A DNA stretch of 64,000 bases from assembly GCA_947455595.1 (NCBI GenBank), contig CANGOP010000006.1, positions 1 through 64,000 on the forward strand. The letters run 5' to 3'. Position 1 is the stretch's first letter; each line of letters begins with the position of its first letter. The notes beneath the pieces were generated by a model. The model had not been told where the DNA came from, searched no databases, and worked only from the letters and a program-made list of their open reading frames with translations. Made by a program: the position numbers and the translations under genes. Below, piece after piece: positions 1 to 64,000 of the stretch. The stretch is from Gammaproteobacteria bacterium (GTDB lineage Bacteria > Pseudomonadota > Gammaproteobacteria > Steroidobacterales > Steroidobacteraceae).

Positions 1-976
1 AGGTGCCGCGCTGACCGTAGGTGTTGTAACCGTCGATGGGACCGCCAAACACGAGGCCACCCTTATCGGACTGACTGATGTAGAAGTGCCCGGCACCGTA
101 GGTGATGACGACATCGAGAACCGGCTTGATCGCTTCGGTGACAAACGCCTGCAGCACATGACTTTCGATGGGTAAACGCAGCCCAACGGTATTCGCGAGG
201 GTCGACGAGTGACCGGCGACGGCGAGGCAGACGATATCCGCACCGATAAAACCCCGGCTCGTTTCAACACCCGTCACGCGACCGCGTTCGGTTACGACAC
301 GCCGCACCTCACAGTGCTCGACGATGTCGACGCCCGCGCGCGACGCCGCCCGCGCATAGCCCCAGGCCACGGCGTCGTGCCGCACGGTGCCGCCGCGCGG
401 CTGCAGGAAACCGCCTAAGACCGGGAAACGGCCGTGATCGAGGTCGACGAGCGGCACAAGTTCCTTCACCTCTTTGCGGTCCAGTGCTTCGGCATCGACA
501 CCGAGTAGGCGCATGCTATTGGCGCGGCGGGTGAAGAGGTCGCGCTGGGCCTCCGTGTGGAATAGGTTCAGCGTACCGCGCTGACTGACCATCGCATTGA
601 AGTTCAGCGTCCGTTCCAATTGCTCCCACAGCTTCAGCGAGTGCTCGTAGAAGCGAATGTTCTGTGGTTGGAAATAATTCGAACGAATGATGGTCGTATT
701 GCGGCCGACGTTGCCGAGGCCAATCGGTCCTTTTTCAAGAACCGCCACATCTGTGATGCCGTGCTGGGTGGCTAGCGCATGCGCAGTCGACAGTCCCTGC
801 CCGCCGCCGCCCACGATGACGACTCGATACTTTGACCGCGGTGTGGCTTTGTGCCAGGCGGACGTCCAGCCTTGGTGTCCGAACAGGCCTTCGCGGAGCA
901 GACGGAATAGCCCGTAGTCTCCGCTGTCGGCGCCGTCACGCCGCACGCTGCGATTTCGATTCAAGTGTAGCTTCAC
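1..976 (-). CDS. FAD-dependent oxidoreductase, sarcosine oxidase beta (SoxB)-like, 3' end cut by window
   Basis: SoxB-like amine oxidase (DAO fold). Translating the minus strand gives an N-terminal dinucleotide-binding stretch, VVIVGGGGQGLSTAHAL, then GRNTTIIRSNYF and the RGGTVRHDAVAWGYARAA segment. All have direct counterparts in the complete SoxB at 29551-30804, so the two are paralogues. The frame is open to base 1, so the C-terminus lies outside. There is no ATG near the N-terminus; a GTG at 976 is the first reasonable start after an in-frame TAA four codons upstream of it, but the Shine-Dalgarno is poor. It is divergent from the yehZ-like gene. Expected role: oxidative demethylation of an N-methyl amino acid, releasing formaldehyde or CH2-THF. 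Function is confident at family level; the substrate is unknown. Confidence 0.85.
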   Translation of the reverse strand, partial: MKLHLNRNRSVRRDGADSGDYGLFRLLREGLFGHQGWTSAWHKATPRSKYRVVIVGGGGQGLSTAHALATQHGITDVAVLEKGPIGLGNVGRNTTIIRSNYFQPQNIRFYEHSLKLWEQLERTLNFNAMVSQRGTLNLFHTEAQRDLFTRRANSMRLLGVDAEALDRKEVKELVPLVDLDHGRFPVLGGFLQPRGGTVRHDAVAWGYARAASRAGVDIVEHCEVRRVVTERGRVTGVETSRGFIGADIVCLAVAGHSSTLANTVGLRLPIESHVLQAFVTEAIKPVLDVVITYGAGHFYISQSDKGGLVFGGPIDGYNTYGQRGT

Positions 977-1155
977 GATATCGGCCAATTATCTCGCCGG
1001 ACGGGCGCGCATTCAGTGCGCGACAGGTCCGAAGTACCGTCGCATGTGACCACGCGGCGCGCGCGATGACAAGCGTATTCATGCTTGACGCTGTGCTTTG
1101 CAATGGCCATGGTTCATCCTGTCGCGGCCGGTGCCGGTCTGCGGTGAGGGAGACT

Positions 1156-2073
1156 GTGTTGTTTAGGTTGGCGCGCCTTGCCGTTTTGGCCTTATTCCTT
1201 GCCGGGACGCCCGTCTGGGCGGCCTCGCCCGCGGGCGTGGTGGTGTCCTCCAAGTTGTCGACCGAGTCCGCCATGATCGGTCAGATGATCCGACTGGTCC
1301 TGTCAGCGCACGGGATCCCGACCGTTGATCGCATGACGTTGGGTGCGACCCCAGTCGTGCGTCGCGCGCTTCTCGCGGGTGAAATTGATCTGTACGTTGA
1401 ATACACCGGCAACGCGGGGTTTTTCTTCAATCGCCCGGCAGACCCGGTCTGGAAAGACGCGGCGGCAGGCTATGCCGAGGGTGCGCGTTTGGATCTCGCG
1501 GCCCATCAGATCGTCTGGCTGGAGCCAGCGCCGGCAAGCAATGCGTGGGCGCTGGCCATTCGCGAGGATGTGGCGCGCCGCGCCGGATTGGTCACGATGA
1601 CCGATTTTGGGCGGTGGGTGCGCAGCGGTGGTGACGTCGTCTTGGCCTGCTCGGCCGAGTTCGCCAATGCCGGTACGCTGCGATCCTTGGAGAAGACCTA
1701 TGGGTTCCAGTTGCGGCCCGAGCAGAAGATCGTGCTCGCCGGTGGGGAGACCTCGGCGACGATCGGCGCGGCGGCCGCGCGGACGAACGGCGTAAACGTG
1801 GCGATGGTCTATGCGACCGACGGTGGGATCGTCAGTGCCCGGCTGCGCGTGCTCGATGATGATCGACACGATCAGCCGATCTACGCGCCGGTGCCCACCG
1901 CGCGTCAGGCCGTCTTGCAGCGCTACCCGGCCATTCCCGGCATTCTGGCGCCGCTCATGAAGAGCCTGGATCGAGAGCGGCTGCAGCGTTTGAACGAACG
2001 CGTGCAGATCGACGGTGAGGCACCGGCGAGCGTGGCGCGTGATTACTTGCGCAGTCAGGGGTTCTTGCCGTGA
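1156..2073 (+). CDS. yehZ: glycine betaine/osmoprotectant ABC transporter, periplasmic binding protein (YehZ/OsmF-like)
   Basis: Type II periplasmic binding protein of the OpuAC/YehZ family. The mature part begins VVVSSKLSTESAMIGQMI and contains the family motif DLYVEYTGN, where the betaine-binding aromatic cage sits in homologues. A Sec signal peptide (LARLAVLALFLAG, cut after VWA near residue 22) is visible. The open frame runs far upstream, but a GTG at 1156 or TTG at 1159 directly follows AGGGAG (1147-1152) and gives a correctly placed signal peptide. The length of about 305 residues matches E. coli YehZ. It is followed by permease, ATPase and permease genes in exactly the yehZ-Y-X-W order, each overlapping the next by a few bases. 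Likely substrate: betaine or a related compatible solute. Confidence 0.88.
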   Translation: MLFRLARLAVLALFLAGTPVWAASPAGVVVSSKLSTESAMIGQMIRLVLSAHGIPTVDRMTLGATPVVRRALLAGEIDLYVEYTGNAGFFFNRPADPVWKDAAAGYAEGARLDLAAHQIVWLEPAPASNAWALAIREDVARRAGLVTMTDFGRWVRSGGDVVLACSAEFANAGTLRSLEKTYGFQLRPEQKIVLAGGETSATIGAAAARTNGVNVAMVYATDGGIVSARLRVLDDDRHDQPIYAPVPTARQAVLQRYPAIPGILAPLMKSLDRERLQRLNERVQIDGEAPASVARDYLRSQGFLP

Positions 2074-3224
2074 TGCGGCCACGGCTCGATCTGCCCGCGT
2101 GGCTATTTGGCTCGATCGCCGTCGGGGCGCTGTTTGGGTTGCCCTTTGTGATCTCGAAAGCCAATCGCATAGTCCCCGGCGTGCCCGTGGGGCTCGTCGA
2201 TGCCTTAGGCCCTGGATCCGTGCTGCGGTGGTGGGTGTTGGCCGTGATCGGGGTGACGGCGGTGCTCACGCAACGTCGTTGGCTGCGCCTCGTGGCGACG
2301 GGACTTCTCTGCGTGTGGTTCGCTCTTGCGTTGGGTCACGCGGCACAACTGCTCACGCCACCGGGCAACGCCGTGGTGCGGATTGCGCCCGGTGCCGGCT
2401 TTTGGTGCGCGATGGCGAGCGTTGCGCTCTTAGGGGTCGATGCCGCGGCGCGCCTGCAACTGCGTGCGCTGGCTCGCTTGGCGTTATTGGGGCTGGTGAT
2501 GCTCGTCTTGTGGGCGGCTCTGGCCAGTGGCTACTTCGATCACGTCTCGGTAGTCCGCGAGTACGCCGTGAACGCCGACCGCTTTGCGCATGAGTTCAGC
2601 CGACACCTGTCTCTCGCACTCGGATCGGTGTTGGCCGCTGTGGCCGTGGGCTTGCCGATGGGACTCGCGTGTCAGGGGCGCCCTTGGCTGCGTCAGGCGG
2701 TACTCTCAACGTTGAGCCTCGTGCAGACCATTCCCTCCATCGCGCTCTACGGCATGCTCATGGCCCCGTTGGCAGCGCTCGCTGTGACGGTGCCCACCCT
2801 CGCGCAATGGGGCATCGGGGGTATCGGCTATGCCCCCGCCGTGGTGGCGCTGTTTCTGTATGCCTTGTTGCCGGTGGTGGCCAACACGGTACTTGGCCTG
2901 GCAAGCGTCGACCCGGCCGTTGTGGACGCAGCGCGGGGAATGGGGCTGACTGACGGAAAGATCCTCACGCGAATTCGCTGGCCCCTGGCGTTGCCGACGA
3001 TCGTGACCGGGGTGCGGGTGGTGCTGGTACAAAATATGGGATTGGCGGCCATTGCCGCGCTCATCGGAGGCGGCGGCTTGGGGACTTTCATTTTTCAAGG
3101 CATCGGCCAGACAGCGATCGATCTAGTCTTGCTCGGCGCCTTGCCGACCGTGGCCTTGGCCTTGGCCGCGGGCGTGGTGCTCGACGCGCTGGTCGAATGG
3201 CTAGATCGACGGAGACCGGCATGA
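2073..3224 (+). CDS. yehY: osmoprotectant ABC transporter permease (YehY-like)
   Basis: Inner-membrane permease of about 383 residues, the size of E. coli YehY. The N-terminal half holds several extra membrane segments; the C-terminal half is the BPD_transp_1 domain, with the EAA-type coupling loop AARGMGLTDGKILTRI that docks on the ATPase. The ATG at 2073 overlaps the yehZ stop (TGATG), so translation is probably coupled; a GTG one codon earlier is also possible. It forms the channel with the second, shorter permease at 4156-4887. Confidence 0.88.
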   Translation: MRPRLDLPAWLFGSIAVGALFGLPFVISKANRIVPGVPVGLVDALGPGSVLRWWVLAVIGVTAVLTQRRWLRLVATGLLCVWFALALGHAAQLLTPPGNAVVRIAPGAGFWCAMASVALLGVDAAARLQLRALARLALLGLVMLVLWAALASGYFDHVSVVREYAVNADRFAHEFSRHLSLALGSVLAAVAVGLPMGLACQGRPWLRQAVLSTLSLVQTIPSIALYGMLMAPLAALAVTVPTLAQWGIGGIGYAPAVVALFLYALLPVVANTVLGLASVDPAVVDAARGMGLTDGKILTRIRWPLALPTIVTGVRVVLVQNMGLAAIAALIGGGGLGTFIFQGIGQTAIDLVLLGALPTVALALAAGVVLDALVEWLDRRRPA

Positions 3225-4159
3225 TCGAAATCGAGTCACTGTCAAAACGCTACGGTGAGTTGACTGTCGTCGATGCGGTCGATCTGATCATACCGAAAGG
3301 ATCGATCACGGCGATCGTGGGGACCTCAGGATCAGGTAAGTCGACCCTGCTGCGCATGATTAACCGATTGATTGAACCGAGCAGTGGGCAGGTCCGGATC
3401 GACGGTCGTCTCACCACCTCAGAACCTGCACCGGCGCTGCGCCGGCGCATCGGGTACGTCATCCAAGGCAACGGTTTATTTCCGCATCGCACGGTGGCCG
3501 AGAACATTGCCACCGTGCCGCAGTTGCTTGGCTGGGAGCCTGCGCGCATCGCTGCGCGGACCGAGCAGCTCCTCACGCTGTTCGGCTTAGATCCCGCGAT
3601 CCATGCCCGGCGTCTACCTGCAGAACTCTCCGGTGGTCAGCAGCAGCGTGTGGGAGTCGCCCGCGCGCTCGCGGCCGGTCCCTCGGTGCTCTTGATGGAT
3701 GAGCCTTTCGGCGCGCTCGATCCGATCATTCGTGCCAAGGCACAAGAGGACTTGCGCACCATCCAACGCCAGTTGGGCACCACCGTGGTGATCGTTACGC
3801 ACGACATGGAAGAGGCGTTCCTGCTCGCCGATCGCATCGCGGTGCTCGACAATGGGAAACTCTTGCAGCACGACGTGCCGGCGCGACTCCTGACCCATCC
3901 GGCGCATCCGCAGGTGATGGCGCTGACCGGGACGACCGATCGGGCCCTGCGCTTGCTGTCGCTTGAATCCACCGCGGCCATCGTGACGGCCGGTGAGGTG
4001 TCGGGGCCGGATCTGCCCGCATCGATGTCTTTGCGCGAGGCGTTGTCTGCGCTGATCTGGGCGGGAGCGACGGCTGGTAATGTGCTCGACGCACACGGAC
4101 AGCGGAGCGGGCATGTGACGATGCAGGCTATCCTGACGCGAGGGTCGGCAGCGCGATGA
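3221..4159 (+). CDS. yehX: osmoprotectant ABC transporter ATP-binding protein (YehX-like)
   Basis: ABC ATPase of the ProV/OpuCA group. Walker A GTSGSGKS, Q-loop VIQGNGLFPH, signature LSGGQQQRV, Walker B VLLMDEP and switch histidine in IVTHDMEE are all intact. The tail after about residue 235 is short, with no obvious paired CBS domains, as in YehX. The start is set at the ATG overlapping the permease stop (ATGA at 3221-3224) and preceded by GGAGA; an ATG at 3197 lies inside the previous gene without a better ribosome site. It powers the YehY/YehW channel. Confidence 0.9.
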   Translation: MIEIESLSKRYGELTVVDAVDLIIPKGSITAIVGTSGSGKSTLLRMINRLIEPSSGQVRIDGRLTTSEPAPALRRRIGYVIQGNGLFPHRTVAENIATVPQLLGWEPARIAARTEQLLTLFGLDPAIHARRLPAELSGGQQQRVGVARALAAGPSVLLMDEPFGALDPIIRAKAQEDLRTIQRQLGTTVVIVTHDMEEAFLLADRIAVLDNGKLLQHDVPARLLTHPAHPQVMALTGTTDRALRLLSLESTAAIVTAGEVSGPDLPASMSLREALSALIWAGATAGNVLDAHGQRSGHVTMQAILTRGSAAR

Positions 4160-4887
4160 AGGCCTCGGGCGTCATCCGCGTCGGCGTCTGGGGGCTTCTG
4201 ATCGCCTTCCTCCTGAAGCCGCAGGTGTTTGCGCCGGCGTTCGCGCCGTTGACCCAACACGATGCGCCGGCAATCTACGATCAGGGGGATCTTGCGACGC
4301 TTGCGTGGGCGCACCTGGGCCTCGTGCTCACCGCCACGTCATTGAGTGCGCTATTGGCGATTGGTCTTGCGATCTTGGTGAGCCGAGGGCCGGGGCGGGC
4401 GTTCCTGCCCATGTCGCGCTCGCTCGTCGGGATTGGCCAAACGTTTCCGCCGGTGGCCGTGCTCGCGATTGCCGTGCCGCTCGTCGGCTTTGGTATCAAG
4501 CCCACGCTCATCGCTTTGGTCGCATACGGACTGCTGCCCATATTCGAAAACTCCCTGACGGGACTGTCGCAGGTACCGGCCAGCGTGCTGGAAGCGGCGG
4601 ATGGTGCGGGCATGAGCCCAATCCAACGCCTGTGGTCGGTGGAATTACCGCTGGCGCGACCGCTCATGATCGAAGGCCTGCGGCAAACCTTGGTGATCAG
4701 CGTGGGGACGGCAACGCTCGGCTCGACAGTGGCCTCGCAGGGACTCGGCGAAGTGATCATCGCGGGGCTTCTCTCGGACAATTCGGCGTTCGTGCTGCAA
4801 GGCGGCCTCATCACCGGCTTGATGGCGATCTTGCTGCACGATGCCGTAGGTCTGATCGCGCAGCGCTGGCAGCGTCCAGTACAGTGA
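4156..4887 (+). CDS. yehW: osmoprotectant ABC transporter permease (YehW-like)
   Basis: Second permease of the importer: 243 residues, the same length as E. coli YehW. It has multiple hydrophobic segments and the coupling motif AADGAGMSPIQRLWSVELP in its C-terminal half. The start codon overlaps the stop of the ATPase gene (ATGA), completing a four-gene translationally coupled unit. It is shorter than the YehY partner because it has only the core transport domain. Confidence 0.88.
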   Translation: MKASGVIRVGVWGLLIAFLLKPQVFAPAFAPLTQHDAPAIYDQGDLATLAWAHLGLVLTATSLSALLAIGLAILVSRGPGRAFLPMSRSLVGIGQTFPPVAVLAIAVPLVGFGIKPTLIALVAYGLLPIFENSLTGLSQVPASVLEAADGAGMSPIQRLWSVELPLARPLMIEGLRQTLVISVGTATLGSTVASQGLGEVIIAGLLSDNSAFVLQGGLITGLMAILLHDAVGLIAQRWQRPVQ

Positions 4888-4960
4888 TTGGCGGTGATCC
4901 GCGCGCGCACACCCTAAAGATTCCGCTAGACTCAAGCGACGCGCTTGCGAACGATGCCCT

Positions 4961-5905
4961 ATGACGATTTTTGCGAACCTGTTGACCCCTGAGCCCTCCC
5001 GCTATGCCAATGCTCCACGAATGGAGTGGCCGACGGTGTTGTTGGCCGTCGTAATTTACGGTGGCTGGTGTGCGTTCACATGGGCGTATGCGTCGATCCC
5101 CGCTTGGCTGGGGTTGCCGGTGCTGGCGATCCTCGTGGCGTGGCACGGATCACTGCAGCACGAAGTGCTGCACGGGCATCCCACGCGTTGGCGCGGGTTG
5201 AATGATCTCATTGGTATCTTCCCGATCTCGTTGTGGATTCCGTACACGCGTTACAAGCGGCTACACCTGAAGCACCACAACAACGAGCGCCTCACGGACC
5301 CGATCGATGATCCGGAGTCGTACTATCTGACGGCGGAGAAGTGGGCTTCGATGTCCCCGCCGATGCGCGCGTTGTGGCGCTTCGACCAAACGTTGCTCGG
5401 GCGGGTGACGATTGGTCCGCCCTTGCACATCCTGATGTATTGGGTCGGTGAATGGCAGGCCGTGTGGCGGGGAGATGCCGGCGCGCGAGCGGCTTGGCTT
5501 GAGCATCTGCTGTGGTGCGTTCCCGTGATCTGGTGGATCACCGACATCTGCGACATGCCCTTCTGGGTCTATCTCGTCGGCGTCATGCTGCCGAGCAAGA
5601 GCTTGGGTTCCGTGCGTTCCTTTGCCGAGCATCGCGCCCTGCCGAACGTGCACGAGCGCATCGCGATTGTCGAAGGTAGCTGGTTTTTCGGACCGCTCTT
5701 CCTGTTCAACAATCTGCATGTGTTGCACCACGATGAACCCTTGATGCCGTGGTACGCATACCTGCCGCGTTACCGCGAGCGCCGTGAGGAATTGCTGCGC
5801 CTGAACAACGGTCTTTTGTATCGCACGTATTTCGATGTGGCGCGCCGATATCTGTTGAAGCCCCACGACGTTACCGTACACCCCACCGGGCGCGTGCCGC
5901 TGTAA
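4961..5905 (+). CDS. membrane fatty acid desaturase/hydroxylase-family protein
   Basis: Integral-membrane di-iron protein of 314 residues with three histidine clusters: HEVLH near residue 65, HLKHHNN near 103 and HVLHH near 250, plus FAEHRALPN. This is the FA_desaturase layout. Hydrophobic segments lie before the first box and in the middle. Family members insert double bonds or hydroxyls into lipids or small amines; the substrate cannot be read here. It starts 73 nt after yehW on the same strand and converges on the PhnD-like gene 6 nt away, so it may be the last gene of the osmoprotectant operon. No strong Shine-Dalgarno is seen before the ATG. A role in the amine pathway is only a context guess. 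Confidence 0.75.
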   Translation: MTIFANLLTPEPSRYANAPRMEWPTVLLAVVIYGGWCAFTWAYASIPAWLGLPVLAILVAWHGSLQHEVLHGHPTRWRGLNDLIGIFPISLWIPYTRYKRLHLKHHNNERLTDPIDDPESYYLTAEKWASMSPPMRALWRFDQTLLGRVTIGPPLHILMYWVGEWQAVWRGDAGARAAWLEHLLWCVPVIWWITDICDMPFWVYLVGVMLPSKSLGSVRSFAEHRALPNVHERIAIVEGSWFFGPLFLFNNLHVLHHDEPLMPWYAYLPRYRERREELLRLNNGLLYRTYFDVARRYLLKPHDVTVHPTGRVPL

Positions 5906-5911
5906 GGGCAA

Positions 5912-6700
5912 TCAGGCGGGAAGCGGATACCCGGCGGCCAGCGCTTCCTGATCGCGCGCCACCGTCAACGCAAAATCATCCTGTGTCACCGGCGCAAAGC
6001 CGATGAGCCCGAGCGCCTCCTGGCAGTCCTCAAACCAAGGGCGCGTGGCGGCCTGTGCAAAAGCCGCCCTCAATCGTGCGATCGCGTCGTCCGGTATGGC
6101 GATACTGGCCACAAACGCAGGCATCGGCGCCACGTCCGTGGACTCCAGCACGCGAATCCCGGCCGTGAGTTCGGGTGCGTGCTGTGCGATCAGCCAGTGC
6201 CAGTAGGCATCCAAGGGTCCAACCTCGAACCGGCCTTCGCGCACACCGTCGAGGATCGCCCGCGCGGTGACGAGGTCCGGCACCATCTCGCGATAGAGAC
6301 GGGAGCGCACCTCGCTGCGATAGCGCAGCAGGTGATGCCGAAACGCATTGAAGCCCGAGTGCGAGTGGCGCACGGTCCAGGCAGCGCGATGCCCAAAGGT
6401 GTCCTCGAGGGTCTGAAAAGGCGCATCGGCGCGCACGATCAGGTCGCTGCGGTACACCGGACGCCCCTGTGCCCACGGCATCGCCGGGATGGGTGCCGCG
6501 ATCGGGATGACGGGCGCAAGCCGCATCGCGATCGGATAGCCGCACATCAGCACGCAACCCACGTCCGGACGGTTCCACAACGCCTCGAGCGGTTGCGGCG
6601 CGGGGTAGGGCAGGTAGTCGAGCGTAACCTCGGCCTCGCGCGCCACCTTTGTGATGAGGTGCTGCCAATGACGCTCCACGGCGGGCGTCACCGAATACAT
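5912..6700 (-). CDS. PhnD/SsuA-type substrate-binding-like protein, no visible signal peptide
   Basis: About 262 residues resembling PhnD-type phosphonate-binding proteins (periplasmic binding fold II): central VGCVLMCGYPIAMRL and the VGPLDAYWHWLI segment match the family ligand-site region. No signal sequence or lipobox is seen at the N-terminus, and no permease or ATPase partner adjoins it. The frame is open upstream through GLKSPISNAR, so translation may begin slightly earlier, overlapping the MttB stop at 6724 (a CTG overlaps that TGA). It is last in the minus-strand unit sulfotransferase-MttB-this gene. It may act as a soluble ligand sensor or chaperone rather than a transporter part; this is inference. 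Confidence 0.72.
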   Translation of the reverse strand: MYSVTPAVERHWQHLITKVAREAEVTLDYLPYPAPQPLEALWNRPDVGCVLMCGYPIAMRLAPVIPIAAPIPAMPWAQGRPVYRSDLIVRADAPFQTLEDTFGHRAAWTVRHSHSGFNAFRHHLLRYRSEVRSRLYREMVPDLVTARAILDGVREGRFEVGPLDAYWHWLIAQHAPELTAGIRVLESTDVAPMPAFVASIAIPDDAIARLRAAFAQAATRPWFEDCQEALGLIGFAPVTQDDFALTVARDQEALAAGYPLPA

Positions 6701-6723
6701 CCGGGCATTGCTGATCGGCGACT

Positions 6724-8256
6724 TCAGACCGACAACTCCCGTTGGCGACGGGCGACGTAGTCATTCACCGCTTCGTGGATGGCCGGATCGAGTGCCGGCG
6801 GTACGCTCTCGGACAGCAGTCGCTGCCACAATTGCGTGGCGCGCATCGTCGCGTCGCGGGAGCCGGCTTCGGTCCAGGCTTCGTAGCTGGACCAATCGGA
6901 CAAGAGCGGCCGATAGAACGCGTTTTGGTAGCGCGCGAGCGTATGGGCCGTCCCAAAGTGATGCCCGCCTGGGGGCACTTCGCGGATCGCCTCAAAGCCT
7001 AAGTCGTCATCGCTGAACTCGACCGGCCGCAAGATCCCCGCCCAGTGCCGAATGAGCTCTGCGTCGACCACGATCTTTTCGTAGCACGCGGACAAGCCCC
7101 CTTCGAGCCAACCCGCCGCGTGGCTCACGAGGTGGCTGTGCGAGAGGATAGCCGCTTGCAGTGCGAACGCGGTCTCATACGTCGATTGAGCATCTACACA
7201 GGGCGCGGCGTTCACGGCACTGGTGCGGACCGGTAGACCCAGTCGCCGGCCGATCTGCGCGCTGGCAATGACGCCTTGCACGTACTCAGGGGTTCCAAAA
7301 GCCGGCGACCCGGACTTTAAATCCACATTGGAGGTGAAACCGCCCAGCACACACGGCGCGCCTGGGCGCACCAACTGACAAAGCACGACGATGCCGAGCG
7401 CCTCGGCCGTCTGCTGTGCCAACGCGCCGGCCAGCGTGACCGGCGCCATGGCGCCCATCAACGTGAAAGGGGTGACCACCACGCACTGTCCGTGGTCGGC
7501 CATCACCATGATGTTATCGAGAATTTCTTCATCGAGCCGGCGCGGTGAGTTGACGTTGGTGACCGTCATCAATGTCGGTCGCGTGAGGAGATCGTCGACC
7601 GAACAGCCGTGCTCAATGGCCGACAGGGCGAGTGCATCGAGCGCCTGCACACCGCCAACACCACGCGCGGCCCAGACGATGTCCGAGCATTCGATGTGCG
7701 CACGATAGGCTTCGAGGTGACGGGTGGCGACCGGTATGTCGGTGGGCTCGACCACAATGCCACCCTGCCATTGCGTTACACCCAGCGTATGGGTAAGGCG
7801 AAGGATGTTCCGGAAGGCTTCAAGGTCACCATAGCGACGCCCATCCCGACCGTCACGAATATTCGGGGCCCCGTGGACCGGCCCGAAGTTCACGGCATTG
7901 CCGCCCACCTGCAAGTGACGATCTGGGTTGCGCGCGTGAAGCACGAACGTACTAGGCGCAGTTTTCAATTGCGCATCAATGAGGTCACGGCCGAGTCTAA
8001 CGAGGCCGCTCTCATCATCCACCCACGCACCTGCCCGACGGTAGATCTCGCGCGCTGCGGCACTGCGAATCTCGAGGCCGAGTTCTTCGAGTACGCGATA
8101 AGCGGTCTCGAGGATGCGCTCGACTTGCTCGCTCGATAGGACTTCGAGCGGTGGGCCCGGTGGGCGAAGCGCGGGTAACGGCGCCCACGTGGTTTCGCTG
8201 GGCTTGCGCGCACGCGCCTCGTCGCGGCGCCGCGGGCCTGGGCGGCGCTCACTCAC
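6724..8256 (-). CDS. MttB-family (trimethylamine methyltransferase-like) protein 1, non-pyrrolysine
   Basis: TIM-barrel corrinoid-dependent methyltransferase of the MttB superfamily. It is uninterrupted, with no in-frame amber codon, so it belongs to the non-pyrrolysine branch that includes the glycine betaine methyltransferase MtgB. Family features: the ILETAYRVLEELGLEI start of the barrel, a glycine-rich core (APVTLAGALAQQTAEALGIV) and the C-terminal SHAAGWLEGGLSACYEK segment. The GTG at 8256 is chosen because it overlaps the sulfotransferase stop (GTGA); an ATG at 8316 would overlap by more than 60 nt. The N-terminus is Arg-rich (residues 4-17). Expected reaction: CH3-N+ substrate + Co(I) corrinoid protein gives demethylated amine + CH3-Co(III). 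The substrate is unknown; glycine betaine is favoured by context. Confidence 0.88.
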   Translation of the reverse strand: MSERRPGPRRRDEARARKPSETTWAPLPALRPPGPPLEVLSSEQVERILETAYRVLEELGLEIRSAAAREIYRRAGAWVDDESGLVRLGRDLIDAQLKTAPSTFVLHARNPDRHLQVGGNAVNFGPVHGAPNIRDGRDGRRYGDLEAFRNILRLTHTLGVTQWQGGIVVEPTDIPVATRHLEAYRAHIECSDIVWAARGVGGVQALDALALSAIEHGCSVDDLLTRPTLMTVTNVNSPRRLDEEILDNIMVMADHGQCVVVTPFTLMGAMAPVTLAGALAQQTAEALGIVVLCQLVRPGAPCVLGGFTSNVDLKSGSPAFGTPEYVQGVIASAQIGRRLGLPVRTSAVNAAPCVDAQSTYETAFALQAAILSHSHLVSHAAGWLEGGLSACYEKIVVDAELIRHWAGILRPVEFSDDDLGFEAIREVPPGGHHFGTAHTLARYQNAFYRPLLSDWSSYEAWTEAGSRDATMRATQLWQRLLSESVPPALDPAIHEAVNDYVARRQRELSV

Positions 8257-10253
8257 GGAATGAGGTTCCCGAGATGGGCCTTGAGCGGATTCAACCACGG
8301 TTCGAAGTTCCGCCACTGGTCGAGGCCGTCGCGGAAGATCGGCTGACGGACCTGTTCAGAGCTTGCGGTGCGAACGCTGCGCTGGGTCTTGTGGAACTCG
8401 ACGCAGGCCGACTCAAAGGGCAGTCCGCAGTAGTCGAGGATGCGGCGCACATTGCTTTCAAGGTTGTCGACAACTTCCTCGTGTTGGATGCGTAGGACGC
8501 GTCCGGGCAATACGGCATCCCAGTGGTCCATTAGTTCGACGTAGGTGCGGTAATAGCGAGCGATGTCTTCGATGGAGTAGGTGAACTCCTGACCCGCCGC
8601 GAAGAGTTGCTTGAAGTTCGAGAAGCAGCAGGCCATCGGCTCGCGGCGTGCGTCGATGATCTTTGCGTTCGGCAGCATCAAGTGGATGAGCCCGATGTGC
8701 CGGAAGTTATTCGGCATCTTGTCGATGAAGAACGGCTTATCCGTGCGGTAGACCGTCGTATCGCGAATGTATTTCTCGCCCAGTCGCTCGAAGTCTTCCG
8801 CTGACAGCGATTCGAGCACTTTCGGGTACACCCGATGGGTGTTGTCCTTATTGTGTCCCTCAAGTTCGACGACGGCCGTGGCGATGTCTGACAGTTCCAT
8901 CGTCCCTTCCACCTGTGAGTGGGAAGCGAGAATCTGCTCAAGCAGCGTGGAACCGGCACGCGGTAAGCCGACGATGAAGATAGGCGCCGGATCTGGGCAC
9001 CCCCAGCCTTTTCGAGACGCAAACATTGCCGTCGTGCAGACCGCCTTTTGTTCGGCGGTGTTCTGCTCGACGAACTCTGCCCGATACGGGCTGTCCGATT
9101 TTTTAAGCGTGTTGCCGCGCTCGTAGTATTCGAAGGAGCGGGCATAGTCGCCCAGATCCTCGAAGCCTTTGCCGAGCGCAAAGCACATGTGTAAGCGATC
9201 CTCGACCTGGATTTCAGGCGCCGATTCGCTCGCTTGCATCGCGGTGAGTTCTTCGCCGATGAAACGATACGTCTTGAGGTTCGCAAGACTCCAGTAGGCA
9301 TCACCAAAATGGGGGCGGGACGCTGCGGCTTGGCGATAGGCCTCGATGGCTTCCTGCTGACGCCCAAGCGTCTTCAAGGTGTGTGCGATCGACAACAAGA
9401 TATCCGGTGCACGCGGTGCGCCGACGAGCAGTTCGCGGTACAGCTGCAACGCCTTCTCGTGATCGCCAAGGCCGACCCAGGCGGTAGCATAGGTCGTGCG
9501 GTACGTGCGGTTGTCAGGCTCTGCCTTGAGCAGAATCTCCAGTTGTTCGAGCCCCGCCGCGTGCTTGTGGCGCTTCAGGAGCGTGCGCGCGTAGTCATAG
9601 CGAGCAGCGCGATAGTCCGGGGCGATCTCCATGACGCTGGCAAGCAACAGATCGGCGTCATCCAGCACGTCCAGTTCGAGTGCAATGCGCGCCAAGAGGC
9701 GCATGGCTTCGACGTCGTCAGGCTTGCGCAGCAAATAGGGCCGGATGATCCGTTCAGCGGCGGTCCGATCGCCGTCCGCCAATAAACCCGTGGCCGTTAG
9801 CACCTCGGGTGCCAACTTGCCCGAGATCTCGACATGGGAGGCGGCCAACCCGGCGTTTTCGTGCTGGCCGGTCATGCGATACAGGGTGACTAGTTTCGAC
9901 CAACTGGCGGGCAGCGCAGGGTTGCGGTTGACCGCCTGTTGGAAGGCCGCGATGGCGTTCGGTGCATCTCGCAGGGCGATGTAGCAGTGGCCGCGCTCTT
10001 GATAGAGCAGGCTGAAACGCGGGTGGCGCTTTTCCAGCGACTCGAGGGTCGCGAGCGCGTCAGGGATTTGCTGCAGGTAACGCTGGCAGACCGCGACGAG
10101 ATAGATCACGTCACGGTTGTCGGGGAACTCAGCGACCAGCATTTGGCTGGCGGCCAGCGCTTCGGCGAATTGCCCCTGACCCATGATGCCGCGGATGCGC
10201 TGGATCTCCAGCTCCACCGGCGAGGGCGATTCGGGAACAGTCGGATCAGTCAT
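8253..10253 (-). CDS. tetratricopeptide-repeat protein with C-terminal sulfotransferase domain
   Basis: 666 residues. Residues about 15-390 are helical TPR repeats (for example ALQLYRELLVGAPRAPDILL). From about residue 425 there is a sulfotransferase domain with the 5'-phosphosulfate loop FIVGLPRAGSTLLEQIL and a later MLPNAKIIDARREPMACCFS segment that matches the 3'-phosphate-binding region. Such proteins use PAPS; the acceptor is unknown. There is no signal peptide. It sits just downstream of the TonB-receptor gene, a pairing common in this group of bacteria (recalled, not checked). Its ATG is only 8 nt after the U-tract of a terminator, with a weak GGTG as the only ribosome site. It is translationally coupled to MttB 1. 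Confidence 0.85.
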   Translation of the reverse strand: MTDPTVPESPSPVELEIQRIRGIMGQGQFAEALAASQMLVAEFPDNRDVIYLVAVCQRYLQQIPDALATLESLEKRHPRFSLLYQERGHCYIALRDAPNAIAAFQQAVNRNPALPASWSKLVTLYRMTGQHENAGLAASHVEISGKLAPEVLTATGLLADGDRTAAERIIRPYLLRKPDDVEAMRLLARIALELDVLDDADLLLASVMEIAPDYRAARYDYARTLLKRHKHAAGLEQLEILLKAEPDNRTYRTTYATAWVGLGDHEKALQLYRELLVGAPRAPDILLSIAHTLKTLGRQQEAIEAYRQAAASRPHFGDAYWSLANLKTYRFIGEELTAMQASESAPEIQVEDRLHMCFALGKGFEDLGDYARSFEYYERGNTLKKSDSPYRAEFVEQNTAEQKAVCTTAMFASRKGWGCPDPAPIFIVGLPRAGSTLLEQILASHSQVEGTMELSDIATAVVELEGHNKDNTHRVYPKVLESLSAEDFERLGEKYIRDTTVYRTDKPFFIDKMPNNFRHIGLIHLMLPNAKIIDARREPMACCFSNFKQLFAAGQEFTYSIEDIARYYRTYVELMDHWDAVLPGRVLRIQHEEVVDNLESNVRRILDYCGLPFESACVEFHKTQRSVRTASSEQVRQPIFRDGLDQWRNFEPWLNPLKAHLGNLIP

Positions 10254-10261
10254 GCGGCACC

Positions 10262-10289
10262 AAAAAAAAGGCGGGCACTGCTGCCCGCC
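10262..10289 (-). terminator. factor-independent terminator after the TonB-receptor gene
   Basis: On the minus strand an 8-bp perfect GC-rich stem (GGCGGGCA / TGCCCGCC, loop GCAG) is followed immediately by eight T residues. The T-tract ends 8 nt before the ATG of the sulfotransferase gene, so this could act as an attenuator between the receptor and the sulfotransferase-MttB genes. Confidence 0.92.
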
Positions 10290-10300
10290 TCAGATTCTAC

Positions 10301-10325
10301 TTCAGCCGGCCAGAGGCCGGCTGAA
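10301..10325 (-). other. 11-bp perfect hairpin between receptor stop and terminator
   Basis: TTCAGCCGGCC and its exact complement are separated by AGA. It lies 17 nt after the receptor stop codon and 11 nt before the terminator stem. It has no T-tract, so it may be an mRNA 3'-end stabiliser or part of a two-hairpin terminator. Confidence 0.7.
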
Positions 10326-10342
10326 GGATCGATCATGGTCGA

Positions 10343-13024
10343 TTAGAACTTCATACCGATCTTGACGCCGAGCACACGCGGACGGAGAACGATTTCCGTC
10401 TTGATGAACTGGGCCGTCGAGGTGAAGGTCGACGCATTCTGGTCGGTCAGGTTCTGCCCGTACAGCTGGAGGTTCCAGTTGTCCTTGGCAACACCGATCG
10501 ATGCGTCATACGTCGTGTAACCGGCCATGTGGAACCGGAACAGCGTCGTATTGATGTTCTGAATCTTCGTCGGGTCGTCACCGTTGACCGACGGATCCGT
10601 GTTGGTGTTGTTGTACATGTCACCGACATGGATCGCGCCGACCTGCCAGAACGCGCCGTAGTCGCCCATCTGCCAGTCGTAACGCGCACGCGCGTTGAAC
10701 TGAACCTTAGGCGAGTAGGCGGTCGGGGTGCCCGGGTTACCGAAGGTGTTCGAGATGGTCTTGACCTGACCACGGAACACGTACTCGGTGATGGGCTGGC
10801 CGAAGCCTGCGCTGGCCGGATTGTTATTGATCAGGTACGGCGACGTGGTTTGCTTCGCGTCGTTGTACGAGATCGATCCGATCAAGGTCAGGCCCTGGGT
10901 GGCACGCGCCGTCACCTGGAATTCCGCACCCTTCACCTGGTAGTCGGCGCCGTTAACCGCGAGGGTCAGGTTGCCGAGCACGCCTGGGTTGAAGAGACCG
11001 GTCTGGACCTTCTTCCAGTCTTCCTGGTAGACCGATCCATTGATCTGGATGCGGTGGTTCATGAACTCGGTCTTGAAGCCGATTTCCTTGTTTTCCAGGT
11101 TGTCTGGCTCGAACGACAGCGGCTTGATGTACTGCTTGACACCATCGGTGCCCAACAGCGCCGTGCCGCTCTTGCGGTTGAAGCCGCCCGGACGGTAGCC
11201 CTGCGACCAGGTCGCATACACCATCGCATCTGGCGTGATGTGCCAGGTGAGGTTGGCGCGGTACTTGGTGCCCTTGTACGTGCGGTTCAGGTGCTCAGCG
11301 TCCATGTTGGTGCTGTAGCCGTAGCACGGTGCCGGTGCTTCGAAGCAGCCGAACGACGTGTTGACCGTACCCTTCTGGTCGATCTCGTAGTCGTAGTGGC
11401 GAGCGCCAAAGGTGGCCGTCAAGGTCTTCGGGATCAGGTCGTAGTCGACCGACGCGAAGTACGCCTTCTGCTTGTAACCGCGCTGGACGTCTTCCATAAA
11501 TCCGTCGTTGTCCGGACGCGTGTTCGGGTTGTTGACCGTCGAGCCCGGGACCGGCGCGATGTTACCCATGCAAGCCTGACCGGTGCCCGGGACGATGTCC
11601 GCTGGGCAGTTCGGGATCGACTTGTAGAACCAGTCGGTCTGGTCATAAATGCGCAGGTTCTCGTAGAACGCACCGGCCACGAAGCGCATGCGCCAGTCGT
11701 CCGGCGACGACAGACGGAACTCGTGGGTCATGTGCGTGTTCTTCTCCTGCTCGCGCCAGGTGGCGCTCGGCGAGAGACACTTCGAGGTCAGGTTGGTGTC
11801 ACCCGTGCCGTAGATGGCATAGCCATTCGAGGCCGAGTAGACGCCCGAGCCCGGGCCATAGCACTGGTAGTAGTCCGCGTACACGCCGCGGGCGTAGTTC
11901 GTGTAGTCCTGAACCTGGTCGACCTTACGGACGAGGTAGCCACCGGTGTACACGGCGTGCAGAGCGCCGAGCTTGCCGTTCAAGGTCCAAGCCGTGTTCG
12001 AGAACTTGTCGGTGTTGTACGACGTGTTGAACAGCGTGACCTGGTAGGGCTGCAGGCCCTGGCCTTCCGAGCCCTTCGGCATCTGGTAGAACACGCCGTC
12101 AGCGTGAACGTCCTGATACGACTGGGACAACAGCAAGTTCCAGTCATCGTTGAACTGCACGAGGCCGGACAGACGACCACCCTGGTACTTCACCGGGTTG
12201 ATGTTGTCTTTGACGATCGCGTTGTTGTTGATGACCGTGCTATCGGGAGGCACGCCGCCCGCATAGTTCGCGTAGTAGATGCCAAGGTCGGTGTTACGAC
12301 GGGTGAAGGTCGAGGCCACGTTGTCGATGTAGCCGCCGCGGTTCTCGTTGTAGAGCACAGCGCGGATAGCGACCTTGTCGCTCACCAGCGGCAAGTTCAA
12401 CGTCGCGGTGAAGCTCGAGTTGGGGTCGCCGTGAGCGGTCGTGCCGTAGCTGGCATCGAATGCGCCTTCGAACTTGTTCAGCTTCGGCTTGTTGGTGATG
12501 TAGCGAACCACACCGGCCTGCGCGCCGCCGCCGAACAGGGTGCCCTGCGGGCCTTCGAGAACTTCGATGCGCTCAAGGTCGGCCGCGTAGACGTCGAGGT
12601 TACGCGACGGCAACTGACCCGACTGCTCGTCGAGGTAGACGGCGACGTTCGGGTAGAGACCGATCGTGCCGGACGACTGCGTACCCGCCGAACCAAGGGC
12701 GAGACCACGCATAAAGATGTTGCCCTGGGCCGGACCGTTGCTCGACAGAGCGACGTTCGGCAGGTACTTCACCATGTCATCAAAAGTCGTCACCGACAGC
12801 TGGCTGAGCGTTTCGCTGCTCAGAGCCTGAATGGTGATAGGAACGTTCTGGATGCTTTCCGAACGGCGCTGTGCGGTCACGACGATATCTGCGATCTCAA
12901 GGCTCGAGGCCTTGGTCTCTTCTGCCGTTGCGGCGACCGCTACGGAGCCCGTGCCGGCACTGAGTGCCGCCATGACCGCGTAGGTCAGCTTGGTATTGAG
13001 TTTCAAGCGATTCCCCTCATTCAA
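10343..13024 (-). CDS. TonB-dependent outer-membrane receptor
   Basis: About 893 residues: signal peptide (LTYAVMAALSAGTGSVAVAA), TonB-box-like EIADIVVTAQRR at 43-54, plug domain (NVPITIQALSSETLSQLS to about residue 165) and a long beta-barrel ending in the aromatic residue GVKIGMKF, as outer-membrane barrels do. The plug motif VLEGPQGTLFGGGAQAGVV is intact. The ATG at 13024 has no ribosome site; a TTG at 13006 preceded by GAGGGG with 6-nt spacing is an equally likely start and gives a more typical N-terminus (KLNTKLTYAV). A large perfect palindrome lies 51 bp upstream. The ligand is unknown; because it precedes B12-dependent genes, a corrinoid or an aromatic/steroid ligand could be considered, but nothing in the sequence decides. 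Confidence 0.92.
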   Translation of the reverse strand: MNEGNRLKLNTKLTYAVMAALSAGTGSVAVAATAEETKASSLEIADIVVTAQRRSESIQNVPITIQALSSETLSQLSVTTFDDMVKYLPNVALSSNGPAQGNIFMRGLALGSAGTQSSGTIGLYPNVAVYLDEQSGQLPSRNLDVYAADLERIEVLEGPQGTLFGGGAQAGVVRYITNKPKLNKFEGAFDASYGTTAHGDPNSSFTATLNLPLVSDKVAIRAVLYNENRGGYIDNVASTFTRRNTDLGIYYANYAGGVPPDSTVINNNAIVKDNINPVKYQGGRLSGLVQFNDDWNLLLSQSYQDVHADGVFYQMPKGSEGQGLQPYQVTLFNTSYNTDKFSNTAWTLNGKLGALHAVYTGGYLVRKVDQVQDYTNYARGVYADYYQCYGPGSGVYSASNGYAIYGTGDTNLTSKCLSPSATWREQEKNTHMTHEFRLSSPDDWRMRFVAGAFYENLRIYDQTDWFYKSIPNCPADIVPGTGQACMGNIAPVPGSTVNNPNTRPDNDGFMEDVQRGYKQKAYFASVDYDLIPKTLTATFGARHYDYEIDQKGTVNTSFGCFEAPAPCYGYSTNMDAEHLNRTYKGTKYRANLTWHITPDAMVYATWSQGYRPGGFNRKSGTALLGTDGVKQYIKPLSFEPDNLENKEIGFKTEFMNHRIQINGSVYQEDWKKVQTGLFNPGVLGNLTLAVNGADYQVKGAEFQVTARATQGLTLIGSISYNDAKQTTSPYLINNNPASAGFGQPITEYVFRGQVKTISNTFGNPGTPTAYSPKVQFNARARYDWQMGDYGAFWQVGAIHVGDMYNNTNTDPSVNGDDPTKIQNINTTLFRFHMAGYTTYDASIGVAKDNWNLQLYGQNLTDQNASTFTSTAQFIKTEIVLRPRVLGVKIGMKF

Positions 13025-13074
13025 AGTGGCTCAAGCATGCACAGAGTCGGTGAGCCTCGTCCCGACCCAATGTG

Positions 13075-13100
13075 GTCATCAGAGCGCGCGCTCTGATGAC
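13075..13100. repeat. 26-bp perfect palindrome upstream of the TonB-receptor gene
   Basis: The half GTCATCAGAGCGC is followed without spacer by its exact reverse complement. It lies 51 bp upstream of the receptor ATG. As DNA it could be an operator for a dimeric regulator; as RNA it would form a 12-13 bp hairpin in the 5' leader. No T-tract follows on either strand. Confidence 0.8.
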
Positions 13101-13487
13101 TCAGTTCGTTGCAGTAAAACAAAAGACCAACAGACGAATCTGGCGATCCTGCGCGTAACCTACAGCATTTTCGTGTCTTTTGTGAAGTTGCGCTTTGGCA
13201 ACACAGGCCTCACAAGGCCATTTACCGAGTGGTTAGATTTGTTGTGGCCCCGAGGCGTCGGGCAAGCAAACTGCAAACGATTGCAAAGTCGCGCTGTGAA
13301 CGACTCGCGTGCCAGGCGGTCGGCCGCTACCGCGGCCTGAGCAGGTCGCGAAGAGTGCGACAGCCGCGGATCGTCGGGGGCGGCCGCAACGGGTGGATTC
13401 CATCAAGCGTTTACCCAAGTCGTTGGATCGGACAGACCTGTCGTACTGGACCGTCAGGCATCGAGTCGCGAGTTTCCCCAGCGGGCA

Positions 13488-13502
13488 TAAAAAATTTCAT
13501 TT
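13488..13502. promoter_or_regulatory. AT-rich element matching the operator in front of the XRE-cupin gene
   Basis: TAAAAAATTTCATTT shares the half-site AAATTTCA and its A-rich left flank with one arm of the inverted repeat at 18495-18517. It lies 110 bp before the MttB 2 start. A second arm is not seen at the same spacing, so this is a weaker site. Confidence 0.35.
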
Positions 13503-13611
13503 CTGGTAGAAAATCAGTACTGCGCAGAGGCTGACAACGTGCGAGGCTTCGAAGCAGTTCCGAGGGTGGATGAACGACACCCCCGGGGTCGAATTTGTTG
13601 GAGGTCTATCC

Positions 13612-15174
13612 GTGTCTGCAGAACTCACCGCCCCCGCCCGTCGCCCTTCCGGTCGTGATGCCCGCCGCGCACAGCGCTCGGGTCCCCTCCCGGATCATCT
13701 GCGTCCCGTCGTGCCGGGCATGCCGGGTGGCTTGTATCGCCCGCTCAGCGATTCGGACATTCAACAGATCCACCAGACGGCTTTGCGCCTCTTAGAAGAG
13801 GTCGGCCTGGCCGATGCGCCGGAATCCGGCGTGGAGATCCTGCTGAAGGCGGGCTGCACCCTCAGTGACCGCGGTCGATTGCTGTTCCCGCGCGCGTTGG
13901 TCGAGGACATGCTGGCGAAGGCCGGCCGACACTTCCCGCTCTACGCGCAGGATCCGAAGTTCGATCTGGAGCCATGGGGCAAAAAGGTGTACTTCGGGAC
14001 CGCCGGCGCGGCCGTGAACATGGTCAATGCCAACGGCACGTACCGCGAGTCGAAGATTCAGGATCTGTATGACATCGGTCGCATTGTCGACAAGATGGAG
14101 CACATCCATTTCTTTCAGCGAGCCGTCGTTCCGCGCGATCTGCCGGATCCCTACGAGATGGACTTCAATACGTGCTATGCCGCGGTGTCGAGCACGACCA
14201 AGCACGTCGGCTCGAGCTGGGTGCTCCCGGAGCATCTCGAGAAGTCCCTCGAAATGTTGCACATGATCGCCGGTGGCGAAGACAAGTGGCGCGAGCGCCC
14301 CTTCGTCAGCCAGTCGAACTGCTTCGTCGTGCCGCCGATGAAGTTCGCAACCGATGCCTGCAAGTGCCTGGAAGTCGCCGTTCGCGGCGGCATGCCGGTC
14401 TTGCTGCTCTCGGCTGGCCAGGCCGGTGCTACGGCGCCGGCCGCCATTGCCGGTGCATTGGCGCAGGAAGTGGCCGAGTGCCTTGCCGGTCTTGTCTATG
14501 TGAATGCGATCAAGCCGGGTCACCCGGCCATTTTTGGCACTTGGTGCTTTGTCTCGGATCTGCGCACGGGCGCGATGTCCGGCGGCAGCCCTGAGCAGGC
14601 GCTCTTGTCTGCCGCCGCCGGTCAGATGGCGCACTTCTACAATCTCACGGGCGGCACCGCGTCGGGCATGACCGACTCGAAGATTGCAGACGAGCAGGCA
14701 GGCGCTGAAAAGGCGCTCAACCATGCGCTCGTCGGCAATGCAGGCGCCAACATGATCTATGAGTCGGCCGGCATGCACGCCAGCTTGCTCGGTTACTCTC
14801 TTGAGAGCCTCGTGATCGACAACGACACCATCGGCATGGCGCAGCGCACGATCAAGGGGATCGAGGTTAATGAGGAGAAGCTCTCGTTCGACGTCATCAA
14901 GGACGTCTGCCTGAACGGGCCCGGCCATTACTTGGGCGCCGAACAGACGTTGCAGCTGATGCAGACCGAGTACCTGTACCCGGCCGTAGGCGACCGTCGC
15001 AGCCCGAACGAGTGGATCGAGCAGGGCTCGACGAGCGTGCTCGATCGGGCGGAAAAGAAGGTCAAGGACCTGCTTTCGACCCACTACCCGTCGCATATCT
15101 CGGAAGAAGTGGATCAGGCGATTCGGGACAAGTTCCCCGTGCGCTTGCCGCGTTCGGGCATGCGTCCCGCCTAA
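13612..15174 (+). CDS. MttB-family (trimethylamine methyltransferase-like) protein 2, non-pyrrolysine
   Basis: About 520 residues, no internal amber codon. Starting at GTG 13612 is strongly supported by GGAGG at 13600-13604 with 7-nt spacing; an in-frame ATG at 13570 lacks this. It has an Arg-rich tail at residues 9-21 and then the MttB barrel, with a GQAGATAPAAIAGALAQEVA core and a GGTASGMTDSKIADEQAGAE segment that differs from the AGWLEGGLS segment of MttB 1 and 3, suggesting a different substrate pocket. It is transcribed alone, with folD downstream on the same strand. Expected to methylate a corrinoid protein from a quaternary or tertiary amine; only one corrinoid protein (34748) is available in the window. 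Confidence 0.88.
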   Translation: MSAELTAPARRPSGRDARRAQRSGPLPDHLRPVVPGMPGGLYRPLSDSDIQQIHQTALRLLEEVGLADAPESGVEILLKAGCTLSDRGRLLFPRALVEDMLAKAGRHFPLYAQDPKFDLEPWGKKVYFGTAGAAVNMVNANGTYRESKIQDLYDIGRIVDKMEHIHFFQRAVVPRDLPDPYEMDFNTCYAAVSSTTKHVGSSWVLPEHLEKSLEMLHMIAGGEDKWRERPFVSQSNCFVVPPMKFATDACKCLEVAVRGGMPVLLLSAGQAGATAPAAIAGALAQEVAECLAGLVYVNAIKPGHPAIFGTWCFVSDLRTGAMSGGSPEQALLSAAAGQMAHFYNLTGGTASGMTDSKIADEQAGAEKALNHALVGNAGANMIYESAGMHASLLGYSLESLVIDNDTIGMAQRTIKGIEVNEEKLSFDVIKDVCLNGPGHYLGAEQTLQLMQTEYLYPAVGDRRSPNEWIEQGSTSVLDRAEKKVKDLLSTHYPSHISEEVDQAIRDKFPVRLPRSGMRPA

Positions 15175-15192
15175 GACGGGATGCGGCCTGCA

Positions 15193-15227
15193 GCGTCACC
15201 GCCGGGGTATCCCCTCGGCGATGACGC
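15193..15227 (+). terminator. possible terminator hairpin after MttB 2
   Basis: GCGTCA ... TGACGC with an inner GC-rich stem (CGCCGGGG / CCCCTCGGCG, one mismatch), 18 nt after the stop codon. The following bases are TTCTGGG, only a weak T-tract, so efficiency is doubtful. Confidence 0.4.
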
Positions 15228-15387
15228 TTCTGGGCAAGTCGCGCGACGTAATTGGACCAGTCAGGCCTCGCCGGGCTGCGCGTAGGGGCGCCGATGGGCC
15301 CCATCGGGTGCATTGGCCATGTCGTGGTAATGCTGTACGGGTAGAATCGCGACCCTCGATTCACCCGACGCCAGAGTGTCACCCCCC

Positions 15388-16257
15388 ATGACTGCCCGGA
15401 TCATCGACGGCAAAGCCGTTGCGAAGAAATTGCGCGCCGAATACAAGGCGCGCATCGCGAAACTGGTCGCTACCCATGGCCTGACGCCGGGGTTGGCCGT
15501 GATCCTGGTGGGTCACAACCCGGCCTCTCAACTTTATGTGAGCAACAAGGTCCGCGCCTGCGAGGACGTCGGTATCCGCTCCGAGCGTATCGAGATGCCG
15601 GCGGATATCAGTGAAGCCGCCTTGCTGGCCGAGATTGATCGACTCAACAATGACCCCACCGTGCATGGGATTTTGGTGCAGTTGCCGTTGCCGCCGCACA
15701 TCGAAGTGCGCGCGGTCTTGGAACGTATCTCCGCAGCCAAGGATGTGGATGGCTTTCATCTCTACAACGTCGGCGGTCTGCTGACCGGTTCGACCGTGTT
15801 CCCGCCGTGCACGCCTTATGGCGTGCAGAAACTCCTCGAGCACGAGAACGTCGAAATTGCCGGCCGCAATGTGTGCGTGGTCGGTGCCAGCAACATCGTC
15901 GGTAAGCCGGTGGCGATGATGCTCATGCAGCAAGACGCGACAGTCTCAATCTGCCACAAGCTGACGCGGGATCTCGCGATGTTCACGCTGATGGCGGACA
16001 TACTGGTCGTGGCCGCCGGTGTACCGAACCTCATCGTCCCGCAAATGGTGCGCACCGGTGCGGTGGTCATCGATGTCGGTATCAACCGTATGCCTGACGG
16101 TTCGATCGTCGGCGACGTCGATTTCGAGGGTGTGCGTCAGAAGGCGTCCTTGATTTCACCCGTGCCGGGTGGCGTTGGGCCGATGACCGTGACGATGCTC
16201 CTATTCAATACCTTGCGCTCCGCTGAGCGTACGGTGGGTATTGAGGAAGCCTCGTAA
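15388..16257 (+). CDS. folD: bifunctional methylene-THF dehydrogenase / methenyl-THF cyclohydrolase
   Basis: 289 residues, normal FolD length. Signature segments: YVSNKVRACEDVGI with the catalytic lysine, VHGILVQLPLPPHI, KDVDGFH, the Rossmann region VVGASNIVGKPVAMML and C-terminal PVPGGVGPMTVTML. It converts CH2-THF to CH=THF (with NADP+) and then to 10-formyl-THF in the cytosol. The ATG at 15388 is preferred over an in-frame GTG at 15376. In this setting it would oxidise CH2-THF produced from N-methyl groups by the dehydrogenases, SoxBDAG, MetF and glycine cleavage. No formate-THF ligase or formyl-THF hydrolase is in the window. Confidence 0.95.
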   Translation: MTARIIDGKAVAKKLRAEYKARIAKLVATHGLTPGLAVILVGHNPASQLYVSNKVRACEDVGIRSERIEMPADISEAALLAEIDRLNNDPTVHGILVQLPLPPHIEVRAVLERISAAKDVDGFHLYNVGGLLTGSTVFPPCTPYGVQKLLEHENVEIAGRNVCVVGASNIVGKPVAMMLMQQDATVSICHKLTRDLAMFTLMADILVVAAGVPNLIVPQMVRTGAVVIDVGINRMPDGSIVGDVDFEGVRQKASLISPVPGGVGPMTVTMLLFNTLRSAERTVGIEEAS

Positions 16258-16326
16258 TCATCTTCAGTAGGGTGGCGGGCTGAAGTTGGCTACACTGGAT
16301 CCGGGTAGTGCGGGTCAGGTGGAGTC

Positions 16327-17001
16327 TTGATCACGGACTCGGTCCGGCTAAAGTTCGACATCCTGCCACCAGCGCAGCGTGCGCTATGGCCGCAGTTTTC
16401 ACAGCTGTCAGACCCTTGGGTGCTGTACGGTGGGACGGCATTGGCACTGCGCCTAGGGCACCGAGAATCGATAGATTTCGATTTCTTCACGTTTCGATCA
16501 TTCGATGCGGGCGCGTTGATGGAGCAACTACCGTTTCAAGACGAAGCGGTTGTGGTCCAGCGTGAACAGAATACGCTGACCCTCTCCGTCGGCCGGGATG
16601 CGCCGGTCAAGGTGTCATTTTTCGGCGTACCTAAGCTGGGCCAAGTACGCGAACCCGAGGTGGATGCGGAATCTGGAATTCGAATCGCCTCATGGCTCGA
16701 TCTCGCGGGTACAAACGCGGCGACGGTTCAAGTCAGAGCCGAAGCGAAAGACTATATCGATATCGATGCTCTCATTGAGTCCGGTGTCGGCCTTGATTGG
16801 GCGTGTGCGGCGGCACTCGCCATTTATGGTCCAAGCGCGCACCCACTCGGTACGCTCAAGGCACTGTCGTATTTTGAAGATGGCAATTTGGCGAAGGTGT
16901 CCGAGTCGACCCGAAGGCGGTTAGCGGCGGCAGCGCGAGAAGTGGATCCTCTGAGCTTGCCCTCAGTAGGGTCGGTCTATCGTCGGAGAAACGACGAGTG
17001 A
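16327..17001 (+). CDS. AbiEii-like nucleotidyltransferase (putative toxin)
   Basis: 224 residues of the nucleotidyl transferase AbiEii/AbiGii family. The motif WVLYGGTALALRLGHRESID contains the GG-T strand-turn and is followed by DFDFF, giving the acidic metal ligands of the nucleotidyltransferase fold. Such proteins serve as type IV toxins that transfer nucleotides. The start is TTG at 16327, after AGGTGGAG; an in-frame stop lies seven codons upstream. It overlaps the small downstream gene by 4 nt (GTGA). This is the reverse of the AbiEi-AbiEii order, and no AbiEi-type HTH protein is nearby, so calling it a toxin-antitoxin pair is inference. Confidence 0.7.
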   Translation: MITDSVRLKFDILPPAQRALWPQFSQLSDPWVLYGGTALALRLGHRESIDFDFFTFRSFDAGALMEQLPFQDEAVVVQREQNTLTLSVGRDAPVKVSFFGVPKLGQVREPEVDAESGIRIASWLDLAGTNAATVQVRAEAKDYIDIDALIESGVGLDWACAAALAIYGPSAHPLGTLKALSYFEDGNLAKVSESTRRRLAAAAREVDPLSLPSVGSVYRRRNDE

Positions 17002-17288
17002 GTGTGTCATTCCCGACGACAGAAGCATTTAAGGCCTTAGCACGTCGGATTGTTTGGTTTGAAGAACCGGAAGAATCGCTGTCGAACATTCCTCGGTTTC
17101 TGGCCTATGCGTTACGTTACGCGCAACCTGCTGACATGGTCGCGATTCGCGAAGTGCTCAGTGATGACTATATTCTCGAGACGTTGGATCGCTTGCCACC
17201 TGGCATTGTGGATGCCCGCTCATGGGCATACTGGAATTCCAAACTGGGTCGATGGCCAGCGCCACCACCGCCTCAGCGGCAGTTGTAA
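16998..17288 (+). CDS. small partner protein of the AbiEii-like gene
   Basis: 96 residues, starting at a GTG that overlaps the previous stop and follows GGAGAA. It contains RFLAYALRYAQPADM and a PPGIVDARSWAYWNSKLGR tail. I do not recognise a characterised domain; small proteins of this look often accompany AbiEii-type nucleotidyltransferases (recalled, not checked). It may be the antidote or a substrate-recruiting partner. Between folD and the MDR gene this two-gene unit looks like an accessory insertion. Confidence 0.65.
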   Translation: MSVSFPTTEAFKALARRIVWFEEPEESLSNIPRFLAYALRYAQPADMVAIREVLSDDYILETLDRLPPGIVDARSWAYWNSKLGRWPAPPPPQRQL

Positions 17289-17341
17289 TTCAGGTGTCTG
17301 AGTGGCTCTCAGGCCGCAACCTCGCCTAGTTTCGCTGCGAA

Positions 17342-18409
17342 TCAGTCGATACGAACGGCAATTTTTCCGAGGTGCGCTTTGCGCAAGAACGTGGCTTGCG
17401 CCTCGCGTAAGTCGTGCAGTGGGTATGTCCTAGCGACCTGCGGCCGTATCAACCCCGATTCGATCGCGCGAACTAATTCAACGAAGAGCCCGTGCGGTGG
17501 AATCGTACAGCCGTGCAGCGTGAGATCCTTGAGATACAGCGTCCGCAGGTCGAGGTCCACGACCGGACCGGCGATCGCACCGGCCGTTGCGTAGTGGCCG
17601 TGCGGCTTGAGCGCGACTAGACGGTCATTGAAGCCCGCACCGCCCACCACATCGAGCACCACATCGACCGTGTCCGCGCCGACCGCGTCCGCCAGCACGG
17701 CAGTACGGCCCAGCAGCCGATCCGCACCGAGCTCTTGAAGGGCCAGATGCTTCGATTCCTCCGCGATCGCGATGATGCGCGCGCCACGCGCGCGGCACCA
17801 TTGCACGGCCGCTGCCCCCACACCGCCCGATGCGCCGGTGATGACGACAGTCTGACCTGTGCTGACCCCAGCACGGCTGACCATATGCAAGGCCGCCAAG
17901 TAGGAGCACGGGAACGAGGCCAGTTCCAGATCTGAGAGGGGTGATTCGATGTGGACGGCGTTGGCCGAGGGCACACAGGTGTATTGGGCAAAGGATCCCG
18001 GTACATCGGACCCGAAATACAGCGATTGAGCGCCCATCCGGATAATCGGATCAATCAAGATGCGCTCACCGATGCGGCTGGCAGGCACACCGTTTCCCAC
18101 CGCCACAATGCGACCGGCGCCGTCCGCGCCCTGGATGCGCGGGAAGGTGAGCGCGTCGCCCGCCCAGCCCGCATCGGTGGTCTCACTCGGCGAGGCGACG
18201 GTGCCGTCGGTCGAGCCGCTCACCGACTTCGAGTACCAGCCGACCCGAAGGTTGATGTCGGTGTTATTGACGGCCGCACCCCCGAGTCGCACCAAGACCT
18301 CGCCCACGTTCGGGGTGGGGATGGGGACAGGCCGTACTTCCAAGCGATCCAAATCGCCGTGACCGGTGAGCACCATTGCCAGCATCGAGTTTGCAGAGAG
18401 GTCGGACAT
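17342..18409 (-). CDS. MDR-family zinc-type alcohol dehydrogenase / quinone oxidoreductase
   Basis: 355 residues. The N-terminal GroES-like domain (APIPTPNVGEVLVRL equivalent) is followed by a Rossmann domain with VITGASGGVGAAAVQWC, the NADPH-binding loop. The usual catalytic zinc cysteine after the first domain is replaced by NNTD, so it more likely reduces activated alkenes or quinones without zinc. It is divergent from the XRE-cupin regulator, with a shared intergenic region of about 170 bp. The physiological substrate is unknown. Confidence 0.82.
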   Translation of the reverse strand: MSDLSANSMLAMVLTGHGDLDRLEVRPVPIPTPNVGEVLVRLGGAAVNNTDINLRVGWYSKSVSGSTDGTVASPSETTDAGWAGDALTFPRIQGADGAGRIVAVGNGVPASRIGERILIDPIIRMGAQSLYFGSDVPGSFAQYTCVPSANAVHIESPLSDLELASFPCSYLAALHMVSRAGVSTGQTVVITGASGGVGAAAVQWCRARGARIIAIAEESKHLALQELGADRLLGRTAVLADAVGADTVDVVLDVVGGAGFNDRLVALKPHGHYATAGAIAGPVVDLDLRTLYLKDLTLHGCTIPPHGLFVELVRAIESGLIRPQVARTYPLHDLREAQATFLRKAHLGKIAVRID

Positions 18410-18494
18410 GCAGACGGTGTCTCAAGGTCGGAGTCGTGAACCCAGTCTAGGAGGCGGTTGGGGTCCGAACAAGTCAGCGATCCGTTCGAAAAAA

Positions 18495-18517
18495 TGAAAT
18501 TTGGAATAAAAATTTCA
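18495..18517. promoter_or_regulatory. inverted repeat, putative XRE-cupin operator
   Basis: TGAAATTT-N7-AAATTTCA is a perfect 8-bp inverted repeat with 15-bp centre spacing in an AT-rich island, 62 bp before the regulator start and also facing the divergent MDR gene. Symmetry and place suit autoregulation by a dimeric HTH protein. Confidence 0.6.
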
Positions 18518-18578
18518 CGGACATGAATTACAGGCCCGTCGTAAACTCTGCCGTGAAACAGTTTCCGGGGGGAGGGGC

Positions 18579-19199
18579 ATGTCTGACACGGTCACGACGA
18601 GGCTGGACGCAGTTCCTGCCGTTGCGCCCGCTGTGCGCGAGCCGAGCCCCTTGGGCGCGCAGATCCGCGATCTGCGCGAAGCGCGCCGGATGCGCTTGGC
18701 AGAACTCGCGCAGGCCATCGGCAAGTCGATCGGCTACGTCAGTCAGATCGAGCGTGGCCGTTCTGAAGTCTCTATTTCAACGCTGAAGGCCATCAGTGAT
18801 GCCTTGGGCGTCAGCATTAGCTGGTTCTTCCAAGGCTACGATCCGCGTGAGCCCAGTGAGCATGGCTACGTTGTGCGTCGTGAGCACCGCCGCCGCTTGG
18901 ACTTTCCAGGAACCGGTATTGAGGAAGAACTGCTGTCGCCGACCCTTAACGGTGAAGCGGAACTGATCATGAGTCGTTTCGCGCCCGGCGCGCGTAGCGG
19001 CGACGAGCAAGTCTCGCGCATGGCTGAACAGTCGGGCGTGGTCCTCTCCGGAGAACTCGAACTGACCATTCTGGATCGCCGATTTCTGCTCAAGGCAGGA
19101 GATAGTTTTCGAATCAGTCGCGGTGAGCCGTTTACAGCCTGCAATCCGGGCGCCGAGGAATCGGTGTCGCTCTGGGTCATTGCACCGCCTCGTTATTAA
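18579..19199 (+). CDS. XRE-family transcriptional regulator with cupin domain
   Basis: 206 residues. The N-terminal HTH_3 domain (residues about 27-80: IRDLREARRMRLAELAQAIG then SIGYVSQIERGRSEVSI) is followed by a C-terminal cupin_2 barrel (FAPGARSGDEQVSRMAEQSG, VVLSGELELTI, GDSFRISRGEPFTACNP). This is the PuuR/SutR-like architecture in which the cupin senses a small metabolite. It is probably co-transcribed with the two dehydrogenase genes that follow 28 nt later, so a role in sensing an N-methylated amino acid is likely. GGGG at the leader precedes the ATG. Confidence 0.9.
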   Translation: MSDTVTTRLDAVPAVAPAVREPSPLGAQIRDLREARRMRLAELAQAIGKSIGYVSQIERGRSEVSISTLKAISDALGVSISWFFQGYDPREPSEHGYVVRREHRRRLDFPGTGIEEELLSPTLNGEAELIMSRFAPGARSGDEQVSRMAEQSGVVLSGELELTILDRRFLLKAGDSFRISRGEPFTACNPGAEESVSLWVIAPPRY

Positions 19200-19227
19200 C
19201 CCCATCTGAACTCAACGGGTGTTACCT

Positions 19228-21687
19228 ATGTCGATTCCAACGCATGCGAACGTCGTCATCATCGGTGGTGGTGTTGCCGGTTGCTCGGTCGCCTATCACC
19301 TCACCAAGATCGGCGTGACCGATGTGGTGTTGCTCGAGCGCAAGCAACTGACCTGCGGCACCACGTGGCATGCGGCCGGTCTCGTGGGGCAGTTGCGCGC
19401 CACCCGCAACTTGACCGAACTGGCGAAGTACACCGCGACGCTCTACGGCTCGCTCGAAGCCGAGACCGGTCAAGCGACCGGATTCAAGCAAAATGGATCG
19501 GTGAGCGTGGCGAAGACCGAAGCGCGCTTTGAAGAGTTGAAGCGCGGCATGTCGATGGGCAAGTGCTTCGGCTTGGAAGTGGACTTGCTGACGCCGTCGG
19601 ACATCAAGTCGAAGTGGCCGCTCTTGGATCTCACCGACGTTGTCGGCGGCATCTTCCTGCCGAAGGATGGCCAGACGAATCCGATCGATGTGACGCAGGC
19701 CTTGGCCAAGGGCGCCAAGCAACGCGGGGCGAAGATTTTCGAGAACACCAAGGTCACGAAGATTCTCGTTGAGAACGGCCGTGCCGTGGGTGTTGAAACC
19801 GCCGAAGGTACCATTCGCGCCGATACCGTCGTGCTGTGCGGCGGTATGTGGTCGCATGGCCTTGCGGCTGATGTCGGCGTTGCGGTGCCGCTGCATGCCG
19901 CCGAGCACTTCTACATTGTGACGGAACCGCTTGAGGGCGTGCCCTCAAACCTGCCGGTGCTGCGTATCCCGGATGAGTGCGCGTACTACAAGGAAGATGC
20001 AGGCAAGATCCTGATGGGCTGCTTCGAGCCAGTGGCTAAGCCCTGGGGTATGAACGGCATTCCGGAGGAGTTCTGCTTCGACTCCCTGCCGGAGGATTAC
20101 GATCACTTCGAGCCAATCATGAACATGGCGATCAAGCGGATGCCGAAGTTGGCAGATGCCGGTATCCAACTGTTCTTCAACGGACCGGAAAGCTTCACGC
20201 CAGACGATCGTTACTACATGGGCGAGACCCCGGAAGTGAAGGATCTGTTCCTGCTCACCGGCTTCAATTCCGTCGGCATCGCCGGCAGTGGCGGCGCTGG
20301 CAAGGTACTTGCCGATTGGATCGTGCAGCGCCGTCCGCCGATGGATCTCGCCGACGTCGATGTCCGCCGTATCCAACCGTTCCAAAAGAACCGTCGATAT
20401 CTGCATGACCGCACGGTGGAAACCCTGGGTCTGCTCTACGCCATGCACTGGCCGTACTACCAATACCAGACAGCCCGTAACTCGCGGCGCACGCCGCTTC
20501 ACGATCGACTCGTGGCGGCGGGCGCCTGCATGGGTGAATTGGCGGGTTGGGAGCGTCCCAACTGGTATGCCGAGCCGGGATCGAAGCCGCAGTACGAGTA
20601 CTCGTACGGTCGCCAGAATTGGTTCTCGGCGTGCAAGGCCGAGTGCGAAGCGGTTCGCGATACCGTGGGTCTTTACGATGAGACCTGTTTCGCGAAGTTC
20701 CTCGTGCAGGGTCCGGATTCCTTAGCCCTGCTCGACCGCCTGTCGACCTCCAAGGTGGACGTGGCGCCGGGCAAGTTGGTCTATACGCAGTGGCTCAATG
20801 ATTTGGCCGGTATAGAGGCCGATCTCACGATCACTCGCCTTGCGAAGGACGAATTCATGGTCGTCACGGCTGCCGCCTGCCAGACGCGTGATTTGGCGTG
20901 GCTGCGCAAGCACCGCGAGTCGCTGGGCTTGACCAACTGCTGGATTACCGACGTGACGCCGGGTATCGCGATGCTAGGGCTCATGGGCCCCAACAGCCGG
21001 CCCTTGCTTGAAAAGCTCACGGGTGAGGATTTCTCGAACGCGGCCCACCCGTTCGCGTGGTCGCGTGAAGTGGAAATCGGCTACGCCACGGTGCGCGCGA
21101 GCCGCATCACCTACGTGGGTGAACTGGGCTGGGAGTTGTATATGTCCGCTGAGCACGTCCTCGACGTGTATGAGCGCATCATCGCGGCCGGCGGCGAGTT
21201 TGGTCTCAAGCACGCGGGCTATCACTCGATGGCATCCTGCCGCGTCGAGAAGGGCTATCGCAGTTGGGGCCACGATATTGCCGACGAGGACACGCCGATG
21301 GAGGCCGGCCTCTCCTTCACGGTCGCCTGGGACAAAGACGGCGGCTTCATCGGCAAGGAGGCGTTGCTGGCACATCGCGCGAAGGGCGTGCCGACCAAGC
21401 GACTCATTCAGGTCGTCCTCGAAGACGATTCCGAGTCGGCGCCGCTCATGTATCACGAGGAACCCATTATGAAGGATGGTGTCATCGTCGGGTCCATTCG
21501 CTCCGGCGCATGGGGTCACCGCATTGGTAAGTCGATCGGTATGGGCTATGTCGGCTGTGAGGCGGGCGTGACCAAGGATTGGCTGTCGAGCGGCACTTGG
21601 GAAGTGGAAGTGGCCTGCCAGCGCTATCGCGCGCGTGTGCAGTTAGAACCGCTTTACGACCCGAAGAACGAACGGATCAAAGCCTAA
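19228..21687 (+). CDS. dimethylglycine/sarcosine dehydrogenase-like flavoprotein (DMGDH family) 1
   Basis: 819 residues, the length of mitochondrial DMGDH/SARDH. N-terminal FAD domain VVIIGGGVAGCSVAYHL, with the histidine of TTWHAAGLVG that carries covalent FAD in rat DMGDH. From about residue 440 come the FAO_M linker and a GCV_T folate-binding barrel plus GCV_T C-domain (RVEKGYRSWGHDIADEDTP). Reaction type: oxidative N-demethylation with capture of formaldehyde as CH2-THF; electrons probably go to an ETF. The ATG at 19228 is preferred over a GTG at 19219. First of two tandem paralogues behind the XRE-cupin gene. The exact substrate is not readable. Confidence 0.88.
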   Translation: MSIPTHANVVIIGGGVAGCSVAYHLTKIGVTDVVLLERKQLTCGTTWHAAGLVGQLRATRNLTELAKYTATLYGSLEAETGQATGFKQNGSVSVAKTEARFEELKRGMSMGKCFGLEVDLLTPSDIKSKWPLLDLTDVVGGIFLPKDGQTNPIDVTQALAKGAKQRGAKIFENTKVTKILVENGRAVGVETAEGTIRADTVVLCGGMWSHGLAADVGVAVPLHAAEHFYIVTEPLEGVPSNLPVLRIPDECAYYKEDAGKILMGCFEPVAKPWGMNGIPEEFCFDSLPEDYDHFEPIMNMAIKRMPKLADAGIQLFFNGPESFTPDDRYYMGETPEVKDLFLLTGFNSVGIAGSGGAGKVLADWIVQRRPPMDLADVDVRRIQPFQKNRRYLHDRTVETLGLLYAMHWPYYQYQTARNSRRTPLHDRLVAAGACMGELAGWERPNWYAEPGSKPQYEYSYGRQNWFSACKAECEAVRDTVGLYDETCFAKFLVQGPDSLALLDRLSTSKVDVAPGKLVYTQWLNDLAGIEADLTITRLAKDEFMVVTAAACQTRDLAWLRKHRESLGLTNCWITDVTPGIAMLGLMGPNSRPLLEKLTGEDFSNAAHPFAWSREVEIGYATVRASRITYVGELGWELYMSAEHVLDVYERIIAAGGEFGLKHAGYHSMASCRVEKGYRSWGHDIADEDTPMEAGLSFTVAWDKDGGFIGKEALLAHRAKGVPTKRLIQVVLEDDSESAPLMYHEEPIMKDGVIVGSIRSGAWGHRIGKSIGMGYVGCEAGVTKDWLSSGTWEVEVACQRYRARVQLEPLYDPKNERIKA

Positions 21688-21743
21688 GTATTCACTCATT
21701 CGGACAACCAGCGGCGCGATACGCGCCACGGAGCCTAGATCAA

Positions 21744-24167
21744 ATGAAGACGCATGCACGTGTAGTGATCATCGGGGGCGGCGCCGTCGGCGCCAGCGCG
21801 CTTTACCATCTCACCGAACTCGGCGTAACCGACGTCGTTCTGTTGGAGCGGGATGAGTTGACCGCGGGGTCGACTTGGCACGCGGCCGGTAATTGCCCCA
21901 ACTTCTCGACCTCCTGGAACACCATCAAGCTGCAGCGGCACTCGACCAAGCTGTACGCCGAGCTGTCGAAGAAGACCGGCTACGACATCAACTACCACGT
22001 GACCGGCAGTATTCGCATTGCCCACGAAGATGACCGTGTCGATGAGTTCAAGCATGTCGTGGCCCAAGCACGGGCGCAGGGCATCGACTTCCAATTTATG
22101 ACGCCATCGGACGTGGCCAAGATGCATCCGTTCATGAACGTCAGCGATATCAAGGCTGCGCTCTATGACCCGTATGACGGCGACATCGATCCTGCGCAGT
22201 TGACGCAGGCGCTGGCGAAGGGCGCTCGTGATCGTGGCGCTGAGGTGTACCGCAACACCAAAGTCACGGGCATCGAACGGCTCGCCAATGGTGAATGGAA
22301 GATCCTCACCAACAAGGGCGATATCGTCGCCGAGTCCGTGATCAATGCCGCTGGCTACCGCGGTGGCGAGATCGCGGCGATGGTTGGACAGTACCTGCCG
22401 ATCGTCACGCTCTCGCACCAGTACATGGTGACGGAAGATATTCCGGAGTTGGTGGCACGCGGTACGGAACGTCTGCCGCTGGTGCGCGACCCGGATGTCA
22501 GCTACTACCTGCGCCAGGAACGCCATTCCTTGCTGCTCGGCCCTTACGAGTGGGAAGCGCGGGCGCATTGGCTTGACGGTGTTCCGGAAGAGTTTGCCAA
22601 CCAGTTGTTCGAGGATGACCTCGATCGCTTGGGCGACTACATAGAGCGCGCGATCGGGCAGGTGCCGATCCTCGGCAGCGTCGGCATCAAGACGGTCATC
22701 AACGGACCTATTCCGTACGCACCCGACGGCAACCCGCTCATGGGGCCTGCGCCGGGCTTGCCGAACTTCTACCACTGCTGCGCCTTCACCTTTGGTATTG
22801 CGCAGGCCGGCGGCGCCGGCAAGTCGATTGCCGAGTGGGTTGTGAACGGGCACCCCGAATGGGATATGTGGCCGTTCGACCACCGCCGCTACCTGGAACA
22901 CGCCAACCAAAAGTTCACGCTGGCGAAAGCCATCGAGACGTATCAGCACGAGTACGGTATCGGTTATCCGCAGGAAGAACGTCCCGCTGGACGTCCCGCC
23001 AAGGCCTCGCCGCTCTATGACCGCTTGAAGGCCAAGGGCGCCGTCTTTGGTGCCCGCGGTGGCTGGGAACGCGCGGTGTACTTCGCAAAGCCCGGCGATG
23101 CGGGCGGCACGGACACGTCCTTCCGTCGTTGCCACTGGCACGAGGCGGTTAAGCGTGAATGCGAAGCGGTCGAACATCGGGCGGCTGTGCTCGACCTGCC
23201 AGGTTTCACGAAGTTCGAAGTCACGGGTCCGGGCGCAGGTGCCTGGATCGACGGCATGATTACCGGTGTCTTGCCCAAGGAGGGCCGTACGGCGCTCAAC
23301 TACTTCCTGGCGCCCAGCGGCGGGATTGTGACCGAAATGACTGTCACGAATTTGGGCCACGGTAAGTATTGGCTGATCAGCGCCGCGTCGGGCGAGCGCC
23401 ATGACTTGCACTGGCTGCACTCGCACCTGCCGGCCGATGGCTCGGTCACGGTGACCAACGAAACGGCCCGTTACGGCACCTTGATCTTGGTCGGACCGCG
23501 CTCGCGCGACGTCTTGGCCAAGCTCACTGGAGCGGATCTGTCGAACGCGGGCTTCCCGTGGCTCAGCGTCCGCACGATCGAGATCGCCTACACGAAGGCG
23601 CTGGCCTTCCGCGTCAACTACGTGGGCGAACTCGGTTGGGAGTTGCACATCCCGTCTGAGCATGTGGCCTCGGTTTATGAGTTGCTGTTCGAGGCGGGCG
23701 AGGAATTCGGCATTGCCGATTTCGGACTGTATGCGATGGACAGCCTGCGCCTTGAGAAGTGCTACCGGTCGTGGAAGGCGGATCTCACGACGGATTACAC
23801 GCCGTACATGGCGTCGCTGGATCGCTTCGTCAAACTCGACAAGGCCGGTGGCTTTATCGGGCAACCCGCGCTGAAGGCGTTGGCTGAAAAAGGTCCGCCT
23901 GAGCGTTTCGTGCCGCTGATCGTGGATGCCGCGGATGCGGATGCCTCGGCGGTGTCGATCGTCTACCACGGCGACACTGTGGTGGGTCTCGTCACCTCCG
24001 GTGGATTTGGCTACCGCATCAACCAGAGCATCGCGCTCGCCTACGTGCGAACCGATCTCGCGGTCGAGGGCCAGGAATTGACGATCGAGATCTTGGGCGA
24101 GCGTAAGCGGGCCGTTGTCGGCGTCGAGCCGCTCTACGATCCGACCAATGCGCGTCTGAGAGGCTGA
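21744..24167 (+). CDS. dimethylglycine/sarcosine dehydrogenase-like flavoprotein (DMGDH family) 2
   Basis: 807 residues with the same architecture as its neighbour: KTHARVVIIGGGAVGASALY FAD loop, covalent-FAD histidine in GSTWHAAGNCPNF, then the GCV_T barrel and C-terminal barrel (RLEKCYRSWKADLTTDYTP). The N-terminal segment resembles the third paralogue at 30804-33260 (KTHARVVVVGGG) more than the adjacent one, so the tandem pair is not a simple recent duplication. The ATG at 21744 follows GGAG by about 11 nt; the frame is open much further upstream but would run into the previous gene. Likely oxidises dimethylglycine, sarcosine or another N-methyl amino acid, with THF as C1 acceptor. Confidence 0.88.
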   Translation: MKTHARVVIIGGGAVGASALYHLTELGVTDVVLLERDELTAGSTWHAAGNCPNFSTSWNTIKLQRHSTKLYAELSKKTGYDINYHVTGSIRIAHEDDRVDEFKHVVAQARAQGIDFQFMTPSDVAKMHPFMNVSDIKAALYDPYDGDIDPAQLTQALAKGARDRGAEVYRNTKVTGIERLANGEWKILTNKGDIVAESVINAAGYRGGEIAAMVGQYLPIVTLSHQYMVTEDIPELVARGTERLPLVRDPDVSYYLRQERHSLLLGPYEWEARAHWLDGVPEEFANQLFEDDLDRLGDYIERAIGQVPILGSVGIKTVINGPIPYAPDGNPLMGPAPGLPNFYHCCAFTFGIAQAGGAGKSIAEWVVNGHPEWDMWPFDHRRYLEHANQKFTLAKAIETYQHEYGIGYPQEERPAGRPAKASPLYDRLKAKGAVFGARGGWERAVYFAKPGDAGGTDTSFRRCHWHEAVKRECEAVEHRAAVLDLPGFTKFEVTGPGAGAWIDGMITGVLPKEGRTALNYFLAPSGGIVTEMTVTNLGHGKYWLISAASGERHDLHWLHSHLPADGSVTVTNETARYGTLILVGPRSRDVLAKLTGADLSNAGFPWLSVRTIEIAYTKALAFRVNYVGELGWELHIPSEHVASVYELLFEAGEEFGIADFGLYAMDSLRLEKCYRSWKADLTTDYTPYMASLDRFVKLDKAGGFIGQPALKALAEKGPPERFVPLIVDAADADASAVSIVYHGDTVVGLVTSGGFGYRINQSIALAYVRTDLAVEGQELTIEILGERKRAVVGVEPLYDPTNARLRG

Positions 24168-24204
24168 TCTTGCGATTCAGATTCCTTTCTCAATAGTGAG
24201 GAAT

Positions 24205-24485
24205 ATGAACAACCGTCTGGAACATCCACTCGCACAGGCGACGCTAAACCACGAGGGGCAGGTCATACTGCCCCTTGAGGTCTGCTAGTCGCTTGGGGTC
24301 AATCCAAGTCACTGCTCGGGATTCCGTCCGATGGGCGAGGGACGGGTTGAGGTATTCGTGGCGGGCCGGTCGCTGATGCTCTCAAATGTATTTACAAGCG
24401 CATTCGTAGCCCTTCCAAAGCCGCCCTCAGGTTGGATCAAATGGAAGAGGCTATCGTCGCGGGCGGTGTCGGGTCGATTCCCTGA
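24205..24485 (+). pseudogene. AbrB/MazE-type (SpoVT-AbrB) regulator or antitoxin, broken by stop and frameshift
   Basis: Reading from ATG 24205 (GAGG 4 nt upstream) gives the swapped-hairpin signature ATLNHEGQVILPLEV, then an in-frame TAG at 24286-24288, then SLGVNPSHCSGFRPMGEGRV and VEVFVAGRSL. Around 24378-24385 the frame shifts by one base, and the other frame continues LKCIYKRIRSPSKAALRLDQ and MEEAIVAGGVGSIP before a TGA at 24483. The C-terminal DQMEEAI motif is typical of plasmid-type antitoxins of this family. Two lesions make it non-functional. No intact PIN-type toxin follows, so this looks like the remains of a toxin-antitoxin locus. Confidence 0.8.
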
Positions 24486-24584
24486 ACGGCTCTCGCGTGC
24501 GACAGATGCCTGCGGTCAACCTCGCCGAAGAGCTCATGGAATGCTGTGTCCCCATCAGTGGGCAAGCATCCGTCGTCTTCGCAA

Positions 24585-25709
24585 CTAAAGACTCGTCTTA
24601 ATCCGCGTCCACGTACGGGTGACGAGTCGCTCCATGGCGGGTGAAACTTCCGCTGACAGAAACATCCGCTGCTCAATCGCAGGGGTTGGATAGACGGCCG
24701 GATTTTTACGGATGTAGGAGTTGATCAGGTGGTCAGCCGCCCGATTGTCGTTCCCGTAGTAAATATCATTGGTGATCGCCGCGATCGTCTCCGGCTTCAG
24801 AATGAAGTTCAGGAACTCGTATGCCTCGTCCACATGGGCGGAATCGGCAGGGATGAGAAAGGCGGAGTAGTCTGCATTGGTGCCTTCTTTCGGAATCGTG
24901 AAGGCAATGTCCAGATGCAGACCCGCTGCCCGGGCACGGGCTAAGGCCGTGGCGTAATCGCTCGACCATCCCATCGCAATGCAGGTCTCGCCGTTCGCCA
25001 GTGCGTTGATGTACTCGGCCGAATCAAAAGTTCGAATGTAGGGACGTACGGTGAGAATCAGATTCTCTGCCGACTTCATGTCTTCTGGGCGTGTCGAATT
25101 AGGGTCAAGACCCAGATAAACCAGCGCCAGCTGTAACACATCGCGCGATGAATCCAAGAATGTGATGCCACAGTCGGCAAAGCGGCTCGCGATGGCGGGA
25201 TCGAAAATCATCTGCAGACTGTTGACCGGCGCATGAGGCATGCGCGCATGGATCATGCGAGCGTTGTAAGCAAATCCATTTAAGGAGTGCAGGTACGGCA
25301 CGGCGTGTTCGTTGCCCGGATCAAAGCGAGCGTAAAGCTCAAGAACCTTGGGGTCGATGTTCTCAAGACCCTTGAGTCGCGAACGGTCGAGCTTCAAATA
25401 GGCGCCGGCTTTGATCTGACGACTGAAGAGGAGTGTCGACGTTTCGACGACGTCGTATCCAGACCCACCGGCCAGCATTTTGGCTTCGACCGTTGCGTCC
25501 GCATCAAAGGTTTCGTAGTCAACCTTGATGCCCGTCGCCTGCTCGAAATCCGCAAGGGTGTGTTTGCCGATGAAATCGGCCCAGTTGTAGATGCTGACCG
25601 TCCGCTGTGCCGGGTCTTCCCGCGTACAACCGGCCAACAAGAAAAGGCAGGCACAGAATAGAGCGAACGGGTGGGGTATTTGTGCTCCCGCCCGTTCGCA
25701 CCAGCGCAT
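24585..25709 (-). CDS. PotF/PotD-like polyamine-binding lipoprotein, last gene of the sox operon
   Basis: 374 residues. A lipoprotein signal (FALFCACLFLLAGCTRE, lipobox LAGC) is followed by the PotD/PotF fold: VSIYNWADFIGKHTLADFE, GSGYDVVETSTLL, FDPAIASRFADCGITFLDSS and GWSSDYATALARARA. Binds a polyamine or similar cation in homologues. The ATG at 25709 overlaps the soxG stop (TGATG); the longer open frame would lie inside soxG. No permease or ATPase follows within the window, so it is an orphan binding protein tied by overlap to sarcosine oxidase. It could deliver a methylated amine to a transporter elsewhere. Confidence 0.88.
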   Translation of the reverse strand: MRWCERAGAQIPHPFALFCACLFLLAGCTREDPAQRTVSIYNWADFIGKHTLADFEQATGIKVDYETFDADATVEAKMLAGGSGYDVVETSTLLFSRQIKAGAYLKLDRSRLKGLENIDPKVLELYARFDPGNEHAVPYLHSLNGFAYNARMIHARMPHAPVNSLQMIFDPAIASRFADCGITFLDSSRDVLQLALVYLGLDPNSTRPEDMKSAENLILTVRPYIRTFDSAEYINALANGETCIAMGWSSDYATALARARAAGLHLDIAFTIPKEGTNADYSAFLIPADSAHVDEAYEFLNFILKPETIAAITNDIYYGNDNRAADHLINSYIRKNPAVYPTPAIEQRMFLSAEVSPAMERLVTRTWTRIKTSL

Positions 25710-26257
25710 CAGGCTGCGCACTCCCGCGCAGCGTCGACCAAGTGATCCACGACGTACGGCGTGAACGAACGCCACGTCTCAATGTGGAACACGTCTGCTG
25801 CGGTGCGCCACAGGTAGATCTCCGACTTCATGTACACCGTGCGCGTGCACATGCCAACCGGGAAGGCGGCGAGGTCGAGGTCCAAGGGGCACCCACTGCC
25901 GAGCAGCCATTCCGCGTGCGGGCCCTTCAACAGAAAGGCCGCCTGTCGGTGCGAAATGTCGACGATGGAATGGGCGATCCCGGCCAGCGACGCGGTGAGC
26001 GCAGTGCGGACGCTGATGTCATCGGACTCCGGTGCGAGCAGCAGATACTCATCCGGTCCCACCCAGAGGGCTGATCGAGCACCATGGGATGCCGCGCGAC
26101 ACGCCGTCGTGGGTAACGCCACCCCAAAGCTGGTGGATGCCGCCGCAATCGCTTCCGGGCCGCCCCGGAAACTCAAGCGGAGCATGGCCTGCACGGGCTC
26201 GAGCCAAGAACGCGCCTCGATGTGCGGCGAACGGCGCGTAAGCGTCAGATTAGACAT
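25709..26257 (-). CDS. soxG: sarcosine oxidase, gamma subunit
   Basis: 182 residues; recognised by position behind soxA and by family segments such as SARSALWVGPDEYLLL-like ALWVGPDEYLLLAPESDD, IVDISHRQAAFLLKGPHAEW and LGSGCPLDLDLAAFPVG. GcvT-like small subunit of the heterotetrameric enzyme that oxidises sarcosine to glycine, transferring C1 to THF. The start overlaps the soxA end by 8 nt. Confidence 0.9.
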   Translation of the reverse strand: MSNLTLTRRSPHIEARSWLEPVQAMLRLSFRGGPEAIAAASTSFGVALPTTACRAASHGARSALWVGPDEYLLLAPESDDISVRTALTASLAGIAHSIVDISHRQAAFLLKGPHAEWLLGSGCPLDLDLAAFPVGMCTRTVYMKSEIYLWRTAADVFHIETWRSFTPYVVDHLVDAARECAA

Positions 26258-29255
26258 TGAGTCGTGCTCCCTGCGGATCGTAGAACACGGTCGACACCAC
26301 CTTGACGGGGATATCGCCGCCAGGCATCGCCACGTAGATCGTTTCGCCCATCTTGGCGCGGCCGCCGGCTACAACCGCCATCGCGATCGATCGACCAAGA
26401 TTAGCGCTGAAATAAGACGATGTAACGTGGCCGACCATCTTGAAGGGGATCGGCTGATTCGGCGTGAGCACGACTTGGGCGCCCTCCTCCAGCACGACCG
26501 AGGGGTCGTCGGTGAGCAGGCCCACCAATTGCTTGCGGCCAGGGGCCTTCAACGCTGGACGGTCCATGCCACTCTTGCCGACGAAGTCGCGCTTGGTCTT
26601 ACCGATCGCCCAGGCCACACCCGCGTCGTCAGGGGTCAACGTGCCGTCGGTGTCTTGTCCGACGATGATGTACCCCTTCTCGGCGCGCAGGACGTGCATC
26701 GCCTCGGTGCCGTATGGAGTGATACCAAACTCTTGGCCGGCAGCGTAGATGGCTTCCCAAAGCGCCGAACCATACTCGGCCGGAACGTTGACCTCAAAGC
26801 CCAACTCGCCGGTAAAGCTCACGCGCATGAGGATCGTCGGCACGCCGCCGATATGGCCGCGCGCTACACCCATGTGCGGCAGTGCCGCCGCCGACAAATC
26901 GATGTCGGTGGTGAGCTTCGCCAAGACGTCACGTGCCTTTGGACCTTGCACCGCGACCACGGACCATTGCTCACTCGTCGAGGTGATCCAGACCGAGAGG
27001 TCATGCCACTCCGTCTGAATGTAATCCTCCATCATGCCAAAGACGCGGGCTGCGCCGCCGGTGGTGGTGGTGACGTGGAAGCGATCCTCCGCCAGACGCA
27101 CGATGACGCCGTCGTCATACACAAAGCCGTCATCGCGGCACAGGATGCCGTAACGCGAGCGATTGACGCCAAGGTTGGACCAGTTGTTGACGTAGAAGCG
27201 ATTCAAGAACTCCGCCGCGTCTTTGCCCACGACTTCAATCTTGCCGAGCGTGGAGGCATCGAACATGCCCACCGACGAGCGTACCGCGACGCATTCGCGG
27301 TTGACCGCTGCATGCATGTCTTCACCGCCGACCGGGAAGAAGCGGGTACGCTTCCAGTTACCGACGTCTTCGAAGACACCACCACGTGCAACTGCCCACT
27401 CGTGGCTCGGCGTACGGCGCACCGGATCGAACTGGTCGCCACGGGCGGGACCCGCGAACGCACCGAAGGTGACCGGCGTGTACGGCATGCGATAGGTCGT
27501 CAAGCCCACTTCGGCAATGCGACGGTTCGACGAGTCGGCCACGATGCCCAAGGCATTGAGACCCGACGTCTTGCCTTGGTCCGTCGCCATACCGGTGGTG
27601 GTGTAGCGCTTGATGTGCTCGATCGACTCGAAGCCTTCGCGCTGGGCCAGCGCGATGTCACGGGTGGTGACGTCATTTTGGAAATCAATGAACGCTTTCG
27701 CCGGCGGAATCGGACCCGCCAGCTGCGGCAATGCGCCCGGGCTACCGGACAATGCGGCGTCGAGCGCTTGCGCGGTAACCGTGAGCGAGCCGCCCGCGAA
27801 TCCCGCCGCTGCTGCAGCTTCGGCACCGATGATGGCGCCGTCTTGCAAGGCAGCCATGAGTCCGCTGACGCCGCGGCCGAAGCCGGCTGAGCGCGTGCGC
27901 TCAGCCGTCGTCGATGGCACGAATGCACCGAGCGCTTCATCAAACGACAGTTTGCCGCGTGACTGCGAGTGCAAATGCACGCTCGGCGTGTATCCGCCCG
28001 ACATGACGATGGCATCGCAGGCGATGGTTTCGCCGGAGACCACCTGGCCGTCGGCGCCGACAATACCCAGCAGTACGCCCGTGACCCGCAGTTTACCCGT
28101 GACGCCCAAGGCAGTGGCATTGGGGAGGATCCGCAGACCCGCGGCTTTCGCCGCCAAGATACCCGGACCATCCACGCTGCCCGCAGGACGGGCATCCGCG
28201 ATCACCGCGATGGTGGAACCGGCAGCACTGAGGTCTAGCGCAGCTTCGAAAGCTGCATCACACCCGGCCAGTACTGCAATGCGCTCGCCGACGCGGACCC
28301 CGTAGCGGTTCGCATAGGTACGCGCGGCTGACGCCAACATCACACCCGGGCGATCGTTGCCTGGGAAAATCAATGGACGTTCGATACCGCCCGTCGCCAA
28401 AACGACCTCGGTCGCCCGAACCTGCCAAAGCCGTTCGCGCGGCAAATGGGTCGGCGGTGACGCCAAATGATCCGTGATGCGTTCGGACAGACCGATGTTG
28501 TTGTGAGGGAAGTAGCCGAACGCCGTTGTGCGCGGCAACACGCGCACCCGTGGATTGGCGCTCAGCGTCTCGAGCGTCTTGGCGATCCATTCGGATGCTG
28601 GCACGCCCTCGATCGTCGCGTTGCGTTCGCTCAGCAGCGAACCGCCCATCTCCGACTGCTCGTCACACAGAATGACGCGCGCGCCCGAACTGGCGGCAGA
28701 TAGCGCCGCCGTAAGTCCGGCGGGACCAGCGCCCACCACGAGCACTTCGCAGTGAACAAATTGCTGTGCGTAGGTGTCGGGATCTGGCAGCGTTGCTGCC
28801 ACACCCAAGCCCGCTGCGGCGCGAATCTTCGGCTCGTATACTTTGAACCACCACGACCGCGGCCACATGAAGGTCTTGTTGTAAAAACCGGCCGGCAGCA
28901 TGGGCGAGAACACGCTGTTGATCGCACCAACGTCGAACTCGAGCGACGGCCAGCGGTTCTGACTCTCCGCGACGAGGCCATCGTACAGTTCGACCTGCGT
29001 AGCCCGAAGATTCGGCGTACGACGCGCTTCATCCCGAATGACCGTAATCAGGGCGTTCGGTTCTTCCGCGCCGGCACCCAAGACGCCGCGTGGACGGTGA
29101 TATTTGAAGGAACGGCCCACCAAGTGCACGCCGTTCGCGAGCAAGGCAGAGGCGAGCGTGTCGCCGGCCAGGCCTTCATAGGCACGGCCATCGAAGGTGA
29201 ACCGGACTTTCTTGGCGCGCTCAACGCGGCCACCGGCGGTCGTGCGCGCCTTCAT
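26250..29255 (-). CDS. soxA: sarcosine oxidase, alpha subunit
   Basis: 1001 residues, standard SoxA length. Order: N-terminal 2Fe-2S-like fold (FTFDGRAYEGLAGDTLASAL, SFKYHRPRGVLGAGAEEPN), NAD-binding Rossmann domain (VLVVGAGPAGLTAALSAASS), a second dinucleotide region (ATGGIERPLIFPGNDRPGVM), and a C-terminal GCV_T domain (GMFDASTLGKIEVVGKDAAE) that binds THF. In the complex it holds NAD and the folate site and receives the imine from SoxB. It overlaps soxD by 4 nt upstream (ATGA). Confidence 0.95.
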   Translation of the reverse strand: MKARTTAGGRVERAKKVRFTFDGRAYEGLAGDTLASALLANGVHLVGRSFKYHRPRGVLGAGAEEPNALITVIRDEARRTPNLRATQVELYDGLVAESQNRWPSLEFDVGAINSVFSPMLPAGFYNKTFMWPRSWWFKVYEPKIRAAAGLGVAATLPDPDTYAQQFVHCEVLVVGAGPAGLTAALSAASSGARVILCDEQSEMGGSLLSERNATIEGVPASEWIAKTLETLSANPRVRVLPRTTAFGYFPHNNIGLSERITDHLASPPTHLPRERLWQVRATEVVLATGGIERPLIFPGNDRPGVMLASAARTYANRYGVRVGERIAVLAGCDAAFEAALDLSAAGSTIAVIADARPAGSVDGPGILAAKAAGLRILPNATALGVTGKLRVTGVLLGIVGADGQVVSGETIACDAIVMSGGYTPSVHLHSQSRGKLSFDEALGAFVPSTTAERTRSAGFGRGVSGLMAALQDGAIIGAEAAAAAGFAGGSLTVTAQALDAALSGSPGALPQLAGPIPPAKAFIDFQNDVTTRDIALAQREGFESIEHIKRYTTTGMATDQGKTSGLNALGIVADSSNRRIAEVGLTTYRMPYTPVTFGAFAGPARGDQFDPVRRTPSHEWAVARGGVFEDVGNWKRTRFFPVGGEDMHAAVNRECVAVRSSVGMFDASTLGKIEVVGKDAAEFLNRFYVNNWSNLGVNRSRYGILCRDDGFVYDDGVIVRLAEDRFHVTTTTGGAARVFGMMEDYIQTEWHDLSVWITSTSEQWSVVAVQGPKARDVLAKLTTDIDLSAAALPHMGVARGHIGGVPTILMRVSFTGELGFEVNVPAEYGSALWEAIYAAGQEFGITPYGTEAMHVLRAEKGYIIVGQDTDGTLTPDDAGVAWAIGKTKRDFVGKSGMDRPALKAPGRKQLVGLLTDDPSVVLEEGAQVVLTPNQPIPFKMVGHVTSSYFSANLGRSIAMAVVAGGRAKMGETIYVAMPGGDIPVKVVSTVFYDPQGARLNV

Positions 29256-29539
29256 GCGGCACCTCCCGGCAGTTCCGGTCGCTCACCGACCTTGTAGGTC
29301 GTGACAAAGAAATCGGTCGTTGTGTCGCGGATAGCGTTGAAGAAACGACCGCAGCCACGAGCGTGGCGCCACCGCTCGCGGAAAAGCCCGCGCGGATTCT
29401 CACGCAAGTACAGAAACTGGAGGAGATCGTCCTCCGTTGTGGTCGTCGGATCCTGCGGGCGGGCGATATGCGCCTGACCACCGTGAGCGAATTCCGGCTC
29501 GGGGCGCGGACCGCAGTAAGGGCAATGAATGACGAGCAT
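29252..29539 (-). CDS. soxD: sarcosine oxidase, delta subunit
   Basis: 95 residues beginning MLVIHCPYCGPRPEPEF; the CPYC pair with later histidine and cysteine residues (HARGCGRFFNAIRDTTTD) forms the zinc site of SoxD. Located between soxB and soxA, as in all heterotetrameric sarcosine oxidase operons. Confidence 0.95.
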   Translation of the reverse strand: MLVIHCPYCGPRPEPEFAHGGQAHIARPQDPTTTTEDDLLQFLYLRENPRGLFRERWRHARGCGRFFNAIRDTTTDFFVTTYKVGERPELPGGAA

Positions 29540-29550
29540 ATCGTAAGGCC

Positions 29551-30804
29551 TCAGTGAGCGACGGCCGCAGCCGCCGCCTCATCAATCAGTAGACCGTCGC
29601 GGAAGCGTTCGATGGTGAACGCCTGATTGAGTTCGTGGGGTGCATCATTGGCAATGGTGTGGGCAAACACATGAGCGGAGCCTGGTGTTGCCTTGAACCC
29701 GCCGGTTCCCCAACCGCAGTTCACATACAGTCCTTTAACTGGGGTCTTGGAGATGATTGGCGAGCGGTCCGGCGTCGTATCGACGATACCGCCCCAATTG
29801 CGCAGCATCTTCAAGCGCCGCACCACCGGGAACAATTCGCAGATCGACTCCAGCGTGTGCGCGCTGATGTGCAAGCCGCCGCGCTGCGTGTACGAGTTGT
29901 ACGCGTCCGTGCCTGCGCCGATGACGAGTTCGCCCTTGTCGGACTGGCTCATGTAGGCGTGAATGGTGTTCGACATGACCACGCAAGGCATGATCGGCTT
30001 CACCGGCTCGGAGACGAGCGCCTGCAGCGGGTAGCTTTCGAGCGGCAAGCGAATGCCGGCGTAGCCCATGACCACGCTGGTATTGCCAGCGGCCACGACA
30101 CCCACCTTCTTTGAACGAATCACACCGCGCGTCGTCTCAATCGCCTCGATGGCCCCGGAGGCGTCAATGCGCATACCGGTGACTTCGCAGTTCTCAATGA
30201 TGTCAACGCCGAGCGCATCAGCCGCACGCGCATAACCCCATGCAACGGTGTCATGCCGAGCAACGCCGCCACGACGCTGCAGAGCAGCGCCCAACACCGG
30301 ATAGCGGATATTGGGATCGATATTGAGGATGGGGCAGAATTCCTTCGCTTCCTCAGGGCTTAGCCACTCATTGTCGACGCCATTGCCACGGTTGGCGTGG
30401 ATGTGGCGCTTGCTGACCTGCATGTCATGCACGGTGTGCGCCAACATCATCACGCCACGCGGCGAGAACATCGTGTTGTAGTTTAGAACCTGCGAGAGGT
30501 CCTTCCACATCTTGAGAGAGTGGTCGTACAACTTCGCACTTTCATCGAAGAGGTAGTTGGAGCGGATAATGGTGGTGTTCCGGCCGGTGTTGCCGCCGCC
30601 AATCCAACCCTTTTCTACGACCGCAATGTTGGTGAGGCCGTGCTCAGCGGCGAGGTAATACGCCGCGCCGAGCCCGTGACCGCCACCACCAATGATGATG
30701 GCGTCATATTCCGCTTTCGGCGCCGCACGGCGCCACTGCGTCTTCCAGCCCTGATGACCGCCAAAGGCTTCCTTCAGGAGCGACCAGCCCGAGAACTTTT
30801 GCAT
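29551..30804 (-). CDS. soxB: sarcosine oxidase, beta subunit
   Basis: 417 residues. DAO-type FAD domain with AIIIGGGGHGLGAAYYLA, GNTGRNTTIIRSNYLFDES, the segment RGGVARHDTVAWGYARAADA and C-terminal NCGWGTGGFKATPGSAH. It carries FAD and the covalent FMN and oxidises sarcosine. The ATG overlaps the stop of the upstream DMGDH-like gene (TAATG), so the methyl-removing enzymes are made together. A second SoxB-like protein lies at the left edge of the window. Confidence 0.95.
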   Translation of the reverse strand: MQKFSGWSLLKEAFGGHQGWKTQWRRAAPKAEYDAIIIGGGGHGLGAAYYLAAEHGLTNIAVVEKGWIGGGNTGRNTTIIRSNYLFDESAKLYDHSLKMWKDLSQVLNYNTMFSPRGVMMLAHTVHDMQVSKRHIHANRGNGVDNEWLSPEEAKEFCPILNIDPNIRYPVLGAALQRRGGVARHDTVAWGYARAADALGVDIIENCEVTGMRIDASGAIEAIETTRGVIRSKKVGVVAAGNTSVVMGYAGIRLPLESYPLQALVSEPVKPIMPCVVMSNTIHAYMSQSDKGELVIGAGTDAYNSYTQRGGLHISAHTLESICELFPVVRRLKMLRNWGGIVDTTPDRSPIISKTPVKGLYVNCGWGTGGFKATPGSAHVFAHTIANDAPHELNQAFTIERFRDGLLIDEAAAAAVAH

Positions 30805-33260
30805 TACGCCCTCAGATCATTGTTGTCCGGATCATATGGAGATTCGACGACGATGGTGGCTTGCTTGCGCTCGCCCAGCACCTCAATTTCGAGTTTCGTG
30901 CCCACCGCTGCGAATTCAGGCTTCACATAGCCAATCACCAGGCTCTTCTGGATCGTGTGACCAAAGTAGCCAGACGTGGCACGACCAATCATCTGGCCAT
31001 TCGCGAAGAGCGGCTCGTTGCCGAGCGGATCTGCATCTGTAATGCCGTGGACTTCAGCGGTGATGAAGCGATGTGGTACGCCGGCAGCCAACTGCTTCTC
31101 CAGAGCGTCCTTGCCAGTGAAGTGCGGCTTGTTCATACGCACAAAACGGTCGAGCGACGCTTCGAACGGCGTGTAGTCGCGCGTCAGATCGCTTCCCCAC
31201 ATCCGGTAGGACTTCTCCATACGCAGCGATTCCATCGCGCGCATGCCGACGAGGCCGAAACCGAACTCCGCGCCGGCGGCGCAGATTTGGTCGAACAAGC
31301 CATGCGCGTACTCAACCGGGAAGTGCAATTCCCAACCGAGCGAGCCGACGAAGTTGACGCGTAGCGCATAGACGTCCGTCGCGTAACCCACTTCGATGAC
31401 CTGGCTCGTGAGCCACGGGAAGGAGGCGTTGTCGAGCGGCGAATCGGTGAGCTTGGCCAAGAGGTCGCGTGCACGCGGGCCGCCGATGACAAAGCAGCCA
31501 CGCGCACCCGTGATATTGCGCATCGAGACCGATCCATCCCGCGGCAAACGCTTGTCTAAGAAGTCGTGGTCATAACGCTCGGCAGCGCCGGCGCTGACGA
31601 CGTAGTAGTGATTGTCGGCGAGCTTGGTGATCGTGAACTCGGTGCGAATGCCGCCGCGCTTCGTCAGCGCATGGCACAGAGCAATTCGACCAATCTTGGT
31701 CGGCACCTTGTTGGCCACCAGGCTATCGAGCCAGGCTTCAGCGCCAGCGCCCGTGACCTCCCACTTCGAGAATGGCGTCAGGTCGATCATGCCGACCTTT
31801 TCGCGCATCAAGCGCACTTCGTTACCGACGTGCTCGAAGTAGTTCGAACGACGGAAGCTCCAGACATCCTTTGGCTCGACGCCCTTCGGCGCAAACCACA
31901 GCGGACGCTCCCAGCCATAACGCTGACCGAACACGGCGCCGGCTTTGGCCAGCTTGTCGTAGATCGGGCTGGTTTTCGCCGGGCGCGCCGCCGGGCGCTC
32001 TTCATCCGGGTAGTGAATGGTGAACACTTCGCGGTACGTCTCTTCGTTCTTTTCGACGATGTATCGCTTCGACGTGTACGGGCCGAAGCGGCGCGGATCG
32101 GCGGAAAGCATGTCGATGCCCGGCTCGCCTTCTACGATCCACTCGGCCAATTGCCACCCCGAACCGCCGGCGGCGGTGATGCCGAAGCTGTGTCCTTCAT
32201 TGAGCCACAGGTTGCGCTTCGACCATGCCGGTCCGATCAGCGGGCTGCCATCCGGGGTGTAGGAAATTGGTCCGTTGACGATGTCCTTGATACCGCAGTG
32301 TTCCAAGGCCGGGACGCGACGCTGCGCGGCTTCGACGTACGGGAGTAAGCGCTCAAGATCGCCCTCAAATAGGCTCTTGCCGAACCAGTCAGGCACGCCG
32401 TCCGCAAAGCGTGCCGGGGCGCCATGCTCGTAGGGGCCAAGGATCCAGCCGAGGCGCTCTTCGCGCAGGTAATAGGACTTGTCCGACTCACGCAGAACGG
32501 CGAGTTCACGGCCGCCTTTGGCGCGGTACTCCTCCAGTTCCGGCGACTTGTCGTAAACGATGTACTGGTGTTCGACGGGAATGGCCGGCACGTTGATGCC
32601 GAACATCTTGCCGGTCTGACGAGCATAGTTGCCCGTTGCGCACACCACGTGTTCGCAGGTGATGACACCCTTGTTCGTGGTTAGGCGCCATTCGCCGCTC
32701 GGCAGTTGTTCAGCCGAGAGGACTTCGGTCTGCTCATAGATTTCCGCGCCGCCAGCACGAGCGCCCTTGCGCAGGGCCATGGTGAGGTCTGCCGGAGCGA
32801 TATGACCGTCGTCCGGGTGGTAGAGCGCGCCGATGATGGCCGGGGTATCGCCATGGCCACCAAGATCAACCAGCGGCCACAGCTCCTTGACCTGTTCCGG
32901 GGTGATGACTTCGAAGGGGACGCCGATGGTGTTCGCCGTGCCGCAGTACTTGTGGTACTCGTCCATACGGTCGCGGCAGGTCGCTAAGCGCAGATTGCCC
33001 GTCACGTGGAAGCTGACGTCCTGACCGGTTTCGGCCGGCAGGCGCTTGTACAAGTCCACCGAGTACTTGTGTAGCTGGCCGACCGTGTAGCTCATATTAA
33101 AGAGCGGCAACAAACCGGCTGCGTGCCACGTCGATCCCGCGGTCAGCTCCGAACGCTCGAGCAGGACGACATCCGACCAGCCTTTCTTGGTGAGGTGGTA
33201 CAGCGTGCTGACGCCGACGACACCGCCGCCGACTACAACCACCCGCGCATGGGTCTTCAT
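30804..33260 (-). CDS. dimethylglycine dehydrogenase-like flavoprotein (DMGDH family) 3, first gene of the sox operon
   Basis: 818 residues. VVVVGGGVVGVSTLYHL FAD loop, covalent-FAD histidine in AGSTWHAAGLLPLF, folate-binding GCV_T region (GMIDLTPFSKWEVTGAGAEA) and SLRMEKSYRMWGSDLTRDYT near the C-terminus. The ATG at 33260 starts directly at the conserved MKTHARV; longer readings lack homology. Position ahead of soxBDAG makes this the best candidate for the true dimethylglycine dehydrogenase, producing sarcosine for the next enzyme. The promoter region is shared with the divergent AraC-type regulator and holds three regularly spaced half-sites. Confidence 0.9.
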   Translation of the reverse strand: MKTHARVVVVGGGVVGVSTLYHLTKKGWSDVVLLERSELTAGSTWHAAGLLPLFNMSYTVGQLHKYSVDLYKRLPAETGQDVSFHVTGNLRLATCRDRMDEYHKYCGTANTIGVPFEVITPEQVKELWPLVDLGGHGDTPAIIGALYHPDDGHIAPADLTMALRKGARAGGAEIYEQTEVLSAEQLPSGEWRLTTNKGVITCEHVVCATGNYARQTGKMFGINVPAIPVEHQYIVYDKSPELEEYRAKGGRELAVLRESDKSYYLREERLGWILGPYEHGAPARFADGVPDWFGKSLFEGDLERLLPYVEAAQRRVPALEHCGIKDIVNGPISYTPDGSPLIGPAWSKRNLWLNEGHSFGITAAGGSGWQLAEWIVEGEPGIDMLSADPRRFGPYTSKRYIVEKNEETYREVFTIHYPDEERPAARPAKTSPIYDKLAKAGAVFGQRYGWERPLWFAPKGVEPKDVWSFRRSNYFEHVGNEVRLMREKVGMIDLTPFSKWEVTGAGAEAWLDSLVANKVPTKIGRIALCHALTKRGGIRTEFTITKLADNHYYVVSAGAAERYDHDFLDKRLPRDGSVSMRNITGARGCFVIGGPRARDLLAKLTDSPLDNASFPWLTSQVIEVGYATDVYALRVNFVGSLGWELHFPVEYAHGLFDQICAAGAEFGFGLVGMRAMESLRMEKSYRMWGSDLTRDYTPFEASLDRFVRMNKPHFTGKDALEKQLAAGVPHRFITAEVHGITDADPLGNEPLFANGQMIGRATSGYFGHTIQKSLVIGYVKPEFAAVGTKLEIEVLGERKQATIVVESPYDPDNNDLRA

Positions 33261-33366
33261 ATCTCTCGTTCTCCGTTCGAGTCGTTCGGGCCCTCGGCCG
33301 ACGCCGAGAGAGGCAGAATTTAACCCGGAGAGTCTAACCGTCGACAGGGTCGGCAAGGCTCTATTT

Positions 33367-33413
33367 GCGACAAATGCTGACGCAAATGCGCCAGTAGGCC
33401 GTATACTGCGACA
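33367..33413. promoter_or_regulatory. three phased half-sites between DMGDH 3 and GbdR-like gene
   Basis: Read on the minus strand, TGTCGC (33413-33408), TGGCGC (33393-33388) and TGTCGC (33372-33367) recur every 20-21 bp, two DNA turns, as expected for an AraC-family activator. The outer two lie inside a longer direct repeat, TGCGACAA-N3-CTGAC, at 33366-33381 and 33407-33422. Confidence 0.55.
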
Positions 33414-33440
33414 ACCACTGACATCCGCGGTGAAAAAGGC

Positions 33441-34436
33441 TTGAAACCGACGCTGCAACCCCGCAAGAGCCGGTTTGTCTTTCTGACACTCCCTCAATAC
33501 TCGCAGATCGCGCTCGCCAATGCCGTCGAGCCCCTGCGCATGGCCAATAACCTCTCCGGTCAATTGGCCTACGAGTGGGTGATTACGAGCCTTGACGGTC
33601 AATCAGTCTCCGCCAGCAACGGCTTGTCGCTCAGCCCGACCGTGGGTCTTGACCAAATCGGCCGGCCTGACATCGTCTTCATCTGCGGCGGGCGCAATGT
33701 TCGTGATGCCGTGACCCCGACGCTGTTGGCTGCCCTGCGCCGGCTCGCCGAGCAGGGCACCGGTCTCGGCGCCCTCTGTACTGGTGGCTATGCCCTTGCC
33801 CGGGCGGGGCTACTCGATCGCTGCCGGGCGACCATTCATTGGGAAAATGTCTCGGCCCTGCGCGAAGAGTTTCCTAGAATTATCATTTCAGATCAGGTAT
33901 TTACGATCGATCGGAATCGCTATACGGCGTCCGGTGGTGTCGCGCCGTTGGATCTGATGTTGAATCTGATCGAGTCCAAACTGGGCAGCAAGGTCGCCCA
34001 ACTGGTCTCCGAGCAATTCATCGTGGATCGCATCCGCAGCGACAAGGACCGGCAGTACGTCCCGTTGCGGGCGCAGGTGGGCGTCTCCCACCAGAGCCTG
34101 CTGAAGGTGGCGGAACTGATGGAGGCCAACGTCGAGCGGCCAATGTCTCTGGAGCGTATCGCCCAAGAGACGGGATTGTCGCGGCGTCAGATCGAACGCC
34201 TGTTCAAGCGGCACCTGAACTGCGTGCCCAAGCGCTATTACCTTGAACTGCGCCTGAAGCGCGCGCGTGAACTGCTGCTGCAGACCGCGATGCCCATCAT
34301 GGACATCACCACGGCCTGTGGCTTTCAGTCGCCGCCACACTTCTCCAAGTGCTATCGGAAGCAGTTTGGCTATCCACCGAGCGTCGAGCGTCAGTCGCCG
34401 CGACGAGTGGCGCCCGGCTCTGAAACCGCAGCCTGA
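33441..34436 (+). CDS. GlxA/GbdR-like AraC-family transcriptional regulator
   Basis: 331 residues. N-terminal DJ-1/PfpI-like sensor domain (FVFLTLPQYSQIALANAVE to about 190, with LGALCTGGYALARAG), then a C-terminal double HTH (MSLERIAQETGLSRRQIERL and ITTACGFQSPPHFSKCYRKQ). This is the architecture of GbdR, which activates betaine, dimethylglycine and sarcosine genes in Pseudomonas on sensing betaine or dimethylglycine. The start is TTG at 33441, fixed by homology of the N-terminus; its ribosome site is weak. It is divergent from the DMGDH-sox operon and upstream of the corrinoid operon, so it plausibly controls both. Confidence 0.9.
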   Translation: MKPTLQPRKSRFVFLTLPQYSQIALANAVEPLRMANNLSGQLAYEWVITSLDGQSVSASNGLSLSPTVGLDQIGRPDIVFICGGRNVRDAVTPTLLAALRRLAEQGTGLGALCTGGYALARAGLLDRCRATIHWENVSALREEFPRIIISDQVFTIDRNRYTASGGVAPLDLMLNLIESKLGSKVAQLVSEQFIVDRIRSDKDRQYVPLRAQVGVSHQSLLKVAELMEANVERPMSLERIAQETGLSRRQIERLFKRHLNCVPKRYYLELRLKRARELLLQTAMPIMDITTACGFQSPPHFSKCYRKQFGYPPSVERQSPRRVAPGSETAA

Positions 34437-34747
34437 GCCTAGTGGGTTGTCGGAATGCGACCCATTGGCAAAATGGGTGGCGCGGCAAGGGTCGGGCAGT
34501 GGTCAGTTTTTGTCGCCCCAATGAAAAGCAAATTTACTCATAGGCCTAGCGAAAATAGAGAGTTGAGCGATATTCCGGTGCGGCAACCCGAACTGCCGTC
34601 GGTGCATTCGTCGGTATGTCGTAATGAGACACGCCACTGTCGCGAAACCACCAACTATCGGGGCCGCTTGCCCGTACCATCGCACGCTTGATTCAGTCGG
34701 GCCGGTTTGGCCGGTCCGATCTTGCCACCAGTTTCCGGGAGTACGAG
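34437..34747 (+). promoter_or_regulatory. 311-bp leader of the corrinoid operon with two phased half-sites
   Basis: No gene is supported here. TGTCGT (34617-34622) and TGTCGC (34638-34643) are 21 bp apart and match the half-sites in front of the DMGDH-sox operon, suggesting the same AraC-type activator. No clear sigma-70 -10 box was identified. Confidence 0.45.
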
Positions 34748-35440
34748 ATGTCCGAGGAAGCCTTTGACCTGAACAGCCTGAACGATCAGGAACTTACCGA
34801 GCAGGTCCACGACGACCTCTATAACGGCTTGAAGGAAGAGGTCGAAGAAGCGACCCATATCTTCCTGAACCGTGGTTGGTCCGCTGAGAAGGTCCTTAAC
34901 GACGCGCTCGTCGAGGGCATGCGTATCGTCGGCATCGACTTCCGCGACGGTATCTTGTTCGTGCCTGAAGTGCTGTTGGCCGCGAACGCCATGAAGGGCG
35001 GAATGGAAATCCTCCGTCCGTTGCTCGCTGAGACCGGCGTTGAGCCGATCGGCAAGGTTGTGATCGGCACCGTCAAGGGCGACATCCACGACATCGGCAA
35101 GAATCTCGTGGCCATGATGCTCGAGGGCGCAGGCTTCGAAGTGATCGACATCGGCATCAACAATGCCGTCGAGAAGTATCTGGCCGCCATCGAAGAGCAC
35201 AAGCCGGACATCCTCGGTATGTCGGCTCTCTTGACCACGACGATGCCGTACATGAAGGTCGTTGTGGACACCCTCAAGGAACAGGGCATGCGCGACAAGT
35301 TCATCGTGCTCGTCGGTGGTGCCCCGCTCAACGAGGAATTTGGCAAGGCTGTCGGCGCCGACTCGTATTGCCGTGATGCGGCGATCGCGGTCGAGACCGC
35401 CAAGCAGCTCGTCGCCGCCCGTCGCGCCGCCGCCCACTGA
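34748..35440 (+). CDS. corrinoid protein (MtgC/MtbC-like, B12-binding)
   Basis: 230 residues. N-terminal helical B12-binding-2 domain (ILFVPEVLLAANAMKGGMEI) and C-terminal Rossmann-like cobalamin domain with the base-off signature GDIHDIGKN, where His114 would be the lower cobalt ligand, then SALLTTTMPYM and VLVGGAPLNEEFG. It carries the methyl group between MttB-type enzymes and the pterin methyltransferase. ATG 34748 is chosen for GGGAG six bases upstream and for homology; a longer in-frame reading from 34688 is unlikely. The first 40 residues are strongly acidic, in contrast to the Arg-rich tails of its presumed partners. First gene of a seven-gene operon. Confidence 0.94.
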   Translation: MSEEAFDLNSLNDQELTEQVHDDLYNGLKEEVEEATHIFLNRGWSAEKVLNDALVEGMRIVGIDFRDGILFVPEVLLAANAMKGGMEILRPLLAETGVEPIGKVVIGTVKGDIHDIGKNLVAMMLEGAGFEVIDIGINNAVEKYLAAIEEHKPDILGMSALLTTTMPYMKVVVDTLKEQGMRDKFIVLVGGAPLNEEFGKAVGADSYCRDAAIAVETAKQLVAARRAAAH

Positions 35441-35454
35441 TCGCGGAGAGCGCC

Positions 35455-36093
35455 GTGGCACCTGCGGGCCAAGTGCTCGTAATCGCCTGCGGCGCTCTGG
35501 CCAGGGAAATCACTGCGCTCAAGCGGGCCAACGTCTGGGAACACCTCACGGTGACCTGCTTGGCCCCTGAGTTGCATAACCGTCCTGAGCGGATTACCGG
35601 TGCTGTGTTGGCAGCGATTGACGAAGCGAAGAGCCAGGGCTTTGAGCGGATCGTCGTCGGATACGCGGACTGCGGCACCGGTGGCGAGTTAGATCGGGCA
35701 CTCGCGCCACTCGGGATTGAACGGTTGCCCGGTGCTCACTGCTACGAATTTTACGCCTCGACCCGACAGTTCGAAGCGCTGCACGAAGCGGAACCCGGAA
35801 CGTTCTATCTGACGGATTTTTTAGTCCGTCACTTTGATCGGCTGGTGTTTGCCTCGCTCGGCTTGGACCGTCATCCGCAACTGGCAGCCGAATATTTTCG
35901 GCACTACACGCGGGTGGTGTATCTGCGCCAAGCGCCGGATGCCGGGTTAGAGGAGGGCGCTGCGAAAGCGGCTGCCGCACTCGGGCTACCGCTTCAAGTG
36001 GTGGATACGGGATACGGCGACTTGCGCACCACGCTCGCGGACTGGACGACTCGGACGGGCATCGGCGTGGTCGCCGAGTCCGCCGCACACTGA
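35455..36093 (+). CDS. DUF1638 domain protein
   Basis: 212 residues, starting at a GTG after GGAGAG. Family segments: VLVIACGALAREITALK, CLAPELHNRPERITGAV and VVGYADCGTGGELDRAL. DUF1638 proteins have no established function; they recur near corrinoid methyltransferase genes (recalled, not checked). Conserved cysteines in IACGAL and YADCGTGG and the histidine in ELHNRPE could bind a metal or corrinoid. It lies between the corrinoid protein gene and the small 'virulence factor' gene, so a corrinoid-insertion, repair or methyl-transfer accessory role is a reasonable guess. Confidence 0.85.
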   Translation: MAPAGQVLVIACGALAREITALKRANVWEHLTVTCLAPELHNRPERITGAVLAAIDEAKSQGFERIVVGYADCGTGGELDRALAPLGIERLPGAHCYEFYASTRQFEALHEAEPGTFYLTDFLVRHFDRLVFASLGLDRHPQLAAEYFRHYTRVVYLRQAPDAGLEEGAAKAAAALGLPLQVVDTGYGDLRTTLADWTTRTGIGVVAESAAH

Positions 36094-36103
36094 GGAGATT
36101 CGG

Positions 36104-36448
36104 ATGGCGCAGTTGATCATTATCAGTTGGCGCGACATTCCCGCCCAGGTGATTGCTAAGCGTGGCCGTGAAGTCGCCAAGATCCAGTTGACCGATCGCT
36201 TTCAGGAAGCTGTCGACCGCGCAGCGATGCGCGCCGGTAAAGGCAGTTCGGATGCGTATCTCGCTGACTGGCAGCGCAGTACTCCGGCGCAATGCTCCGA
36301 TGATCTCGAAGCTGCCGCCAGTGCGGCCGCGGCAGAGATTGAAGCGCGTTATTCGGATGAAGACTTGGAGCGCATCATCCGCTCCAAGGGCATTGATGAG
36401 CACATTCAGCGCGAAGCCGAACCGAATCCCAGCGAGGGAGTTAACTGA
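36104..36448 (+). CDS. 'virulence factor' family small protein (PF13769-like)
   Basis: 114 residues with the family opening LIIISWRDIPAQVIAKRG and KIQLTDRFQEAVDRAAMRAG. Despite the Pfam name no virulence link is evident here. It overlaps the MetV-like gene by one base (TGATG), and homologues are, from memory, usually found next to MetV/MetF pairs. A structural or chaperone role for the methylene-THF reductase complex is the best guess. No cysteine cluster, signal peptide or membrane segment is visible. Confidence 0.8.
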   Translation: MAQLIIISWRDIPAQVIAKRGREVAKIQLTDRFQEAVDRAAMRAGKGSSDAYLADWQRSTPAQCSDDLEAAASAAAAEIEARYSDEDLERIIRSKGIDEHIQREAEPNPSEGVN

Positions 36449-36921
36449 TGTACGCAGTTCGTCGTTGGTCCGTTCGCCATGCGGGTGGGCTCAATCGCTT
36501 TTACAATGGTCTAGAGCGCGTGCTGGTTGCCCTTGCGCCCGTGTGGCGGGCCATTGGCTATGAGCGTCTTGAACGCCCGTTCGCCTTCCTAGAGCGTCTG
36601 GTCAAGGGCCTGTTGTTCGACTGCAAGATGTGTGGTCAGTGCGTGTTGTCATCGACGGGCATGAGTTGCTCGATGAACTGCCCAAAGAATTTGCGCAACG
36701 GTCCCTGTGGTGGCGTACGCGCCAACGGGAACTGCGAAGTGAAGCCTGAGATGCGCTGCGTCTGGGTGGAAGCGTGGACGGGCGCAGGTCGTATCAAGGG
36801 AGGTCTTGAGAAGATCGCCGTGGTTCAGTTGCCCGTGGATCGACGTCTTGAGGGCCGATCCTCCTGGCTGAAAGTGGTGCGTGAGCGCACCGAGCCACCC
36901 AAGGCGGAGGCAAAGAAATGA
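36448..36921 (+). CDS. MTHFR C-terminal-domain protein (MetV-like iron-sulfur/zinc protein)
   Basis: 157 residues; the MTHFR_C domain carries eight cysteines (59, 62, 65, 74, 78, 87, 96, 104) in CKMCGQCVLSSTGMSC, NCPKNLRNGPCGGVRANGNC and RC. In acetogens MetV partners MetF and links it to an electron carrier. It overlaps metF by 4 nt (ATGA). Here the pair probably runs in the oxidative direction, CH3-THF to CH2-THF, which with NAD(P)+ alone is unfavourable; an extra cofactor-bearing subunit would help. The short N-terminal hydrophobic stretch (VLVALAPVW) is not a convincing membrane anchor. Confidence 0.88.
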   Translation: MYAVRRWSVRHAGGLNRFYNGLERVLVALAPVWRAIGYERLERPFAFLERLVKGLLFDCKMCGQCVLSSTGMSCSMNCPKNLRNGPCGGVRANGNCEVKPEMRCVWVEAWTGAGRIKGGLEKIAVVQLPVDRRLEGRSSWLKVVRERTEPPKAEAKK

Positions 36922-37931
36922 GATTTGACGACGAGCCGACAGCAGGCGGTGCTCTGCCAATCTTGCCGGGTCATACCTCTCCTGGTCGCCTTGAGCGAGT
37001 GTTGAGAGCTGGTGGTTTTGCGATCACGACCGAACTCGCGCCGCCAGATTCGGCCGATCCTGAAGAAGTCTACCGCCGTGCCCGCGTGTTCGACGGTTAC
37101 GCCGACGCGATCAATGCGACGGATGGTTCCGGCGCGAACTGTCACATGTCCAGCTTGGCTGTATGCGCTTTGCTGACGCGCATTGGCTACGCACCTGTGA
37201 TGCAGATTTCCTGTCGTGATAAGAATCGAATCGCGATCCAAGGCGACATCCTCGGCGGTGCGGCGATGGGCGTGTGTAATATGCTCTGCCTGTCGGGTGA
37301 TGGCGTTCAGTCCGGTGATCACCCGCAGTCCAAGCCGGTTTTTGATCTCGACTCGCTGTCGCTGTTGCAAATTGGCACGACAATGCGTGACAAAAGCACC
37401 TTCCAGAGTGGCCGCAAGCTGACGGCGCCTCCCAAAGTGTTTTTCGGCGCGGCTGAAAACCCAACCGTTGTGCCACTCGAGCATCGCGCCAGCCGCCTTG
37501 CGAAGAAGGTGGCGGCGGGTGCCCAATTCATTCAGACCCAGTACGTCTATGACATGGATCGTTTACGCGACTTTATGCGCCGGGTTGAAGACCTTGGGTT
37601 GTTGGACAAAGTGTTTCTCTTGATCGGCGTGGGTCCGTTTAAGACCGCTAAGGGTGCGGAATGGATGCGCAACAATGTGCCGGGCATGCATGTGCCGGAT
37701 GCGCTGATCAAGCGACTGGCTGGTGCTGAGGATCAGGCCAAGGAAGGTCGTCAGATCTGCGTTGATCTGATCCAGGAAGCTCGCTCGATCAAGGGCGTCC
37801 ATGGTGTGCATATCATGGCTTACCGTCAGGAAGAGTCTGTTGCCGAGATCGTCGATCGATCTGGCGTGCTGGAAGGCCGGGTACCTTGGTACCCGAATCG
37901 CGATACGAACCTCGAAGGGAATTCCCCATGA
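36918..37931 (+). CDS. metF: methylenetetrahydrofolate reductase (MetF-like)
   Basis: 337 residues, FAD-dependent TIM-barrel reductase. FAITTELAPPDSADPEEV holds the conserved Glu, DAINATDGSGANCHMSSLAV the folate region, CRDKNRIAIQGDILGGAAMG the Asp/Asn contacts, and AAENP plus FIQTQYVYD complete the barrel. It interconverts CH2-THF and CH3-THF. Being overlapped on both sides, by metV and by the methyltransferase gene, ties it to catabolism of methyl groups rather than to methionine synthesis. Confidence 0.92.
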   Translation: MRFDDEPTAGGALPILPGHTSPGRLERVLRAGGFAITTELAPPDSADPEEVYRRARVFDGYADAINATDGSGANCHMSSLAVCALLTRIGYAPVMQISCRDKNRIAIQGDILGGAAMGVCNMLCLSGDGVQSGDHPQSKPVFDLDSLSLLQIGTTMRDKSTFQSGRKLTAPPKVFFGAAENPTVVPLEHRASRLAKKVAAGAQFIQTQYVYDMDRLRDFMRRVEDLGLLDKVFLLIGVGPFKTAKGAEWMRNNVPGMHVPDALIKRLAGAEDQAKEGRQICVDLIQEARSIKGVHGVHIMAYRQEESVAEIVDRSGVLEGRVPWYPNRDTNLEGNSP

Positions 37932-38854
37932 CCGATACCGTGATCAGTTCGGCGACCAAAGAGGTCGTCATCGGCTTTAATCGCCCATTCGTCATTATTG
38001 GCGAGCGCATTAACCCGACCGGCCGCAAGATTCTTGCCGCTGAGATGGCAGCGGGAGATTTCTCTCGCGTGATTTCCGACGCCTTGGCCCAGATTGAGGC
38101 TGGCGCCCACATGCTCGACGTCAACGCGGGTATCCCGTTGGCGGATGAGCCGGCCATTCTGGCGCAGGCCGTGCAGCTGGTGCAGTCGATCACCGACGTG
38201 CCGCTGTCGATCGACTCGTCGATCGTCGCCGCGCTCGAAGCCGGTCTGTCGGTCTACAAGGGCAAGGCCCTCGTGAACTCCGTGACGGGCGAAGAGGATC
38301 GCCTGGAGACCGTGCTGCCGCTCGTGAAGAAGTACGGCGCTGCCGTTGTCGCCATTTCGAACGACGAAACCGGCATCTCTGAAGATCCGGATGTCCGCTT
38401 CGAAGTGGCCAAGCGCATTGTCCATCGCGCCATGGACCACGGCATCCCGGCCAGCGACGTGGTCGTTGACCCGCTCGTCATGCCGATCGGCGCGATCAAC
38501 CAGGCCGGCGTGCAGGTGATGCGCCTTGTTCACCGTCTGAAGACGGAGCTCAAGGTGAACACCACCTGCGGTGCCTCGAATGTGAGCTTTGGTTTGCCGA
38601 ACCGTCATGGCATCAATGCCGCCTTCCTGACGATGGCGATTGGCTCGGGTATGACCTCGGCCATCACCAACCCACTGCACACCGAAACCATGCAAGCGGT
38701 GATGGGTGCTGACGTCATGATGGGTCACGACCCCGACTGCATGCGTTGGATTCGTAAGTATCGCGAAGTACCCGCTCCGGGTGCCGCAGGTGCTACGGAC
38801 GGTGCGGCTCGCGGGCGTCGCGAAGGCGGTCACCGCCGTCGTCCGACGGTCTGA
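37928..38854 (+). CDS. methyl-THF:corrinoid methyltransferase, pterin-binding domain (MtgA-like)
   Basis: 308 residues. Pterin-binding TIM barrel: VIIGERINPTGRKI, GAHMLDVNAGIPLADEP, PLSIDSSIVAALEAGL and NTTCGASNVSFGLPNRHGI all match MtgA/AcsE/MtrH-type enzymes. It would move the methyl group from CH3-Co(III) on the corrinoid protein to THF. The start overlaps the metF stop (ATGA). After about residue 285 the protein ends in an Arg-rich, low-complexity tail (RGRREGGHRRRPTV) that goes beyond the barrel; similar tails occur on other members of this system. Confidence 0.92.
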   Translation: MTDTVISSATKEVVIGFNRPFVIIGERINPTGRKILAAEMAAGDFSRVISDALAQIEAGAHMLDVNAGIPLADEPAILAQAVQLVQSITDVPLSIDSSIVAALEAGLSVYKGKALVNSVTGEEDRLETVLPLVKKYGAAVVAISNDETGISEDPDVRFEVAKRIVHRAMDHGIPASDVVVDPLVMPIGAINQAGVQVMRLVHRLKTELKVNTTCGASNVSFGLPNRHGINAAFLTMAIGSGMTSAITNPLHTETMQAVMGADVMMGHDPDCMRWIRKYREVPAPGAAGATDGAARGRREGGHRRRPTV

Positions 38855-38862
38855 AGAACGCC

Positions 38863-40878
38863 ATGGCAGACGCGCTCGTCGTATTTACGCCCTCGGGAAA
38901 ACGAGGGCGTTTTGAAGTTGGCACTTCCCTGTTGTCGGCAGCCCGCTCGCTGGGGGTCGATATCGATTCCGTGTGCGGCGGGCGTGCGCTGTGCTCGCGC
39001 TGTCAGGTCGATATTCAGGTCGGCGAGTTTGCTAAGCACGGCGTTCGATCGGAGGCCTCGCATCTCACCGAGATGACGACCCCCGAGCAGCGCCTGGCTA
39101 ACCGTAAGTTGTTGGCGAGCGGCCGCCGCTTGTCCTGTCAGGCGAAGTTGACGGGCGATGTCGTCGTCGACGTGCCGGAAACCAGCCAGGTTCATCGACA
39201 GGTTGTGCGTAAGGCTGCGGAAGTTCGGGATATCGAGCTCTATCCGAGCACGACCTTGCATTACGTCGAGGTTGCTGAGCCGGACATGCACGACCCTTCG
39301 GGTGACTTCCGTCGTTTGGCGGATGCACTCGAGCGCGAGTGGGGATTGAAGAACGTCACGTGTGACCTGCCGGTCCTGCGCGTGCTGCAGCAGAGGCTGC
39401 GCGAGGGTCAATGGAAGGTGACCGTCGCGGTCCATGATCGTAATCGGTTGGTTGCGGTTTGGCCTGGCTTGCGAGAGAGCGTCTACGGTGTCGCTGTCGA
39501 CGTCGGTTCGACGACCATTGCGGCGCACTTGTGCAATCTCACCAACGGCGAGGTCGTGGCGTCGGCGGGTCTCATGAATCCTCAGATCCGCTTCGGCGAA
39601 GATCTGATGAGCCGCGTGTCGTATTCGATGATGAATCCCGGTGGCGCCGAGCAGATGACGGTCGCCGTCCGCGGTGCGCTGAGTGATTTGACGGCCGAAG
39701 TCGCCAAGATGGCGGGCATCGAGCTTGGCTCGATTCTCGAAATGACGATCGTGGGTAACCCGATCATGCATCACTTGGTGCTGGGCATTGACCCCGTCGA
39801 ATTGGGCGGTGCGCCGTTTGCTTTGGCGTTGGATGGTGCGGTGACGCTCACTGCGGCCGAACTTGGCTTCGCCATTGATCCGAGCGCTCGCGTCTATGTG
39901 CTGCCGTGCATTGCCGGCCATGTGGGCGCCGATACCGCCGGTGTCGTGTTGGCGGATCGGCCCGATCTGGCCGATCCCATTACGTTGCTCGTGGACGTCG
40001 GCACCAATGCCGAGATTGTGCTCGGAAACAAAGAGCGCCTCGTCGCGTGTTCGAGCCCGACTGGACCTGCCTTTGAAGGCGCGCAGATTTCCTGTGGGCA
40101 ACGCGCCGCTCCCGGCGCGATTGAACGCGTTCGCATTGATCCGGTCACGCTGGAGCCGCGTCTGCGCGTCATCGGTTCTGAATTGTGGTCGGATGAGCCG
40201 GGCTTCAACGAAGCGGTGGCGAAGACTGGCATTACCGGCATTTGCGGCTCGGGCATCATTGAGGTGATGGCGGAGCTGTATCTGGCCGGCATCATCAATC
40301 AGGATGGCGTCGTGGACGGTTCGCTCGCGGAACGCACGCCACGCGTCGTGCCGAATGGCCGAACCTTCGCGTACGTGCTGCACGATGGCGAGCAGCGCCT
40401 GATGATCACCCAGAATGATGTGCGTGCGATTCAGCTCGCAAAAGCCGCGCTCAATGCCGGCATTTTGTTGCTGATGGAGCGTCTGGGTGTCGAGAAGGTG
40501 GATAGGATCCGACTCGCCGGCGCGTTTGGCAGTCATATCGACGTCAAGTACGCGATGGTGCTGGGCATGATTCCGGACTGCGTGCTCTCCGAGGTGACCT
40601 CGGCCGGCAACGCCGCCGGTACGGGTGCGCGGATTGCGCTGCTGGATTCCCGTTCACGCGCGACGATCGAAGACATCGTTCGCCGTGTGGAGAAGATCGA
40701 GACAGCGATCGAACCGCGGTTCCAGGCGCACTTCGTCGATTCCATGGCGATCCCGCACAAGACGGCGCCCTATGATCAGTTGCGTCAGGCCGTCCACTTG
40801 CCCGCTCCAAAGGCAGTGACGTCCACGTCAAGCGAAGGTCGCGAACGTCGTCCGAGCCGTCGTCCCGCCCGCGCCTAA
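38863..40878 (+). CDS. corrinoid activation protein (RACE/DUF4445, ASKHA fold with 2Fe-2S domain)
   Basis: 671 residues. The N-terminal ferredoxin-like domain has Cys38, Cys44, Cys47 and Cys92 (SVCGGRALCSRCQ, LSCQAKL) for a plant-type 2Fe-2S cluster. The C-terminal ATPase part has VAVDVGSTTIAAHLCNL, LLVDVGTNAEIVLGNK, TGICGSGIIEVMAELY and RLAGAFGSHID. Proteins of this class reductively reactivate Co(II) corrinoid to Co(I) using ATP. It ends the operon 8 nt after the methyltransferase. The last 25 residues are Arg-rich (GRERRPSRRPARA). Re-activation would be especially needed in an aerobic cell, where Co(I) is easily oxidised. Confidence 0.92.
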   Translation: MADALVVFTPSGKRGRFEVGTSLLSAARSLGVDIDSVCGGRALCSRCQVDIQVGEFAKHGVRSEASHLTEMTTPEQRLANRKLLASGRRLSCQAKLTGDVVVDVPETSQVHRQVVRKAAEVRDIELYPSTTLHYVEVAEPDMHDPSGDFRRLADALEREWGLKNVTCDLPVLRVLQQRLREGQWKVTVAVHDRNRLVAVWPGLRESVYGVAVDVGSTTIAAHLCNLTNGEVVASAGLMNPQIRFGEDLMSRVSYSMMNPGGAEQMTVAVRGALSDLTAEVAKMAGIELGSILEMTIVGNPIMHHLVLGIDPVELGGAPFALALDGAVTLTAAELGFAIDPSARVYVLPCIAGHVGADTAGVVLADRPDLADPITLLVDVGTNAEIVLGNKERLVACSSPTGPAFEGAQISCGQRAAPGAIERVRIDPVTLEPRLRVIGSELWSDEPGFNEAVAKTGITGICGSGIIEVMAELYLAGIINQDGVVDGSLAERTPRVVPNGRTFAYVLHDGEQRLMITQNDVRAIQLAKAALNAGILLLMERLGVEKVDRIRLAGAFGSHIDVKYAMVLGMIPDCVLSEVTSAGNAAGTGARIALLDSRSRATIEDIVRRVEKIETAIEPRFQAHFVDSMAIPHKTAPYDQLRQAVHLPAPKAVTSTSSEGRERRPSRRPARA

Positions 40879-41000
40879 ACGCAGGCCCGGAAAACACGGA
40901 GTCTCCATCAGGCCCGATCCGGATAGGATTGGGCCTGATTCGTTTGGGCGGCTTAGAATGCCGCTGTCACATGACGTTGAGAGACCGCAGGAGACCGCGA

Positions 41001-41831
41001 ATGAGCGCACGGCAATTGGCAGACGGCTATCTTGATCACGATCAGGTTGAAACGTTTCAGCGCGATGGCGTCGTCGTTCTGCGCGGGCTGCTGAATCAGA
41101 GTGAAGTCGCACTCCTACGGTCCGGCATTGATCGCAATCTGGCGTCGCCCAGCCCACGTGCAAAAGTCGCTAGCCGCCCGGATGACCCTGGTCTCTTTAT
41201 AGAGGATTTCTGCTGCTGGTCCGAGAATCCTGCGTACGAGCAGTTCATTCGCCAGACGCCGCTCGCCGAAACGGCCGCACGCCTGACCGGCAGTCGCCAG
41301 ATTCGGCTCTATCACGATCACATGCTCACCAAAGAGTCGGGCACCCAACAGCGCACGCCCTGGCATCAAGACCAGCCTTACTACAATATCGAAGGTCAGC
41401 AGAATGTGAGCTTCTGGATCCCCGTCGATCCGGTGAGCCGCGAAGCGACGCTGGAGTTTGTCGCTGGATCCCATCGCGGGCCTTGGTTGATGCCGCGTGC
41501 TTTCATGTCATCGGAGGCCAAGTGGTTTCCGGATGGCAGCCTTGCGGAGTTGCCGCCGATTGAGGCGAATCGCGCTGACTATCCGATCGTGGGTTGGGCG
41601 ATGGAACCAGGCGATGTTCTGGCCTTCCACATGCTCGCCTTGCATGCCTCCGCGGGCGTTGAACCGGGTCGGCGCCGTCGTGTGTTTTCGTTACGCGTGA
41701 TGGGTGATGACATCACCCATGCGCCGCGGCGGTGGATGACGTCGCCCGCGTTCCCGGGCCTAGAAGAGACACTATCAGCAGGTGCGCCGATGGCGCACCC
41801 GCTGTTCCCCGTGCTTTACAGCGCGGATTGA
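41001..41831 (+). CDS. phytanoyl-CoA dioxygenase (PhyH) family protein
   Basis: 276 residues; Fe(II)/2-oxoglutarate dioxygenase fold. Probable iron ligands: His and Asp in TPWHQDQPYY and the distal His in FHMLALHASAG, with the Arg of RRRVFSLR for 2-oxoglutarate. ATG 41001 follows AGGAG by 7 nt; longer readings are unlikely. Family members hydroxylate lipids, ectoine or small amines, and hydroxylation of an N-methyl group would demethylate it. Placed between the corrinoid operon and MttB 3 (convergent, 1 nt apart). The substrate is unknown. Confidence 0.85.
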   Translation: MSARQLADGYLDHDQVETFQRDGVVVLRGLLNQSEVALLRSGIDRNLASPSPRAKVASRPDDPGLFIEDFCCWSENPAYEQFIRQTPLAETAARLTGSRQIRLYHDHMLTKESGTQQRTPWHQDQPYYNIEGQQNVSFWIPVDPVSREATLEFVAGSHRGPWLMPRAFMSSEAKWFPDGSLAELPPIEANRADYPIVGWAMEPGDVLAFHMLALHASAGVEPGRRRRVFSLRVMGDDITHAPRRWMTSPAFPGLEETLSAGAPMAHPLFPVLYSAD

Positions 41832-41832
41832 A

Positions 41833-43401
41833 TCAGACGTTCGAGTCTGGGAAAGAGCCCTTGCGCTTGGCGATGTATTCCAACAGCGCCTCGTCGGTGG
41901 CTGGGTCGAGAGCCGGTGCCTCGTATTCAGCCAACTGACGCTTCCAATTCGCATTCGCGCGGACGGCCATATCGGATGAACCTTCCGCTTCCCACTGCTC
42001 GAAACTGTTGTTATCCGTGAGCGCTGAGCGGTAGAACGCCGTCTCGAAATTAGCCTGCGTATGTGCGCAGCCTAAGAAGTGCTTGCCGGGGCCCACTTCA
42101 CGGATCGCCTCCATGGCCTGACCGTTCTCGGTCATGTCCACGCCCTGCAGGAAGGTCTGCATCATGCCGGCCTGATCGGCGTCCATGACGAACTTTTCGT
42201 AGCCCATCGATAGACCACCTTCGAGCCAGCCCGCCGTGTGCAGCACGAAGTTCACGCCCGCAAGGCAGGTGGGCAGCAAGGTATTGGCCGATTCGTAGGC
42301 CGCTTGCGCATCCGGAATTTTTGACCCGCACAATCCACCACCTGAGCGGAAGGGCACGCCGAGGCGTCGCGCGAGCGCGGCCATGACGTACAGCACGAGT
42401 GCCGGTTCCGGCGTGCCGAACGTCGGAGCGCCGGACTGCATCGATACCGACGATGCGAAGCTGCCGAAAATCACCGGTGCGCCGGGGCTAACCAACTGCG
42501 CAAACGCCATACCCGCCAGGGACTCGGCCAGCGTCTGCGCTGCCGTTCCGGCAACCGTCACCGGCGACATCGCCCCCGCGAGAATGAACGGTGTGACGAT
42601 CGTGGCCTGGTTGGCACGTGCATAGACCTTCAACGCGCCGAGCATCGTCGCATCGAACGTCATCGGAGAGTTGGCGTTGATCAGGCTGACCAGCACCGTC
42701 TTGTTACGACCCGTCGCCGGATCGATAAAGTCGTCGCCGAACGCGATCTTAGCCATCTCGACCGTATCTTCGGCTCGCTCAGGCGCGGTGACCGAGCCCA
42801 TGAACGGCTTGTCACTGTATTTGATGTGACTGTAGATCATATCGAAATGGCGCTTATTCACCGGCAAGTCGACCGGTTCACAAATGGTGCCGCCCGAGTG
42901 ATGCAGGGCTGGTGCCATGTACGCCAATTTCACGAAATTACGGAAGTCTTCGATCGTCGCGTAGCGGCGGCCATCATCCAAGTTACGAATGAATGGAGAG
43001 CCGTACGCGGGGGCGAATACGGTGTTGCGACCGCCGATTTGTACCGACCGCGCAGCGTTACGCGCATGCTGTGTGAACTCTCGCGGCGCGTGCTTCTGGA
43101 CGATTTCGCGACACATGCCGCGTGGGAAGCGGACGCGTTCGCCATCGACGGACGCACCAGCAGCCTTCCAGATTTCGAGGGCCTCGGGATCATCGCGGAA
43201 ATCGATGCCGATTTCTTCCAAGATGGTGTCGGCGTTGCGCTCAATGATCGCCAGACTTTCCTCGGACAGAACCTCGAAATAGGGTATCTGACGCGTGATG
43301 TACGGGATGGTTACCGCTGAACGGGCTGCCCGTGCTGCGCGCTTAGCCTCACGGCCACCACCGCGGCTGCGCCGCCCCGCTGCTACCTGTTGCTCGTCCA
43401 T
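41833..43401 (-). CDS. MttB-family (trimethylamine methyltransferase-like) protein 3, non-pyrrolysine
   Basis: 522 residues, no in-frame amber. Arg-rich N-terminus (residues 9-28, GRRSRGGGREAKRAARAARS), then the MttB barrel: ADTILEEIGIDFRDDPEALE, the GGTICEPVDLPVNKRHFDMI segment, AMSPVTVAGTAAQTLAESLA and HTAGWLEGGLSMGYEKFVMD. It resembles MttB 1 more than MttB 2. It is close to choV and betIBA, which import and make glycine betaine, so this paralogue is the best guess for betaine methyltransferase. It is followed convergently by the PhyH gene. Confidence 0.9.
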   Translation of the reverse strand: MDEQQVAAGRRSRGGGREAKRAARAARSAVTIPYITRQIPYFEVLSEESLAIIERNADTILEEIGIDFRDDPEALEIWKAAGASVDGERVRFPRGMCREIVQKHAPREFTQHARNAARSVQIGGRNTVFAPAYGSPFIRNLDDGRRYATIEDFRNFVKLAYMAPALHHSGGTICEPVDLPVNKRHFDMIYSHIKYSDKPFMGSVTAPERAEDTVEMAKIAFGDDFIDPATGRNKTVLVSLINANSPMTFDATMLGALKVYARANQATIVTPFILAGAMSPVTVAGTAAQTLAESLAGMAFAQLVSPGAPVIFGSFASSVSMQSGAPTFGTPEPALVLYVMAALARRLGVPFRSGGGLCGSKIPDAQAAYESANTLLPTCLAGVNFVLHTAGWLEGGLSMGYEKFVMDADQAGMMQTFLQGVDMTENGQAMEAIREVGPGKHFLGCAHTQANFETAFYRSALTDNNSFEQWEAEGSSDMAVRANANWKRQLAEYEAPALDPATDEALLEYIAKRKGSFPDSNV

Positions 43402-43461
43402 GGTTTCGTCGCTCCGGTCAGTTCAGGCGGGCAGTATCGCACCCTGCCACCGACCGGCTGA

Positions 43462-44634
43462 TCAGTTTGCGTCACTGGCTTGTTTGACCGCGCCATGGCC
43501 GCTGGCTAAGGCGCGGACGACGTCATCCGGGGTGCAAATGCCGACAATGCGATGGCCATCGAGCAGCAAGACCGGATGTCCACTGGACTGCTGCAAAGCG
43601 ATCAGCGTGCGCAGGGGGGTGTCGATCGGCGCGCAGGGCAGTTCAACCGGCCCGTCGTCGTTGCTCACGGCCAGTTCGCCGCAGGCACCCCAAACCCCCT
43701 GATAGCGCCCAGCAAGGCGGTAGGGCCCGGCGATGCCGTCCGGTGCCGCCACCGGCGTCATAACCATGTGGCCGCGCAAGACGGTCAACGGGTTCATGTG
43801 GCGAACAAATTCCGTGACATATGTGCCCTGTGGGCGCAGCACGATGTCTTCTGGGGTGCCGGTTTGCACGATGCGCCCGCCGTCTAAAACGGAGATTCGA
43901 TCGCCGATTCGCAGCGCCTCGTCAAGATCATGCGTGACGAACAGGATCGTTTTGCGCAGCGTCCGCTGGAGTGCGACGAGTTCATCCTGAAGCTTGGTGC
44001 GGATCAAGGGATCCAATGCGGAAAACGGTTCGTCCATGAGCAGGATGTCGGCATCGGTTGCGAAAGCGCGCGCTAAACCCACGCGCTGCTGCATCCCCCC
44101 GGATAATTCGCTGACATCGTGCTCCGCCCACTGAGTCAGGCCGACCAATTCGAGCTTTTCGTCCACCCGCTGACGGCGTTGATCGGCCGATTCCCCGCGC
44201 AACTCAAGCCCAAGGCCCACGTTGTCCCGCACGGTTCGCCACGGCAGTAGGCCGAATTGCTGAAACATCATGGCTACGCCGCCACGACGAATTTCCCGCA
44301 GGGTCGTCATATCGCAGCGGGCGACGTTGACCTTTTCGCCTCGATGCGACACCCAAACATCCCCTCGGGTCACGGGATTTAGGCCATTGGCTGCGCGCAG
44401 CAGGGTAGATTTTCCCGACCCGGATAAACCCATTAGCACGGAAATGTCGCCCGTCCGGACGGTGAGGTTGGCGCCGGCGACGCCAACCACCACGCCCGTC
44501 GACTTTAAGATGTCGGCGCGTGAATGACCGACATCTAACTGCTGCGTGGCTTCAAGCAAGCGCGCGCGCGATGCGCGCCCCGACTCGCGGGTGAATAAGA
44601 TATCAACGTCTTTAAATTCCAACGCAGTCGTCAC
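43462..44634 (-). CDS. choline/glycine betaine ABC transporter ATP-binding protein (ChoV/ProV-like), without its permease
   Basis: 390 residues. ABC domain with Walker A GLSGSGKS, signature ELSGGMQQRVGLARA, Walker B ILLMDEPFSALD and FVTHDLDEALRIGD; C-terminal CBS-like part (VLLLDGHRIVGICTPDDVV). The N-terminal 50-residue extension before Walker A (SRADILKSTG) is typical of ChoV. In Rhizobium-type choXWV operons the binding protein and permease genes come first; neither is present here, and the next gene downstream is MttB 3. It may pair with permeases elsewhere. Divergent from betI with a shared operator-like repeat, so probably choline-induced. Confidence 0.9.
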   Translation of the reverse strand: MTTALEFKDVDILFTRESGRASRARLLEATQQLDVGHSRADILKSTGVVVGVAGANLTVRTGDISVLMGLSGSGKSTLLRAANGLNPVTRGDVWVSHRGEKVNVARCDMTTLREIRRGGVAMMFQQFGLLPWRTVRDNVGLGLELRGESADQRRQRVDEKLELVGLTQWAEHDVSELSGGMQQRVGLARAFATDADILLMDEPFSALDPLIRTKLQDELVALQRTLRKTILFVTHDLDEALRIGDRISVLDGGRIVQTGTPEDIVLRPQGTYVTEFVRHMNPLTVLRGHMVMTPVAAPDGIAGPYRLAGRYQGVWGACGELAVSNDDGPVELPCAPIDTPLRTLIALQQSSGHPVLLLDGHRIVGICTPDDVVRALASGHGAVKQASDAN

Positions 44635-44715
44635 GGGTGAGTTCCAGTTCGCTTGAGCATGTGAGGGGTCTGGCTATTGACCCCAAGCCTAACCAATCGG
44701 CATTATCGCGCGTCT

Positions 44716-44735
44716 CATTGAATAAACGTTCAATG
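44716..44735. promoter_or_regulatory. BetI-like operator between choV and betI
   Basis: CATTGAA-N6-TTCAATG, a perfect 7-bp inverted repeat, resembles known BetI boxes around an ATTGAACGTTCAAT core. Fifty-four bp before betI and 82 bp before choV. A second inverted repeat, AGCGAA-AAA-TTCGCT, lies at 44748-44762. Confidence 0.7.
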
Positions 44736-44769
44736 CGTCCTCTGTCAAGCGAAAAATTCGCTCAAATAT

Positions 44770-45456
44770 ATGATTACATTAGAAAAAACGCCGTCTATTG
44801 GTGATCAAAAGCGGCGCCTTTGTCCACCCGTAGGGCGTCCGCCGCGGCGCCCTTATGTGACCAGCCTGCATCGTGGCGATGATGCGCGTCGCCAGCAACT
44901 GATCGAGGTCGCGATCGACTGCTTGGCGGATGGCGGGTTGGCGGGAGGAACCCTGGCGCAGATAGCCGGTCGCGCGGGTGTATCGGTCGGACTGATCGCA
45001 CATTACTTCGGCGACAAGGATGGCCTCCTGGAGGCTGCCTTTCGCACGCTCACCCGACGAGTGCATGCCGCGGTGTGCGAGCAGACGACTCAAGCGAGAG
45101 ATCCGCGGGCGCGTGTCCTCGCGATCGTGAATGCTCACCTCGCGCCTGAGGAATTCAACCCACGGACCGCGAACGCGTGGCTAGCTTGTTGGGGTGGCGT
45201 CTTACACGTTCCTTGTCTGCGACGCGTGCAGCGCGCCTATCAGCGCCGCATGCTCTCGAATTTGCGGTACCGGTTGAGTCAGTGTCTCCCAACGGCACAG
45301 GCCTACTCGGCGGCAGCCATGATCGCGGCGATGATCGATGGCATCTGGTTGCGCGCCGCGCTGTCGAATTGGCAGGAGGCGGACAGCGAGGCGGCACGCG
45401 CTTTGTTAAGCGAGTTTATTGACGGACGCCTCCAGGGCGCTCCGACATCACATTGA
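44770..45456 (+). CDS. betI: TetR-family choline-responsive repressor BetI
   Basis: 228 residues. N-terminal HTH (TLAQIAGRAGVSVGLIAHYF) and the BetI-specific ligand domain with FNPRTANAWLACWGG and MIAAMIDGIWLRAALS. Represses the bet genes until choline is present. Followed by betB 16 nt later and then betA, the usual betIBA order. The N-terminus is about 30 residues longer than E. coli BetI, so a downstream start is possible (GTG or TTG), but an ATG at 44770 is the first available. Confidence 0.92.
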   Translation: MITLEKTPSIGDQKRRLCPPVGRPPRRPYVTSLHRGDDARRQQLIEVAIDCLADGGLAGGTLAQIAGRAGVSVGLIAHYFGDKDGLLEAAFRTLTRRVHAAVCEQTTQARDPRARVLAIVNAHLAPEEFNPRTANAWLACWGGVLHVPCLRRVQRAYQRRMLSNLRYRLSQCLPTAQAYSAAAMIAAMIDGIWLRAALSNWQEADSEAARALLSEFIDGRLQGAPTSH

Positions 45457-45472
45457 AAGAAGGTAACGACTC

Positions 45473-46879
45473 TTGAATACCATCCGCACGATCAATCCCG
45501 CGACTGGCGAACTCTTGGCCGAGCTGCCCGTCGACGGGCCTGAGCAAGTGAATGCCGCGGTCCAGAAGGCCGCCGAAGGTCAACGCGTGTGGGCGCGCAT
45601 GACCGGCACCGAGCGCGGACGCATTCTGCGACGCACCGCCGATATTTTGCGTGCTCGCAATGCTGAATTGGCCGTACTGGAATGCCAGGACACCGGTAAG
45701 CCGATTCAGGAAACGAGCGCCGTCGATGTCTTGTCCGGCGCGGATTGCTTGGAGTACTACGCCGGTGTAGCGGCCACGATCGCGGGCGAACATATCGACC
45801 TCGGTCCGAGTGCGTTCGGCTACACCCGACGCGAGCCGCTCGGCGTGGTCGCCGGCATCGGCGCTTGGAACTACCCGATACAGATCGCCTGCTGGAAATC
45901 GGCGCCTGCCCTCGCATGCGGAAACGCGATGATTTTCAAGCCGGCGGAATTGACACCGCTCACGGCGATCGAACTGCAGAAGGCGTATCGCGAAGCGGGG
46001 TTGCCCGAGGGCGTCTTCCAGGTCGTGCAGGGTTACGCGGATACCGGTCGCTTGCTCAGTCGCCATCCGTCGATCCGCAAGATTTCGCTGACGGGCGAAG
46101 TGGGAACCGGGAAGGCCGTGATGTCGGATGCCGCGGCAACACTGAAATATGTGACCTTGGAATTGGGCGGTAAGTCCCCGTTGATCGTGTTTGATGACGC
46201 GAAGCTTGATAACGCGGTTGGCGCAGCACTCCTGGCGAATTTTTATTCGGCCGGCGAAGTTTGCTCGAATGGGACGCGTGTGTTCGTGCATAAAAGCGTG
46301 CGCGCAGCTTTCCTGGATAAGCTCCAGACCCGCGTGGCGGCCATGAAGATCGGTAACCCGATCGATCCGGCGACTCAGGTCGGCGCACTCATTTCCGAGG
46401 CGCATATGAATAAAGTGCTGGGTTACATTGAGCGCGGCAAAGCCGAGGGTGCGCAGTTGCTGTGCGGTGGACAGCGCTATGTCGCGAACGGCTGTGAGCG
46501 GGGTTTCTTCGTGGAGCCTACGGTATTCGACGGGTGCACCGATGACATGGCCATCGTTCGCGAAGAAATCTTCGGGCCGGTGATGAGCGTTCTCGAGTTC
46601 TCCGATGAGGACGAAGTCGTCGCACGGGCCAATGCCACGGAATTCGGCCTGTCGGCCGCTGTCTTCACGAATGATCTGACACGCGGACACCGTGTGATCG
46701 CTAACTTAGAAGCCGGCACCTGTTGGATCAATCACTACAACATCACTCCGATTGAGTTGCCGTTTGGTGGCCACAAGCGATCGGGACTTGGGCGCGAAAA
46801 TGGTCGCGCGGCGATCGAGCATTACACGCAACTCAAGAGCGTCTACGTCGCGATGGGCGATGTCGATGCGCCGTACTGA
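45473..46879 (+). CDS. betB: betaine aldehyde dehydrogenase
   Basis: 468 residues. ALDH fold with [20 protein letters not shown] (catalytic Glu) and [12 protein letters not shown] (catalytic Cys), plus [10 protein letters not shown] and the C-terminal [16 protein letters not shown]. Oxidises betaine aldehyde to glycine betaine with NAD(P)+. The start is a TTG after AGAAGG with 8-nt spacing. Shorter than E. coli BetB (490) mainly at the N-terminus. Confidence 0.93.
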
Positions 46880-46889
46880 GGATAGATCC

Positions 46890-48551
46890 ATGAGTCAGCA
46901 GCAATTCGATTACATCATCTGCGGCGCGGGATCGGCCGGCTGTGTTCTGGCCAACCGACTGTCTGCGGATAGTTGCAATCGCGTTCTCTTGTTGGAGTTC
47001 GGTGGCTCCGATCGGTCGATCTTCATCCAGATGCCAACGGCCTTGGCGATCCCGATGAATATGGAACGATTCAACTGGTACTACGGCACCGAGCCTGAGC
47101 CCGGTCTGGGTGGTCGACGCATGCATACCCCGCGCGGCAAGGTCCTCGGTGGATCGTCGTCCATCAACGGCCTCGTCTACATTCGTGGCAATGCGCAGGA
47201 TTTCGATACGTGGGAGTCCCTCGGTGCTCGCGGATGGAGCTACGCGCAAGTTTTGCCCTATTTCCGTCGGGCCGAGACTCGCAATGAAGGCGGTGATCGA
47301 TATCGCGGCGATGCAGGCCCTTTGGGCACCCGGTATGGCACTACCGAAAACCCGCTGCATGCGGCATGGTTGCAGGCGGCGACGGATGCGGGATACTCGC
47401 GCACAGATGACGTGAACGGTTATCGTCAGGAAGGCTTCGGTCGAATGGATATGACGGTGGATAAGGGCGTGCGCGCGAGCGCGGCCAATGCTTATCTAAA
47501 GCCGATCAAGAACCGAAAGAATCTACAAGTCTTAACCAAGGCTCGCGTATTGAAGGTGCTGTTTGAGGGCCGAAGGGCCGTCGGAGTTCGCTATGAGTTG
47601 GGTGGCGTCGTTCACGACGTCAAAGCTAACAAAGAAGTCATTTTGTCGGCCGGCTCCATCGCCTCACCGCAGTTGCTAAAGCTCTCAGGCATTGGTCCTG
47701 GCGCAGAACTGCAGCAGCATGGCATTCCGGTGGTGAAGGATCTGCCCGGCGTCGGTGAGAATCTGCAAGACCACTTGGAGTTCTACTTCCAAATGGCCTG
47801 CACGCAGCCGATCACGCTGTATTCCGCTATGAACCCGATCGCTAAGGCGCTGATCGGCATGCGGTGGACCTTGTTCAAGAGCGGGCTCGGTGCCACTAAC
47901 CACTTCGAGACCTGTGGGTTTATCCGCAGTCGAGCGGGTATCCGATATCCTGATATTCAGTACCACTTCCTGCCGATGGCGGTGAGCTACGACGGATCGT
48001 CGCTGGCGAAAGAACACGGTTTTCAGGCTCATGTCGGCCCGATGCGATCCAAGAGTCGTGGCTGGGTGCGGCTGGCGTCCGCGGATGCGCGCGACAAGCC
48101 GCGTATCTTGTTCAACTACCTGTCACATCCGGACGATCGCGAAGAAATGCGGGCGTGTGTTCGTCTCACGCGCGAACTGTTTGCGCAGCCGGCCTTTAAG
48201 CCATTTGCAGGTCGGGAAATTGCGCCGGGCGCCGATGTCACCACTGACGAGGCGATCGACGAATTCATTCGGCAGAAGGTCGAGAGTGCCTATCACCCGT
48301 CGTGCTCCTGCAAGATGGGCAGCGAGTCGGATCCAATGACCGTCGTGGATCCGGAGACCCGCGTGATCGGCGTCGATGGTTTGCGAGTCGTGGACTCGTC
48401 CATCATGCCGCAGATCACCAATGGCAACCTGAATGCACCGACGATCATGATTGCCGAAAAAGCGGCAGACCATATCCTCGGTCGACCGCTCTTGCCTGCG
48501 TCCGACGCCCCGTATTACGTGGCGCCGAACTGGCAGACGTCTCAGCGTTAA
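46890..48551 (+). CDS. betA: choline dehydrogenase
   Basis: 553 residues, GMC oxidoreductase. FAD loop YIICGAGSAGCVLANRLS, GMC signature TPRGKVLGGSSSINGLVYIR, active-site His in ESAYHPSCSCKMGSESD and the second His/Asn region MPQITNGNLNAPTIMIAEKA. Membrane-associated enzyme oxidising choline to betaine aldehyde, passing electrons to the respiratory chain. ATG 46890 follows GAGGATAG; starts 10 nt after betB. Confidence 0.94.
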   Translation: MSQQQFDYIICGAGSAGCVLANRLSADSCNRVLLLEFGGSDRSIFIQMPTALAIPMNMERFNWYYGTEPEPGLGGRRMHTPRGKVLGGSSSINGLVYIRGNAQDFDTWESLGARGWSYAQVLPYFRRAETRNEGGDRYRGDAGPLGTRYGTTENPLHAAWLQAATDAGYSRTDDVNGYRQEGFGRMDMTVDKGVRASAANAYLKPIKNRKNLQVLTKARVLKVLFEGRRAVGVRYELGGVVHDVKANKEVILSAGSIASPQLLKLSGIGPGAELQQHGIPVVKDLPGVGENLQDHLEFYFQMACTQPITLYSAMNPIAKALIGMRWTLFKSGLGATNHFETCGFIRSRAGIRYPDIQYHFLPMAVSYDGSSLAKEHGFQAHVGPMRSKSRGWVRLASADARDKPRILFNYLSHPDDREEMRACVRLTRELFAQPAFKPFAGREIAPGADVTTDEAIDEFIRQKVESAYHPSCSCKMGSESDPMTVVDPETRVIGVDGLRVVDSSIMPQITNGNLNAPTIMIAEKAADHILGRPLLPASDAPYYVAPNWQTSQR

Positions 48552-48554
48552 GGA

Positions 48555-49964
48555 TTACGCCTCGTCGTCCAGACCGGCGTCCGCCAGTGCCGCGCGTCGT
48601 GCTTCGTCCTCGAAGTCGACGCCGCGGCAGGCGATGAGATAGACGATGGTCGCGACCGGCAGTCCGATCAACATCGAGATGTCAGCGCCGCCCAGTGCTT
48701 CGGCAATCGGGCCGCGGTAGAGACCGGTGCTGAAGAACGGGATCATGGAAATGAAGCCCACGAAGTAAGCCGTCAAGCCGCGCCAATTCCAACGGCCATA
48801 CATGCCTTTCGGATTGAAGATTTCGCGAACCGAATAGTGCCCCTTGCGGACGACGTAGAAGTCCACCAGGTTGACTGCCGTCCACGGAGTGAAAAGGTAT
48901 AAGAGAATTGCCAGAAATTCGCCGAATTCGTGGGCGAAATCCTTGGAGGCGCTGAATGCGATCGCGGTGGAAACACCGAACCCGAGGGCCAAGGTGATGA
49001 GGCGCTTACCGACCGAGGACTTAATCGGCTTGAGCGAGTCGGCCACACTCAAAAGGGTGAGAGATGCGCCGTAATAATTCAGCGTGGTGATGGTCACCAG
49101 TCCAAGCAGCGTAACGATCAGGAGTGGCGCGCCGGATCCGGGTAGCATCGCGTTGGCGGCGTGCAGGAGAGCGGGTGCCAAGTCTTCTTTCGGGAACATG
49201 GCGGCAGCTACGGTGCCGACCAGAGTCGTCCAGACCCCGCCGATGAAGGCCCCCACGTAGGTCCAAAAGAACGCGGATCCCACACTGACTTCTTTGGGGA
49301 GATAGCGGGAATAGTCGGATACGTAGATCGACCAAGAGAGTTGATAGGCTGCCGTTGCAAAGAGTTGCACGAGGAAAGGAATCATCGTGAATCGATGGAA
49401 GTCCAATTGCTCCGGCGCAAAATGAGCCTTACCCAGCGCAAATGTCATGACCAATAGCGCTGCCAACAGAATGACCGCGAGGATTCGCTGCGCCGCATGA
49501 ATCCAGTCGTATCCCACGACCGCCAAAGCAGTTGCCAACAAGCCAATGCCCGCAATAGAGACCTTGGGGTGTGTGCCGTACAAGGTGGTGAGCGTATCGG
49601 CGGCCAGCACCTGATTGAACGCGTTGTACCCTAAGTAGGTAACGAGGGCGACGCCCCACACGAGTAACGCGCCGACGTACCCGAATTGCGGCCGCGATTG
49701 GATCATCTGCGGCAGGCCGAGTTGCGGCCCCTGTGTGGAATGGAAGGCCATGAAGAACGTGCCAAGTGCGATGCCGAGCACGACGGCGATCGTCATCCAG
49801 ACCAGATTACCGCCAAGCGCAATACCGACGAAGCCCGTTGCGATCGTCGCCAGATGCGCGTCGCCCATGAACCAGACTGGCCACAGGTGCCAGACCTTGC
49901 CATGGCGTTCCCGTCGCGGGACGTAATCAATAGAACGGACTTCAATCAACGGACGCTTAGCCAC
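48555..49964 (-). CDS. NCS1-family permease (cytosine/purine/hydantoin-type)
   Basis: 469 residues with about 12 hydrophobic segments. NCS1 features: WFMGDAHLATIATGFVGIAL in helix 1, SIYVSDYSRYLPKE in the middle and FTPWTAVNLVDFYVVRKGHY late. Family members import cytosine, allantoin, hydantoins, uracil or similar compounds with Na+ or H+; the substrate cannot be assigned. It converges on betA with only 3 nt between stops and is divergent from the glycine riboswitch. A role in importing a methylated nitrogen compound is possible from context only. Confidence 0.85.
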   Translation of the reverse strand: MAKRPLIEVRSIDYVPRRERHGKVWHLWPVWFMGDAHLATIATGFVGIALGGNLVWMTIAVVLGIALGTFFMAFHSTQGPQLGLPQMIQSRPQFGYVGALLVWGVALVTYLGYNAFNQVLAADTLTTLYGTHPKVSIAGIGLLATALAVVGYDWIHAAQRILAVILLAALLVMTFALGKAHFAPEQLDFHRFTMIPFLVQLFATAAYQLSWSIYVSDYSRYLPKEVSVGSAFFWTYVGAFIGGVWTTLVGTVAAAMFPKEDLAPALLHAANAMLPGSGAPLLIVTLLGLVTITTLNYYGASLTLLSVADSLKPIKSSVGKRLITLALGFGVSTAIAFSASKDFAHEFGEFLAILLYLFTPWTAVNLVDFYVVRKGHYSVREIFNPKGMYGRWNWRGLTAYFVGFISMIPFFSTGLYRGPIAEALGGADISMLIGLPVATIVYLIACRGVDFEDEARRAALADAGLDDEA

Positions 49965-50070
49965 AGGCTCCCCCTCATGCGGTCTTATAACCCCACAGAA
50001 TACACGGCCTAGGCGCGAATCGGGCCGTACGCGTCGTGAAGTCTCGCGGTAATTACCTATGGCCGCCGGG

Positions 50071-50100
50071 TTGAGGCTTGTTGTCCGTCAGGCCTATGAT
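50071..50100 (+). promoter_or_regulatory. sigma-70-type promoter before the glycine riboswitch
   Basis: TTGAGG (50071-50076) and TATGAT (50095-50100) are separated by 18 bp. Predicted transcription start is about 50107, just before the first aptamer. Confidence 0.55.
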
Positions 50101-50115
50101 CAGTTATTCGCGATA

Positions 50116-50310
50116 AGAACTGTCCGGAGAGACCGCGGAGCTGGGCAACTAGCCACTGCGGCGCCGAAGGCGCAACCCGCCCGGAAACGCTCAGGCACCA
50201 CAACGGCAAGTTCTCGCGGACTCTGGAGAGCGATCCTGGAAACGGGATCCACCGAAGGGGTGCGGCGCCTCGGGCGCCCGATCTCTCAGGTCAAAAGGAC
50301 AGAGGGGCGA
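50116..50310 (+). ncRNA. tandem glycine riboswitch upstream of gcvTHPP
   Basis: Two successive glycine aptamers. Aptamer 1 (about 50116-50214) is closed by AGAACT/AGTTCT and contains the conserved GGAGAG, GCCGAAGG and AAACGCTCAGGCA blocks. Aptamer 2 (about 50220-50306) contains TCTGGAGAG, ACCGAAGGGG, ATCTCTCAGGTCAAAAGGAC and AGAGGGG. They are joined by a short linker, as in cooperative glycine riboswitches. Glycine binding should switch on the downstream glycine cleavage genes, so that glycine made by betaine demethylation is oxidised. Confidence 0.95.
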
Positions 50311-50372
50311 CAGGCGACGGCCTGTCGCCGTCATTTGGTGGCGACGGTCGTCCGATGTGAGTTCATCGGAGG
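50306..50372 (+). promoter_or_regulatory. riboswitch expression platform: competing hairpins and a masked gcvT ribosome site
   Basis: Stem A: GGCGACAGGC (50306-50315) with GCCTGTCGCC (50320-50329). Alternative stem B: GTCGCC (50324-50329) with GGCGAC (50340-50345). Stem C: TCCGATG (50351-50357) with CATCGGA (50364-50370) covers part of the GGAGG (50368-50372) that serves gcvT. No T-tract is present, so control of translation initiation is more likely than termination. Confidence 0.6.
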
Positions 50373-50378
50373 CACGAT

Positions 50379-51470
50379 ATGTTGCTCAGAACTCCGCTAT
50401 TCGAACGGCATCAAGCGCTGGGTGCTCGACTGGTCGACTTTGGCGGCTGGGAAATGCCGCTGTATTACGGGTCGCAAGTGGACGAGCACCATGTCGTCCG
50501 CACGGCGGCTGGTGTTTTTGATGTCTCGCATATGCGGGTACTCGATCTGGCGGGTCCGCAAGCAAGCGGATTCTTGCAGCGTCTCTTGTCCAACGATGTG
50601 ACGCGTCTCAACCGTCCCGGGAGCGCGCTCTACAGTTGCATGCTCAATGAAGCGGGTGGCGTCATCGACGATCTCATCGTCTATCGTCGCGCCATGGGTT
50701 ATCGGATCGTGGTGAATGCCGGAACTGCTGAGTCAGATGTGCGATGGATGCGTTTGCAGGCGGATCGCTGGGACGTTGAAATCTTGGAGCGGCATGATCT
50801 GGCGATTCTGGCTGTGCAAGGACCCGCCGCCCTCTCCATGTCGGCGCCCGCTTTCGGTGTGCCATTCGCGCGGATCACTGCGCTCAAACGATTCGAGGCT
50901 GTCGATGTAGATCCGCCCGCAGGGGGATTTTGCGCGCGCACAGGCTATACCGGTGAGGACGGCTATGAATTAATTTTGTCCGCCGAAGACGCGGGTCCTT
51001 TTTGGGATGCCTTGTTGAAGGCGGGCGTGCGTCCGTGCGGTTTGGGTGCCCGGGATACCTTGCGGCTCGAGGCTGGCATGAGTCTGTATGGCCACGAGCT
51101 GGACGCCAAGACCACGCCTCTCGAATCAGGTCTTGCCTGGACGGTGGCGATGCAAGACGACCGCGTCTTCATTGGACGTGCCGCGCTTGAGCGACAGATT
51201 TGCCAAGGGTCTCACCCTCGTCTGGTCGGGCTCGTCTTGGAAGATCGCGGCGTGCTACGCGCCGGTATGACCGTGCGCTCGCCAGCCGGTGAGGGTGTCG
51301 TGACCTCCGGCACTTTTTCACCCTCACTCGGATGCTCGATCGCCTTAGCCCGCGTGCCCGCCGAAACCGGTCTCCATGTGCAGGTTGAGGTTCGTGGCAA
51401 GCCCCTCAACGCGCGGGTCGTTACGCCACCCTTTGTACGTAACGGCCTGAATTTGATCAGCGCTTCATAA
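50379..51470 (+). CDS. gcvT: glycine cleavage system T protein (aminomethyltransferase)
   Basis: 363 residues, full GcvT. LVDFGGWEMPLYYGSQVDEH, VFDVSHMRVLDLAGPQA, YTGEDGYELILSAED and GARDTLRLEAGMSLYGHELD are the folate-binding GCV_T motifs. Transfers the aminomethyl carbon from H protein to THF, giving CH2-THF and ammonia. First gene behind the glycine riboswitch; GGAGG precedes the ATG by 6 nt and is partly sequestered in a hairpin. Confidence 0.96.
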   Translation: MLLRTPLFERHQALGARLVDFGGWEMPLYYGSQVDEHHVVRTAAGVFDVSHMRVLDLAGPQASGFLQRLLSNDVTRLNRPGSALYSCMLNEAGGVIDDLIVYRRAMGYRIVVNAGTAESDVRWMRLQADRWDVEILERHDLAILAVQGPAALSMSAPAFGVPFARITALKRFEAVDVDPPAGGFCARTGYTGEDGYELILSAEDAGPFWDALLKAGVRPCGLGARDTLRLEAGMSLYGHELDAKTTPLESGLAWTVAMQDDRVFIGRAALERQICQGSHPRLVGLVLEDRGVLRAGMTVRSPAGEGVVTSGTFSPSLGCSIALARVPAETGLHVQVEVRGKPLNARVVTPPFVRNGLNLISAS

Positions 51471-51492
51471 CTGTTATTTCAGGAGATGTTGA

Positions 51493-51891
51493 ATGAGCAC
51501 GACCATACCTGCCGAGCTTCGCTACACATCTTCCCATGAGTGGGCACGTGAAAATTTGGACGGCACGCTAACGATCGGCATTACCGAACACGCGCAACGC
51601 GCGCTCGGCGACATCGTGTTCGTCGATCTACCCGTCGCCGGTCGCCACATGGCGGCGGGCGAGGCCTGTGTGGTAGTGGAGTCAGTAAAAGCTGCCTCAG
51701 ACGTGTACTGCCCGGTTGCCGGGGTCATCTTGGAAGGGAACCCCGGCTTGTCAGCGGCGCCGGAGCTCGTCAATTCGGATCCCTACGGCGAGGGTTGGCT
51801 TTTTCGCGTGCAGCCCTCCGCTCCATCCGACTGGGGAGGTCTCCTGACCGCGCAGAGTTATGCAGAGCTGTTATCGACCAGCGGTGACTGA
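51493..51891 (+). CDS. gcvH: glycine cleavage system H protein (lipoyl carrier)
   Basis: 132 residues. The lipoylation site is Lys66 in VVESVKAASDVYCPVAG; YTSSHEWARENLDGTLTIGI and GDIVFVDLPVAG frame the lipoyl fold. Shuttles the aminomethyl group between the P and T proteins. AGGAG precedes the ATG. No lipoyl synthase or ligase is nearby. Confidence 0.96.
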   Translation: MSTTIPAELRYTSSHEWARENLDGTLTIGITEHAQRALGDIVFVDLPVAGRHMAAGEACVVVESVKAASDVYCPVAGVILEGNPGLSAAPELVNSDPYGEGWLFRVQPSAPSDWGGLLTAQSYAELLSTSGD

Positions 51892-51902
51892 AGGAGTCTC
51901 CC

Positions 51903-53282
51903 ATGCCGTTCATTCCGCATACGGTTGAGGACGTCCGCTCAATGCTCTCCATCATTGGGGTTTCGAGTATCGACGACTTGTTCGACGAGGTGCCGAAAGC
52001 GCTTCGGGCAAGTTTTTTGGACAACATCCCACCGGCACTGTCGGAGATGGAGATCGGCCGCATCATGAGCGATCGAGCAGCGCGTGACGGACACGTGCTG
52101 AACTTCATCGGCGCGGGAGCCTATGAGCATCACATTCCTGCCGCCGTTTGGGCGATCGTTACGCGTGGTGAAATTTATACGGCTTACACGCCGTATCAGG
52201 CCGAAGCGAGTCAGGGGACGCTACAGACCATTTTCGAGTACCAGACGATGTTGGCGAGCCTGACGGGTATGGAGGTCGCCAATGCCTCCTTGTACGACGG
52301 GGCGTCGGCACTCGCCGAGGCGTGTCTGATGTCTGTCAGGGCCAACAAGAAGCTGCATCAATCGAGGATTCTGCTGCCTAAAGCCGTCCACCCACAGTAC
52401 CGGCGGTGCACGCAGGGCATTTGTGAATTACAAAAAATCACGTTTGAAACTATCGATTTTGATCCGCTGAGCGGGCGTACCTCGTGGTCTGCCTTCAGTT
52501 CTGCCGAATCTGCCGGCCTGACAGCAGTCGTCATTCAACAGCCAAACTTTTTCGGGATCTATGAAGATGTGGATGCCCTGACCGATTGGGCGCATCAACA
52601 CGGCGCACTCGTCATCGCCGTTGTGAATCCCACATCGCTTGCTGTTCTGCGACCGCCTGGCGATTGGGGAGCGAAAGGTGCCGATATCGTGATTGGGGAG
52701 GGGCAGCCGTTGGGCGTTCCGCTCAGCGGGGGCGGACCCTATTTCGGATTTATGACGACGCGGATGGAGCATGTTCGGCAAATGCCCGGACGCATCGTCG
52801 GAAAGACTGTTGATCTGGAAGGTCGCCCAGGCTATGCGTTGACGCTGCAGGCGCGCGAGCAGCACATTCGTCGTGGCAAGGCGACGTCCAATATTTGTAC
52901 GAATCAGGGTCTCCTCATGAGTGCTGCGACCATCTATTTGTCCATAGTCGGCGCGGAGGGCTTGGAAAGGGTGGCCAACGCGTCGATGGCGAAGACGCAA
53001 ATGCTCATGGATCGATTAAGCGCAGTGCCGGGGATCCATTTCCCGTTGGATGGCGCCCGATTCCACGAGGTGGTGATGTCGGTCCCCGTGCCGCCTGAAC
53101 GTCTCTTGGAGCAGTTGGCAAATCGCGGTATCGCGGGTGGATACGACCTGACCCACGACTACCCGGAGCTGGGATATTGCCTGCTGGTCTGTGCTACTGA
53201 AACGAAGACGGATCTGGATATCAACCGGTACGTGGCAGCGGTCACCGACGTACTGAACTCGCTACAAGCTGCGGGAGCCTAG
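51903..53282 (+). CDS. gcvPA: glycine decarboxylase P protein, N-terminal subunit
   Basis: 459 residues, half-size P protein. Typical segments: [58 protein letters not shown] and [17 protein letters not shown]. It forms a heterotetramer with gcvPB. The split P protein (instead of a single 950-residue chain) is common in some gammaproteobacteria, Gram-positives and thermophiles. Starts 11 nt after gcvH. Confidence 0.95.
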
Positions 53283-53284
53283 AC

Positions 53285-54769
53285 ATGAATACGCTGTCAG
53301 CGGTGAGTCGCCCTGAGCTTGAGCCGACCATTTTTGATCTCTCGGCCTCGGGCCGTCGTGCGACGGCACAGGCCCCTGCGCTGGCAAATTGCACGGTGCC
53401 AGCCAACTTGCGCCGACGGGTCCGGCCGCGGCTTCCGGAGGTGTCCGAGCTGCAAGCGTTGCGCCACTACACCCGGCTGTCCCGTTTGAATTTTTCTATT
53501 GATACGAATTTTTATCCTCTTGGCTCCTGCACGATGAAGTACAACCCTAGAGGGTGTAACCAGTACGCGATGCTCCCGGAATTTTTGGGTCATCATCCTT
53601 ACGCGCATGCCTCTCTGAGCCAAGGCTTTCTAGAAAGTCTATTCGAGCTGCAGGAAATGTTGTGCGATGTGACGGGCATGAAAGCCGTATCGCTGACGCC
53701 GATGGCGGGAGCGCAAGGAGAATTTGCCGGAGTGGCGATGATTCGCGCCTTTCATCGTCAGCGGGGCGATTTCCATCGCGACGAAATTATCGTCACACAG
53801 GCGGCTCATGGAACCAATCCGGCGACAGCCTCAATGTGCGGATTTAAGGTTGTAGAAGTTCCCTGTGACGCCACCGGGGATTGCGATATCGAGGCGTTGA
53901 AGCGTGTAGCCGGGCCGCGAACGGCCGGCATCATGCTCACGAATCCATCGACGTTGGGCGTATTTGAGCGTCATATCGCCGAGATCCGTTCCATCGTTCA
54001 CGGTGTCGGCGGATTGCTTTATTACGACGGCGCCAATCTGAATGCGATCTTAGGGATCGTGCGCCCGGGCGATATGGGTTTTGATGTGATTCATATGAAC
54101 TTGCACAAGACTTTCGCGACACCACATGGCGGCGGCGGTCCTGGATCGGGTGCCGTCGGTGTGGCGGAGCGCTTAGCTCCGTTCTTGCCCATACCCGTCG
54201 TCGCGAAGTCGGCAGAGGGCTATCGGTTTTTGGATGAGCGAGATTGTCCGCTGTCGATTGGTCGACTGTCAGGTTTCATGGGTAATGCGGGCGTGTTGCT
54301 GCGGGCCTACATTTACATTCGCATGATTGGTCGCGAGGGTTTGCGACGTGTCGGCGAGTTTGCCACTCTCAATGCCAATTACCTGATGGCGCGACTACAG
54401 CAAGCCGGCTTTCAGGTCGCGTTCCCGGCTCGACGGGCAACGCATGAATTTATTGTGACCTTGAAGGCGGAGTCCCGTGATCTCGGGGTCACGGCAACGG
54501 ATGTCGCCAAGCGCTTGCTGGACTTTGGGTATCACGCGCCGACCACGTATTTCCCCCTGCTGGTCCCAGAATGCCTGCTCATTGAGCCGACGGAAACGGA
54601 GAGTCGGGAAACCTTGGACGGGTTTGCGGTGACGCTTGAGGCCATCCTGAATGAGGCACGAGAGGATGTCTCGCGCTTGAAAGAAGCGCCCTATACACTC
54701 CCGGTTCGGCGCCTAGACGACGTGCGCGCCGCGAAACAACTTGAACTCGTCTGGAGACCAGATCCGTGA
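53285..54769 (+). CDS. gcvPB: glycine decarboxylase P protein, C-terminal (PLP-binding) subunit
   Basis: 494 residues. The PLP lysine is Lys275 in [20 protein letters not shown]. Also [40 protein letters not shown] and a glycine-rich PGSGAVGV loop. Decarboxylates glycine and loads the aminomethyl group onto H-protein lipoyl. Two nt separate it from gcvPA. Ends with a 4-nt overlap into dgkA. Confidence 0.96.
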
Positions 54770-55158
54770 GCCAACCGCAGGGAAACTCAATCCGACCGGG
54801 GACTAAACCCACGGGCCTAGATCGTCTGTTGAAGGCGTTCGGGAACACGGGCAAAGGATTGAAGGGCTGCTGGCGCGAAGAGGCGGCTTTCCGCCAGGAG
54901 TGTCTATTGGCGCTCATCGTGGTGCCGTTAGGGATATGGGTTGGACACACGGGTGTCGAGCGGGTCCTGTTGATCTCACCGATGCTGTTTGTGCTCGTCG
55001 TTGAGCTGCTCAACAGTGGGATTGAGGCGGCGATTGACCGTATTGGACCCGAGCGTCATGAGCTGTCAGGGCTTGCTAAGGATTTGGGCTCGGCCGCCGT
55101 CTTCATCTCCTTTCTCATCTTGGGTCTTGCGTGGGTGCTGATCCTCACGGGGCATTGA
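54766..55158 (+). CDS. dgkA: diacylglycerol kinase (DgkA)
   Basis: 130 residues, three transmembrane segments, catalytic motif [16 protein letters not shown] and [17 protein letters not shown]. Recycles diacylglycerol from lipid head-group turnover to phosphatidate at the inner membrane. GTG start overlapping the gcvPB stop (GTGA), so it may be read through from the riboswitch operon, an unusual coupling. Confidence 0.92.
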
Positions 55159-55229
55159 TTGCCGACGTGCTGGCGTAGGGCCTCTGGCGCCGGTATCGTG
55201 GCGTATTCGCTCCGATTGAGGCTCCTTCC

Positions 55230-56162
55230 ATGTCTGTGATGCTCTGTGGTTCTCTAGCCTTCGACACCGTCATGGTCTTTAAGGGCCGTTTTAAGGAGCA
55301 CATCCTAGCTGACCGGATCCATATGCTGTCGGTGGCGTTTCTGGTGCCCGAGATGCGCCGTAACTATGGTGGTGTGGCCGGCAACATTGCCTACAACCTG
55401 TCGCTGCTCGGGCTTGGTTCCGAGATGCTTGCGACGGTTGGCGAAGATTTCGGTCCTTATGCCGATTGGTTGGATCGGCTCGGTATTAGTCGCCGCTACA
55501 TCCAACAGGTCCCGGACACCTATACCGCGCAGGCCTTCATCACGACGGACCTCGACGACAATCAGATTACGGCCTTCCATCCGGGCGCGATGTCGAACTC
55601 GGGCGCTCTGAGCGTTCCTGCGGATGCTGGAATCCGGATGGGCTTGGTGGGTCCTGACAGCCGTGACGGCATGATCGCCCACGCCCAGCAATTCAAGGAC
55701 GCCGGCATTCCCTTCATCTTTGACGTCGGGCAAGGCTTGCCGATGTTTGATGGGCCCGAATTGCTGCAGTTCGTCGAACAGGCGGATTGGGTGGTCGTGA
55801 ATGACTATGAAGGGCAATTGCTGGAAGAGCGGACGGGCTTGAGTCCCGTGCAGATCGCTGCCCGGTGCCAGGCTTACGTCGTCACCCAGGGTGCGCAAGG
55901 ATCGATCGTCTACGTCGGTGGCGAGCGGCACGAAATTCCGGTGGTCCCGGCCCCGCGAATCGCAGACCCGACGGGCTGCGGTGACGCGTATCGTGCGGGT
56001 CTGATTTTCGGGCTGTCGACCGGCCTCGACTGGCCGACGACCGCGCGATTGGCTTCGTTGATCGGATCGATCAAGATCGCGCATCACGGCACGCAAAATC
56101 ATCGATTCACTCTCGATGAGATTAAAGATCGCTTTGAAGAAACGTTCGGTTATCGCTTCTAA
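55230..56162 (+). CDS. PfkB-family carbohydrate kinase (adenosine kinase-like)
   Basis: 310 residues. PfkB features: GSLAFDTVMVFKGRF, RNYGGVAGNIAYNLSLLG near the substrate site and the anion-hole/catalytic motif DPTGCGDAYRAGLIFGL with Asp as base. The substrate is a sugar or nucleoside; adenosine is favoured by overall length and by a pattern close to bacterial adenosine-kinase-like proteins. If it is adenosine kinase, it could salvage adenosine released from S-adenosylhomocysteine. This cannot be settled from sequence alone. Confidence 0.85.
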   Translation: MSVMLCGSLAFDTVMVFKGRFKEHILADRIHMLSVAFLVPEMRRNYGGVAGNIAYNLSLLGLGSEMLATVGEDFGPYADWLDRLGISRRYIQQVPDTYTAQAFITTDLDDNQITAFHPGAMSNSGALSVPADAGIRMGLVGPDSRDGMIAHAQQFKDAGIPFIFDVGQGLPMFDGPELLQFVEQADWVVVNDYEGQLLEERTGLSPVQIAARCQAYVVTQGAQGSIVYVGGERHEIPVVPAPRIADPTGCGDAYRAGLIFGLSTGLDWPTTARLASLIGSIKIAHHGTQNHRFTLDEIKDRFEETFGYRF

Positions 56163-56175
56163 GCAGGGAATACTG

Positions 56176-59019
56176 ATGCGCGGGATATTACGTGGCGTGG
56201 TCGGGGCGCTCGGCCTTACCGTGAGCCTAGTTGCTGCTGCCAAATCTCCCCCGCTCCAGGGACCTGCAGTGATCGAGCAGGCAGCGCGCGAAGAGCGGCC
56301 GGAGTGGGCCGAGACACTGGGCCGCGTCGCAGATGCGGTCGTGTCGATCAAGATCGATTTGACGCGCGCCTTTGATACCGAATGGACGTCTTCGGGCCAA
56401 GCGACAGGATTCGTTGTCGATGCGGAGCGAGGGATTATTCTCACTAATCGCCACGTCGTCACCCCGGGACCGGTCACTGCCGGGGCGGTCTTCGTGAACC
56501 ACGAAGAGGTCGAGTTGACGCCCATTTATCGGGATCCCGTCCACGACTTTGGCTTTTACCGGTACGACCCTAAGAAACTACATTTCATGCACCCGCAGGC
56601 CCTGCAGTTGGCGCCGGAAGCGGCCAAGGTGGGGACTGAAATACGCGTAGTGGGCAATGACGCGGGAGAACAATTGTCGATCCTCGCCGGTACCCTCGCG
56701 CGACTTGACCGGGATGCCCCGGAATATGGCGCAGGCAAGTACAACGACTTCAATACCTTTTATTACCAAGCGGCATCGAGTACGTCGGGGGGCTCCTCTG
56801 GGTCGCCCGTTGTGGATGTTCGCGGCCGTGCGATCGCCTTGAATGCCGGGGGCGCAAGCCAATCCGCATCGAGCTTCTACCTGCCGCTCGATCGCGTGGT
56901 GCGAGCACTGAAGCTCGTTGAAGCCGGCCAGCCAGTGCCGCGCGGGACCTTGCAGACGGTGTTCTCCTATACGCCGTACGATGAATTGCGTCGTCTAGGG
57001 CTGAGCGAGCACATGGAAGTGGTTGCGCGGACGGCCTCGCCAAAACAAACCGGCATGCTGGTGGTTCGCGAGGTGCAGCCGGGATCTGCGGCCGAAGCCG
57101 CGATCGCGCCGGGTGATATCTTGACCCGGATCAATGGTCGACTGATCACCGAGTTTCTGACTTTGGAGTCATTGCTCGACGAGGCGGTCGGCAACACCTT
57201 GGATATTGAGGTGGAGCGTGGCGGGGAGCGGATTGAACGGAAGATCATCGTTGATGATCTGCATACGCTGACACCCGATGAGTACATCACCTTTGGAGAG
57301 GCCATCTTTCATCGCCTGTCGTATCAGATGGCCCGTCATCTGAATGCGCCTGTGAAAGGGATTTATGTCGCCAATCCAGGTTACGTCTTCGGCACGGCGG
57401 GAGTGCCGAAAGGTGCTGTGATCACCTCGTTTGATGGGCACGCCGTCAGTTCTTTAGACGATCTCGAGAAAGTGTTTGAAGGGCTGGCGCAGGGTGACCG
57501 AGCTACGGTCAGGTTCTTCACCAGCGAGGACATTCAGTATTCTCAATTAAGATCCGTGAGAATTGATCGCGTCTGGTTCAGTGCGGAGCGCTGTCATCGG
57601 GATGACGCCACCGGAAAGTGGCCCTGTCGCGCGCTAGCAGCGGGACCGAAATCCGCTTCGATTCAGCCGACGACGACCACATTCCAGACTATCGGGGATG
57701 ATCGTGCGGACCGGGTGGCGCCTGCGCTTGCGATGGTGAATTTCGACGTGCCCTTCCAGATCTCCGGTATTTCTGGACGCAGTTACCATGGCACCGGCGT
57801 TGTGGTGGATGCTCAGCGCGGTCTCTTGGTCACTGATCGAGATACCGTTCCGCTCGGTATCGGTGATATCCGGCTGACCTTCGGTGGTACGGTCGAGATT
57901 CCGGGTGAAGTGGTCTACGTACATCCGCTGCACAATCTGGTGCTGGTCGCCTACAACCCAGCTCTGCTAGGTAAGACCCCTGTGCGCGCTGCGCACTTTT
58001 CCCGTGAGAATTTGCGTGCGGGTGACGATGTGTGGGCGGTTGGGTTGCGTAGTGACTTACGGCTCGCGTCGATCGAGACACGCGTGGCGGCGGTGGATCC
58101 CGCGCAGTTCCCGTTGTCCCACTCGCTGGAGTTTCGCGATACCAACATCGAGTTGGCATCGCTCGTGAATGCGCAGGTCAATTTTGATGGTGTGCTGGTC
58201 GATCGAGCAGGCGAGATCCGAGCGCTGTGGTCGACTTTCGTTGTAGACGCAGGTAACGGCGCTCAGCAGCATCTCTTCGGCCTGCCAGGTTCTGTGGTTA
58301 CGTCGATGGTCGAGGCGTATCAGGCTGGGCGAACGTTGCGTTCGTTGGAGGCGGAACTGCAGCCCGTACCCTTGTCTTTTGCCCGCAAGCTCGGTTTAAG
58401 CGATGACTGGATCCGGCGTCTGTCGGTACGAGGTGCGAGTCGGCAAGTCATGGCGGTTGCGCGAGTGGTGGCCGGTACGCCGGCAGCGAAAATTTTGCAG
58501 TCGGCTGACCTACTGCTCGCCATTGATGGACAGTCTATAGCTGGCTATCGCGAAATCGAGGCGGCCAGTCAGAAACCGTCTTTGCATTTGACATTGCTTC
58601 GTAACGGTCATGAGTTGGAGGTGGATCTTGAAACCACCCCAGTGAGTGGGTCGGACGTCGACCGCATCCTATTGTGGTCCGGAGCGACCTTACAGGCGCC
58701 GCATCGAGCGATGGCGGCGCAACGCGGTATCGCCCCGGATGGAGTACTGGTTGCGCTCTTCCGGTACGGGTCCCCTGCGACGCGCTATGGGTTATGGGCC
58801 GGCCTACGCATCACAGAAGTTGACGGAAAAAAGACACCGGATCTGGATTCGTTCCTCGCGGCTGTGTCCGGTCGCCCACTGGGGGGCTCACTGCGCTTGA
58901 AAGTCGTCAACCTCAACAACCAGACGGACGTGATTACGCTGCGTCCCGATCCGGAGTACTGGCCCACGGTGGATCTGCGCAAACAGGCGACGGGATGGGA
59001 GCGGCGGTTGGTGGACTGA
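56176..59019 (+). CDS. double HtrA-type serine protease with PDZ domains (Nma111/Deg7-like layout)
   Basis: 947 residues. Signal peptide (ILRGVVGALGLTVSLVAAA). The first trypsin-like domain has an intact triad: His93 in ILTNRHVV, Asp124 in PVHDFGFY, Ser208 in GGSSGSPV. Two PDZ regions follow (EVQPGSAAEAAIAPGDILTR; near 380-470). A second protease-like domain from about 535 has lost the His (LLVTDRDTVP, Asp556) and any GxSG, so it is inactive. Two more PDZ-like parts follow (ARVVAGTPAAKILQSADLLL; RYGLWAGLRITEVDGKK). Active plus degenerate HtrA halves with four PDZ domains recall yeast Nma111 and plant Deg7. ATG 56176 follows CAGGGA; longer readings spoil the signal peptide. Confidence 0.85.
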   Translation: MRGILRGVVGALGLTVSLVAAAKSPPLQGPAVIEQAAREERPEWAETLGRVADAVVSIKIDLTRAFDTEWTSSGQATGFVVDAERGIILTNRHVVTPGPVTAGAVFVNHEEVELTPIYRDPVHDFGFYRYDPKKLHFMHPQALQLAPEAAKVGTEIRVVGNDAGEQLSILAGTLARLDRDAPEYGAGKYNDFNTFYYQAASSTSGGSSGSPVVDVRGRAIALNAGGASQSASSFYLPLDRVVRALKLVEAGQPVPRGTLQTVFSYTPYDELRRLGLSEHMEVVARTASPKQTGMLVVREVQPGSAAEAAIAPGDILTRINGRLITEFLTLESLLDEAVGNTLDIEVERGGERIERKIIVDDLHTLTPDEYITFGEAIFHRLSYQMARHLNAPVKGIYVANPGYVFGTAGVPKGAVITSFDGHAVSSLDDLEKVFEGLAQGDRATVRFFTSEDIQYSQLRSVRIDRVWFSAERCHRDDATGKWPCRALAAGPKSASIQPTTTTFQTIGDDRADRVAPALAMVNFDVPFQISGISGRSYHGTGVVVDAQRGLLVTDRDTVPLGIGDIRLTFGGTVEIPGEVVYVHPLHNLVLVAYNPALLGKTPVRAAHFSRENLRAGDDVWAVGLRSDLRLASIETRVAAVDPAQFPLSHSLEFRDTNIELASLVNAQVNFDGVLVDRAGEIRALWSTFVVDAGNGAQQHLFGLPGSVVTSMVEAYQAGRTLRSLEAELQPVPLSFARKLGLSDDWIRRLSVRGASRQVMAVARVVAGTPAAKILQSADLLLAIDGQSIAGYREIEAASQKPSLHLTLLRNGHELEVDLETTPVSGSDVDRILLWSGATLQAPHRAMAAQRGIAPDGVLVALFRYGSPATRYGLWAGLRITEVDGKKTPDLDSFLAAVSGRPLGGSLRLKVVNLNNQTDVITLRPDPEYWPTVDLRKQATGWERRLVD

Positions 59020-59043
59020 CCGGTTGCGCAACCGTATTCCGTT

Positions 59044-60048
59044 ATGGCTGATCAAATCGAACTGTTTAGTCCCGAGCTCGACCTAGGTGACCCCATCGGT
59101 GCCGTGCCGCCGACCGCGGATGGCCTCGCGTTGGCGCAGCGATTGCCGTCAGGTCTGCGGCTAGGCACGTCTAGCTGGACGTTTCCTGGGTGGGCAGGGT
59201 TCGTGTATCGACAGCGCGCATCGGAGCAGATGCTGGCCCAGCAAGGCCTCAAGCATTACGCGCAACATCCGCTGATGCGTAGCGTCGGTCTCGATAGGAC
59301 CTTCTATCGCCCTGCGTCCGAGTCGGAATTTCGGAAGTGGGCACTCTCGGTACCGGAAGATTTTCGGTTCTTGGTGAAAGCCCATGCGGCACTCACGACT
59401 CCGGCGGATCTCGTGCCCTCGATCCCGGGTGCGGCAACACAGGTGTTGCGTTACCTAGACGCTGATTACGCAACCCAACGAGTGGTCGAGCCAGCGGTGG
59501 CCGGGCTGGGTGCTCGGTTAGGTATCATCTTGTTTCAGTTTCCGCCGCTCGGCGTCCGCCACACCCATGATCCTGCACAGTTTGCGGACGCCTTATCCCT
59601 CTTCTTGGGCCGATTACCGAAAGGGCCGCAGTATGCTGTCGAGTTGCGCAACCGCGAGTTGTTGAACCCGCGGTATTCCGATGCCTTAGCCCTGAACGGT
59701 GCAACACACTGCTTTAATGTGCATCCGAAAATGCCAGATGTTCTGGAACAGGCAAGAATATTAGGCGAACATGCTTGGCGCGAGAAAAGAGTGGCGATTC
59801 GTTGGATGTTGCATCCGACACATGTGTATGAAGCCGCTCGAGCGCGGTACTTTCCGTTTGATCGGTTGGTGGATCCCGACCTGCGTAGCCGATTGTCGAT
59901 TGTGGAGCTCATGAGCCGAATGGTTGCGCGTGATCATGAACTGATCGTGATTGCGAACAACAAAGCAGAGGGCTCCGCACCGCTCAGTCTCAAGGCCCTT
60001 GCGGAAGAATTCGTTCGTCAGTCTGAGGAAGAGGAGACCGATCTTTGA
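59044..60048 (+). CDS. DUF72 family protein (YecE-like)
   Basis: 334 residues. RLGTSSWTFPGWAGFVYR, GLDRTFYRPASESEFRKWAL, DFRFLVKAHAALTTP and GIILFQFPPLG are the DUF72 TIM-barrel landmarks. Its biochemical function is unknown. It overlaps sua5 by 4 nt. The middle segment has an insertion (GAATQVLRYLDADYATQRVV) longer than in E. coli YecE. Confidence 0.88.
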   Translation: MADQIELFSPELDLGDPIGAVPPTADGLALAQRLPSGLRLGTSSWTFPGWAGFVYRQRASEQMLAQQGLKHYAQHPLMRSVGLDRTFYRPASESEFRKWALSVPEDFRFLVKAHAALTTPADLVPSIPGAATQVLRYLDADYATQRVVEPAVAGLGARLGIILFQFPPLGVRHTHDPAQFADALSLFLGRLPKGPQYAVELRNRELLNPRYSDALALNGATHCFNVHPKMPDVLEQARILGEHAWREKRVAIRWMLHPTHVYEAARARYFPFDRLVDPDLRSRLSIVELMSRMVARDHELIVIANNKAEGSAPLSLKALAEEFVRQSEEEETDL

Positions 60049-61001
60049 GCGCGTCTGCCGATATCGAACACGCCTGCCAATTGCTCCGACGCGGGGAGTT
60101 AGTCGCGTTTCCAACAGAGACGGTCTACGGGCTTGGCGCGGACGCTGCTTCCCCGGAGGCGATCGCGCGCATCTACGCCTTGAAGGGGCGTCCGTCTAAT
60201 CACCCGGTCATCGTTCACGTGGCAAAGGCGAGTGATATCCGCAATTGGGCACGCGATATTCCGATGGCTGCTTGGGAGCTCGCCCACGCATTTTGGCCCG
60301 GTCCGCTAACCTTGATTCTGCCGCGCGCTGAAAAGGTCCCGCTTGCGGTGACGGGTGGTCAGGACAGTGTTGGGGTACGCGTGCCCGCCCATCCGGTAGC
60401 GCAGCAACTGTTGAGCGCTTTCGGGGGCGGCATCGCGGCACCATCCGCCAATCGGTATGGGCATGTCAGCTCCACGTGCGCGGCACATGTCCGTGAGGAA
60501 TTTGCGGACAGCGCCCCGTACATATTGGATGGGGGCGACTGTGAGGTTGGGCTAGAATCGACCATCGTCAGCTTGCTCCGAGCACCCACTTTGCTGCGAC
60601 CGGGCGGTATCAGTCGGGCCCAGATCGAGGCGGTGATCGGCCCATTGGCCGTCGTGGCCGGTGATGATGTGCCGCGTGCCCCGGGTACGACCGTGTCTCA
60701 TTACGCACCGTCTACCCCGTTGCGCTTACTCACCCATGCCGACTGGGCGTCTGGATACCGGCCAGAGGCTGCCGTATTGGCCCTGCGGCCAAAGCCCTCC
60801 AGCCATCAAGGCGTGTGGCTCGAGGCATCTTTGGATCCGGTGCGCTATGGGCATGATTTATATGCGTCTCTTCGGGCGCTTGACCGTTTGGGAGCGCCGC
60901 TCATCCTCGTGGAGGCACCGCCGGATCATCCGGACTGGGAAGCGGTCAAAGACCGACTGAACCGCTCGGCGGCAGCATACAGGGACCTCGATTTGGCCTA
61001 G
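60045..61001 (+). CDS. sua5: L-threonylcarbamoyladenylate synthase, two-domain Sua5 type
   Basis: 318 residues. YrdC/Sua5 domain: GELVAFPTETVYGLGADAAS, IYALKGRPSNHPVIVHV, FWPGPLTLIL and APSANRYGHVSST; then a C-terminal Sua5 domain beginning after the linker PRAPGTTVSHYAPSTPLRLL. Makes threonylcarbamoyl-AMP for tRNA t6A. The start is TTG overlapping the DUF72 stop, with GAGGAG 8 nt upstream. Confidence 0.92.
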   Translation: MSASADIEHACQLLRRGELVAFPTETVYGLGADAASPEAIARIYALKGRPSNHPVIVHVAKASDIRNWARDIPMAAWELAHAFWPGPLTLILPRAEKVPLAVTGGQDSVGVRVPAHPVAQQLLSAFGGGIAAPSANRYGHVSSTCAAHVREEFADSAPYILDGGDCEVGLESTIVSLLRAPTLLRPGGISRAQIEAVIGPLAVVAGDDVPRAPGTTVSHYAPSTPLRLLTHADWASGYRPEAAVLALRPKPSSHQGVWLEASLDPVRYGHDLYASLRALDRLGAPLILVEAPPDHPDWEAVKDRLNRSAAAYRDLDLA

Positions 61002-61036
61002 AATCCGCGCCCGCACGGTATTTCGGGAGAGGTCCC

Positions 61037-62215
61037 ATGTCTGATCAGATTCTGGATGCGACCAATCCTCGGCTCCAGGCGCCGTATGACCGCCGAGGCC
61101 TCGAGGCCCTCATGGCTCGGTTTGGCTCCCCGCTCGTCGTCATCGACTGCGACATCGTCCGTGCCCAGTTTCATGCCTTGTCCGAAGCACTGCCCGGTGT
61201 GGACCTGCATTACGCGCTCAAGCCCTTGCCGGAGCGGTGTGTGGTCGACACGCTGAAGGCGTTGGGTGGATTTTTTGATCTAGCGACGAATGGCGAGGTC
61301 GACCTCGTTCGCAAGGCGGGCGTTGATCCGCGTCGCTGTATTCACACGCATCCGATCAAGCGGGATTCGGATATCCGTGAAGCGATTCGCTTCGGCGTGC
61401 GGACCTTCGTCGCTGACAACCCGGATGAATTAGGGAAGTTCGTTCGTCATCGTGCCCGCTCGGAAGTGTTATTGCGGGTGGCCTTTCGCAATCCGGCGGC
61501 TGCCGCTGACCTTTCGCGTAAGTTCGGCTGCGAACCGGAATCGGTGCCGGCGCTGCTCGATTTGGCGCGGCGACTCGGAGTTAAGGTCGTGGGACTTTCC
61601 TTCCATGTCGGTTCGCAGACCCCTACCCCAGATATGCACGTGCGGGCGATCGACAGTTGTCGCGAGTTGATCATTGCCGCGAGAGCCGCCGGGCATTCGC
61701 TCTCGGTCTTGGATATTGGGGGCGGCTTTCCGGTCACCTATCAAGAGCCGTTGCCGCCGATTCATGAATTTTGTGCGCCCATCCGCGATGCCCTAGCCAA
61801 ACTGCCGTCCGGATTGCGCCTAATCGCGGAGCCTGGCCGCTTCATCGCGGGTCCTGCCGGTACCAGCTTATCCACTGTCGTGGGTCGCGCGCTGCGCGAT
61901 GGCCGCTGGTGGTTCTACTTGGATGACGGTCTCTACGGATCATACAACGGCCAAATGTTCGACCACGCGATGTACGCGATTCGGCCACTGCGCGATGATG
62001 GCTCGCGGGTACCGGCTGTACTCGCCGGTCCTACTTGCGACAGTATCGACGTGGTTCGTGAGGAAATTGAACTGCCCTTACTGGAGATTGGCGACGTTCT
62101 CGTCGGACGGACGATGGGTGCGTATACCTCGTCAAGCGCTACCGACTTCAACTTCATCCGGCGCGCTAAGGTCATTGCCATCAATGAAAAGCCCGAATCT
62201 GAATCAGCTGAGTAA
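61037..62215 (+). CDS. PLP-dependent ornithine/lysine decarboxylase-like protein (fold III)
   Basis: 392 residues. PLP lysine in LHYALKPLPE, then FFDLATNGEVDLVRKAGVDP, THPIKRDSDI, FHVGSQTPTPD, VLDIGGGFPVTY, AEPGRFIAGPAG and the catalytic Cys region GPTCDSIDVV. This is the eukaryotic-type ornithine/lysine/diaminopimelate decarboxylase family; ornithine is favoured by length and motif but not proven. The product would be putrescine. GGGAGAGG precedes the ATG. Possibly related to the PotF-like binding protein. Confidence 0.88.
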   Translation: MSDQILDATNPRLQAPYDRRGLEALMARFGSPLVVIDCDIVRAQFHALSEALPGVDLHYALKPLPERCVVDTLKALGGFFDLATNGEVDLVRKAGVDPRRCIHTHPIKRDSDIREAIRFGVRTFVADNPDELGKFVRHRARSEVLLRVAFRNPAAAADLSRKFGCEPESVPALLDLARRLGVKVVGLSFHVGSQTPTPDMHVRAIDSCRELIIAARAAGHSLSVLDIGGGFPVTYQEPLPPIHEFCAPIRDALAKLPSGLRLIAEPGRFIAGPAGTSLSTVVGRALRDGRWWFYLDDGLYGSYNGQMFDHAMYAIRPLRDDGSRVPAVLAGPTCDSIDVVREEIELPLLEIGDVLVGRTMGAYTSSSATDFNFIRRAKVIAINEKPESESAE

Positions 62216-62633
62216 CCTGAACCCGTTATCGTCACGATGGCTATGGCCGTTCTGTGGTCTGGCGTTGTTCGCGGTCCTCACGGCCTGCGGTTCTGCACCA
62301 CCCAAAGACCGTGGAGCCCAGTTGTATGTGGGTATGTGCCAGTCCTGCCATCAGTCGAACGGGCAGGGGGCAAAGGGCCTCTACGCCCCACTGGCCGGCA
62401 CACCGGTTCCCAATGGTGATCCGGAAGAAATGATCAGTTGGATCCTCTACGGCGATCGTCCAGCGTCACTGCCCCGTGGGCAGTATTCGGGCGCGATGCC
62501 ACAGTTTGGCTTTCTCTCCGATCAGGACGCTGCCGCTGTCGCGACGTTTGTACGTCGCTCGTTCGGAAACAACGCGTCGGAGGTAACACCTGAGGTGGTT
62601 GCCCGAGTGCGCGCGCGCCATACAGCGCGCTGA
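62184..62633 (+). CDS. small c-type cytochrome lipoprotein
   Basis: 149 residues. Lipoprotein signal with lipobox ALFAVLTACGSAPP; haem motif CQSCH in GMCQSCHQSNGQGAKG and a distal Met candidate in GAMPQFGFLSDQDAAAVATF. Membrane-anchored periplasmic electron carrier. The only in-frame ATG, 62184, overlaps the decarboxylase by 32 nt; a later non-ATG start would still leave room for the signal peptide. Confidence 0.82.
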   Translation: MKSPNLNQLSNLNPLSSRWLWPFCGLALFAVLTACGSAPPKDRGAQLYVGMCQSCHQSNGQGAKGLYAPLAGTPVPNGDPEEMISWILYGDRPASLPRGQYSGAMPQFGFLSDQDAAAVATFVRRSFGNNASEVTPEVVARVRARHTAR

Positions 62634-62674
62634 GGGCGGCCGGTGGCAGTAGACTTCATGTTGAGGTGTTCGCC

Positions 62675-63130
62675 ATGACGACCGCTATCCACCGACGAGT
62701 ACGAGCGCTGCAGCAAGGATCCGATCCGACCTATCTGGCTAGGCTTAAGAGCGGATGGTTTGTGATGGGTGATCCACAAGTGATTGCCGGCTACTGCCTA
62801 TTGTTACCGGATCCCGTGGTGCCTGATTTAAACGCGCTCTCATACGATGTGCGGAATCAGTTCCTAGGCGACATGGCCGCGTGCGGTGATGTGTTGCGTG
62901 ACGTCATGGGTGCGGTGCGGATCAACTACGCCATGTTCGGCAATGTGGAGCCGGCGTTGCATGCGCATCTGTTTCCGCGCCGGCTGGATGAGCCGGCCGA
63001 TTGTGTGACCGCGCAACCCTGGGCTTTGGACTGGTCAGCTGCGCCGATCTTTGATTCGGCTAAGCACCGCCCATTGATGGAACGGTTGCAGCGCGCTGTG
63101 CTGACTCACCTGCCGGGTGCGTCGATCTAA
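62675..63130 (+). CDS. HIT-like hydrolase
   Basis: 151 residues. The pattern MFGNVEPALHAHLFPRR corresponds to the histidine-triad region (H-x-H-x-F-P-R), with an upstream WFVMGDPQVIAGYCLLLPDP strand pair as in Ap4A-type HIT proteins. One triad His is replaced compared with classic HxHxH, so activity is uncertain. ATG 62675 follows GAGG at 10 nt; a GTG at 62666 is also possible. Converges with the YyaL-like gene (4-nt overlap). Confidence 0.78.
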   Translation: MTTAIHRRVRALQQGSDPTYLARLKSGWFVMGDPQVIAGYCLLLPDPVVPDLNALSYDVRNQFLGDMAACGDVLRDVMGAVRINYAMFGNVEPALHAHLFPRRLDEPADCVTAQPWALDWSAAPIFDSAKHRPLMERLQRAVLTHLPGASI

Positions 63131-64000
63131 TCGGCGTCGAGTTCGAGCCCGTTACGCAAATGGCGGATGAGAGCGGGAAAATTCTCGAAGAGGGCTTCAC
63201 AGCGGCCATCGCGGCAGACGTAAATCTGCCCACTCGCTGTGGCGGGCTTATCCTGCAGCCAGGCGGGTAAACCCTCGGCGGAGTCTGGAATGGCGACGAC
63301 CATGCGGCGCGGCGCGTATAGGCGCGCCAGTTCCCGCTGCCAACGATGAATGATGGGCAGGGGGCCGCGAAGGATGACGCAATCGATGCCCTCGATTGAA
63401 TCCTCCAGCGCATCGAGCAGCGTTGCATGGCTTGGCAGGTGCGACTCCATCTGAACCGCCGCGGCAACCAAAATGCGTTGCGCAGCGTCTGAGTAACGCG
63501 TCTCGCCCGTGACGGCCGACAGTCTCAACAAAGCCCGCGCGGCGACGCCATTGCCGGACGGCGCGGCATCATCGGAAAACCATGTCGGGCGGAAGATCAG
63601 TTTTTCCGCATCGTGGGCGGTTAGCCAGAGTCCACCATTCTGTTGATCCTGAAACTGAGTCAGCAAGGTGTCGGCCAGCCAGAGTGCAAGGTTAAGCAGG
63701 CCGATATCCCATTGCGCTTCGAGCAAGGCCAGGGTGGCATCGAGCAAGAGCGCGTAATCGTCCGCAAAAGCATCGTCCCCCGCTAGGCCCTCTGCAAAGG
63801 TCGATTTTAAGCGATTGTTCACCAACAAGTTTTCACGAACAAATGCCATTGCAGAGTGGGCGGCGCTTAAGTAGTCATTGCGTCCCAACAGCCGCCCTGC
63901 CATCGCGAGGTGGCCAATCGCGAGGGCATTCCAAGAAACGACGATCTTAGGGTCGCGCTGCACAGCCGTCCGCTGGTTTCGACGACTCCGCAGTGCCTCA
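63127..64000 (-). CDS. YyaL/SPATA20-like protein (DUF255 family), C-terminal part; N-terminus outside window
   Basis: The frame is open to the right edge, so only the C-terminal about 290 residues are present. DPKIVVSWNALAIGHLAMAG, FAEGLAGDDAFADDYALLLD, GGLWLTAHDAEKLIFRPT and DDAAPSGNGVAARALLRLSA match the (alpha/alpha)6-barrel part of thioredoxin-domain proteins such as YyaL. The thioredoxin-like N-terminal domain should lie beyond the window. Function unknown. Confidence 0.88.
   Translation of the reverse strand, partial: EALRSRRNQRTAVQRDPKIVVSWNALAIGHLAMAGRLLGRNDYLSAAHSAMAFVRENLLVNNRLKSTFAEGLAGDDAFADDYALLLDATLALLEAQWDIGLLNLALWLADTLLTQFQDQQNGGLWLTAHDAEKLIFRPTWFSDDAAPSGNGVAARALLRLSAVTGETRYSDAAQRILVAAAVQMESHLPSHATLLDALEDSIEGIDCVILRGPLPIIHRWQRELARLYAPRRMVVAIPDSAEGLPAWLQDKPATASGQIYVCRDGRCEALFENFPALIRHLRNGLELDAD

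What the first reader, a model, noticed from the sequence alone, without database searches (positions are those of the whole stretch)
34748..40878. Complete corrinoid-dependent methyl-transfer module inside an aerobic-type choline/betaine catabolic island
Seen: one tight operon codes for a B12-binding protein, DUF1638, a PF13769-like protein, MetV, MetF, an MtgA-like pterin methyltransferase and a RACE activase; three MttB homologues, three DMGDH-like enzymes, soxBDAG, betIBA, folD and gcvTHPP surround it. Known: MtgB/MtgC/MtgA act on glycine betaine in anaerobes such as Desulfitobacterium; aerobes usually use Rieske GbcAB or BHMT for the first methyl group. Inference: here the first demethylation is B12-dependent and feeds methyl-THF into oxidation, while later methyl groups leave oxidatively. 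A full choline-to-CO2 route with this hybrid logic would be new or little described.
Basis: partly seen in the sequence, partly recalled or inferred. Interest (0 to 1): 0.92.

Follow-up and report, generated by a model that had tools for sequence, protein, structure and literature searches.

The report
Vitamin B12-dependent betaine demethylation operon
An uncultured bacterium with air-breathing enzymes carries a vitamin B12-based machine that very probably strips a methyl group from glycine betaine and also makes methionine; the same kind of machine was described in other bacteria in 2025, so this is a well-preserved new example with a few unexplained extra parts.

Summary
A tight seven-gene operon (34748-40878) encodes a corrinoid protein, DUF1638, PF13769, MetV, MetF, a pterin methyltransferase and a RACo-type activase, among mttB, betIBA, DMGDH-like, soxBDAG, folD and gcvTHPP genes.

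The proposed mechanism is the best supported one but is not new. It is the aerobic MtgBCD(E) system of Mausz et al. 2025 (PMC12478193; R. pomeroyi mutants), related to the split methionine synthase of Price et al. 2018. Sinorhizobium meliloti and Azoarcus carry the same seven genes. The genome fits: no MetH activation domain, no MetE, an MtgE/Bmt orthologue, no GbcA above cut-off, eight MttB proteins, one corrinoid methyl carrier. 'MtgA-like' should read MtgD.

Not found described in what I could read: (a) the operon's MetF, paired with MetV, is the genome's only detected methylene-THF reductase; 13 of 25 MttB+/MetH- genomes show only this class. (b) PF13769, named 'virulence factor', is fused to the corrinoid activase in Terrarubrum. 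(c) Among 60 genomes, MttB and MetH largely exclude each other. New member of a known kind.

The parts
34748..35440 (+). corrinoid protein MtgC
   Evidence: PF02607 + PF02310; 73% to S. meliloti, 84% to Azoarcus; tree. Longest ORF starts at 34688
35455..36093 (+). DUF1638 protein, inferred helper of corrinoid reactivation
   Evidence: PF07796; P. inhibens homologue needed for methionine synthesis
36104..36448 (+). PF13769 protein ('virulence factor'), inferred partner of the activase
   Evidence: fused to RACo in L126
36448..36921 (+). MetV, Fe-S/Zn partner of MetF (cofactors inferred)
   Evidence: PF12225; eight conserved Cys
36918..37931 (+). MetF, methylene-THF reductase of the class paired with MetV
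   Evidence: PF02219; only MTHFR detected in the genome
37928..38854 (+). MtgD, corrinoid:THF methyltransferase
   Evidence: PF00809; NCBIfam PRK07535 371.6 bits, cut-off 259; PDB hits MetH and MeTr
38863..40878 (+). RACo-type reductive activase of corrinoid proteins
   Evidence: four Pfam domains; 3zyy 312 bits
33441..34436 (+). GbdR-like AraC-type regulator
   Evidence: 398.4 bits, below the cut-off of 480
40929..41831 (+). PhyH-family dioxygenase, role unknown
41833..43401 (-). MttB-family protein, best candidate for the betaine methyltransferase MtgB
43462..44634 (-). choline-type ABC transporter ATPase
   Evidence: TIGR03415 475.9 bits, just below cut-off 483.75
44770..45456 (+). BetI-type regulator
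45473..46879 (+). BetB betaine-aldehyde dehydrogenase
46752..48551 (+). BetA choline dehydrogenase (longest ORF)
30804..33602 (-). DMGDH-like enzyme (longest ORF)
   Evidence: 80% identical to the Azoarcus protein near its operon
19219..21687 (+). DMGDH-like enzyme
21669..24167 (+). DMGDH-like enzyme
29551..30804 (-). SoxB
29255..29551 (-). SoxD
26250..29255 (-). SoxA
25709..26257 (-). SoxG
15376..16257 (+). FolD
50379..54769 (+). gcvT, gcvH, gcvPA, gcvPB
6724..8316 (-). MttB-family protein, other amine (inferred)
13570..15174 (+). divergent MttB-family protein

Best explanation
The operon is the core of an aerobic MtgBCD-type quaternary-amine demethylase that shares its corrinoid protein with a split methionine synthase. 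An MttB-family protein (best candidate 41833-43401) moves a methyl group from glycine betaine to cob(I)alamin on MtgC. MtgD passes it to tetrahydrofolate. MetF with MetV oxidises methyl-THF to methylene-THF, and FolD continues. RACo rescues cob(II)alamin with ATP and a reductant; DUF1638 and PF13769 assist this step. Dimethylglycine and sarcosine are then demethylated oxidatively by DMGDH-like and SoxBDAG enzymes, and glycine enters GcvTHP. The same MtgC and MtgD, with MtgE/Bmt encoded on another contig, make methionine in place of MetH. Shown here: gene content, order, orthology, and no MetH or MetE detected in this incomplete assembly. Inferred: substrates, direction of flux, electron acceptors, and the roles of DUF1638 and PF13769.
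For: Domain content. Orthologues in S. meliloti, where Mausz et al. name mtgBCDE: MtgC 73%, MtgD 64%, RACo 60%, MttB41833 70% identity; Azoarcus MtgC 84%, MtgD 84%. MttB41833 scores 444 bits to 2qne and 443 to 9yce (titled glycine betaine methyltransferase) but 137 to 7xcl (titled trimethylamine methyltransferase). In a tree of 23 corrinoid domains the window protein lies with the 15 other proteobacterial ones (93/94), apart from MetH and four others. Own genome: no PF02965, no PF01717, one methyl-carrier corrinoid protein (the other PF02607 hit is a MerR regulator), a Bmt-type gene, eight MttB, two COX1. PF02965 is missing in 25 of 29 MttB+ genomes and present in 27 of 31 MttB- genomes (Fisher 1.2e-8; one genome per genus: missing in 11 of 13 against 2 of 22, 1.2e-5). 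mtgC and mtgD mutants of R. pomeroyi lose growth on betaine even with methionine (PMC12478193).
Against: No experiment in this organism; the assembly is 87.7% complete, so absences are provisional. Two Rieske proteins on C25 have GbcA as best NCBIfam match, though far below cut-off, in a cluster with a BetI-like regulator, an aldehyde dehydrogenase and a GMC oxidoreductase. Purified P. inhibens Bmt made methionine from betaine in vitro without cobalamin (PMC12366255). A second homocysteine-methyltransferase-like protein on C28 (121.5 bits to PRK09485, cut-off 215) could give another route to methionine. Four of 29 MttB+ genomes keep MetH and four of 31 MttB- genomes lack PF02965. The tree has long branches and 3 of 20 inner branches are starred. 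The substrate of MttB41833 is inferred from similarity.
Confidence: 0.85

Rival explanations
1. The operon is mainly the methionine synthase of the cell. The MttB proteins feed it methyl groups from quaternary amines other than betaine, and betaine loses its first methyl group by another route.
For: No MetH activation domain and no MetE were detected, so the cell probably needs this machine for methionine. Eight MttB proteins share one carrier. The other seven are 27-57% identical to MttB41833.
Against: MttB41833 is 70% identical to S. meliloti MtgB and lies 1 kb from the operon, beside a GbdR-like regulator, bet genes, DMGDH-like genes and soxBDAG. R. pomeroyi mtgC mutants fail on betaine even with methionine.
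Confidence: 0.08
2. Betaine is demethylated directly by the Bmt-type protein on contig 16, a betaine-homocysteine methyltransferase, and the corrinoid operon serves methionine and other amines.
For: The protein passes NCBIfam's betaine-homocysteine methyltransferase model (468.1 bits, cut-off 338). P. inhibens Bmt used betaine in vitro (PMC12366255).
Against: It scores 155 bits to a 5-methyl-THF homocysteine methyltransferase (1q7m) and 66 to BHMT (1lt7). Mausz et al. state that its S. meliloti homologue lacks the betaine-binding residues and that the bmt mutant of an earlier study grew on betaine when methionine was supplied. It lies on another contig.
Confidence: 0.04
3. An oxygenase route is used: one of the two tandem Rieske proteins on contig 25 is a diverged betaine monooxygenase.
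For: Best NCBIfam match of both is GbcA (150.8 and 145.4 bits); the neighbourhood holds a BetI-like regulator and an aldehyde dehydrogenase.
Against: Both are far below the GbcA cut-off of 670. None of the 11 other ORFs tiled in that 16 kb stretch matched a GbcB-type reductase family (8, 3; two of the 11 matched nothing).
Confidence: 0.03

Closest known systems
Aerobic MtgBCDE of Ruegeria pomeroyi and S. meliloti (Mausz et al. 2025, PMC12478193)
   Same: Same clade of corrinoid protein (S. meliloti tested here), same type of pterin methyltransferase, MttB-type methyltransferase, Bmt-type MtgE, RamA-like activase, DUF1638, MetH not detected. S. meliloti strain Ak57 has the same seven core genes in the same order, including PF13769 and MetV, with small genes in between.
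   Different: R. pomeroyi has MetF2 in addition to a MetF; here one MTHFR, paired with MetV, was detected. Whether R. pomeroyi has MetV was not tested. In R. pomeroyi the genes are scattered; here they form one operon.
Split methionine synthase of Phaeobacter inhibens (Price et al. 2018, PMC5764234)
   Same: Separate homocysteine, pterin and corrinoid proteins with a RamA-like protein and DUF1638.
   Different: The passages read concern methionine only, not betaine; genes are less clustered by their locus tags.
MtgBCA of Desulfitobacterium hafniense
   Same: MttB-type methyltransferase, corrinoid protein, transfer to tetrahydrofolate.
   Different: MtgA is not among the PDB relatives of the window protein. 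The corrinoid protein misses NCBIfam's MtgC cut-offs (207.7 of 370, 170.6 of 310). Anaerobe.
MetVF-type (type II) methylene-THF reductase of acetogens (PMC8760232, passages)
   Same: MetV next to MetF, no RnfC2 or Hdr gene in the operon; eight Cys kept in MetV.
   Different: In an organism with cytochrome oxidase genes, and expected to run mainly towards oxidation (inferred).

Membership tests
Aerobic MtgBCD(E) demethylase / split methionine synthase | stand-alone corrinoid protein of the aerobe clade | tested here: met
   PF02607+PF02310; 15 of 137 plasmid records match at 60% identity or more, all 15 listed ones Pseudomonadota at 69-84%, the five next listed at most 52%; grouped 93/94. R. 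pomeroyi MtgC itself was not compared
Aerobic MtgBCD(E) demethylase / split methionine synthase | PF00809 pterin methyltransferase MtgD | tested here: met
   (64% to S. meliloti)
Aerobic MtgBCD(E) demethylase / split methionine synthase | PF06253 MtgB | tested here: met
   41833-43401, 70% to S. meliloti; substrate not tested
Aerobic MtgBCD(E) demethylase / split methionine synthase | MtgE (PF02574, Bmt type) and usual loss of MetH | tested here: met
   C16:22049-22879; no PF02965; assembly 87.7% complete
Aerobic MtgBCD(E) demethylase / split methionine synthase | RamA-like activase and DUF1638 | tested here: met
Aerobic MtgBCD(E) demethylase / split methionine synthase | needed for growth on betaine and for methionine | not testable with these tools
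   shown in R. pomeroyi
D. hafniense MtgBCA | MtgA homologue | tested here: not met
   MtgA structures 6SJ8/6SK4 not among 17 hits at E 1e-5
D. hafniense MtgBCA | corrinoid protein over NCBIfam MtgC cut-off | tested here: not met
   207.7 of 370 and 170.6 of 310
Pyrrolysine MttB | in-frame UAG read as pyrrolysine | tested here: not met
   all eight genes are open without stops inside; at the first position of one PYLIS_3 hit the codon is ATG
GbcAB | GbcA over NCBIfam cut-off | tested here: not met
   0 of 4 Rieske proteins; best 150.8 of 670
Betaine-homocysteine methyltransferase | family model | tested here: met
   468.1 bits, cut-off 338
Betaine-homocysteine methyltransferase | betaine-binding residues of human BHMT | not tested
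   Mausz et al. report them missing in the S. meliloti homologue
MetVF-type MTHFR | MetV beside MetF with conserved cysteines | tested here: met
   PF12225; eight Cys kept in at least 95% of 80 aligned rows
MetVF-type MTHFR | electron partner other than NAD(P)H | not testable with these tools
   needs the purified enzyme

The most novel reading that the evidence does not exclude
In this lineage one MetVF-type reductase is the only bridge between methylene-THF and methyl-THF. It must run both ways, oxidising methyl groups from osmolytes and supplying them for methionine when no osmolyte is present; or else the cells depend on methylated osmolytes for the methyl group of methionine. PF13769, misnamed a virulence factor, is a dedicated partner of the corrinoid activase, as its natural fusion to RACo in Terrarubrum suggests.
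Probability: 0.4. Interest if true: 0.55.

Novelty: new member of a known kind. Interest (0 to 1): 0.4.

Why it matters
It extends the aerobic corrinoid route for glycine betaine to a proteobacterial lineage outside the marine groups studied (the words freshwater and Steroidobacter do not occur in the main text of Mausz et al.), with the choline-to-glycine gene set in one island. In 60 genomes it gives independent genomic support for the proposal that this machine replaces MetH. It points to two testable gaps: the electron acceptor and direction of MetVF in a cell with cytochrome oxidase, and the role of PF13769 and DUF1638 in corrinoid activation.

Tried and rejected
Predicted structures of DUF1638 (mean pLDDT 81.0) and PF13769 (83.5) found no PDB match at E <= 0.001. 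The best DUF1638 match is CobK, E 0.0053, TM 0.33; I draw nothing from it. PDB sequence searches found no relative of MetV (E up to 0.1), MetF (1e-5) or DUF1638 (1), and six chance-level matches for PF13769. No 16S gene was found in the assembly, so the organism is placed only by its nearest named loci: metagenome bins labelled Proteobacteria, and among the next ones Steroidobacteraceae, Comamonadaceae and Gammaproteobacteria. A lake habitat is my guess from such names, not a result. Promoter and terminator scans did not exceed shuffles. The pyrrolysine reading was rejected. The place of PF13769 before MetVF first suggested a reductase partner; the RACo fusion argues for the activase. In Pseudorhodobacter, PF13769 is followed by a 312-aa ORF and then MtgD; I first took that ORF for a MetF-like protein, but it has no Pfam match at 1e-5, so it remains unidentified. 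Not tested: B12 synthesis genes, steps after FolD, betaine-binding residues.
Full report
What is there. The seven genes at 34748-40878 were confirmed by Pfam and, for four of them (corrinoid protein, MetF, MtgD, RACo), by NCBIfam matches. They are packed with gaps of 14, 10, -1, -4, -4 and 8 bases. Upstream lies an AraC-type regulator whose best match is GbdR, the choline-metabolism regulator (398.4 bits, cut-off 480). Downstream lie a PhyH-family gene and, on the other strand, an MttB gene (41833-43401), with a choline-type ABC ATPase gene next to it. The rest of the island is as described: three MttB genes, three DMGDH-like genes, soxBDAG, betIBA, folD, gcvTHPP. A tandem glycine riboswitch precedes gcvT.

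Conservation. MetF was used to fetch 80 loci from public genomes, the best of 385 confirmed candidates. All seven genes, collinear, are in 65 of 80; the other 15 are partial but collinear. Record titles include Comamonadaceae such as Rhodoferax and Polaromonas, Steroidobacteraceae and unnamed proteobacterial bins. Among annotated plasmid records, Azoarcus sp. KH32C and S. meliloti Ak57 hold the same seven genes in the same order; the S. meliloti set is looser, with small genes between. Paracoccus methylovorus has six of them, without PF13769.

Mechanism. The order of methyl transfer follows from the families. MttB41833 is closer to the betaine methyltransferase entries 2qne and 9yce (444 and 443 bits) than to the trimethylamine methyltransferase entry 7xcl (137 bits), and 70% identical to the S. 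meliloti MttB protein beside mtgC. The pterin protein belongs with MetH and MeTr, not with MtgA of D. [quoted passage not shown]). The activase matches 3zyy, an iron-sulfur protein (RACo, name recalled), along residues 1-633 (312 bits). MetV keeps eight cysteines in at least 95% of 80 rows. Type II MetVF enzymes of acetogens carry Fe-S clusters and were not found to use NAD(P)H in vitro (PMC8760232, passages).

The rest of the genome. The assembly (3.04 Mb, 60 contigs, 87.7% complete) has eight MttB proteins. It has two PF02607 proteins; the second is a MerR-type regulator, which leaves one methyl carrier. It has no MetH activation domain, no MetE-type domain, two PF02574 proteins of which one is 60% identical to S. 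meliloti Bmt, four Rieske proteins none of which reaches the GbcA cut-off, two COX1 and one MTHFR, the window's own. Three of the other MttB genes, on C5, C39 and C8, have a DMGDH-like gene directly beside them, and two of these clusters also carry a SoxA-like gene, as if B12-dependent and oxidative demethylation were paired for several amines. A search of the held library for MttB with dimethylglycine dehydrogenase and corrinoid gave one paper, on a cold seep community (listing only).

Relatives. In 60 genomes (the window's own, 14 others of its genus, the rest of its family and order), 29 have MttB. PF02965, the MetH activation domain, is absent in 25 of these 29 and present in 27 of the 31 others (Fisher 1.2e-8). 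Among 51 genomes at least 90% complete and at most 5% contaminated the figures are 21 of 24 and 25 of 27; with one such genome per genus (35 genera), 11 of 13 lack it against 2 of 22. Exceptions: G019, G042, G053 and G056 have both; G015, G021, G035 and G036 have neither. Related genomes are not independent, so the P values are guides. Of the 25 MttB+/MetH- genomes, 13 have only the low-scoring MTHFR class to which the window MetF belongs (100-125 bits), 9 have a canonical MetF, and 3 have neither. I set this class by score; a MetV neighbour was not checked in these genomes beyond the window. Four MttB- genomes (G015, G018, G024, G036) also have this class.

PF13769 and DUF1638. In Terrarubrum flagellatum, mtgC and DUF1638 are followed by one 760-residue protein that carries PF13769 at residues 8-92, then part of a Fer2 domain and the three RACo domains. 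This is one case; no fusion was seen in the other loci examined. A natural fusion suggests joint function, so PF13769 probably helps the corrinoid activase. All eight plasmid records that hold PF13769 also hold the corrinoid protein at 69% identity or more. No paper in the held library contains the string PF13769, and three contain DUF1638. Price et al. had no specific proposal for DUF1638, while they and Mausz et al. link it to cobalamin reactivation (PMC5764234 passages; PMC12478193).

Compared with what is known. Mausz et al. 2025 (PMC12478193; [quoted passage not shown] pomeroyi. They reported colocated genes in S. meliloti and in marine Alpha-, Gamma- and Deltaproteobacteria, frequent absence of MetH, and up to seven mttB-type genes. 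The words MetV and virulence do not occur in its main text; its figures and supplements were not available to me, so these genes may be drawn there. A 2025 study found that P. inhibens Bmt makes methionine from betaine in vitro (PMC12366255, abstract and one section), so the role of the Bmt-type gene is contested. I therefore file the window as a new member of a known kind.

Limits. Substrates, direction of MetVF, and the roles of PF13769 and DUF1638 are inferred. Absences rest on an incomplete assembly, though near-complete relatives mostly agree for MetH.

Noticed in passing
L126:7299-9581 (Terrarubrum flagellatum plasmid NZ_CP091854.1): One 760-aa ORF annotated 'virulence factor' is PF13769 fused to a RACo-type corrinoid activase, directly after mtgC and DUF1638.
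   Followed up: partly
window 50114-50304: Tandem glycine riboswitch aptamers upstream of gcvT.
   Followed up: no
window 14668-14767 (+) and 42234-42332 (-): Rfam PYLIS_3 (pyrrolysine insertion element of mttB) scores just over its cut-off inside two mttB genes that have no in-frame stop; it seems to detect mttB coding sequence rather than pyrrolysine use.
   Followed up: partly
window 4961-8316: A fatty-acid-desaturase-family gene, a phosphonate-type binding protein gene and an MttB gene in a row; a desaturase and a PhnD-type pair also stands beside mtgC in L126.
   Followed up: no
L020, L022, L023: Three of the other MttB genes of this genome have a DMGDH-like flavoprotein gene directly beside them; L020 and L023 also carry a SoxA-like gene.
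   Followed up: partly
L123 (Halomicrococcus gelatinilyticus plasmid): A haloarchaeal plasmid carries a corrinoid protein, an ASKHA-domain protein and DUF1638 next to FAD oxidoreductases, a similar triad in an archaeon.
   Followed up: no
L024:12312-13979: A choline-sulfatase-like gene about 3.5 kb from the MttB gene on contig 16.
   Followed up: no
L127:5317-6255 (Pseudorhodobacter turbinis plasmid): A 312-aa ORF of no recognised Pfam family lies between PF13769 and MtgD.
   Followed up: partly
window 8253-10253: TPR repeats fused to a sulfotransferase domain, the ORF overlapping the start of the MttB ORF 6724-8316.
   Followed up: no
window 16327-17001: AbiEii-type nucleotidyltransferase gene with the lowest third-position GC (0.60) of the ORFs tabulated.
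   Followed up: no
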